Assembly: GCF_000787835.1 (NCBI RefSeq)
Contig: NZ_BBPP01000011.1
Coordinates: forward strand, 68,838-101,280
Reading direction: 5' to 3'
DNA: 32,443 nucleotides
Source: Streptacidiphilus melanogenes
GTDB taxonomy: Bacteria > Actinomycetota > Actinomycetes > Streptomycetales > Streptomycetaceae
The position numbers were made by a program, and so were the translations under genes. This document shows, piece after piece, positions 1 through 32,443 of this stretch. Below the pieces are notes generated by a model that ran no database searches, was not told the origin of the DNA, and saw only the letters and a list, made by a program, of their open reading frames with translations. How positions within the stretch are numbered: position 1 is the stretch's first letter; every line of letters starts with the position of its first letter.

Positions 1-229
1 CGACCGCCAGTCCGAGCACCACGGCCGCAGTGATCAGCAGGGAGGTGCGACGCCGCCGCGGCGGCTTGCCCACGGCCCGCGCGCCGCCCCCGCCCGGCGG
101 CTCCCCGGGCGCCGACGCGGGGACCGTGGGCGGCCCCCCGGGGCCGGACGGAGGACGGCCGGACGAGCCGGACAGCGGGCCGGACGGAGGACCATGCGGA
201 GGACCGGACGGGGGTTCTTGGGAGCTCAC
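1..229 (-). CDS. Pro/Gly-rich membrane-anchored protein, N-terminus only
   Basis: This is the first 76 codons of a leftward gene that leaves the window at base 1. The GTG start at 229 has AGGAAGG about seven bases upstream (rev. 237-243). Residues 1 to about 55 are a low-complexity leader rich in Pro, Gly and Ser (repeats of GPPSGP type), followed by an Arg cluster (PPRRRR) and then a hydrophobic segment LLITAAVVLGLAV, which reads as a single membrane anchor with the leader in the cytoplasm. Such leaders are common on actinomycete membrane-anchored or secreted proteins of many kinds, so the function cannot be given: the informative C-terminal part lies outside. It is divergent from the MarR gene at 369 and shares its 139-bp promoter region. 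Confidence 0.6.
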   Translation of the reverse strand, partial: MSSQEPPSGPPHGPPSGPLSGSSGRPPSGPGGPPTVPASAPGEPPGGGGARAVGKPPRRRRTSLLITAAVVLGLAV

Positions 230-330
230 GGCAGGCCTTCCTGACGGTCGACGCGGACGCGCACCCCATTCTCGGGGCCGGTCGGGCGGCCCCCGCAAAC
301 GGAGCTACGCCAGGCGTGCCCTCGAAAGAC

Positions 331-355
331 ACTAGCCATGGACATAGTAGCCATG
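331..355. promoter_or_regulatory. Candidate operator: two direct TAGCCATG copies
   Basis: TAGCCATG occurs at 333-340 and 348-355, a spacing of 15 bp centre to centre, just upstream of the first MarR-like gene (start 369) and between two divergent genes. A third copy lies at 1457-1464, in the promoter of the beta-propeller gene. There is no Shine-Dalgarno sequence before the ATG at 369, and TACTGT at 356-361 could be a -10 box giving a leaderless transcript. MarR proteins commonly autoregulate from sites in this position. That this motif is the operator is inference. Confidence 0.4.
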
Positions 356-368
356 TACTGTATCCCTC

Positions 369-836
369 ATGAGCGAAGCATCCCCGGAGCCGACGCCCGG
401 CTTCCTGGTCTGGCGTCTGTCGACGAAGTGGCGCGTGGCCGTCGACCGGGCCCTGGCGCCGCACGGCCTCACCCACGCGCAGTACTCGCTGCTCGGGTCG
501 CTGCTCGGCATGCAGCGGTCCGGGCGGCAGCCGACGCAGCGTGAGCTCGCCGACCACACCGGTCTGGAGCCGCTCTACGTGTCCAAGCTGGCCCGCGCCC
601 TCGAGGGCGCGGGGCTGGTCGAACGCACGCCGCACCCGACCGACACGCGGGCCGTCCGGCTGTCACTGAGCGACCGCGGGCGCGATACGACCGAACGCGC
701 GGTCACCGTCGTCCACGACCTCCTGGACCAGCAGTTCGCACCGCTCGGAGGGCTCGACAGCCCCCGCACCAGGACGTTCACGCGCGAGCTGACGGCCCTT
801 CTCGGCACTCCACTCGATTCCACGATCAAGGAGTAA
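369..836 (+). CDS. MarR-family transcriptional regulator (first of a tandem pair)
   Basis: This 155-aa protein has the size and layout of a MarR dimer. A helical N-terminus is followed by a winged helix, with QRELADHTGLEPLYVSKLAR (about 57-76) covering the helix-turn-helix and a wing that contains the family D-x-R signature (D92, R94) before SLSDRGR. MarR proteins bind short palindromes as dimers and usually repress their own operon plus nearby genes, and are released by small ligands or oxidants. No Cys is present, so thiol-based sensing is unlikely. The stop is two bases from the next start, and AAGGAG overlaps the stop region, so the two are translationally coupled. The start at 369 lacks an upstream Shine-Dalgarno sequence and may be leaderless. 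Ligand and targets are unknown; the shared TAGCCATG motif suggests the beta-propeller gene downstream as a target. Confidence 0.88.
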   Translation: MSEASPEPTPGFLVWRLSTKWRVAVDRALAPHGLTHAQYSLLGSLLGMQRSGRQPTQRELADHTGLEPLYVSKLARALEGAGLVERTPHPTDTRAVRLSLSDRGRDTTERAVTVVHDLLDQQFAPLGGLDSPRTRTFTRELTALLGTPLDSTIKE

Positions 837-838
837 CC

Positions 839-1279
839 ATGTCCACCACGCCCACCCTGAACGGCCAGGTCATCGGGCAGGCGCACCTCGCCACCCGCGC
901 CCTGCTCGGCCCCGTGCTCGACCGCACCGGCACCACGTTCGACCAGTCCGTGGTGCTCAACGCCCTTTCCGGCGGCGACGACGACCGGGCCCAGCTGGTC
1001 GCCCGGCTGGCCGGAAACCTCAAGACGACCGATGCGGCGGTGGCCGACGTCGTCGCCGGGCTGGCCGCGGCGGGCCTGCTGGAGCCGGCGCCCGGCGACG
1101 GCTCCCGCCTCCGGCTCACGGACGCGGGCCTGACCCGCAACCAGGAGATCCGCACCGCGATCGACGCGCTCACCCGGCGGCTCTACGGCGACATCCCGGC
1201 CGAGGACCTGGCGACCGCCGGCCGCGTCCTGGCCCTGGTCACCGCCCGCGCCAACGCCGAGTTGGCCGCCCTGCGCTAG
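839..1279 (+). CDS. Winged-helix (MarR-like) protein, second of the pair
   Basis: This 146-aa protein has MarR-like helical ends around a winged-helix core. TFDQSVVLNALSGGDDD (about 35-51) resembles the first helix of the DNA-binding domain, AAVADVVAGLAAAGLLE the recognition region, and GDGSRLRLTDAGL the wing. The canonical MarR D-x-R wing signature is degenerate here (GDGSRLRL). The start is fixed by AAGGAG ending about seven bases before ATG and overlapping the preceding stop codon. It could form a heterodimer with the first MarR protein, modulate it, or act alone; the sequence does not decide. Coupled pairs of this kind suggest the two products are made in a set ratio. It is less typical than its partner, so the family call rests partly on context. 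Confidence 0.7.
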   Translation: MSTTPTLNGQVIGQAHLATRALLGPVLDRTGTTFDQSVVLNALSGGDDDRAQLVARLAGNLKTTDAAVADVVAGLAAAGLLEPAPGDGSRLRLTDAGLTRNQEIRTAIDALTRRLYGDIPAEDLATAGRVLALVTARANAELAALR

Positions 1280-1423
1280 GCCGGGCGCCGACCGGGCACG
1301 ACGAGGCACGCGGCGGCATCCCGCTCAGTTCACCGTGACCGTGAGGGTCTCGGGTGTGGTCGCCCGGGGTCCGGAACGCGGTGACGAGGCCCGCGGCCGC
1401 GCAGGATTTCCCCCGCACGCCCC

Positions 1424-1452
1424 TTGGCTCCTGCGCCCGAACTCCCTACCGT
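1424..1452 (+). promoter_or_regulatory. Candidate promoter of the beta-propeller gene
   Basis: TTGGCT (1424-1429) and TACCGT (1447-1452) are 17 bases apart, a fair match to a vegetative actinomycete promoter. The predicted transcription start, near 1459, falls inside the palindrome at 1458-1471. No transcript data are available, and such boxes arise by chance in long sequences. Confidence 0.4.
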
Positions 1453-1457
1453 CGAGT

Positions 1458-1471
1458 AGCCATGAATGGCT
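1458..1471. promoter_or_regulatory. 14-bp palindrome, likely repressor operator
   Basis: AGCCATGAATGGCT has perfect 6-bp arms around a 2-bp centre and lies across the predicted transcription start of the beta-propeller gene, about 37 bp before its ATG. Its left half is part of the 10-mer AGTAGCCATG, which is also found at 346-355 before the first MarR gene. A repressor bound here would block initiation. The MarR pair just upstream is the obvious candidate, by inference. Confidence 0.5.
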
Positions 1472-1507
1472 TGAGGTGAGCACTTCACAAGACGCGGGGA
1501 GGCATCC

Positions 1508-2752
1508 ATGCGGGCGATCGGCACCTTACGCGGGACCGTCGTGGCGGTGAGCGGCGCACTCCTGCTCGGAGCGGGGCTGGCCGGTCCGCCGGTCGGGACG
1601 GCTCAGGCCGCCCAAGCCGCTCAAGTCGCCAGCGCGGCCGGCGGATTGCGCGACGTGATCGTCGTCGGGAACAGCCAGGCCGGGACCGTCAGCTTCATCG
1701 ACGCCCATACGTTCGCCAACCTGGGCTCGCTGAACGTGACCGCCGACGCGCAGCAGGTCATCGCGCAGATGAACCCGATCCAGTGGGCCGGATTCCAGAC
1801 CGTCACCTCCGTCGAGGGCGGCAACCGCTGGGTGGACGACGCGCAACTGTCGCCGGACGGGCGGACGTTGTACGTGTCCCGGGGCAACCTCGACGACGTC
1901 GCCGCCTACGACATCGCCACCGGGCGGCAGTTGTGGCGCACCCGCCTCGACGGCTTCAAGGCCGACCATGCCGCGCTCTCCCCCGACGGCACCCGCTACG
2001 TCGTCTCCGCGACCACCGCGCAGAAGGCGGAGGTGCTCGACACCGCCGACGGCAGCGTCGTCGGCTCGTTCCCGACCGGGACCTATCCGCACCAGAACGA
2101 CTACTCCGCCGACGGCCGGTACATCTACAACTCCAGCATCGGCGTGACCTCGCTGCCGCAGTCGCTGGAGTGGGCCAAGGGAACGTTCCAGCTCACCAAG
2201 GTCGACGCGCGCACCCTCCAGGTCGTGCAGACGTGGCTGTTCCCGCACGGGATCCGGCCCAACGTGATCGAGCCGGACGGCCGGACGATGTTCACCGACC
2301 TCTCCTACCTGAACGGCTTCGCCCAGTTCGACCTCACCACCGGCCGCCAGGTGCGCACCTACCCGATGCCCTACAGCGCGGCGGGCGCGGCGCTCAGCCC
2401 CGACAGCTACCCGCAGAACTCCGCGCACCACGGCCTCGCGCTCTCCGGCGACGACTCACGCGTCTGCGACGCGGGCACGATCGACGACTACGCCTCCGTC
2501 GTCGACGCCGCCGACGGCTCGACCGTCGGCACCGTCACCTACCCGACCGGCAGCCTCCCGTACTGGGCGACCAGCAGCGCGGACGGCTCGCTCTGCTTCG
2601 TCTCGCTCAGCAAGGGCGACGCCGTCTCGGTGATCGACTACGCCACGGGCAAGGAGCTCGCCCGCGTCCCTGTCGGGGTCTTCCCCCAGCGTGAGCGCAC
2701 CGGCGCGATCGACCCCGCCGTCCTGCCGGACCTCTCCCCGTCGGCGGGCTGA
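1508..2752 (+). CDS. Secreted YVTN/YncE-type beta-propeller protein
   Basis: This 414-aa protein begins with a signal peptide (hydrophobic core about 10-25, likely cleavage after TAQA near 34). The rest is repeats of the YVTN/YncE propeller type, with recurring units such as LSPDGRTLYVSRGNLDDVAAYD, split by turns of D-G-x-x-V-G type and closing on a VSVIDYATGKELARVPVG blade. Such proteins are extracytoplasmic binding or scaffold proteins; no enzymatic residues can be assigned. GGGGAGG lies five bases before the ATG. Codon 7 is TTA (1526-1528), the only TTA I found in a gene of this window; in Streptomyces such codons make translation depend on the bldA tRNA. The promoter has a palindrome sharing a 10-mer with the MarR promoter upstream. 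It is convergent with the thioesterase gene (24-bp gap). Confidence 0.85.
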   Translation: MRAIGTLRGTVVAVSGALLLGAGLAGPPVGTAQAAQAAQVASAAGGLRDVIVVGNSQAGTVSFIDAHTFANLGSLNVTADAQQVIAQMNPIQWAGFQTVTSVEGGNRWVDDAQLSPDGRTLYVSRGNLDDVAAYDIATGRQLWRTRLDGFKADHAALSPDGTRYVVSATTAQKAEVLDTADGSVVGSFPTGTYPHQNDYSADGRYIYNSSIGVTSLPQSLEWAKGTFQLTKVDARTLQVVQTWLFPHGIRPNVIEPDGRTMFTDLSYLNGFAQFDLTTGRQVRTYPMPYSAAGAALSPDSYPQNSAHHGLALSGDDSRVCDAGTIDDYASVVDAADGSTVGTVTYPTGSLPYWATSSADGSLCFVSLSKGDAVSVIDYATGKELARVPVGVFPQRERTGAIDPAVLPDLSPSAG

Positions 2753-2776
2753 AGCCGGACCCCCGCGGGCGTGGCC

Positions 2777-3211
2777 TCAGGACCTGAGGCTGCGGCTGCG
2801 CCCGCGGAACTCCGCGACGACCTCGTCACCGCGGCGCACGGTCACGTCGTAGACGCCGCTGCGCCCGTAGCGGGTGCGCTCCTCGGCCGTCGCGACCAGT
2901 TCGTCGCCCTCCAGGACCTGCGTGACGAAGACGATGTCCGCGCCCGCGGCCACCGTGACGGGCCCGTGGGTGTTGCAGGCGCACGCGAAGGCGCTGTCGG
3001 CCAGCAGGAAGACGTACCCGCCGTGGCCGATGCGGTGGCCGTTGACCATGCCCGGGGTGACCTTCATCCGCAGCACGGCGCGGCCGGGCCCGACCTCCTC
3101 CAGATGGATGCCGAGGGCGGCCGAGGCCGTGTCGCCGTCGAAGTACGCGCGGGCTGCGGCCAGGCCCGCCTCGACGGCGGACGCCACGTCGCTGCTGCCG
3201 GGATTCGTCAT
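2777..3211 (-). CDS. PaaI-family hotdog thioesterase
   Basis: This 144-aa protein matches the PaaI hotdog family. The N-terminal helix (EAGLAAARAYFDGD) is followed by LGIHLEEVGPGRAVLRMKV and by the hallmark VNGHRIGHGGYVFLLADSAF (about 61-80), where GHGG plus the acidic residue on the hot-dog helix (D77) form the active site. Members hydrolyse acyl- or aryl-CoA thioesters in the cytoplasm, and PaaI itself removes dead-end hydroxyphenylacetyl-CoA. No other phenylacetate-degradation gene is present, so the substrate is open. The ATG at 3211 is preceded by only a weak GCAGG. The gene is divergent from the MarR regulator at 3292, and the inverted repeat between them could control both. Confidence 0.88.
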   Translation of the reverse strand: MTNPGSSDVASAVEAGLAAARAYFDGDTASAALGIHLEEVGPGRAVLRMKVTPGMVNGHRIGHGGYVFLLADSAFACACNTHGPVTVAAGADIVFVTQVLEGDELVATAEERTRYGRSGVYDVTVRRGDEVVAEFRGRSRSLRS

Positions 3212-3254
3212 ACCTGCAGGCTATCCGCGCGTCCGGACGACCGACAGCATCCCC

Positions 3255-3286
3255 TTGCCCCGGATACAACGAAATCGTAGTATCCG
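3255..3286 (+). promoter_or_regulatory. MarR promoter with perfect 7-bp inverted-repeat operator
   Basis: CGGATAC (3261-3267) and GTATCCG (3280-3286) form a perfect inverted repeat with a 12-bp spacer. A candidate promoter overlaps it: TTGCCC (3255-3260), a 17-bp gap, then TAGTAT (3278-3283). The predicted transcript start, near 3290, coincides with the GTG start at 3292, so the MarR mRNA may be leaderless, which fits the absence of a Shine-Dalgarno sequence. The repeat covers both boxes, the typical position for autorepression, and is also 50-75 bp from the divergent thioesterase start. Confidence 0.55.
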
Positions 3287-3291
3287 AAACC

Positions 3292-3726
3292 GTGGGAAAA
3301 GAATCCGCGCCTGCCGACCCGTCGCCGCTGCTCGCCCTCCAACGGGCGACGCACGCGACCCTCCAGGTCATCGCCGCCGAGCTGGCGAGCCTGGACATGA
3401 CCGCGTCCGAGATCAACGCGCTGGCCAACCTCGCCGACGGGCGCCCGAGGACGGTCTCGGAGCTCGGCGCGGCCGTCGGGTCGCGGCCGACCACGCTGAC
3501 CAGCGTGCTGGACCGGCTGGACCGGCGCGGCCACATCACCCGCGGTCCGCACGCGGGCGACCGCCGGGCCGTGGTCGTCGAGCTGACGCCCTCCGGGCGG
3601 ACGGCCGCCGACCAGGTCCGGTCGACCCTGACGGAGCTGGAGCGGCGGGCGCTGGCCGGCCTGCCACCGGAGGCCGTGGCCGGGTTCCACCAGGTACTGC
3701 AAGCACTGACAGAGGTGTCGTCATGA
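3292..3726 (+). CDS. MarR-family transcriptional regulator
   Basis: This 144-aa protein has the full MarR plan: helices to about residue 35, then MTASEINALANLADGRPRTV and SELGAAVGSRPTTLTSVLDR (recognition helix about 66-78), then a wing with the D-x-R signature (D90, R92) leading into VVVELTPSGR, and a C-terminal dimerisation helix. It has no Cys. Its GTG start has no Shine-Dalgarno sequence and lies where the predicted transcript begins. The stop overlaps the next start as ATGA, so the regulator and the DxHxM-repeat protein are translationally coupled. The divergent thioesterase is the likely second target. The ligand is unknown; an aromatic acid or acyl-CoA would fit the thioesterase, but this is a guess. 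Confidence 0.9.
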   Translation: MGKESAPADPSPLLALQRATHATLQVIAAELASLDMTASEINALANLADGRPRTVSELGAAVGSRPTTLTSVLDRLDRRGHITRGPHAGDRRAVVVELTPSGRTAADQVRSTLTELERRALAGLPPEAVAGFHQVLQALTEVSS

Positions 3727-4226
3727 ATCACGACCGTCACGACATGGACCGTCACGACATGGACCAGCACGGCATGGACCAGCACGGGATGGACCAGCGC
3801 CGCATGAACCACGACGAGGTCCCGCCGCCCGCCTTCCGGGCGTTGATGGCGGAGGTGACGGCGGACGGGCAGCGCTTCGGGCACCGGCAGCACGTCGAGC
3901 TGACCTGGCTCGCCGTACGCCGCCACGGCGCGTCGCACGCCGCCGAGCTGGTCGGCGAGGGCATCCGCCGCACGGCGACGGCGGCCGGGGCGCCGCAGAA
4001 GTTCCACGTCACGATGACCCGCGCCTGGGTCGAGCTGGTGGCCCATCACCTCACGGCCGACGCGGGGCCCTCCGACGACTTCGACACGTTCGCCGCGCGC
4101 CACCCCGAGCTGCTGGACAAGGCGCTGCTGTCCCGCTTCTACCGCCCGGAGACGCTGGCCGGCGCCGCGGCCCGGGTGACCTGGGTCGCGCCCGACCTGG
4201 CCCCCTTCCCCTGGCAGCACGCCTGA
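3723..4226 (+). CDS. Conserved hypothetical protein with His/Met-rich DxHxM repeats
   Basis: This is a 167-aa protein. Residues 4-28 are five pentapeptide repeats (DRHDM twice, DQHGM twice, DQRRM), encoded by five 15-bp DNA repeats. The body begins near residue 36 and contains FGHRQHVELTWLAVRRHG, then FHVTMTRAWVELVAHHL, and ends ELLDKALLSRFYRPETL and WVAPDLAPFP. From memory this matches an uncharacterised, widespread bacterial family of 150-200 aa with conserved F-x-H-R-x-H and Y/F-H-x-T motifs; I know no function. ATG at 3723 has GAGGTG upstream and overlaps the MarR stop, but each repeat also carries an in-frame ATG (3744, 3759, 3774, 3789, 3804), so the start is uncertain. His and Met spacing would suit copper or nickel binding, which is inference. 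It is convergent with the mannosidase gene. Confidence 0.65.
   Translation: MNHDRHDMDRHDMDQHGMDQHGMDQRRMNHDEVPPPAFRALMAEVTADGQRFGHRQHVELTWLAVRRHGASHAAELVGEGIRRTATAAGAPQKFHVTMTRAWVELVAHHLTADAGPSDDFDTFAARHPELLDKALLSRFYRPETLAGAAARVTWVAPDLAPFPWQHA
3732..3806 (+). repeat. Five tandem 15-bp repeats inside the coding region
   Basis: The units start at 3732, 3747, 3762, 3777 and 3792. The first two are identical (GACCGTCACGACATG), the next two differ at a few bases, and the fifth has lost its CAC codon. The 15-bp length preserves the frame, so slippage would change only repeat number. Confidence 0.9.
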
Positions 4227-4241
4227 GGGAGGGGACCCCCG

Positions 4242-6533
4242 TCAGGGGTACTCCGGCAGCCCGTCGGACGGGCCGGTGCCCCAGGACGGGGAGGTCTCGG
4301 GGGTGAGGCCGAAGTCGAGACTGTCGGTGGTCAGCGCGTCGGTCCAGGTGCGGCGGCTGTCGCGGCCGTCGCTGGTCAGCGCGGCGATGTGGTCGCCGGA
4401 TCCGTGCGTGATGATGATGAGGTCGTCGCGGCCGGGGCGGTGGACCACGGCGCGCGGGAACAGCGGCGTGGACAGGGCCAGGGTCGTGGTGCCCGGGGTC
4501 TCCGGGTAGAGGCCGAGCGCGGCCCACACGTACCAGGAGCTGAGCGCGCCGAGGTCGTCGTTGCCGGGTTCGCCGTCGGGGGTGTCGGCGTAGAGCTGCT
4601 CCATGATGGCGCGTACCACGCTCTGCGCCCTGGCCGGACGGCCGGTGCCGTCGTAGAGCCAGGGGGTGCCGATCCCGGGTTCGTTGCCCTGCCAGTGGTA
4701 CGGGCGTCCCGGGCCCGCGTTCAGCTCGTCGAAGTACCGGTCGAGCCGGCCGTTGGTCGCGCTCGGGCCGCCGAGCAGCCGGACCAGGGCCGGGAGGTCC
4801 TGCGGCACCATCCACAGGTACTGGGCGGCGTTGCCCTCCTGGAAGCCGTCCTGGGCCTGGCCGTCGCGGAGGTCCCCCAGCGCGGACCCCGGCGGGAACG
4901 CCCCTCCGGGATCACGCGGGCGCAGGTAGCGGGTGGCCGGGTCGTAGAGCCTGCGCCAGTTGCGCGCGCGGTGGCGGAACCTGCCCGCCGTGTCGCCGTC
5001 GCCGAGGGCGGCGGCCAGGCGGGAGACGGCGAAGTCCGCGACGGCGTACTCCAGCGTGGTGGACGCGCCGTTGTGCACGTGGGAGGTGGAGTCCTGACGG
5101 TCGTTGGGCACGTAGCCCAGCCGCAGGTACTGGTCCTCGCCGGGCCGCTCGGTGTACCAGCCCTGGCCGCGCGGGCCGCCTGTGTCCTCCGCGCCGTGGA
5201 CCATCAGCCGCAGCGCGTGGGCCGCGTCGAACCCTCCGTCGCCGAGCGCGCTGATCTCAGCGATCATCGAGTCGGCGGGGTCGCCGTTCATCACTCCCGT
5301 GTAGCCGTCGGCGTAGGGCCACTTGGGCAGCCAGCCGCCCTGGTCCGCGTCGGCGAGAAGGGAGGTGGCGAGGTCGTCGGCCCGCCCGGGGAAGAGCAGC
5401 GCGAGCAGCGGGACCTGGCAGCGGTAGACGTCCCAGCCGGAGATGTTCGTGTACTGAACGTGGCCGGGCGCGACGCGGTGGATCCGGCCGTCGAAGCCGG
5501 AGTAGCGGCCGTCCACGTCGCTGAAGGTGTCCGGGTGGAGGAAGGAGTGGTAGAGCGCGGTGTAGAAGACCCTCCGCTGGGCGCGGCTCCCGCCGCCGAC
5601 GCTGATCGCTTCGAGCGCGGCGCGCCAGGCCGCGCGGGCCCGGTCCGCGACCGTCCGCACGTTCCAACTGCCGGCCTCGGCGTCCAGGTTGGCCCGCGCG
5701 CCCTCCTCGCCGACCCAGGAGACGCCGGCCTGCATCCGCACCCGCGGCTCGCGTCGCGTGTCGAAGGTGAGCGTCGTGCCCGGCACCGGACCGTGCGCGG
5801 AGGCGCGCCACCACGAGGCCCGGAAGGACCGGTCGAAGCGGAGGACGAAGTGCAGCGTGGAGGCGTGCGGAGTGCTGCAGAAGTGACCGGAGGTCACCTG
5901 CCCGGCGAGCTCGCGGTCGTTGACGACCCGGACCGTCGCACGGGTGCTGGCCGTCGCCCCTCCGGCGACGTTGACGAGGAGCGCCGCGGACGCGCGGCGG
6001 GGGTAGGTGAACTGCGCCGTGCCGGTCCGCGTGGTGACGCTCAGCTCGGTCCGGACCCCGTCGGCGGTCACGGCGTAGTAGCCGGGGCGCGCGGTCTCCT
6101 GACCGTGGTCCAGCGGCAGCCGCGCCGACTGCGGTTTCGCCGGCACCGCGCCGGGCAGCGGCAGCACGGGCACGTCCCCGTCCGCAGGGCACCCAGGGCC
6201 GGACAGGTGCGTGAGGCTGAAGCCCGTGATCTGGCGGTCCCCGTAGGCGTAGCCGCCGCCGTCCGGTCTGGACGGCGTGTCGGGGCTCCACTGCACCATC
6301 CCGAACGGCGCCGAGGCTCCGGGGAAGGTGTCGATCCGCCCGACCCAGCGCCCTCCCTCGCCCGTGCCCACGAACGGATCCACGTCCGCCGTCGGGTCCC
6401 CGCCCCCGTCCCGGGCGGCCCACCGGTCAGCCCCCACCCACCCCTGCGCCGCGCCTGGAGCAACCACTCCGGCCATCACGACCGCGACCGCCACAGCACC
6501 GGACACGGCAACGCGACCGATCCGCACGCGCAT
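4242..6533 (-). CDS. Secreted GH92 alpha-mannosidase
   Basis: This 763-aa protein matches glycoside hydrolase family 92, calcium-dependent exo-acting alpha-mannosidases (mostly alpha-1,2) that trim mannans or N-glycans. A signal peptide (hydrophobic core about 8-27, cleavage near GAAQG) shows export. DPFVGTGEGG and a PGASAPFGMVQWSPDT stretch form the family's N-terminal beta-sandwich start. QEGNAAQYLWMVPQD (E566) carries the position of the catalytic acid, GNEPGIGTPWLYD follows, and PGNDDLGALSSWYVWAALG (D659, D660) carries the base region. Length is normal for the family. The ATG at 6533 is chosen because it starts the signal peptide and has GGGAGGGG just upstream; the frame stays open to 6809 but that part is not protein-like. 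It is likely used outside the cell on fungal or yeast mannan. Confidence 0.93.
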   Translation of the reverse strand: MRVRIGRVAVSGAVAVAVVMAGVVAPGAAQGWVGADRWAARDGGGDPTADVDPFVGTGEGGRWVGRIDTFPGASAPFGMVQWSPDTPSRPDGGGYAYGDRQITGFSLTHLSGPGCPADGDVPVLPLPGAVPAKPQSARLPLDHGQETARPGYYAVTADGVRTELSVTTRTGTAQFTYPRRASAALLVNVAGGATASTRATVRVVNDRELAGQVTSGHFCSTPHASTLHFVLRFDRSFRASWWRASAHGPVPGTTLTFDTRREPRVRMQAGVSWVGEEGARANLDAEAGSWNVRTVADRARAAWRAALEAISVGGGSRAQRRVFYTALYHSFLHPDTFSDVDGRYSGFDGRIHRVAPGHVQYTNISGWDVYRCQVPLLALLFPGRADDLATSLLADADQGGWLPKWPYADGYTGVMNGDPADSMIAEISALGDGGFDAAHALRLMVHGAEDTGGPRGQGWYTERPGEDQYLRLGYVPNDRQDSTSHVHNGASTTLEYAVADFAVSRLAAALGDGDTAGRFRHRARNWRRLYDPATRYLRPRDPGGAFPPGSALGDLRDGQAQDGFQEGNAAQYLWMVPQDLPALVRLLGGPSATNGRLDRYFDELNAGPGRPYHWQGNEPGIGTPWLYDGTGRPARAQSVVRAIMEQLYADTPDGEPGNDDLGALSSWYVWAALGLYPETPGTTTLALSTPLFPRAVVHRPGRDDLIIITHGSGDHIAALTSDGRDSRRTWTDALTTDSLDFGLTPETSPSWGTGPSDGLPEYP

Positions 6534-6557
6534 CCCCTCCCTCTCCCGCTCTCCCGG

Positions 6558-6572
6558 GTGACACCCCGTCAC
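6558..6572. promoter_or_regulatory. Small inverted repeat in the mannosidase leader
   Basis: GTGAC and GTCAC flank a 5-base centre, about 25-39 bases before the mannosidase ATG. On the minus strand TACTGT (6592-6587) could be its -10 box, which would place the repeat in the early transcribed region. I see no good -35 box, so this is tentative. Confidence 0.25.
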
Positions 6573-6762
6573 AGCCTGGATGTCGCACAGTAGGTCGGGC
6601 GCCGAACCGCCCAGGAAGCCACACCGCCCCGCCGCAGCGCCTCCCCCGATCGTGTCCACGCGTTGACCTGTGTGGCCGCACCCGCGCGGACACGCCCGCC
6701 ACCGCGGACGCCCACGGTGGAGGATGTCCCTCCGGGGCCACCTCGTCGGATCGGAGCTCGCC

Positions 6763-7131
6763 GTGATCGAGAAGCTGGAGAACCTGCCCGAGGGCGTCAT
6801 CGGGTTCAAGCTCCACAGCCGCCTGACCGGCGAGGACTACGACCAGATCCTCTCCCCCGCCCTCGCCTCGGCCGCCGGGGCGGGGCCGATCCGGTGCGTC
6901 CTGGTCGTCGAGGAGTTCCACGGCATGACCGCGGAGGCGATGAAGGACGACATGAAGCTCGGCCTGGAACACCTGCGCGGTTGGAAGCGCATCGCCGTCG
7001 TCACCGACATCGCCTGGATCTCCAACCTCACCAACCTCTTCGGCTGGATGATCCCGGGCGAGACCAAGGTCTTCCCTCTCTCCTCCCTCCCTGCCGCCAC
7101 CGCCTGGGCCGCCGCCCCGACCGACAGCTGA
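6763..7131 (+). CDS. SpoIIAA-like (STAS-superfamily) protein
   Basis: This 122-aa protein matches the SpoIIAA-like family: IEKLENLPEGVIGFKLHSRL, then TGEDYDQILSPAL, IRCVLVVEEFHGMTAEAMKDD, WKRIAVVTDIAWISNL and FGWMIPGETKVF follow the usual order of strands and helices. The fold resembles anti-sigma-factor antagonists, but this subfamily generally lacks the phosphorylated Ser of SpoIIAA and its role is not settled. I chose GTG 6763 because GGAG lies six bases upstream and the homologous part begins there; ATG 6724 has its GGAGG too close. It is divergent from the mannosidase and precedes the ArsR gene. A second STAS-like gene lies at 7903. Confidence 0.8.
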   Translation: MIEKLENLPEGVIGFKLHSRLTGEDYDQILSPALASAAGAGPIRCVLVVEEFHGMTAEAMKDDMKLGLEHLRGWKRIAVVTDIAWISNLTNLFGWMIPGETKVFPLSSLPAATAWAAAPTDS

Positions 7132-7179
7132 GGCCCGGCGGCCGGACCGACACAGTCGCCCCCACCTGCAGGTGTCGCA

Positions 7180-7199
7180 AATTGAAGATTTCTTCAATT
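7180..7199. promoter_or_regulatory. Perfect 9-2-9 palindrome, likely ArsR-family operator
   Basis: AATTGAAGATTTCTTCAATT has perfect 9-bp arms around TT. It is strikingly AT-rich in a GC-rich setting and lies 86 bp before the ArsR-type gene start. ArsR/SmtB proteins typically bind AT-rich imperfect inverted repeats containing TTGAA and TTCAA halves with a 2-bp centre, so autoregulation is a natural reading. Binding itself is inference. Confidence 0.65.
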
Positions 7200-7284
7200 G
7201 CTGCGATGCTGCCCTCGGTGCCCGGCAGTCGGGTGGCAGGTCACGGCGACGGGTGCGCAGGGACGCAGGGAGGAGCGCGGGGCG

Positions 7285-7641
7285 GTGCCGGTTCCGCTGT
7301 ATCAGGCGAAGGCGGAGTTCTTCCGCATGCTCGGTCATCCCGTGCGGATCCGGGTGCTGGAGCTGCTGCAGGACGGGCCGATGCCGGTGCGAGAGCTGCT
7401 GGCGAACATCGAGGTCGAGCGGTCGAACCTGTCGCAGCAGCTGGCCGTGCTGCGGAGGTCCGGGATCGTGACGTCGGCACGAGAGGCGGACACCGTCGTG
7501 TACTCGCTGGCCGGGCCGGACGTCGCCGAGCTGCTGGGCGCCGCACGGCGGATCCTCACCGAGCTGATCGCCGGACAGCAGGGGCTGCTCGACGAGCTGC
7601 GCGCCGCCTTGCCCGTCGACGCCCTCACCCGGGGGCGGTGA
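7285..7641 (+). CDS. ArsR-family winged-helix regulator lacking metal ligands
   Basis: This 118-aa protein has the ArsR/SmtB plan: AEFFRMLGHPVRIRVLELLQ (about 10-29), PVRELLANIEVERSNLSQQL (helix-turn-helix, about 34-53), LAVLRRSGIVTSAREADTVVYSL (wing) and a C-terminal helix for dimerisation. Family members repress until a ligand binds. This one has no cysteine at all and a single histidine, so neither the ArsR Cys site nor a SmtB zinc site can form; it should sense something other than arsenic or zinc. The GTG at 7285 is used because AGGAG lies nine bases upstream and homology starts there. The stop overlaps GTGA of the following frame. The palindrome at 7180-7199 is its probable operator. 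Confidence 0.85.
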   Translation: MPVPLYQAKAEFFRMLGHPVRIRVLELLQDGPMPVRELLANIEVERSNLSQQLAVLRRSGIVTSAREADTVVYSLAGPDVAELLGAARRILTELIAGQQGLLDELRAALPVDALTRGR

Positions 7642-7667
7642 GCACCGTGTCCGAGGAGAGCACCCGG

Positions 7668-7850
7668 ATGTCCGACGAGTCCGCTCACGCCGACGCCGCC
7701 GTTCCCGTGCCGCGCGAGGACGGCTCGGAGGGCAGCGGCCGCCGGTCGAACAAGGGGGTGTGGATCCGTGCGTTCATCTACGTCATCGGCTTCCACGTCT
7801 TCGCCGCGTTTGTGATGCTCCTCTTCTATGCGGGCTCGCACCGCCACTGA
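7668..7850 (+). CDS. Small single-span membrane protein, DUF6126-like
   Basis: This is a 60-aa protein with a polar N-terminus of about 30 residues and one membrane span (VWIRAFIYVIGFHVFAAFVM, about 31-50, continuing to residue 55), ending in SHRH. The RGVWIR-x-F-x-Y-V-x-G-H-x-F-A-A-F pattern recalls DUF6126, small Streptomyces membrane proteins usually found beside regulators. ATG 7668 is chosen for GAGGAG nine bases upstream; a GTG at 7638 overlapping the ArsR stop is a possible alternative and would add ten residues. It is in the same direction as the ArsR gene and almost certainly in its operon. It may anchor or signal to the regulator; the sequence does not show this. Confidence 0.7.
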   Translation: MSDESAHADAAVPVPREDGSEGSGRRSNKGVWIRAFIYVIGFHVFAAFVMLLFYAGSHRH

Positions 7851-7902
7851 ACGCCGCGCACGCACCGCGCCTCCCGTCCCACGCCGTCAGAAGGAGCCGA
7901 CC

Positions 7903-8277
7903 ATGACGATCCAGTGGCACCTCACCACCCGGCCGGCCGCGGACGTGCTCCAGGTCACGGGATACCTGGGGGACGACGCCGTCACCCGCTTCGGCGGGGC
8001 CGTGGGCTGGGCGCTGGCGCGCGGGCAGGGGCCGTTGCTGCTCGACCTGTCGCGCCTCAAGGGCTGGTCCGCGGGCGGGCGGGACGCCGTCGCGGAGGCG
8101 GCCGCGCGGCTCGCCGAGAGTGGCCGGCCCCTGGAGCTCGTCGCCGGGCCCGGCGATCCCGCCCTGCCGCCGCCCGCGGGCCTCACCACGTACGCGGATC
8201 TCGCCTCCGCGCTCGACGCGCACGCCGGGACCGCCTCGGAGGGCGAGGTCTGGCACAGCAGCCAGTGGGACGACTGA
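7903..8277 (+). CDS. STAS-domain protein (anti-sigma antagonist-like)
   Basis: This 124-aa protein has STAS-like order: a first strand, then VLQVTGYLGDDAVTRFGGAV, then GPLLLDLSRLKGWSAGGRDAVAEAA (about 46-70), where the loop after the DLS strand normally carries the phosphorylated Ser or Thr (here S54 or S59 are candidates), then PLELVAGPGDPALPP and a final helix. STAS proteins of this size usually release sigma factors from anti-sigma kinases. No sigma factor or anti-sigma kinase is present in the window, so the partner must be elsewhere. The start is fixed by AAGGAG six bases before the ATG. It lies 52 bases after the DUF6126-like gene. Confidence 0.75.
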   Translation: MTIQWHLTTRPAADVLQVTGYLGDDAVTRFGGAVGWALARGQGPLLLDLSRLKGWSAGGRDAVAEAAARLAESGRPLELVAGPGDPALPPPAGLTTYADLASALDAHAGTASEGEVWHSSQWDD

Positions 8278-8305
8278 GCGGGCGGGCGGCTCGCGCTCGC
8301 TTGGG

Positions 8306-8319
8306 GAGTCACTTGACTC
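8306..8319. promoter_or_regulatory. 14-bp palindrome overlapping a possible -35 box
   Basis: GAGTCACTTGACTC has perfect 6-bp arms around CT. TTGACT (8313-8318) inside it is a good -35 match, with a weaker TACTGA (8336-8341) 17 bases further on. It is about 190 bp before the regulator gene at 8507 and could be its operator, or part of the end of the STAS operon. Confidence 0.4.
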
Positions 8320-8367
8320 TCCTTGGTGGATCGTTTACTGACGTACCGACACCTGGTGGGACGACAC

Positions 8368-8383
8368 CCCCCACCGGTGGGGG
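8368..8383. repeat. Perfect 16-bp G/C palindrome
   Basis: CCCCCACCGGTGGGGG is perfectly self-complementary with no spacer. Without a loop it is a poor terminator stem but could be a protein site; it lies between the palindrome at 8306 and the gene at 8507. No U-tract follows. Confidence 0.5.
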
Positions 8384-8506
8384 TGGCGTGGCGCGCATGG
8401 TGTGGTGAGGTGAGCCGTGACGTAAGGCGCAAAACGGTTCGGAAACCCGAAATGGCGAGAACATGCCATACACGTCGGCTCGGGGCGAAGGACGGAGGGG
8501 TCGACG

Positions 8507-9706
8507 ATGGGCACGGCGGCGCTGCTGGACTGCGTGGAGCTTTCAGGACCCGAGGAGGCGCTGTACCTGCGGCTGCTGGCCGAGCCCGGCCGAACCGTCG
8601 CCGATCTCGGCGAGGGGCTCGGCCTCCCCGCGTCACTGGTCCGGGCGCGCCTCGCCGCGCTCGCCGCGCTCGGCCTCGCCACGGAGGACAGCGCCCGCCC
8701 GGGTCCCGCACCCAGCCCCGAGCACGCACGCGGCGCGCTCGGCGTCGACGCCGGGCACCCGCCGCGCCTTCTCCGCGGCCGCGATGGAGAACACGAGGGA
8801 CACGGAGGACACAGCGGTCACGGCGGGTCGCTGCGGCCGGACGTGCACGACACGCACGACGCCGCAGGGGGCGTCTGGCGCGCGACCGCGCCCGACGTCG
8901 CACTGGAGGCCTTGGTCCGCGGCCGCGAGGCCGAGCTGGTCCGGCTGCGCGGACGCGTCGAGGAGCTGATGCGCGGCTACCGCCACGGCCAACGGGCCGC
9001 GAGACCGGAGGAGTTGATCGAGGTCGTCAGCGGCCGGGAGGCCATCGCCGCGTGCTGGCGCTCGCTGCAGTCCGGTGCGCGCGGCTCCGTGCGGATTCTC
9101 GACAAGGCCCCGCACATCCTCGTCTCCACCCCGCAGGACGAGGCGGTGGTGCTGCGCAGGGGCGTGCGCGTGGAGGTCATCTACGAGCACGAAACCGTGC
9201 GCGACGCGCAGCAGCTCACGGCGATCCGCGACTGCATGGCCATCGGCGAGCAGTCGCGGATGCTGCCCACCCTGCCGTTCAAACTTGCGCTGGTGGACGA
9301 CCGTTGGGCGCTGCTTCCGGCCGGCACCGGCACCGCGCTCGACAGCGCCCTGGTGGTGCGACGCTGCTCCCTGCTGGACGCGCTGTCCCGGCTGTTCACG
9401 CTCTGCTGGTCGCAGGCGATGCGCATCCCCCGCGCCCAGACCGAGCCCGAGCAGGGACCGGACGCGGGCCCGGCGACGGAGCCCGGCGGCGGCAGCCCTT
9501 CGACTGCCGCACCGGCCGAGCCCCTGCGCCGCCGCCGCGAGGTGCTCACCCTCCTCGCCACAGGGATGACCGACGAGAGCATCGCGCGGACGATGGGTGT
9601 CTCCACCCGGACCGTGCAGCGCCTGGTCCGCGAGTTCATGGACAGCTGCGGCGCCCGGACCCGTTTCCAGGCCGGCGTCCACGCCGCCCGCGAGGAACTG
9701 GTCTGA
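8507..9706 (+). CDS. TrmB/LuxR-type regulator with a His-rich linker
   Basis: This 399-aa protein has three parts. Residues about 1-60 form a TrmB-like winged helix (EEALYLRLLAEPGRTVADLG, then LGLPASLVRARLAALAALGL). Residues about 125-340 form an effector domain like those of Streptomyces TrmB/LuxR regulators, with a VRILDKAPHIL and RRGVRVEVIYEHETV region reminiscent of phospholipase-D-like sensor folds. Residues about 350-399 form a LuxR-type helix-turn-helix (LLATGMTDESIARTMGVSTR then TVQRLVREFM). Two DNA-binding domains are normal for the type. Unusual is the linker at residues 91-118, GRDGEHEGHGGHSGHGG then VHDTHD, with His at 96, 99, 102, 105, 114 and 117. ATG 8507 has a GGAGGGG about ten bases upstream. 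Targets are unknown. Confidence 0.82.
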   Translation: MGTAALLDCVELSGPEEALYLRLLAEPGRTVADLGEGLGLPASLVRARLAALAALGLATEDSARPGPAPSPEHARGALGVDAGHPPRLLRGRDGEHEGHGGHSGHGGSLRPDVHDTHDAAGGVWRATAPDVALEALVRGREAELVRLRGRVEELMRGYRHGQRAARPEELIEVVSGREAIAACWRSLQSGARGSVRILDKAPHILVSTPQDEAVVLRRGVRVEVIYEHETVRDAQQLTAIRDCMAIGEQSRMLPTLPFKLALVDDRWALLPAGTGTALDSALVVRRCSLLDALSRLFTLCWSQAMRIPRAQTEPEQGPDAGPATEPGGGSPSTAAPAEPLRRRREVLTLLATGMTDESIARTMGVSTRTVQRLVREFMDSCGARTRFQAGVHAAREELV

Positions 9707-9740
9707 CGCGTCCCCCCCCCCGGCGGCAGGGCGTCCGGGA

Positions 9741-10043
9741 TCAGCCCTCGAAGGTCCGCTCGTTCAGCACGTCGAGGTTGCGGAACACCGGCGGGCCGTC
9801 GCACAGCGCCGCGAGCCCGGCAGCGAACTCGGCCGTCTCCGGCCGCTTGGAGTTGTCCATCGCCTGCTCGTACGACGGGAACTCCACGATGTTCAGGTAC
9901 ACGTTCTCCTTGTCCCGGTCCCGCGTCTGCACGGCCCGGCTCGCCAGGCGGTGGCCCGCGTTCTTCTCGACCCAGCCGTCCAGCAGGGCGTTGAACTCGT
10001 CGATGCGAGTCGTCCTGTACTCGATGATCTGAATGAACTTCAC
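9741..10043 (-). CDS. Small ferredoxin-fold (ABM/EthD-like) protein
   Basis: This is a 100-aa protein with beta-alpha-beta character: KFIQIIEYRTTRIDEFNALL opens as in antibiotic-biosynthesis-monooxygenase-like and EthD-like dimeric alpha/beta barrels, followed by ENVYLNIVEFPSYEQAMDNS (strand then helix) and a C-terminal PPVFRNLDVL strand. Members act as small cofactor-free oxygenases, dehydratases or stress proteins; the specific role cannot be given. GTG at 10043 is used because AGGAG lies about ten bases upstream and homology starts there; the frame stays open to 10292 but the extension is not protein-like. It is divergent from the permease and convergent with the regulator at 8507, whose end is next to a run of ten C. 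Confidence 0.7.
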   Translation of the reverse strand: MKFIQIIEYRTTRIDEFNALLDGWVEKNAGHRLASRAVQTRDRDKENVYLNIVEFPSYEQAMDNSKRPETAEFAAGLAALCDGPPVFRNLDVLNERTFEG

Positions 10044-10294
10044 GGTCCCGTCTCCTCCACTCGGCAGCGCACTGACCGGCTGCTGCGTCCAGTGTCCGCA
10101 GGGCACGGACCTCGGAGGCGCCGCCTCGCCGCGACAGGGCATGCTGAATTGTGAGTCAAGGTGGCCCGGGACGAGTTCCTTCACTTCACCCTCGAACATG
10201 ACCGGTTCCATGCGTTTCAATCGGTAATGTTCCGTTCTGCAGGGAAGGGCCGGCCGACAGCGCCCGTCCACGCGACGAGAGCGGTGACGCACCC

Positions 10295-11656
10295 ATGCCC
10301 AGGTTCGGCTGGACCCTTCACGGCGACGGCAAGCACATCCGGACGGGCGAAGTCGTCAAGCCCTGGGAGCGGCTGAGCTGGGGACGCACCATCGGCCTGG
10401 GAGCCCAGCACGTCGCGTCGATGATCGGCGCGTGCTACGTGGCCCCGATCCTGATGGGGCTCAATCCCAATCTGACCGTGATGATGTCCGGCGTCGCCAC
10501 GATGCTGTTCCTGGTGATCACGCGTGGCGCGATCCCCAGCTATCTCGGCGCCAGCCTGTCCTTCGTCGGAGCCGCGGCGACGATCCGGGCCCAGGGCGGC
10601 TCGACCGGCCAGATCACCGGGGCCATGCTCGTCGTGGGCCTGGTGCTCGCCCTGTTCGGCGTGGTCGTGCAGCAAGGCGGGGCGCACATCATCCAGGCGA
10701 TCCTGCCGCCCGCCGTCACCGGCGCGGTGGTGATGCTGATCGGTTTCAACCTGGCTCCGGTCACCGCCGGGACCTACTGGCCCCAGGACCAGTGGACCGC
10801 TCTCGCGACGATGCTGGCGACGGGCTTCTTCCTGGTCGCGCTGCGTGGCTTCGCCTCACGCATCGCCATCTTCCTGGGGCTGGCATTCGGCTATGCGCTC
10901 TCGTGGAGCCTGGACCGGATCTTCGGCAGGATCCACTCCGACGACGGCTCGGGGAAAGTGACGGACCACTGGCGGCTCGACCTGTCGGGCGTCGGTCCGG
11001 CCAAGTGGATCGGTCTGCCCGACTTCCACGCTCCGCACTTCTCTCCCTCGGCGATCCTGGTCACCCTCCCCGTCGTCATCGCCCTCGTCGCCGAGAACAC
11101 CGGCCACGTCAAAGCGGTCAGCGAGATGACCGGCGCCGACCTCGACTCCCGGATGGGCACGGCGATCGCCGCGGACGGGGTCGGCACCATGCTGTCCACG
11201 GCCGTCGGCGGCGGGGCGACCACCACCTACGCCGAGAACATCGGCGTCATGGCCGCCACCCGCGTGTACTCCACCGCCGCCTACTGGGCCGCCGCCTGCT
11301 TCGCGCTCCTGTTCGGCCTGTGCCCCAAGTTCGGCGCCGTCGTCGCCGCGATCCCCGGCGGGGTCCTCGGCGGCATCACCGTCGTCCTCTACGGCATGAT
11401 CGGCCTGCTCGGCGCCCAGATCTGGATCCGCAACCGGGTGGACCTCACCAACCCGGTCAACCTCATCCCCTGCGCCACCGGCGTCATCATCGGCGCGGGC
11501 GGCGTCACCCTGCACATCAGCAAGAACTTCACCCTCGGCGGCATCTCCCTCGGCACCCTCGTCGTCCTCACCGGCTACCACGCCCTCCGCGCGCTCGCCC
11601 CCGCCCACCTGCGCGAGACAGCCGGACGCGAACTGGGAAGGATGGACGGTTCCTGA
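10295..11656 (+). CDS. NCS2-family nucleobase permease (uracil/xanthine type)
   Basis: This 453-aa protein has about 14 hydrophobic segments, as in UraA-type nucleobase:cation symporter-2 proteins. The substrate site residues known from UraA are present: AENTGHV places E267 and H271 where UraA has E241 and H245, and TTYAENIGVM places E314 where UraA has E290. GLGAQHVASMIGACYVAPIL near residues 34-53 is the first transport helix. It would import a pyrimidine or purine base with protons across the cytoplasmic membrane. Residues favour uracil-like substrates, but xanthine or other bases are not excluded. The ribosome site before ATG 10295 is weak. No nucleotide-salvage gene is adjacent. TAATGT at 10225-10230 may be a -10 box, with no clear -35. 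Confidence 0.9.
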   Translation: MPRFGWTLHGDGKHIRTGEVVKPWERLSWGRTIGLGAQHVASMIGACYVAPILMGLNPNLTVMMSGVATMLFLVITRGAIPSYLGASLSFVGAAATIRAQGGSTGQITGAMLVVGLVLALFGVVVQQGGAHIIQAILPPAVTGAVVMLIGFNLAPVTAGTYWPQDQWTALATMLATGFFLVALRGFASRIAIFLGLAFGYALSWSLDRIFGRIHSDDGSGKVTDHWRLDLSGVGPAKWIGLPDFHAPHFSPSAILVTLPVVIALVAENTGHVKAVSEMTGADLDSRMGTAIAADGVGTMLSTAVGGGATTTYAENIGVMAATRVYSTAAYWAAACFALLFGLCPKFGAVVAAIPGGVLGGITVVLYGMIGLLGAQIWIRNRVDLTNPVNLIPCATGVIIGAGGVTLHISKNFTLGGISLGTLVVLTGYHALRALAPAHLRETAGRELGRMDGS

Positions 11657-11731
11657 CACCCCCTTCGCCGGACACCCCCTTTCGCAGTCCGACGGCGGGT
11701 GCTGCCGCGCCGGGAGCGGACGCCGGGGTTA

Positions 11732-11745
11732 GCCTGAGGTCAGGC
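11732..11745. promoter_or_regulatory. 14-bp palindrome before the DUF2254 gene
   Basis: GCCTGAGGTCAGGC has perfect 6-bp arms around GG, 74 bp before the DUF2254 start. TAGCCT at 11730-11735 could be a -10 box overlapping it. The layout (6-2-6) is the same as for the sites at 1458 and 8306, although the sequences differ. Confidence 0.35.
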
Positions 11746-11819
11746 GCGCCGGGAGGGCCGGCCGGCAGCCGCCCAGCGAGCGCCCGGAGGCGCTGCCGTC
11801 GATCCCGCCGGAGATCTTG

Positions 11820-13175
11820 ATGTCGCGCACCTCCCGCTCCCGCAGCAGGGCCCGGGCGGCCGACTGGCGGCGCGAAGGGCGCCGCACCAACCTCTGGCTG
11901 GTCCCGGCGATCGAGGCGCTGGCCGCCGCGGTCCTGTTCGCGCTCACGCTCAGACTCGACCGCGCCGCCTACAACGGCGATCTCCACCTGCCCAGCTGGG
12001 TCCTCAGCGGCGGCGCCGACGGAGCCAGGCAGCTCCTGACCACGGTCGCCGCCGCCCTCATCACCGTCGTCGGCCTCGTCTTCTCGATCACCATCGTGGC
12101 GCTCACCCTGGCCACCACCCAGTTCGGACCGCGGATGCTGCGCAACTTCATCCGCGACCGCGGCACCCAGCTCACCCTCGGCACCTTCGTCGCCACGTTC
12201 CTCTACGCGATCCTGGTCCTGGTCGCCATCAGTCCCGGCCCGCACGGCGACTTCGTGCCCCACCTGTCCATCACCACCACCCTCGCGCTCACCCTGGTCG
12301 ACCTGGCGACGCTGATCTACTTCATCAACCACATCGCCCGCTCGATCCAGCTGCCGCAGGTCGTCGCGTCCATCGCGCACGACCTGGCGGACGCCATCGA
12401 CGACCAGAGCGCCCTCGGCGCCGACGCGCCGGACCGGGAGGAGCGCGGGCTGTCCCCCTCCGAACTGCTCGCCCGGATGCGGACCGAAGGCGCCGTCATC
12501 ACCACCTCCGCCAGCGGCTATCTGCAGTACCTGCGGCACGACCGGTTGGTGCGCATCGCCCGCGACGCCGACGCCGTGATCCACATCCCCTACCGGCCGG
12601 GCCACTTCCTGGTCCAGGGCCACCCCCTGGCGTTCGTGTGGCCGCCGCAGGCGGCTGCCCACGTCACGGCCGACCTGCGCCGCGGCCACGTCACCGGCCC
12701 GTACCGCACCCTGACCCAGGACGTGTCCTTCGGCTTCGACCAGCTCGTCGAGATCGCCCTGCGCGCGCTGTCCGCCGCCATCAACGACACCTTCACCGCG
12801 ATCACCTGCATCGACTGGCTCGGCGACTGCCTGTGCCGGATCAGCACCACCTGGCAGCCCCACCACGTCCACCGGGACCGCCACGGCCACGTCCGCGTGA
12901 TCGCCCACCAGCCCGACTACGACCGCCTCGTCCGACGGTCCTTCGAGAAGATCCGCCAGGCCTCCGTCGCCATGCCAGCCGTGATGATCCGCCAGCTCGA
13001 CGCGCTCGACAAGGTGATGCGGCAGACCCACGACCCGGCGCGTCGCAGGCTCCTGATGGAGCAGGCCGACCTCATCCTCCGCACCTGCGACGCCACCGTC
13101 CCCGAGCCGTCGGACCGCGCCGATGTCGAGCGGAGCCATCAGGCCCTCCGCGCCGCCTACGAAGAGCCCGGCTGA
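11820..13175 (+). CDS. DUF2254 membrane protein
   Basis: This 451-aa protein matches DUF2254. An Arg-rich start precedes four membrane segments: VPAIEALAAAVLFALTL, LTTVAAALITVVGLVFSITI, LGTFVATFLYAILVLVAI and TTTLALTLVDLATLIYFINH. The long cytoplasmic part begins near residue 165 with a conserved GYLQYLRHDRLVRIA and FDQLVEIALRALSAAINDTF, the family's strongest motif. The function is unknown. ATG 11820 has GGAG six bases upstream; a TTG at 11817 is in frame but less likely. A short direct repeat (GACACCCCCTT) lies between the permease stop and the palindrome. The stop is five bases from that of the convergent DyP gene, leaving no room for separate terminators. Confidence 0.9.
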   Translation: MSRTSRSRSRARAADWRREGRRTNLWLVPAIEALAAAVLFALTLRLDRAAYNGDLHLPSWVLSGGADGARQLLTTVAAALITVVGLVFSITIVALTLATTQFGPRMLRNFIRDRGTQLTLGTFVATFLYAILVLVAISPGPHGDFVPHLSITTTLALTLVDLATLIYFINHIARSIQLPQVVASIAHDLADAIDDQSALGADAPDREERGLSPSELLARMRTEGAVITTSASGYLQYLRHDRLVRIARDADAVIHIPYRPGHFLVQGHPLAFVWPPQAAAHVTADLRRGHVTGPYRTLTQDVSFGFDQLVEIALRALSAAINDTFTAITCIDWLGDCLCRISTTWQPHHVHRDRHGHVRVIAHQPDYDRLVRRSFEKIRQASVAMPAVMIRQLDALDKVMRQTHDPARRRLLMEQADLILRTCDATVPEPSDRADVERSHQALRAAYEEPG

Positions 13176-13180
13176 CCGCC

Positions 13181-13918
13181 TCAGCCGAGGTTCACCCATT
13201 CGCGCAGGGGACGGTCGTCGCCGACGCGGGTGTCGGTGTGCTGTTCGCCGTCGGCGACGCAGACGGTGCGGACGCCGTCCGGGTGGAAGACCCAGAAGTG
13301 GCTTTTGCCCGCCGCGCGTTGCATGGTGGGGACGGGCAGGAAGGCGTCGACGTGGTCGATCCCGGCGAGGGAGGGCCACAGGTTCAGGCCCGCGTCGTCC
13401 CGGATGCGGGTGTCGGTGTGACGGTCGCCGTCGGCGACGGAGATCATCCGGTGGACCTGGCGCTCGCGCCCGCCCGCGGCGACGGTGTGGAAGACCCAGT
13501 ACCAGCTGGCGCCGCCCACGCGCTGCATGTCGGGCACGGGCAGCACGGCGTCGACGTGGGAGACCCCGGTCAGGGAACGCCACTGGTCGAGTCCGCGGTC
13601 GGCGACCTCGACCTTGCCGGTGTGCGCGGCCCCGTCCGCGACCGAGACGATCCGGTAGGCCTGGGCCCCGGACACGGTGTGGAAGAGCCAGTACCAGCTC
13701 TTGCCGCCGACCCGCTGCAGGTCCGGGATCGGCACGATCGCGTCCACCGCGGCCACCCCCGCCAGGGCCGGCCAACCGGTCAGGTCCTGGCTGGGCCGCA
13801 GCACGAGGTCGGTGGTGTCCTGGCCGTCGGGGAGCACGAGGGTCCGCAGCCTGTCCCGGCGGAACATCCAGAACTCGCAGGCCCCGCCGACGCGCTGACG
13901 GTCGGGCACGGCGAGGAA
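13181..13918 (-). repeat. Four protein repeats encoded in tandem
   Basis: The repeat units of the peroxidase C-terminus correspond to 13918-13739, 13738-13547, 13546-13343 and 13342-13181. They are diverged at the protein level, with shared QRVGG, YWxFHT and VADGxxHT motifs. The last is truncated where the VDA end of a fifth unit would be needed. Confidence 0.85.
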
Positions 13919-15505
13919 CGCGTCGACGCGGGCGGCCGTCGGTGTGCCGTCGGGCAGACGCCCCTGCGCGAGGGCCTTGAGCGTGCTGATCGAGGGGGCG
14001 AAGGCGTACACCGCGCCCTCGGTGCGCACGAAGCGCCGGACCTCGAGCGGGGTGGTCCTGCGCTCGGAGCCGTCGGGTGCGGCGCTCTCGTAGTGGAGCA
14101 CACCGGCGTTCACGTCCGGCAGGCGACCCGCGATCATCGCGTCCGGGCCGGGCTTGGCCGCGCGGCCCGGAGGGAACTCGTCGGTGTTGATCCAGGCCTT
14201 CTGGATGAACTCGAACTGCTCGACCAGGTCGGCCTGGTAGCAGACGAAGAGCAGGCCCCGCGCGGCGTCGGGGCCGCCCGCGGCGCCGGAGGTCGGGTCG
14301 AAGGGCCGGCCGTAGGGGGCGCCGCGGCGCATGATCCGGCGGGCGTCCATGAACGCCTCCGGGACCGGAGCGCCGTCGACCAGCCCGTCACGCGGGGCGC
14401 ACTGGCGCAGGTGGGAGAAGAGCGGGGTGCGCAGCCCGTCGGGGTCGTCGGCGAAGCTGAGGTCGTTGTCGCGGGTCGCGGAGGCGTCGTTGACCGGGTC
14501 GTGGGTCGGGCACGTGTGGACCGGGGCCCCGGAGCGCCAGCGGCCGACCATCCGGGCGGCCAGCCACTCGACGCCCGCGTTCGTCGGCACGGCGCCCTTG
14601 ACCTGCTTGAGCGTGGCCAGTTGGTCGGCCACCTGGGCCCACCAGCCGGGCACGTCCTGGGCGAGACGGCGGATCACCTGGAAGGAGCCGTCGGCCATCC
14701 ACGACGGCATGTCCGCCGCCGGGTAGCGGCGGCGGTCGCCGTCGAGCCGGACTCTGGGGCGACCGACGACGAACTCCCCGGCCGGGATGAGCCGGGTGCC
14801 CGGGTGCTCCTTGGCGTAGCCCTTGCGCCGCGGGTCCTCCTCGTCGAAGCCGGCCACGCCGGGCTCGCTGACGCCGTCCTTGAAGCCGAAGTGCTCCTTG
14901 CCGCGCCGTTCCCCGGTCAGGGTGGCGGCGTTCTGCTGGAACACGATCACCGCCGCGGCCCGGGTGGCGGCCTCGCGCTGCGCGTCGATGGCGGTCTGGA
15001 GGTCCTCGGGCGTGTCGGAGGCGATGGTGAGGACAGCGTGGACGGTCCGGCCGCCGTCGTGGCCGAACAGCCAGTGCTCCCGGGCGCTGTCGTCGACGTC
15101 GCCGACGTCGACGGCGCGGGCCCAGGCGCCGTCGGCGAAGGCCTCCAGGGTGGTGCCCTGGGGCGGGCGAGGGACGGGCGCCGGGTCGCCGGAGAGGAGC
15201 TGGATGCCGGGGTGGGTGAGGCTGACGCCGAGCCAGGTGGCCTTCAACGCCTCGGGATCGTCGCCTCCCGAGGTCCTGCGGGCCGCGCTGAACTTGCGGT
15301 TGAACGCAGCGACCTGCCGGGTCGTGGCGATCCGGGGAGCAAGCTCGCCGAGCCAGGCCTGGGCGGGCGCCCGGTCGACGAACTGGAGGAAGAGCAGGCA
15401 GACGTGGTCCTTGCGGAAGCCGGCGATGACGTCGCCCTGGATCTCGGTGCTGTCGCGCAGGGGCAGGGGCGCGGGCGGGGCCGGGTCGGCGGCCGGGGTG
15501 GTCAT
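13181..15505 (-). CDS. DyP-type peroxidase fused to a four-repeat C-terminal domain
   Basis: This is a 774-aa protein. Residues about 18-480 are a heme DyP peroxidase: GFKDGVSEPG carries the G-x-x-D-G motif (D210), FSHLRQCAPRD the proximal heme His (H365), RIMRRGAPYGRPFD the distal Arg region, and GLLFVCYQADLVEQFEFIQ the conserved family segment near the end. Residues 530-774 are four repeats of 53-68 aa with the pattern P-x-P-x-x-Q-R-x-x-G then W/F-x-F and V-A-D-G-x-x-H-T, ending L-x-G-V-x-x-V-D-A; these resemble the blades of a four-bladed hemopexin-type propeller. DyP proteins normally end without such a domain. No Tat or Sec signal is visible, in contrast to the upstream oxidase. ATG 15505 follows GGAG at about ten bases. 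It lies 83 bp after the oxidase stop, in the same direction. Confidence 0.9.
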   Translation of the reverse strand: MTTPAADPAPPAPLPLRDSTEIQGDVIAGFRKDHVCLLFLQFVDRAPAQAWLGELAPRIATTRQVAAFNRKFSAARRTSGGDDPEALKATWLGVSLTHPGIQLLSGDPAPVPRPPQGTTLEAFADGAWARAVDVGDVDDSAREHWLFGHDGGRTVHAVLTIASDTPEDLQTAIDAQREAATRAAAVIVFQQNAATLTGERRGKEHFGFKDGVSEPGVAGFDEEDPRRKGYAKEHPGTRLIPAGEFVVGRPRVRLDGDRRRYPAADMPSWMADGSFQVIRRLAQDVPGWWAQVADQLATLKQVKGAVPTNAGVEWLAARMVGRWRSGAPVHTCPTHDPVNDASATRDNDLSFADDPDGLRTPLFSHLRQCAPRDGLVDGAPVPEAFMDARRIMRRGAPYGRPFDPTSGAAGGPDAARGLLFVCYQADLVEQFEFIQKAWINTDEFPPGRAAKPGPDAMIAGRLPDVNAGVLHYESAAPDGSERRTTPLEVRRFVRTEGAVYAFAPSISTLKALAQGRLPDGTPTAARVDAFLAVPDRQRVGGACEFWMFRRDRLRTLVLPDGQDTTDLVLRPSQDLTGWPALAGVAAVDAIVPIPDLQRVGGKSWYWLFHTVSGAQAYRIVSVADGAAHTGKVEVADRGLDQWRSLTGVSHVDAVLPVPDMQRVGGASWYWVFHTVAAGGRERQVHRMISVADGDRHTDTRIRDDAGLNLWPSLAGIDHVDAFLPVPTMQRAAGKSHFWVFHPDGVRTVCVADGEQHTDTRVGDDRPLREWVNLG

Positions 15506-15588
15506 GGGGGGTGCTCCGCTCGGAGGGGACGGAGCTCGGGCGGCGGATGGTGGGCCGGCCGCCCGAGCGGGGGTGGTCGTCGGCCGGA

Positions 15589-17358
15589 TCAGCCGTTGGG
15601 GCTGAGCTGGATCCACTTGGCGATGCTGGGCACGCCCTTCGCGTCGAGCAGGAACAGCATGTAGTAGCCGGGCGGCGCGGCCTCGGGGGACGGCGGCGTC
15701 TTCAGCAGCAGCTGACCGTTGGACCTTTCGGCGATGGGCAGTTCGAGGTAGCGCTGGCTGGTGTCGACCGAGTGTGTCGAGGTGATCGGCGCGAGCAGGA
15801 CCGCCTTGGTGACGTTCGTCGAGGTGGTGTCGACGGGGAAGAACCGGTTGTAGCCCTGCGCGCGGGTGGGCACGTCGGTGAGCGTGGGGCGCGGGCCCTG
15901 GAACAGGTACGGGGGTTCGTAGATCTCGATGGAGCCGTTGGCGTCCGGGTTCTTGATGTCCGGGTTGGTGGCGAGCTCCTGGAGTTCGTCGCCGGTGACC
16001 ATGATCCGGCCGTCGGGCAGCAGCACGGCGTTGGAGTGGTAGCCGCGCGGGATGCGCTGGGCCGGCCCGAGGGTCCAGGCGCCGTTCGCGTCGCGCGCCT
16101 CCGTCTGACGGTACTTCAGGTCAGCGTTGGGGTTGAGGTCGCCGAAGCCGTAGTCGCGGATGCCGTACGAGCCGTTGACGGTGAACAGGTTGCCGCCGGG
16201 CATGATGAGCGTGTCGTCCATGGCGCGGCCGAAGGCGCGTGGCGTGCTCTTGGTCCACCGGCCGCCGGAGAACAGGTAGGTGTTCGGGTCGTCCCGGTTC
16301 CCGCCGAGGATCAGCACCGAGTTCGGGCCTGCGGTGCCGTTCGGCAGGGCGACCGCCGACCCGTACATCCGCAGCCCGCCGTCGGGGCGGTTGGGCAGTT
16401 GGGTGCGCGTCTCCTTCACCGGGTCGAAGAGGAACTGCTGGTCGGCGTCGCGTCCGAAGCCGTAGATCTTCCCGTCGTTGAGCGAGAACAGATGGGGGTA
16501 GTCCATCCGGTAGGGGGCGTCGGCCTTCTGCCACTGGTCCACCGGGTTGTTCTCGGTGAAGGTGCGGCCGTAGGTGACGTCCGTCCCGGCCGCGGGGAAA
16601 CGCTCGATGATCGGGGTCGCCGTACCCCAACCCAGCTCGGTCTGGCCGGACATGATGGTCTGCCGACCGTCCGCGCCGGTGACCACGGTCGGGTACCAGC
16701 GGCCGACGGACATGTCCTGCTGCCGGAGCCACTTCTCCGTCCAGGGGTCGAAGACGAACGAGAACCGGGTGCCGGCTCCGTTGTTGCCGCCGAAGTTGCC
16801 GCCGAACACCGCGACCATGCCGTTGGGCAGGTACGCGTGCCCGGCGCAGAACAGCGGGGCGGGGCGCGGCTGGTCGAGCCCGTCGTCCACGTTCACCACC
16901 GGCGGCGGCACGGCCTTGAACGCGTTCGGCCCGGTGCCGAGGCTCGGGTCCCACAGGTAGGCGCGGCCCGCGTTCTCCTTGCCGATCGTCTGCGTCGGGG
17001 CTGGCTCCTGCTGCGGGTTGGTGGTGATCCGCTCGAAGGAGAAGAGCAGCACCTTGCCGGTGGGCAGCAGCGCGACGTGGTCGCCGAAGTCCGGGGAAGG
17101 GAAGAAGTCGGTGAACCGCCCGAACTTGCCCAGGTCGGTGAACTTGGCGTTGAGCGCGGCCTGCGAGTCGGTCAGCGTCTTCAGGCGCAGCGCCCGGATC
17201 GGGTCCGGGTAGTCGCCGACCCCGCGCACGCTGCGCGCGCCGGGCGGCTGGTCGGCGGCGTAGCCCCGGGCGGTGGGAAGCGCCGTGGACAGCGCGGTCG
17301 TGGTGCCGAGGGCGAGAGCGGCGCACGCCACGAGCGCCGCGGACAGTCTGTGTCGCAT
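15589..17358 (-). CDS. Secreted copper radical oxidase (galactose/glyoxal oxidase-like)
   Basis: This 589-aa protein has a signal peptide (MRHRLSAALVACAALALG) and then a kelch-type propeller ending in a DUF1929 C-terminal beta-domain. All copper-site residues of the galactose/glyoxal oxidase family are present: FCAGHAYLPNG gives C171, GRWYPT gives Y222 (the expected Cys-Tyr crosslink), GYHSN gives Y440 and H441, and STHSVDTSQR gives H529. The family oxidises aldehydes or primary alcohols to acids or aldehydes and makes H2O2. GlxA of Streptomyces, by memory, belongs here, but its usual partner cslA is absent and this copy lacks an N-terminal anchor beyond the signal peptide. ATG 17358 starts the signal peptide; AGGAG lies 11 bases upstream. 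The DyP gene follows 83 bp downstream, so the two are likely co-transcribed. Confidence 0.93.
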   Translation of the reverse strand: MRHRLSAALVACAALALGTTTALSTALPTARGYAADQPPGARSVRGVGDYPDPIRALRLKTLTDSQAALNAKFTDLGKFGRFTDFFPSPDFGDHVALLPTGKVLLFSFERITTNPQQEPAPTQTIGKENAGRAYLWDPSLGTGPNAFKAVPPPVVNVDDGLDQPRPAPLFCAGHAYLPNGMVAVFGGNFGGNNGAGTRFSFVFDPWTEKWLRQQDMSVGRWYPTVVTGADGRQTIMSGQTELGWGTATPIIERFPAAGTDVTYGRTFTENNPVDQWQKADAPYRMDYPHLFSLNDGKIYGFGRDADQQFLFDPVKETRTQLPNRPDGGLRMYGSAVALPNGTAGPNSVLILGGNRDDPNTYLFSGGRWTKSTPRAFGRAMDDTLIMPGGNLFTVNGSYGIRDYGFGDLNPNADLKYRQTEARDANGAWTLGPAQRIPRGYHSNAVLLPDGRIMVTGDELQELATNPDIKNPDANGSIEIYEPPYLFQGPRPTLTDVPTRAQGYNRFFPVDTTSTNVTKAVLLAPITSTHSVDTSQRYLELPIAERSNGQLLLKTPPSPEAAPPGYYMLFLLDAKGVPSIAKWIQLSPNG

Positions 17359-17450
17359 GGGCAGGAACACTCCTATTCGTAGCTGACGGCAGCCAGACAA
17401 GCAGCCGCAAGGACTGTTCGTATGCAGACACGCGCGGCGGAGCGGAGAAA

Positions 17451-17470
17451 TTGAACGTGCACATGCTCAA
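17451..17470. promoter_or_regulatory. Imperfect palindrome between divergent genes
   Basis: TTGAACGTGCACATGCTCAA is a partial palindrome (14 of 20 positions symmetric) with TTGA and TCAA ends and a GTGCAC core. It lies between the oxidase start (17358) and the secreted-protein start (17512), where a regulator of both could bind. The match is weak. Confidence 0.25.
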
Positions 17471-17511
17471 ATGGCCGTGCATTCGACCCGCCGACAGAAA
17501 CGGACGCCGAA

Positions 17512-17916
17512 GTGATCACCAATCCCAGCCGCGCGGCCCTCACCGCGGCAGCCGCCGCGCTGCTCGTCCTCGCGGCCGCCGCCGACGGACAGGCCGCCGA
17601 CGCCCGCCGGAGCATGCAACCCCACGCCGTCACCGGCGTCCTGATCCCCGGCGGCGCCGACGGCACCGAACACAGCCTGATGTGCCCACCGGACGAGAAC
17701 GTCCTCGGCGGCGGCTTCACCGTCTCCGCCCCGCCGGGACGCCACCTCGCCCCGACACCGGACGACGTCCTCTCCAGCCGCCCCACCGCCGACGCCACCG
17801 GCTGGACCGTCGCCGTCGCCAAGACCACCCTCCCTCAGAGAGGCGAGGCGGCCGAGCCCGCCGATCTGACCCTCCAGATCGTCTGCACCGAAGGTCAGAC
17901 CGCCCCCGGCGACTGA
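17512..17916 (+). CDS. Small secreted protein of unknown function
   Basis: This is a 134-aa protein. A signal peptide (about 1-29, hydrophobic core LTAAAAALLVLAAAADG, likely cleavage after GQAAD or nearby) is followed by a beta-rich domain with two cysteines, C58 and C125, that could form one disulfide. CPPDENVLGGGFTV is like the C-P-x-G-x-x-x-x-G-G-G-F stretch of many small actinomycete secreted proteins of unknown role. GTG 17512 is the only sensible start, but the ribosome site before it is weak (GGA about eight to ten bases upstream). It is divergent from the oxidase gene and convergent with the GAP-family gene. I cannot name a function. Confidence 0.65.
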   Translation: MITNPSRAALTAAAAALLVLAAAADGQAADARRSMQPHAVTGVLIPGGADGTEHSLMCPPDENVLGGGFTVSAPPGRHLAPTPDDVLSSRPTADATGWTVAVAKTTLPQRGEAAEPADLTLQIVCTEGQTAPGD

Positions 17917-17949
17917 CACGGATGGCGATGGCGTCGGCCCACGGAGCCT

Positions 17950-18594
17950 TCAGGTGACCAGCTCGTAGATGCTCCTGGCGGTGAGATAGAGCCCCACCAG
18001 CAGCGAGAGGGTGACGATCAGCTGGTCCTGGTGCTCTTCGAGCCAGGTCCGCAGGGCTTCGAGGCGGGCGTGTGCGGCGCCCGGCGCCCAGACGGTGTAG
18101 AGCTCCATCACCAGCAGACTGAGGGTGGCCAGCAGGCAGTAGCCGCTCAGGGCCAGCCAGTCGTCGGCGGCGGAGAGGTCGGCGTCGACGACCGTGGCGG
18201 CGCCGGCCCCGACCATGGCCCACGGCTGGAGGAGCCAGGCAAGCCCGGCGGCGGTGCCGAGCGAGGCGTCGTCGACGCGCTCCGTCCAACGGGGTGGCTG
18301 GTGCGGACGGGGCGGCCGCCGACTGCGGTACCCGCCGAACACCACCAGGCCGACGCCGATCGCCAGCTTCGCGGCCACGGCCGCGGTCGAGGGTGCGCTG
18401 TGGTGGACCGGCGGCGTCCCGCCGGTCAGCAGCACCACGCAGGCGATCACCGCGACCAGGTTGGCAAGCCAGGAGAGCAGGAAGGCCAGCCCCTTGCGGA
18501 CGCCGCGCCGCGAGGACAGCAGCAGGATGAAGGCGCTGTTGTGCAGCGGCCCGAGGGTGATGGCCGCACCGATCACGATCAGGTCGAGAACCAC
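17950..18594 (-). CDS. GAP/SfLAP-family membrane protein (LysE-like fold)
   Basis: This 214-aa protein has six hydrophobic segments, the first VLDLIVIGAAITLGPLHNSAF then LLLSSRRGVRKGLAFLLSW, closely resembling the GAP (Sap, SfLAP) family of actinomycete membrane proteins, related in fold to LysE exporters. Some mycobacterial members help move lipids or glycopeptidolipids to the surface; the substrate here is unknown. GTG 18594 is chosen because GAGGGAG lies ten bases upstream and homology starts there; the frame stays open to 18720 through a Pro-rich stretch that looks untranslated. The strong hairpin at 18622-18658 lies just upstream of it, between this gene and the aldo/keto reductase stop. 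Confidence 0.72.
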   Translation of the reverse strand: MVLDLIVIGAAITLGPLHNSAFILLLSSRRGVRKGLAFLLSWLANLVAVIACVVLLTGGTPPVHHSAPSTAAVAAKLAIGVGLVVFGGYRSRRPPRPHQPPRWTERVDDASLGTAAGLAWLLQPWAMVGAGAATVVDADLSAADDWLALSGYCLLATLSLLVMELYTVWAPGAAHARLEALRTWLEEHQDQLIVTLSLLVGLYLTARSIYELVT

Positions 18595-18621
18595 CGGGTC
18601 GGCGCTCCCTCGGTCCGGGAC

Positions 18622-18658
18622 CCCGCCGGGCACGCCGGGCTCCGGTGTGCCCGGCGGG
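18622..18658 (-). terminator. Strong GC hairpin with 12-bp perfect arms
   Basis: CCCGCCGGGCAC (18622-18633) and GTGCCCGGCGGG (18647-18658) are perfectly complementary around a 13-base loop. It follows the aldo/keto reductase stop at 18778 in the direction of transcription and precedes the GAP-family start at 18594. Streptomyces terminators often lack a U-tract, so this fits a terminator; it could also be in the GAP leader and act there. Confidence 0.55.
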
Positions 18659-18777
18659 CGGGGCGGCGGCGCGGATCGCGCCGCATCCCGACTCTGCGGG
18701 GCCCCGGACGCCCAGGTCAAGCAGGCCGCGCCGTCACCGCGTCGACACCGCGGGAACGGACGCGGCCTGCCGGGGTC

Positions 18778-19749
18778 CTACGCGAAACCCGCGGTCGCGT
18801 GAGGAGCGTAGGCCTCCTCCAGGAACTCCGCCTCCGCGTCGTCGAGGACCAGGTCCACGGCGGCGATCGCGTCCTTCAGATGCGGCAGCCCGGTCGCCCC
18901 CACGATCGGCGCGGAGACCACCGGATTGCGCAGGATCCAGGCCAGCGCGACCTGACCCGCGGAGACCCCGCGCTTGCCGGCGACCTCCTGGACCCGCTCG
19001 ACGATCACCCGGTCGCTCTCCAGGTACAGGCTCTTGCCGAACTCGTCGGTCCCCGAGCGCGCCGTCGAGGCGTCCCAGGGGCGGGTCAGCCGTCCCCTGG
19101 CCAGCGGGCTCCACGGGATCGAGCCCACGCCCTGGTCCGCGCAGAGGGGCAGCATCTCGCGCTCCTCCTCGCGGTAGAGCAGGTTGTAGTGGTTCTGCAT
19201 GGAGACGAACCGCGTCCAGCCGCCCAGTTCGGCGGTGAACTGGGCCTTGGCGAACTGCCAGGCGTACATGGAGGAGGCCCCGATGTACCGGGCCTTCCCC
19301 GCCTTCACCACGTCGTGCAGCGCCTCCATCGTCTCCTCGATGGGCGTGTGGTGGTCCCACCGGTGGATCTGGTACAGGTCGACGTGGTCCGTCCCGAGCC
19401 GGCGCAGGCTGTTGTCGATCTCGGCGAGGATCGCCCGGCGCGAGAGCCCGGAGCCGTTCGGGCCCGGGCGCATCCGACCGTGCACCTTGGTCGCGATGAC
19501 GACCTCGTCGCGCCGCGCGAAGTCCTTCAGCGCCCGTCCGACGATCTCCTCGCTGGAGCCGTCCGAGTAGACGTTGGCGGTGTCGAAGAAGTTGATCCCG
19601 GCGTCGAGCGCGGCACGGATGATCTCCCGGCTGGGCTCCTCCGGAAGCGTCCAGGTGTGGTTGCCCCGGTTCGGCTCCCCAAAGCTCATACAGCCCACGC
19701 AGATCCGGGAGACCTCCAGGCCGGTGGCCCCAAGGCGGGTGTAGCGCAC
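18778..19749 (-). CDS. Aldo/keto reductase
   Basis: This is a 323-aa (alpha/beta)8-barrel protein. The catalytic tetrad is visible: D56 and Y61 in FFDTANVYSDG, K88 in VIATKVHG, H129 in DLYQIHRWD. GVGSIPWSPLARGRLTRPWD and the SAGQVALAWILRNPVVSAPIVGATG segment are the NADPH-binding end of the AKR11/AKR12-like families. It would reduce aldehydes or ketones with NADPH in the cytoplasm; the substrate is not predictable. GTG 19749 is preferred over ATG 19764 because AGGAGG lies six bases before it and RYTRLG is the normal family start. It is divergent from the GH15 gene. Confidence 0.93.
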   Translation of the reverse strand: MRYTRLGATGLEVSRICVGCMSFGEPNRGNHTWTLPEEPSREIIRAALDAGINFFDTANVYSDGSSEEIVGRALKDFARRDEVVIATKVHGRMRPGPNGSGLSRRAILAEIDNSLRRLGTDHVDLYQIHRWDHHTPIEETMEALHDVVKAGKARYIGASSMYAWQFAKAQFTAELGGWTRFVSMQNHYNLLYREEEREMLPLCADQGVGSIPWSPLARGRLTRPWDASTARSGTDEFGKSLYLESDRVIVERVQEVAGKRGVSAGQVALAWILRNPVVSAPIVGATGLPHLKDAIAAVDLVLDDAEAEFLEEAYAPHATAGFA

Positions 19750-19836
19750 GGTCGTCCTCCTCATCCCGGGTCGGCGCTCGGGAGGCCCACCCGGCTCACC
19801 TGCACGCTACCCGCCGAACGCGGATCTCGATCTAGC

Positions 19837-19854
19837 ATGAAGGGGAGGCTTCAT
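19837..19854. promoter_or_regulatory. Inverted repeat just after a -10-like box
   Basis: ATGAAGGGGAGGCTTCAT has perfect 6-bp arms and a 6-base spacer. TAGCAT (19833-19838) immediately before it resembles a -10 box for the GH15 gene (start 19890). A repressor binding here would block that promoter. No good -35 box is seen. Confidence 0.4.
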
Positions 19855-19889
19855 CTCCAGGCCCGCGGCGCGGCGGCGGGGAGGTCGGC

Positions 19890-21722
19890 ATGGCGTTCGA
19901 CACGACTGGTCTCGGGCAGGCCCCCAGCGGCACCCACTACAGACCGATCTCCGAGCACGGCCTGATCGGCGATCTCCATACGGCCGCGCTGGTCGCGACG
20001 GACGGCACCATCGACTGGTACTGCTGCCCCCGTTTCGACGCGCCGAGCGTCTTCGGGTCCATCCTCGACGCCGCCCGGGGCGGGTCGTTCGAGCTGGCCG
20101 CCGAGATCCCCACCCGAACCCGGCAGTTCTACTTCCCCGACACGAACGTGCTGATCACACGGTTCTTCGCCACGGACGGGGTGGCCGAGATCCAGGACTT
20201 CATGCCCGTCGCCGACGGGCCCGTCGAGGGGGCCAGGCACCGGCTGATCCGGCGGGTGCTCTGCGTCCGGGGAGCCCTCCCCTTCCGGGCACGCGTCGCG
20301 CCGCGGTTCGGGTACGGCGCCGAGCGGCACACGGCGCACCTCGAAGGCCACGTGGCGGTGTTCCGGTCCCCGTCCCTGGCGCTCGCGCTGACCGCCACCG
20401 CGCCGCTGGAGAGCGACGGGGTGGACGTGTGGTCGCACTTCAAGCTCCTCGAGGGCGAGTCCCACGTGTTCGCCCTCGACCAGATCGGCGACGACGTCCC
20501 GCCCCGGTCGTGTCCGCGTGCCGAGGCACAGGCGGAGGCCGAGGCGACCGTCCGGTTCTGGCGCCACTGGCTGGCCGGGTCGCGCTACCACGGGCGGTGG
20601 CGCGAGATGGTGAACCGCTCCGCACTGGTGCTGAAGCTGCTCACCTACGCGCCGACCGGCGCGATCGTCGCCGCGCCGACCACCAGCCTGCCCGAACAGG
20701 TCGGCGGCGAACGCAACTGGGACTACCGGTACGTGTGGGTCCGCGACGCCGCCTTCTGCGTCTACGCGCTGCTGCGCCTCGGGTTCACCTCGGAGGCCGA
20801 GGCGTTCATCGGGTTCCTCTGCGACCGGATGCGAGGCAGCGCGCCGACCGGCCCGTTGCAGATCATGTACGGCATCGACGGGCGCAGCGAGCTGCCCGAG
20901 TACGAGCTGACCCATCTGGAGGGACACCTCGGCTCCGCACCGGTCCGGGTCGGCAACGCCGCGACAGGCCAGCTCCAGTTGGACATCTACGGGGCGATGA
21001 TCGACTCCGTCTACCTGTACGACAAGTGGGGCCGGCCCATCAGCAGCGCCGACTGGGAGGAGATCGGCGCGGTGGCGGACTGGCTGTGCGAGCACTGGGA
21101 CCAGCCCGACGAGGGAATCTGGGAGACCCGCTCGGGCCGCAGGAACTTCGTGTACTCGCGGCTCATGTGCTGGGTGGCGCTGGAACGGGCGATGCGGATG
21201 GCGGCCCGCCGCGGGCTGCCGGCCGACCTGCCCCGCTGGCGCGAGTCCCGTGACGCGATCTACCGGCAGATCATGCGGCGCGGCTGGTCGGCCGAGCGGA
21301 GCGCGTTCGTCCAGTCCCTGGACGACGGCGAGCTGGACGCCTCGCTGCTGATGATGCCCATGGCCAGGTTCATCGCGCCCACCGACCCCAAGTGGCTCTC
21401 CACCCTGGACGCGCTCACCGGGGACCTGGTGTCCGACTCGCTGGTCTACCGCTACAACCCGGCCGCCAGCCCGGACGGCCTGCGTGGCTCCGAAGGCACC
21501 TTCTCGATCTGCTCGTTCTGGTACGTGGAGGCGCTGGCCCGCGCCGGCCGACTCGAGGACGCCCGGCTCGCCTTCGAGAAGATGCTCACCTACGCCAACC
21601 ACCTCGGTCTCTTCGCCGAGGAGATCGGTCCGACCGGCGAACAGCTCGGCAACTTCCCCCAGGCCTTCACCCACCTCTCGCTGATCAGCGCCGCCTTCAA
21701 CCTCGACCGGGCACTGGGCTGA
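19890..21722 (+). CDS. GH15-family glycosidase (trehalase/glucoamylase-like)
   Basis: This 610-aa protein has the two-part layout of bacterial GH15 proteins: an N-terminal trehalase-like beta-domain (HYRPISEHGLIGDLHTAALV then GTIDWYCCPRFDAPSVFGSI) and an alpha/alpha-barrel from about residue 250. ERNWDYRYVWVRDAAF is the family's substrate-binding segment, PDEGIWE carries the likely acid (E408), and GLFAEEIGP the likely base (E577/E578). These enzymes hydrolyse alpha-glucosides such as trehalose in the cytoplasm; no signal peptide is present. ATG 19890 follows GGGGAGG closely. It is divergent from the aldo/keto reductase, with an operator-like repeat between. Whether the substrate is trehalose or another alpha-glucan is open. 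Confidence 0.92.
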   Translation: MAFDTTGLGQAPSGTHYRPISEHGLIGDLHTAALVATDGTIDWYCCPRFDAPSVFGSILDAARGGSFELAAEIPTRTRQFYFPDTNVLITRFFATDGVAEIQDFMPVADGPVEGARHRLIRRVLCVRGALPFRARVAPRFGYGAERHTAHLEGHVAVFRSPSLALALTATAPLESDGVDVWSHFKLLEGESHVFALDQIGDDVPPRSCPRAEAQAEAEATVRFWRHWLAGSRYHGRWREMVNRSALVLKLLTYAPTGAIVAAPTTSLPEQVGGERNWDYRYVWVRDAAFCVYALLRLGFTSEAEAFIGFLCDRMRGSAPTGPLQIMYGIDGRSELPEYELTHLEGHLGSAPVRVGNAATGQLQLDIYGAMIDSVYLYDKWGRPISSADWEEIGAVADWLCEHWDQPDEGIWETRSGRRNFVYSRLMCWVALERAMRMAARRGLPADLPRWRESRDAIYRQIMRRGWSAERSAFVQSLDDGELDASLLMMPMARFIAPTDPKWLSTLDALTGDLVSDSLVYRYNPAASPDGLRGSEGTFSICSFWYVEALARAGRLEDARLAFEKMLTYANHLGLFAEEIGPTGEQLGNFPQAFTHLSLISAAFNLDRALG

Positions 21723-21798
21723 CCCGACGTCAACCAGGGCGACACGGCTGGCTGTCGTAGGCGGCACGTACGCTCTGCTCATCGACCGAGGAGGGGTC

Positions 21799-22353
21799 AT
21801 GGGCTTCACCGGGGACTTCGTGCTGGCACGCAGCGACGTACCACTGCGCGAACGGGCCCTTTTCGCGTCCGGCTGCACGGACGGCCATCTGGACTGCGTG
21901 TCCTCCTGCCGGTCGCGCCCCGGGGGCTGGCAGACCCTCCAGATCCACCATGGGGTCAGGGACGACTCACTCGCGGCATTCCAGGAGCTCGTCCATGACA
22001 CGGCCGCCCCGATCCTGATCGCGAACGTGATGGACAGCGATGTGTGCCAGGTGCGCGGCCTGACGCCGTCGGGGGCCCGGTGGTCGACCTTCCTGGATCC
22101 CCCCGTGGCGGCCGACTACGGCATCCCCGAACCCGCACCCGGCGCAGCCGCGGACATCACCCGGTGGGCGGCGGAAGCCGGGTTCACCGCCGACGCGGAG
22201 GCCCTCGCGGCCGTCCTGACCAAGCGGGCGGACCCGTTCGTCGAGACCCTGCTCTTCGAGCTGATCGACGCGTGCGGATTCCCGACGGGCCTCCCCGACG
22301 GGGTGCCGGTGCGGCCCTCAGCGGTGGGTGCTGAGTTCCTCGGCGAGCCGTAG
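21799..22353 (+). CDS. Conserved hypothetical protein
   Basis: This is a 184-aa protein with no motif I can assign. It begins MGFTGDFVLARSDVPLRERALF, contains a Cys-rich region (CTDGHLDCVSSC, about 26-37), a GWQTLQIHHG stretch, PILIANVMDSDVCQVRGL and a C-terminal alpha-helical part ending in a region that overlaps the serine hydrolase. The style of the sequence is typical of Streptomyces hypothetical proteins. GAGGAGGGG precedes the ATG. It follows the GH15 gene by 76 bp in the same direction and could be co-transcribed. Its 3' end overlaps the convergent serine hydrolase by 36 bp. Confidence 0.65.
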   Translation: MGFTGDFVLARSDVPLRERALFASGCTDGHLDCVSSCRSRPGGWQTLQIHHGVRDDSLAAFQELVHDTAAPILIANVMDSDVCQVRGLTPSGARWSTFLDPPVAADYGIPEPAPGAAADITRWAAEAGFTADAEALAAVLTKRADPFVETLLFELIDACGFPTGLPDGVPVRPSAVGAEFLGEP

Positions 22354-23703
22354 GGCGAGTGCGTCGAGGCGGTCCGGTGGGGACTTGCTGGTCAGCAGGG
22401 CGAGGCTGAAGGAGTGGTCCGTCGACGTGACGAGCTCGGCAGTGAAGCCCTCTGTCGCGCCGCCGCGGGTGATGACGGTGCCCGCGGGGAGGTCGAGCAG
22501 GGCCACACCCGGGCCGAAGCGGCGTCCGGCGGGGCCGGCCGGGGCGGTGCGGGTGAGAGCCGAGGCCACGATCGGGTCGTCGGCGGCGCCGAGGGCCGTC
22601 GCGAGGGTCAGCATGTCCGGGAGGGTGGAGGTCATGCCGCCTGCCGCGGGGAGGTGGGTCGGTGCGGCCGAGGCGGGGGACAGCCGACCGGCGGACGCGT
22701 GGTAGCCGGTCACGGTCCTGCGGAGCGGCTCGCCGGGCGGCTGCAGGGTGGTGCCGGTGAGGCCGTGTCGGGCGAGCACCGTCCGCGTGCAGTACTCGGT
22801 GAAGGGTTCCCCGGTCACGGACTGGATGATTTCTCCCAGCAGCTGGTATCCGAGGTTGGAGTACTCGGCCCGGGCCCCGGGGGCCCAGGCGAGCCGGATC
22901 CGCGGGGCGGCCTCGGCCAGCGGGGTGCCGTGCCGCATGCGGGTTCGGTCCAGCAGCACGTCCTTGGTCAGTCCCGCCTGGTGCAGCAGTGCCTGCCCGA
23001 CGGTCGGGGAGGGGTCACCCGGCGCGGCGGGCACCAGCACCGGCGCAGGCAGGTGGCGGTCGATCGGCGCGTCGAGGTCGATCAACCCGCGCTCGGCCAG
23101 CTCCGTCACCGCCAAGGCGGTCACCACCTTGGTGACGGAGCCGACCCTGAACACGGCCTGCTCGCTCAGCGGGGCCAGGGTGACGAGGTCGCAGGCGCCG
23201 AGGAGCTCGCGGTGAACGACCTCGCCCCGCACCGCGAGCGCCGCGGCCGCGCCGACGATGCAGCCGCGGTCGACGGCTTCGCTCAGCAGGCGGTGGATCC
23301 GGGCCGCACTCGGGCCGGGCAGCTGGGACTCCACCCGGTCGAGCTCGCGCAGCGCGGGCGCGACCGCGTCCCACGCCACCGCGTCGGCCGCGAGCGGCCG
23401 TGGCCGGAACTCGCGGATCCGGTGGGGCGGCGCCGACTCCAGCGCCACCCGCACCTCCCACCAGCCGGAGCCCGTCTCCAGGACCGCGCACGCCGTCCAC
23501 GTGTCCAGGGTCTCCACCCGCTCGATGCGCGCGGTGTGCTCCCTGAAGACGCTCAGCCGCTCGTCGCGCGCGAGCACGGCCGCGAGATCTCCACGCGCCG
23601 TCAGACGCTCCGACAACCGGTCAGCGAACTCCCCGGGTTCCACCCGCCCGGCGAGCGCGGCCACCACCCAGTCGACCGCTGCATAGACCAACTCGACTGC
23701 CAT
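22318..23703 (-). CDS. Serine hydrolase, class C beta-lactamase family
   Basis: This is a 461-aa protein. The penicillin-binding fold is seen in FRVGSVTKVV (S189, K192, the S-x-x-K motif), YSNLGY (Y281, N283, the Y-x-N motif) and a RGGATEGF segment at the third-motif position (near 415), as in esterases and D-aminopeptidases of the family. Residues 1 to about 135 form an extra domain, FREHTARIERVETLDTWTAC then VRVALESAPPHRI, which resembles NTF2-like modules found before such domains; this is a resemblance, not a match I can verify. No signal peptide is present, so it likely acts in the cytoplasm on esters or peptides rather than as a drug-resistance enzyme. ATG 23703 is the first start and its upstream is the inverted-repeat element at 23716. 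Confidence 0.87.
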   Translation of the reverse strand: MAVELVYAAVDWVVAALAGRVEPGEFADRLSERLTARGDLAAVLARDERLSVFREHTARIERVETLDTWTACAVLETGSGWWEVRVALESAPPHRIREFRPRPLAADAVAWDAVAPALRELDRVESQLPGPSAARIHRLLSEAVDRGCIVGAAAALAVRGEVVHRELLGACDLVTLAPLSEQAVFRVGSVTKVVTALAVTELAERGLIDLDAPIDRHLPAPVLVPAAPGDPSPTVGQALLHQAGLTKDVLLDRTRMRHGTPLAEAAPRIRLAWAPGARAEYSNLGYQLLGEIIQSVTGEPFTEYCTRTVLARHGLTGTTLQPPGEPLRRTVTGYHASAGRLSPASAAPTHLPAAGGMTSTLPDMLTLATALGAADDPIVASALTRTAPAGPAGRRFGPGVALLDLPAGTVITRGGATEGFTAELVTSTDHSFSLALLTSKSPPDRLDALALRLAEELSTHR

Positions 23704-23715
23704 GCCCTGAGCTTA

Positions 23716-23772
23716 GGGCCTGCCTTGTGGATCGGGCCGTCGCGGGCCCGGCATGATCCACAAGACCGGCCC
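23716..23772. repeat. 57-bp element with 18-bp imperfect inverted ends
   Basis: The ends 23716-23733 and 23755-23772 match in 16 of 18 positions when one is inverted; the inner 10 bp (CTTGTGGATC and GATCCACAAG) match perfectly. GGGCC (23734-23738) and GGCCC (23745-23749) pair again inside. It resembles, from memory, dispersed palindromic or MITE-like repeats of streptomycetes. No target-site duplication is visible. It sits between the divergent serine hydrolase and LuxR genes. Confidence 0.6.
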
Positions 23773-23929
23773 GCGGGCGGAACCACGGCCGGTACGCTGC
23801 GGTCTCAAGCCGTGAGGCGGCTGAGGGTGCAGAGGCCGCGGCCCCGCCCGCCCATCGATGTTCGTGCGAGACAGGACTTTGGCCCGACGGCTGCGCCGCC
23901 CTCGGCGCTGCCCACGAGGTGGTAACCGC

Positions 23930-26900
23930 ATGGCTGTGAACCCGACCGTCCTCCCCGGCGCCCTGCCCGGGCCCGGCTCCGTCCCCGCCGGGCCAAAGGG
24001 CCACGCGGCCGCCGCCCAGGGGCCGCACTCCGGGCCCCCCGTGCCCGGCCGGGGGCGCGCCCTGGTCGGGAGGGCGGCGGAGACCGCGCTGTTCGACGCC
24101 GCGCTCGCCGGGTCGGGGGCGGGACACGCTCCGGCCGTGCTGGACGTCGCCGGAGAGGCCGGGATCGGGAAGACCAGGCTGCTCGGCGAGATGTGCGTCC
24201 GCGCCCGGCAGGCCGGGATGACGGTGCTCCGGGGGCGGGCGACCGAGTACGAACGGCACACCCCCTTCCAGATGTTCACCGACGCGTTCGCGGACGCGGA
24301 ACTCGCCGGGGCGGGCGCAAAGGAGCTCCTGGCCGCCGCCGCGCCCGTGCTGTACGGGGTCCGCGGTGCGCACGACGGCGACGGATCCGGCCCCGACACC
24401 CTGGACCGCTTCGGGCTCTACCGCGCCGTCAGGGACCTCCTGGCACTGCTGGGCGGGGACGCCGGACTCGTGGTGATCCTCGACGACCTGCACTGGGCCG
24501 ATTCGGCGTCCCAGGAGCTGCTGGACTACCTGGTCAGGCATCCCGCGCGCGGGCGCGTGCTGCTGGTGGTGGCGCGTCGGGAGCGGCAGACGCCCACGTC
24601 CGTGGCCGCGACGCTGCGTCGCGGTGCGGACGCGGGCGTGGTGGGGCGCCTGACGCTCGGTCCGCTCGACGAGGCGCAGGCCGTCGCCGCGCTGGCGCCC
24701 GACCTGTCCCGGCGTCAGGCCCGGGAGCTGTACGCCGTGAGCGAGGGCAATCCGCTCTACCTGCTGACCCTGCTGCACGCGTTCCGCAGCGGCACGCCGC
24801 TGCTCGGCCTGGAGCAGTACGGCCGCACCGTTCCTGCGGACGGCGACGCGTACAGCTCGGGGGACATACCCAGTGGGCTCGGCGCGCTGCTTCTGGACGA
24901 GCTCGGCGCCCTGCCCTCGGTCCAGCAGCGCGTGGCGCAGGCGGTGGCGGTGCTCGGCGACCATGCGACCTCCGCCATGCTGGAGCGGGTCTGCGACGGG
25001 ATCGGCTCGGCAGAAGTCCGGCGCTGTCTGACCCAGTTGGCGGCGCGGGACCTGCTGCGGCCCGGCACGGGGCAGGGCTGGGCCCTGCGCCACCCGATGC
25101 TGCGGGCCGTGGTGTACGAGCACACCCCCCTCGAACGGCGCATCGACGTCCACCGCCGCGCCGCCGAGGAGCTCGCCCGCGCCGGAGCCTCGGCCGTCGA
25201 GCGGGCGCACCACGTGGAGCAGTCGTTGACCGGCTGGGACCCCGCGGCGGCGGAGGTGCTGAGCGAGGCGGCCTCGGCCGTGGCCCGTACCGCACCGGAG
25301 ACCGCCGGTCAGCTGCTCGCGGTCCTGCTGCGGATCATGCCGGACACCGCCGAGTTCGCGGCCCGGCGCGGCGAGCTGACGCTGGCCAGGGCCCGCAGCC
25401 TGGGTGTGAGCGGGAACCTGCGCGAGAGCCGGGACCTGCTGCACGGTCTGCTCGGCGCGCCCACGTCCGCGGACCCCGCCCTACGTACCGAGGCGATCGC
25501 CCTGTGCGCCGTCATGGAGCGCCACCTCGGCCACTCCCCCGAGGCGGCCGCGCTGCTGCGCGCCGAACTGTCCCGCGTTCCGGGGCCGGCGCCCGAACAG
25601 GCGGTGCCGCTGGGCCTGGCCCTGGGCATGTCGGCGCTGCTGACCGTCTCCTACCCCGAGGTCCGGGCGGAGATGGCCGCCGTCCTCGCGCTCGCACGGG
25701 CCCACGGCGATCAGGTCGGCGCGGCCGCCGCCCTCGCCCTGTCCGCGCTCGGGGAGGCCTACGAGGGAGAGACCGGGGCCGCACGGGAGCTCGCCGACGC
25801 GGCCGCCGAGCTCGTGGACGGGCTGACCGACCCGAGCCTGGCCGGCCTGTGCGAGGCGCTGGTGTGGCTGTCGTGGGCGGAGGCGCTGCTGGAGCGCCAT
25901 CCGCAGGCCGAGCGGCACACGGACCGGGGGCTGGACATCGCCCGCCGCACCGGACAGCTCTGCGTGCTTCCGCACCTCCTCGCGAGCCGCGCCTACGTAC
26001 ACCTGAACACCTGTCGGCTGGAGACCGCGCTGGAAGCCGCGGAGGAGGCCGAGTCCGTGGCCCGGGCGATCGGCAGCAGCGAACTCCTTGCCTTCACATT
26101 GGCGTTCACGCCGTTGATCCAGTTGGTGGCGGCTCCGCTCGGCGAATCCCGGGCCATGGCGATCGCCGAGGAAGCCGTCACCTTCGCCGGGCGCAGCGAC
26201 ACCTGGTGGGCCTCCCTCGCCCGCTGCATGCTGGGGCACACGGCTCTGGCGAGCGGGGATCCGCAGCGTGCCCTCGAAGCCATCGTCACCGCGGGCGGCG
26301 GGACGGACCTGCGGCGCCTGCAGCCGTCGATCCGGCCCGCCCAGCTGGAGACCCTGGTGGCGGCGGCCCTCGCCACCGGGCAGCGTGACCGCGCCGAGCG
26401 ATGGGCCGACCGCGCGATGGCCGAGGCCGAGCGGCTCGACCTCGCCGGCCAGCGCGGGGCCGCCCTGCGCGCCCGGGCCACGCTGGCGGAGCACCGGGGC
26501 GACCACGCGGGGGCGGTGGGACTGCTGACGCGAGCCGCCTCCGCGTACGCGTCCTGCGGGGCGTCTCTGTGGGAGGCCTACACGCTGCTGCGCACGGTCC
26601 CGCTGCTCAGGACCACCGGCGATCAGGCCGGGGCTGCGGTGCTGCGGCAGCGTGTGCGTGCGATCGCGGGGGCGGGAGGCGCGCGCCTGCTGTCCGACCT
26701 GGCCGCTCTGGTCGAGATCGAGACCCCCCCCGTCGTCCCCCAGGTGCCGACGGGGCTCGCCGAGCTGACGGCGCGTGAGCTGGAGGTCGCGGGACTGGTG
26801 GCGGACGGTCTGAGCAACCAGGCCATCGCGACACGCCTCTTCCTGAGCCGACGCACGGTCGAGACGCACGTCTCGACGATCTACCGCAAGGTCGGTGTGG

Positions 26901-26977
26901 CGTCCCGCTCGGCCCTCGCCAGTCTGGTGACCCATGTGCGGCTGGCCGGGCCCGGTTCGGGCTCGCCGGCCGTCTGA
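23930..26977 (+). CDS. LAL-type LuxR-family regulator with ATPase domain
   Basis: This 1015-aa protein is a large ATP-binding LuxR (LAL) regulator. Residues about 43-200 hold an AAA-like STAND NTPase: GEAGIGKT (75-82) is the P-loop, LVVILDDLHWADSASQELLD (near 177-190) the Walker B and sensor region. The middle, residues about 400-900, is alpha-helical and TPR-like. The C-terminus has a LuxR helix-turn-helix (ELTARELEVAGLVADGLSNQ then TRLFLSRRTVETHVSTIYRK). LAL proteins act as inducible activators, often of antibiotic or carbohydrate genes (MalT type). ATG 23930 has GAGGTGG eight bases upstream; the frame is open to 23858 but that part is not family-like. No biosynthetic cluster is in the window, so the target is unknown. 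It is convergent with the VWA/zincin gene. Confidence 0.92.
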   Translation: MAVNPTVLPGALPGPGSVPAGPKGHAAAAQGPHSGPPVPGRGRALVGRAAETALFDAALAGSGAGHAPAVLDVAGEAGIGKTRLLGEMCVRARQAGMTVLRGRATEYERHTPFQMFTDAFADAELAGAGAKELLAAAAPVLYGVRGAHDGDGSGPDTLDRFGLYRAVRDLLALLGGDAGLVVILDDLHWADSASQELLDYLVRHPARGRVLLVVARRERQTPTSVAATLRRGADAGVVGRLTLGPLDEAQAVAALAPDLSRRQARELYAVSEGNPLYLLTLLHAFRSGTPLLGLEQYGRTVPADGDAYSSGDIPSGLGALLLDELGALPSVQQRVAQAVAVLGDHATSAMLERVCDGIGSAEVRRCLTQLAARDLLRPGTGQGWALRHPMLRAVVYEHTPLERRIDVHRRAAEELARAGASAVERAHHVEQSLTGWDPAAAEVLSEAASAVARTAPETAGQLLAVLLRIMPDTAEFAARRGELTLARARSLGVSGNLRESRDLLHGLLGAPTSADPALRTEAIALCAVMERHLGHSPEAAALLRAELSRVPGPAPEQAVPLGLALGMSALLTVSYPEVRAEMAAVLALARAHGDQVGAAAALALSALGEAYEGETGAARELADAAAELVDGLTDPSLAGLCEALVWLSWAEALLERHPQAERHTDRGLDIARRTGQLCVLPHLLASRAYVHLNTCRLETALEAAEEAESVARAIGSSELLAFTLAFTPLIQLVAAPLGESRAMAIAEEAVTFAGRSDTWWASLARCMLGHTALASGDPQRALEAIVTAGGGTDLRRLQPSIRPAQLETLVAAALATGQRDRAERWADRAMAEAERLDLAGQRGAALRARATLAEHRGDHAGAVGLLTRAASAYASCGASLWEAYTLLRTVPLLRTTGDQAGAAVLRQRVRAIAGAGGARLLSDLAALVEIETPPVVPQVPTGLAELTARELEVAGLVADGLSNQAIATRLFLSRRTVETHVSTIYRKVGVASRSALASLVTHVRLAGPGSGSPAV

Positions 26978-27016
26978 CCGCTGTGTTCGCGCCCCGTCAG
27001 CCGTGACGCTGGGCTT

Positions 27017-28867
27017 TCAGGCCAGGTGGAAGACGGGGCCACGCGGGGTGAACGGCAGCGTCGAGCCGCGGGGGACGAGGTAGGCGTGTTCGCGGCCACG
27101 GACGCGCAGCACGTCGCAGTCGCCGTCGGTGATGATCAGCAGCGGTGCCGCGGCCGGGAAGTCGGGCGCGCGGCCGAGCAGGTCGACGCCCGGCTGCAGG
27201 ACGGTGCCGCCGCGGCCGTGTACGCGGACCCGGGTGGCGATGTCGGCGACGGGGAGGTAGCCCGCGTCGTGCGCAGCCGCGTCGCAGAAGACGACGCGGG
27301 CGGCCGGGACGTCGCGGGACGCGGCGTAGGAGGCGATGGCGCCGAGCGCCTTGCCGAGCAGGGTGCGGCTCATCGATCCGGAGGTGTCCAGCAGCACGCC
27401 GAAGGTGCAGCGGGCGACCTCCTCCGGCGGGAAGTACCGTCCGGCGCGCGGGATGTCGGGCGTCGAGGACTGGCGCCGGGCCGGGCGGGCGTAGCTGCGG
27501 ACCGGCTCCGGGCGGGGCACGAACTCGTCGAACCAGCGGGCCAGGCGCGCGTCCCAGGGCAGCGGCGGCTGCGCGAGCGCGCGGATCTCCTCGACCAGCC
27601 CGGCCGGCAGCAGCCCGCGTTCGCGCTGGTGCAGGTCGAACCCCTGCCGCAGGCCGCGCCGGTAGAACTCGTCCAGGTCGACGAAGGGGCCGCCGCGTCC
27701 GCCGTGCGGCAGCGGTTCACCGAGGATGTCACCGAGGCCCTTGCCGCGCAGGGTGGCCAGGCGCCTGATCCGGCGCTGGTCGCGGACGATCCGGTCGTAG
27801 ACCTCCTCGGCCGACAGGCCGCGCAGCTCCGGGTCGTGGAGCAGCCCTTCGGGCATCTCGCCGACGCCCATCTCCAGCAGCCAGCCGTTGACGACGTAGT
27901 CGGCCGCCACGTTGAACAGGTACGGGTCGCGGCCGCCCGCGCGCTCGCCGTGGCGCAGCGCGGCGTGGAGCATCTCGTGGGCGAGGATGAACCGCCACTC
28001 CTCGTCGGTGTGGTGGCGCAGCGGGTTGACGTAGATCTCGCCCGCCTCGGCGTTGACCGCGGCGATGGAGATGCCGTGCGCGCGGGCCAGTTCGGCGTCG
28101 GCGACCAGCGTCAGGCCGGCCGCGAGGCCGCCCAGCAGCGGGTACGAGGAGACGAACCAGCTCAGCGCCCGCTCCCAGGGCCGCTGCGGCAGCCGTTCCC
28201 CCGTCAGCTCCTCACGGCGGCCCGCGGCGAGGTCCATCGCCGCGGAGACGGTGCGGGTCAGCGCGTGCGCGAAGGCGAGGGTCCAGTCCTCGGGAGCGGT
28301 GCCGTGCCAGCCCGCCCACGGCTCCAGCACCTGGTCCGGCTCGCCTCCGGCGACGCCGCCGTCGGCGTACGCGGCGGGGATGCCGTCGCGGCGCCAGCGG
28401 GCGGCGAGGCGCTCCTCGTCGTCTCCGGGGTGCACGACTGCGAGGGTGTCGGGTGCGCGGCCCACGGTGAAGGTGGCCAGGAAGCGGTTCACCACCGTGC
28501 AGCGGGCGGTGAGCTCGAACCGGTCGGGCTGTTCGCGCGGGCCGCGCGCGGCGGGGACGTGGCCGAAACCGAGGTGCAGCAGGGCGTGGGCGAGCGCCCA
28601 GGCCCACTCCTCCGGCTCCGCGCGGCGGCGGCGGTTGTGGTGCAGCACCCCGTTGGAGGTGACGACCACCCATCCGTGCGGCGGGTGGTGCGGGCAGTCA
28701 TCCTCCTTGAGAGCGCACAGTGTGGCCGGGACGGCGGCGAGCGCCGTGTTGCGTCGGACCAGCGCCATCCCGGCGGAGAAGGCGACGGCCGCCGGATCCG
28801 CGGGCGGCTCGCCGCCCTTGCCGCCCGGACCGCCCTTGCCGCCGGCGCGGCGGCGGCCGCCGCTCAC
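27017..28867 (-). CDS. VWA-domain protein with zincin-like metallopeptidase region
   Basis: This is a 616-aa protein. Residues about 270-330 hold LAHEMLHAALRH (H297-E298-x-x-H301), a zinc-binding H-E-x-x-H, in the DUF2201/COG3864 manner; residues about 488-616 are a von Willebrand A domain with a MIDAS D-T-S-G-S-M-S (from D494). Residues about 30-150 look like a second copy of the peptidase region: LAHALLHLGFGH (H94 to H98) aligns with the active segment but has Ala in place of the catalytic Glu. The GTG at 28867 overlaps the MoxR stop as GTGA, so it is translationally coupled to it. MoxR ATPases and VWA proteins work together as chaperones or metal-insertion and assembly factors in other systems. 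The role here is unknown. It is convergent with the LAL gene (39-bp gap). Confidence 0.85.
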   Translation of the reverse strand: MSGGRRRAGGKGGPGGKGGEPPADPAAVAFSAGMALVRRNTALAAVPATLCALKEDDCPHHPPHGWVVVTSNGVLHHNRRRRAEPEEWAWALAHALLHLGFGHVPAARGPREQPDRFELTARCTVVNRFLATFTVGRAPDTLAVVHPGDDEERLAARWRRDGIPAAYADGGVAGGEPDQVLEPWAGWHGTAPEDWTLAFAHALTRTVSAAMDLAAGRREELTGERLPQRPWERALSWFVSSYPLLGGLAAGLTLVADAELARAHGISIAAVNAEAGEIYVNPLRHHTDEEWRFILAHEMLHAALRHGERAGGRDPYLFNVAADYVVNGWLLEMGVGEMPEGLLHDPELRGLSAEEVYDRIVRDQRRIRRLATLRGKGLGDILGEPLPHGGRGGPFVDLDEFYRRGLRQGFDLHQRERGLLPAGLVEEIRALAQPPLPWDARLARWFDEFVPRPEPVRSYARPARRQSSTPDIPRAGRYFPPEEVARCTFGVLLDTSGSMSRTLLGKALGAIASYAASRDVPAARVVFCDAAAHDAGYLPVADIATRVRVHGRGGTVLQPGVDLLGRAPDFPAAAPLLIITDGDCDVLRVRGREHAYLVPRGSTLPFTPRGPVFHLA

Positions 28868-29928
28868 CGGCGGGCCTCGACCAGGCGCGGCATGTCGCGT
28901 GCGGCCTCGATGAGGAACCACGAGGGCAGCACCGGGTTGCCGTCGGGGGCGTCGGCGATGACGGTCTGTGCGACCTCGACGGAGATCTCCGCGAGCTGCA
29001 CCAGCAACGCCTTGGCTCGGTAGGCGGTCTGCCGCACGGACGGCGAGGCGTGCTCCTTGCTCGCGGGCAGCTCCTTGACCAGGCGTCCGCGGAAGGCGTC
29101 GGCCAGGTAGTAGAGCAGGTCCCGGTCCTCGACCCGGTTCGGCCAGGAGGCGTCGCCCTTGAGGATCGCGTCCAGCCCGTAGGAGTTGCGCACGATCTTG
29201 GCGTAGCCGCAGAGCGCGGTGGCGTGCGTGGGCGTCAGCAACCCGTGCGCGAGCACCTTGAGGGTCGGCTCGTCCAGGGTCGGGCCGAACGAGTGCAGTG
29301 CGTCGGAGAGCATGTGCCAGGCACGCGGCGTCGAGAAGGCCTCCTCCGTCTTGGGCGGCGCGGACCACAGGTGGTCGGGGCGGTCGGTGAGGTAGTCGGA
29401 GATCCATGGGTGGATCCCGGCGCCCGCGGCCCAGCGCAGCCAGTCGCTCGCGCTCGCCCGCAGGTGGACGTGGACCAGCCGGTTCAGCAGCGCGGACGGC
29501 ATCGGGCGGGCGAGCGCGCCGTCGGTGGCGCGGTTGCCCGCGCCGATGACGATGCTGCCCGGCGGCAGCTCGTAGGAGCCGATGCGGCGGTCCAGGATCA
29601 GCGAGTAGAAGGCCTTCTGCACGTCGGGCGTGGCCGCGTTGAGCTCGTCGAGGAACAGGCAGTACGGCTGGTCCCGGGCGATCGCCTCCGGCGGGCAGAA
29701 GCGGGACCGCCCCTCGGGCGTGATCTGCGGAACCCCGATCAGGTCCTCCGGTGCGAGCTGCGTGCCGAGCAGCGAGACGCACTCCAGGCCGAGCGACTCG
29801 GCGAACTGGTTGACCAGGGACGACTTTCCGATCCCCGGCGCGCCCCACAGGAACACGGGCCGCACGGTCGCCAGCCCGAGCAGCAGCTCGGGCACCTGGG
29901 ACGGGGACACCGTGACGGAACTCTGCAC
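28864..29928 (-). CDS. MoxR-family AAA+ ATPase
   Basis: This is a 354-aa protein with a P-loop WGAPGIGKSSLVNQFAESLG (K35), Walker B CLFLDELNAATPDVQKAFYS (D94, E95), a sensor-1 IVIGAGNRATDGAL and LARPMPSALLNRLVHVHL as in MoxR proteins. MoxR ATPases remodel protein complexes, usually with a VWA partner encoded next door, exactly the arrangement here. The GTG at 29928 is chosen because AAGGAG lies four bases before it and the AAA region begins soon after; the frame extends to 30015 but without family similarity. The overlap GTGA with the next gene implies a fixed product ratio. The gene follows the MMPL gene by 154 bp in the same direction; this gap has no clear terminator, so co-transcription is possible. 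Confidence 0.92.
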   Translation of the reverse strand: MQSSVTVSPSQVPELLLGLATVRPVFLWGAPGIGKSSLVNQFAESLGLECVSLLGTQLAPEDLIGVPQITPEGRSRFCPPEAIARDQPYCLFLDELNAATPDVQKAFYSLILDRRIGSYELPPGSIVIGAGNRATDGALARPMPSALLNRLVHVHLRASASDWLRWAAGAGIHPWISDYLTDRPDHLWSAPPKTEEAFSTPRAWHMLSDALHSFGPTLDEPTLKVLAHGLLTPTHATALCGYAKIVRNSYGLDAILKGDASWPNRVEDRDLLYYLADAFRGRLVKELPASKEHASPSVRQTAYRAKALLVQLAEISVEVAQTVIADAPDGNPVLPSWFLIEAARDMPRLVEARR

Positions 29929-30082
29929 AACACTCCTTGACCGGGGATCGGGAATCCGGCGGGACGAGGACACCGCCGACGAGCCAGTGTGGCCCCCACG
30001 ACCTGGTCGACGCATCCGGGTTTCCGGGGCGGTTGGTCACGACCACTCCCGCGACAGCCGACGCGCGGCTGCCCGGCCCCGC

Positions 30083-32284
30083 TCAGACGCGGGTGCCGGA
30101 GGGGGCGCCGGGCCGGATGCCGAGTTCCCGTTCCAGCCGGCTTCCTTCGATGTCCGGGTCGGGCACGTAGCGGGCGAACCACCGCGGGTGGTACCAGATC
30201 CGCGCGCCGACCATCGCCATGACGGCGGGGACGACCGTCAGCCGGACCACGAAGGCGTCGAGGAAGACACCGACGGCGAAGCTGAAGCCGATGGCCTTGA
30301 TGGTCGGGTCGCTGGTGAACATGAACGCCACGAAGATCGAGAACATGATCAGGGCGGCCGCCGTCACCACGCGGGCGGAGCGGGCCGTTCCGCGTTCGAC
30401 CGCGCCGCGCGCGTCGTCCGTCGCGGTGAAGTCCTCCTTGATGCGCGAGACGACGAAGACCTCGTAGTCGCTGGAGAGACCGAAGATGATGGCCAGCATG
30501 ATCAGTGGAAGGAAGCTGACCGTCTCGGTCGGGGTGATGCCGAAGATGTGCCGGCCCCAGCCCCACTGGAACATCGCCACCGACGCGCCGAACGCGGCCG
30601 CGACCGAGAGCAGGAAGCCGAGGATCGACTTGATCGGCACCAGGATGGTCCGGAAGGCGAGCGTCAGCAGCACGAAGGCGAGGCCGACCACGACGGCGAG
30701 GAAGACCGGCAGCGCGTCGCCGAGCTTCTGCGAGACGTCGATGTTCGAGGCGGTGGCTCCGCCGACCAGGACCGGTGCGCCGACCACCGCCTCGACGGCG
30801 GCACGGTGGTCGCGCAGGCCGTGGACGAGGCCGGCGGTCGCCGGGTCGTTGGGGCCGCTCTTGGGCACCACGCGCACGATCGCGACCTGCTGGTTGGTCG
30901 CGAGCGCCCCGGCGGTGGCGACGTCGGGCTGCGTGGCCAGCGCGCCGGCCAGGCGCTGCACCGCCGCGGGGGCGACGCCGTGCTCGGTCACGACCAGGAG
31001 CGGCCCGTTGTAGCCGGGACCGAAGTGCTCGCTGATCAGGTCGTAGGCGCGGCGCTGGGTGTTGGACGTCGGCTTGGAGGCGCCGCTGGGCAGCCCGAGC
31101 TGCATGTCGAGGGCGGGGACGGCCAGGAGCAGCAGCAGCGAGACGCCGGTGACGGCCACGAGGGGCCGGTGGCGGACGACGAACCGCGACCACCGGGCGC
31201 CGCGGGTCGTCGGCGACTCCGCGGCGGAGGTCTTGGCGACCCGCTCGTGGTGGCCGGGGCGCACGCGGGTGTCGACGAAGGAGGTGATCTTGTGGCCCGC
31301 GAAGCCGAGCAGGGCCGGCAGCAGCGTGAGGGCGATCAGCAGGGCGACGGCGACCGCCGCCGCCCCGGCCAGCCCCATCACGGTGAGGAAGGGGATGCCG
31401 ACGACGGACATGCCGCACAGGGCGATGATCACGGTGAGGGCCGCGAAGACCACCGACCCGCCGGCGGTGCCGAGGGCCAGGCCGACGGACTCCTCGACGT
31501 CCCTGCCCTGCAGGAGCTGGTTGCGGTGACGGAAGAGGATGAACAGGCCGTAGTCCACGCCGCAGGCAAGGCCGAGCATGATGGCGACGGTGGTCGACGC
31601 CGAGGCGATGTTGATCACCGAGGCCAGGGCGGTGATGCCCATCAGCGAGACGACCACGCCGAGGATCGCGGTGAGGATCGGAATCCCGGCGGCGACCAGC
31701 GCGCCGAAGGTGATCAGCAGGATCACGAAGGCGACGATCAGGCCGATCAGTTCGGGCAGCTCCGAGGGCACGATCCGCCAGCCGGGGAACACGCTGCCGG
31801 AGTACTCCACCTGCACACCGGCCTGCCGGGCGGGGACGACCGCGGCCTGCAGGTCGTCCAGCGACGCGTCCTTCACCTCCCCGGGCTGGCCGGTCCACTG
31901 CACGCTCACCAGGGCCACCCGCCCGTCCGGGGAGATGCTGCGGGTGGTGTAGGGGTCGAGGGCCGTCGCGACCTGCGGGACGGTCCTGATGCGGATCAGC
32001 GCCTGTTCCACGCCGGCCTTGGGGCCCGGGTCGGTGATCCGGGTCGCGGCGGGGGCCGCGAAGACCACCTGGGTCTGGCCGCCGGCCAACGCGGGCAGGG
32101 TGCGCTTGAGCAGGTCCGTGGTCTGCTGGGACTCGGTGCCGGGGATGGTGAAGGTGTCGTTGGTCTTCCCGCCGCTGACCGTGGCGAGGACGACGGCGAG
32201 CACCGCGACGGCCAGCCAGAAGCCGACCACGATCCGGCGCCGCCGGAATGCCCAGCGGCCGAGCCGGAACAGGTAGGTGGACAC
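30083..32284 (-). CDS. MMPL-family (RND superfamily) transporter
   Basis: This 733-aa protein has the duplicated RND plan: a membrane helix near residues 17-37, a periplasmic domain, five helices around residues 177-325, a soluble linker, and a second set of helices near 385-405 and 540-690. The proton-relay Asp-Tyr pairs known from MmpL3 are present in each half: GVDYGLF (D244, Y245) and SSDYEVF (D606, Y607). IASASTTVAIMLGLACGVDY is the segment with the first pair. It should use the proton gradient to export lipids or hydrophobic small molecules; mycobacterial MmpL proteins export mycolates or siderophores. GTG 32284 has GGGAGG eight bases upstream. No lipid or polyketide genes are in the window, so the cargo is unknown. 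Confidence 0.94.
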   Translation of the reverse strand: MSTYLFRLGRWAFRRRRIVVGFWLAVAVLAVVLATVSGGKTNDTFTIPGTESQQTTDLLKRTLPALAGGQTQVVFAAPAATRITDPGPKAGVEQALIRIRTVPQVATALDPYTTRSISPDGRVALVSVQWTGQPGEVKDASLDDLQAAVVPARQAGVQVEYSGSVFPGWRIVPSELPELIGLIVAFVILLITFGALVAAGIPILTAILGVVVSLMGITALASVINIASASTTVAIMLGLACGVDYGLFILFRHRNQLLQGRDVEESVGLALGTAGGSVVFAALTVIIALCGMSVVGIPFLTVMGLAGAAAVAVALLIALTLLPALLGFAGHKITSFVDTRVRPGHHERVAKTSAAESPTTRGARWSRFVVRHRPLVAVTGVSLLLLLAVPALDMQLGLPSGASKPTSNTQRRAYDLISEHFGPGYNGPLLVVTEHGVAPAAVQRLAGALATQPDVATAGALATNQQVAIVRVVPKSGPNDPATAGLVHGLRDHRAAVEAVVGAPVLVGGATASNIDVSQKLGDALPVFLAVVVGLAFVLLTLAFRTILVPIKSILGFLLSVAAAFGASVAMFQWGWGRHIFGITPTETVSFLPLIMLAIIFGLSSDYEVFVVSRIKEDFTATDDARGAVERGTARSARVVTAAALIMFSIFVAFMFTSDPTIKAIGFSFAVGVFLDAFVVRLTVVPAVMAMVGARIWYHPRWFARYVPDPDIEGSRLERELGIRPGAPSGTRV

Positions 32285-32443
32285 GCCGTCGCCTCCCGCA
32301 GCGAGATGCCGGGCCCCGCTGCCGCCGGGCGCTGCTTCGAGCCTCCGTCACCGGAAGGTCGGGGCGGGAGTTTTGTTGGGCCGTCGGTGGACCCCGCGGC
32401 GGCGGCGCGCCGACGATGGTCGGCACGGCGCCGCGCGGGCCGG

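Follow-up and report, generated by a model that had tools for sequence, protein, structure and literature searches.

A recurrent fusion of a predicted class V DyP-type peroxidase with a hemopexin-like propeller, encoded next to a putative copper radical oxidase in Streptacidiphilus melanogenes and other Streptomycetaceae

The window, i.e., the entire 32,443-nucleotide stretch of the Streptacidiphilus melanogenes contig analyzed here, carries on its minus strand a 774-codon gene (13181..15505, a single open frame from ATG) preceded by a probable ribosome-binding site, GGAG, found by eye 8 nucleotides 5′ of the start codon (15514..15517, minus strand). Its product consists of an N-terminal heme domain of the DyP family (residues 1 to ∼515, 13961..15505, minus strand) and four C-terminal repeats. 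The heme domain matches the Pfam families DyP_N (residues 21-178, E = 1.3e-10, 42.1 bits against a gathering score of 27.5) and Dyp_perox_C (residues 388-442, E = 2.1e-7, 31.3 bits against a gathering score of 20), and the protein also matches TIGR01413 (E = 1.4e-33, 116.6 bits against a cutoff of 100.5). Its top match in the PDB is 7anv, an ancestral D-type DyP (E = 1.5e-56, TM score of 0.78 by target length), with the EfeB-like entries being far weaker (5e-5 to 7e-4). Asp210 of the GFKDG (GXXDG) motif (14876..14878), His365 (14411..14413), and Arg393 (14327..14329, all on the minus strand) are conserved in 38 of 38 aligned rows and align with their counterparts in 2d3q and 7anv; Asp210 corresponds to the distal Asp, and we take His365 to be the putative proximal heme ligand and Arg393 the putative distal Arg. 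The original prediction of a DyP peroxidase with four C-terminal repeats is borne out by these family matches, as well as by the scores of the repeats over shuffled sequences (see below). By sequence, the fused protein belongs to the class V (D-type) dye-decolorizing heme peroxidases, extended by a C-terminal propeller, and would be expected to possess heme peroxidase activity. The genome encodes six DyP family matches above the cutoff, the fused DyP included, and another of the six is located on the same contig (C97:15742-16632); such genes are found above the cutoff in all 10 hand-chosen genomes.

The four repeats, each starting at a V-D-A motif, span residues 527-586 (60 residues, 13748..13927), 587-650 (64 residues, 13556..13747), 651-718 (68 residues, 13352..13555), and 719-774 (56 residues, 13184..13351, all on the minus strand). 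In all six pairwise comparisons, the blades score 16 to 27 standard deviations higher than shuffled sequences (500 each), and identity between blades ranges from 22/60 to 36/64 residues. The motifs Q-R-x-x-G, W-x-F, and A-D-G-x-x-H-T that had been listed as shared are indeed present and are clearest in blades 2-4, with blade 1 deviating at the last of them. The closing V-D-A that had been noted does not exist as an additional element: the four V-D-A tripeptides are the starts of the four blades (527, 587, 651, and 719), and the chain terminates with W-V-N-L-G. The computed fold of residues 527-774 is a closed, hemopexin-like four-bladed beta-propeller, which, together with its likeness to known hemopexin folds, supports the hemopexin-type propeller proposed from the repeats. 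The nearest four-bladed folds are those of the chickpea albumin (3s18), LS24 (3lp9), the hemopexin domains of MMPs, vitronectin, and serum hemopexin, which share no more than 17% identity with the window's propeller; the nearest of these carries the title of a hemagglutinating albumin. These hemopexin rows come from applying VIA-align to the top 1000 Foldseek hits, a second look at the same hits and no independent search. The Foldseek top 50 against the PDB included no hemopexin, and the highest places in the Foldseek order went to propellers of Nup133, clathrin, and glycosidases (TM scores of 0.22 to 0.45 by query length).

When searched alone, as had been suggested, the window's repeats match no Pfam or NCBIfam family at E values up to 1, and there is no PF00045 match at its gathering score. 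Likewise, PF00045 does not appear in the family list for 42 repeat domains (25 of 26 families shown), none of 27 single blades matches any family profile, and a profile built from the 42 domains retrieved nothing from the PDB sequences at E values up to 10. Three PDB sequence matches to the window's repeats alone (E = 0.16 to 0.58) were taken as chance. The match of a single-blade profile to the designed “Pizza” propellers (8e-11) was rejected because it sums six near-identical repeats, each contributing ∼6 bits, with a per-repeat E value near 100. An alignment of 40 propeller domains from Kitasatospora, Streptomyces, and Streptacidiphilus, 37 to 86% identical to that of the window, retains 18 invariant positions. 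On the computed model, this bacterial hemopexin-like propeller is an unannotated branch of the hemopexin fold.

Located 83 bp upstream of the fusion gene is a gene for a 589-residue galactose/glyoxal-oxidase-like copper radical oxidase, referred to here as GLX (15589..17358, minus strand), which belongs, presumably, to the CAZy family AA5. GLX matches PF09118 (E = 1.2e-22), and its best PDB match is GlxA (4unm, E = 4.6e-31). Alignment with 4unm reveals the complete set of the Tyr-Cys cofactor pair, the axial Tyr, and the two His residues in the window's GLX, and Cys171, Tyr222, Tyr440, His441, and His529 are kept in 35 of 36 aligned rows, the exception being the frameshifted L106. By eye, its N terminus resembles a signal peptide, and GLX is probably an exported copper radical oxidase that supplies H2O2. 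It shares PF09118 and all five cofactor and copper residues with galactose/glyoxal oxidases but forms a separate sequence group: its score with the GlxA equivalog NF052501 is 167.6 bits, below the cutoff of 800, and the complete sequences of this group in the family sample show 60 to 97% identity to the window's GLX, with other copies at ∼35%. No GlxA above the NF052501 cutoff is encoded in the window's genome; one is present in 2 of the 10 hand-chosen genomes.

Other genes in the window encode glycosidases of the GH92 (4242-6809, minus strand) and GH15 (19890-21722, plus strand) families, a DUF2254 membrane protein (11817-13175, plus strand), an SfLAP-like (Sap, sulfolipid-1-addressing) protein (17950-18720, minus strand), and an MMPL transporter (30083-32284, minus strand). 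A sigma-70 scan of the window found no promoter, the terminator scan returned a single site, located inside GLX and no more than shuffled sequences give, and scanning for Rfam families and tRNA genes detected none in the window.

Among 297 Streptomycetaceae genomes, the repeat domain was detected in 48, including that of the window, at E ≤ 0.001. The co-occurrence of the two parts, which had been proposed as a check, is seen in a single frame in 42 of the 47 other matching genomes (43 of 297 with the window), the locus being frameshifted in L056 and shortened in L078. A scan of the genomes of 84,980 species with two peptide patterns, which diverged copies may escape, yielded 38 loci, all from Streptomyces, Kitasatospora, or Streptacidiphilus, and 37 of these carry the fusion, with 38 frames containing both parts and a frameshift at the L106 locus; this named-genome set overlaps with the family sample. 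Because the fusion recurs at 37 named-genome loci, it does not stem from an error of frame or assembly in the window. Among named genomes, Streptacidiphilus neutrinimicus is the closest (86% identity in the repeats). In Streptomyces sp. AV19, GLX precedes a tandem pair of DyP-propeller genes (L121:4458-11186, plus strand). Almost nothing was found for the repeats outside Streptomycetaceae in a phylum sample of 396 genomes, only two weak short matches in G076 (L004, E = 3.3e-4) and G287 (L005, E = 3.7e-4), and searching that sample with an alignment of the repeats returned family members only. No relative of the repeats was detected in viral contigs, and of 87 matching PLSDB plasmid records none reached 80% coverage of the fusion, the 15 matches listed falling in the heme domain only.

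Relatives of the propeller are also found in other domain architectures. At the remaining pattern-scan locus, Streptomyces netropsis encodes the propeller C-terminal to a PLAT/LH2 domain (E = 1.1e-8; L118:7416-8738, plus strand, the same gene as L069:6528-7850, plus strand). Two Ser/Thr kinases carry C-terminal hemopexin-like repeats, one (L082:4548-5852, plus strand) with a PF00045 match of 2.1e-4 (21.6 bits against a cutoff of 21.3) and the other (L124:1498-2868, minus strand) with one of 0.015 (15.6 bits, same cutoff). These repeats may be extracellular sensor domains, since a hydrophobic segment, recognized by eye, precedes them in L082. Stand-alone diverged repeats of ∼290 to 370 residues with no Pfam match above the cutoff are encoded at L079:6996-8111, L080:4132-5010, and L081:7203-8234. 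In this analysis, peroxidases, a PLAT protein, and Ser/Thr kinases were found to carry this branch of the hemopexin fold.

GLX adjoins the 5′ side of the fusion gene in 36 of the 37 named-genome loci (in broken frames in L106 and cut by the contig end in L088), and the remaining locus, L113, begins at a contig end, with the GLX side missing. Besides the window, GLX is adjacent at 40 of 42 fusion loci of the family sample; in the two exceptions, G517 and G578, it is encoded elsewhere in the genome. The fusion gene directly follows GLX in the window and in roughly one-half of its relatives (17 of 35 pairs are codirectional) and is divergent from it in the others (18 of 35). All 18 divergent pairs fall, by eye, within one 21-row clade of the tree and therefore point to one flip with adjacency kept. 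Among the 38 named loci, gene clusters beyond the fusion, GLX, and the frames that overlap these two, sorted by eye, are common to at most ∼11 other loci.

Unfused DyPs served as controls. GLX was found at none of 15 phylum-sample loci with heme domain E values of ≤1e-15 (5.9 to 17 kb read each), which is a weak control because 13 of the 15 loci belong to other families and GLX itself was not searched there. A heme domain search within the family (195 genomes) yielded 13 unfused close relatives (E < 1e-120), of which 5 have an adjacent GLX (L159, L169, L170, L172, and L174), 6 have none nearby, judging from search coordinates and short stretches (G352, the second copy in G578, two in G481, G502, and C45 of G548), and 2 (G419 and G516) lie near contig ends with GLX at the end of another contig. 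None of 42 weaker family DyP places (1e-96 to 1e-19) is next to a GLX clade gene, by comparison of coordinates by hand. Of 28 GLX loci not beside the fusion, 23 show no DyP in the 9 to 16 kb read, two of the 23 being cut just downstream. The pairing is, accordingly, a property of the DyP clade and not of the propeller, while being near universal when the propeller is present, and GLX is able to occur alone. Inspection by eye of the surroundings of 18 lone GLX copies revealed no nameable partner; a small secreted-looking gene (by eye) lies beside a DyP-less GLX at L173:5165-5833, L175:6002-6712, and L182:5711-6382 (all minus strand).

The unfused close relatives differ in their C termini, with a B-lectin-like tail in 8 of the 13 and no tail in 5 (L159, L169, L170, L194, and L199). 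The B_lectin domain (PF01453) is above the Pfam cutoff in L172 (1.8e-8) and L200 (4.1e-8) and below it in L142, L196, L197, and L198; the tails of L174 and L195 are B-lectin-like by eye only, with no PF01453 match reported. The lectin-tailed DyP of L172 (9164-11053, plus strand) is encoded beside GLX and has a Gly/Ser-rich linker; that of L200 occupies positions 179-2032 (minus strand). The unfused DyPs at L142:7205-9430 (PF01453 at 0.016) and L198:1093-3021 (0.052; both plus strand) have, by eye, Tat-like N termini and no GLX nearby. In the maximum-likelihood tree of 61 heme domains (L194 to L200 not included), all fused and GLX-paired DyPs together with L142 form one clade (support of 100/99). 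L142 and L169, whose N termini both look Tat-like by eye, branch off together first, followed by L172 with L174, an order limited by the root, moderate support, and long branches (L169, L174, and L142 are flagged). The fused group has support of 91/85 (not starred), with the tail-less, GLX-paired L159 and L170 nested inside. Three changes of the propeller, such as a single gain followed by two losses, are needed on this tree, and its well-supported branches force two changes. The tail thus appears to be exchangeable within the clade, being a propeller, a B-lectin-like tail, or none.

The fused DyP shares its heme domain, the GXXDG Asp, the proximal His, and the distal Arg with the class V (C/D-type) DyPs 7anv, Bjerkandera 2d3q, AauDyP, Amycolatopsis DyP2, AnaPX, and SaDyP1/2. 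It differs from them in that the alignment with the solved enzymes covers only residues 17-513 and is followed by ∼245 residues of propeller, and in that its gene adjoins one for a copper radical oxidase. Unlike the hemopexin-fold propellers of 3s18, 3lp9, MMPs, vitronectin, and serum hemopexin, the domain has no PF00045 match and is part of a bacterial peroxidase fusion. The closest functional parallel is the GlxA-DtpA system of Streptomyces lividans, in which, according to the available part of PMC4736821, a copper radical oxidase is functionally linked to a DyP. There, however, the DyP is of a different class, whereas here GLX is below the GlxA cutoff, the genes are adjacent, and the DyP has a propeller or a lectin-like tail; in contrast to DtpA, the fused DyP has neither a twin-arginine nor a hydrophobic N terminus by eye and is D-type by sequence. 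A literature search, at the level of listings, on DyPs with hemopexin, propeller, lectin, or binding modules found nothing on the fused architecture, in agreement with the earlier remark that no described DyP of this kind was known. The DyP-propeller architecture represents a recurrent variant of the class V DyPs that lacks annotation, to which the present analysis adds the pairing with an oxidase and the exchangeable tail.

Galactose/glyoxal oxidase and DyP chemistry allows such a pair to make and spend H2O2. The reading favored here, whose chances appear about even, is that of a two-enzyme oxidation module. GLX would produce H2O2 from O2 while oxidizing an aldehyde or alcohol that may be part of a glycan, and DyP would use this H2O2 to oxidize a second substrate. 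As a docking module, the propeller would tether the peroxidase to the surface of a glycan or protein, the part played by the B-lectin-like tail in sister lineages. Both domains, the intact active-site residues of the two enzymes, the fold, and the pairing come from computation; the module would further entail enzyme activity, cotranscription, H2O2 transfer, and docking. A docking role, probably on glycans, is suggested because a lectin-like tail stands in place of the propeller and the nearest fold is titled a hemagglutinating albumin. Paired unfused relatives leave the proposed H2O2 transfer unaffected, as it requires pairing of the DyP clade rather than of the propeller. Precedents for coupling include GlxA and DtpA in S. 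lividans (PMC4736821 and PMC8197335) and a Kitasatospora pyranose oxidase proposed to fuel DyPs (PMC6581175), as described in the available parts of these papers.

The main difficulty for this two-enzyme module is the missing signal peptide of DyP: none is seen by eye in propeller-bearing DyPs where the start is clear. As only GLX has, by eye, a signal-like N terminus, the two proteins may be on opposite sides of the membrane. H2O2 passes through membranes, but docking outside the cell would need an export route, and none is seen for the fused DyP. By eye, a Tat-exported look is displayed by the tail-less or lectin-tailed L142, L169, L198, and L199. In the available part of PMC8395514, the class V enzymes SaDyP1 and SaDyP2 are described as not secreted when expressed.

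Alternatively, the propeller could serve assembly or stability, by fixing how DyP oligomerizes or by direct binding to the neighboring oxidase. The presence among the fold matches of 1itv, titled as a dimer of the MMP9 hemopexin domain, and the close gene pairing, suggestive of a physical partner, would agree with this; yet 23 of 28 GLX copies have no DyP in the stretch read, GLX-paired DyPs without a propeller exist (L159, L169, and L170), and the N termini point to different compartments, which makes such a role rather unlikely. Binding of heme or another porphyrin by the propeller, which would load, store, or protect heme for the peroxidase domain, appears improbable. A common fold is no proof of function, even with the heme-binding hemopexin among the closest folds and with a hemopexin-fold seed protein, DC25, for which binding of a heme analogue and peroxidase activity are described (according to the available part of PMC6934871). 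Moreover, relatives of the domain are found on the PLAT protein and on Ser/Thr kinases without a Pfam heme domain, and unfused DyPs do without a propeller, which a B-lectin-like tail can replace. One more possibility, also quite doubtful, is that DyP serves GLX, carrying out DtpA-like copper oxidation for GLX maturation fed by GLX-made H2O2, with the pair replacing GlxA-DtpA in morphogenesis. DtpA is needed for GlxA maturation at low copper, for which Cu(I) oxidation has been proposed (available part of PMC4736821), and GlxA above the NF052501 cutoff is missing in the window's genome and in all but 2 of the 10 chosen ones. DtpA, however, is described in the available text as a Tat-exported class I enzyme, as opposed to the class V fused DyP, in which no Tat signal is seen; a canonical GlxA is encoded in G457 and G610 in addition to the DyP-GLX pair, and GLX often has no DyP neighbor. 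Finally, the view of the propeller as a functionless neutral passenger of the fusion, prompted by its absence from two members nested in the fused clade, is very hard to reconcile with 18 invariant positions among 40 rows of 37 to 86% identity from three genera.

A broader version of the two-enzyme module, which seems unlikely to hold in full, is a Streptomycetaceae cassette in which GLX passes H2O2 to DyP, the targeting module is exchangeable, the propeller is a binding domain of a new family, and the pair takes over the cell-surface-glycan role of GlxA in some GlxA-less genomes. The physiological roles of class V DyPs from Amycolatopsis, Anabaena, and S. avermitilis are, according to the available part of PMC8395514, not established. 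A peroxidase with a probable peroxide-producing neighbor and an exchanged tail offers a concrete route to such a role: the substrate of the oxidase would name the source of the peroxide, and the ligand of the tail would name the target.
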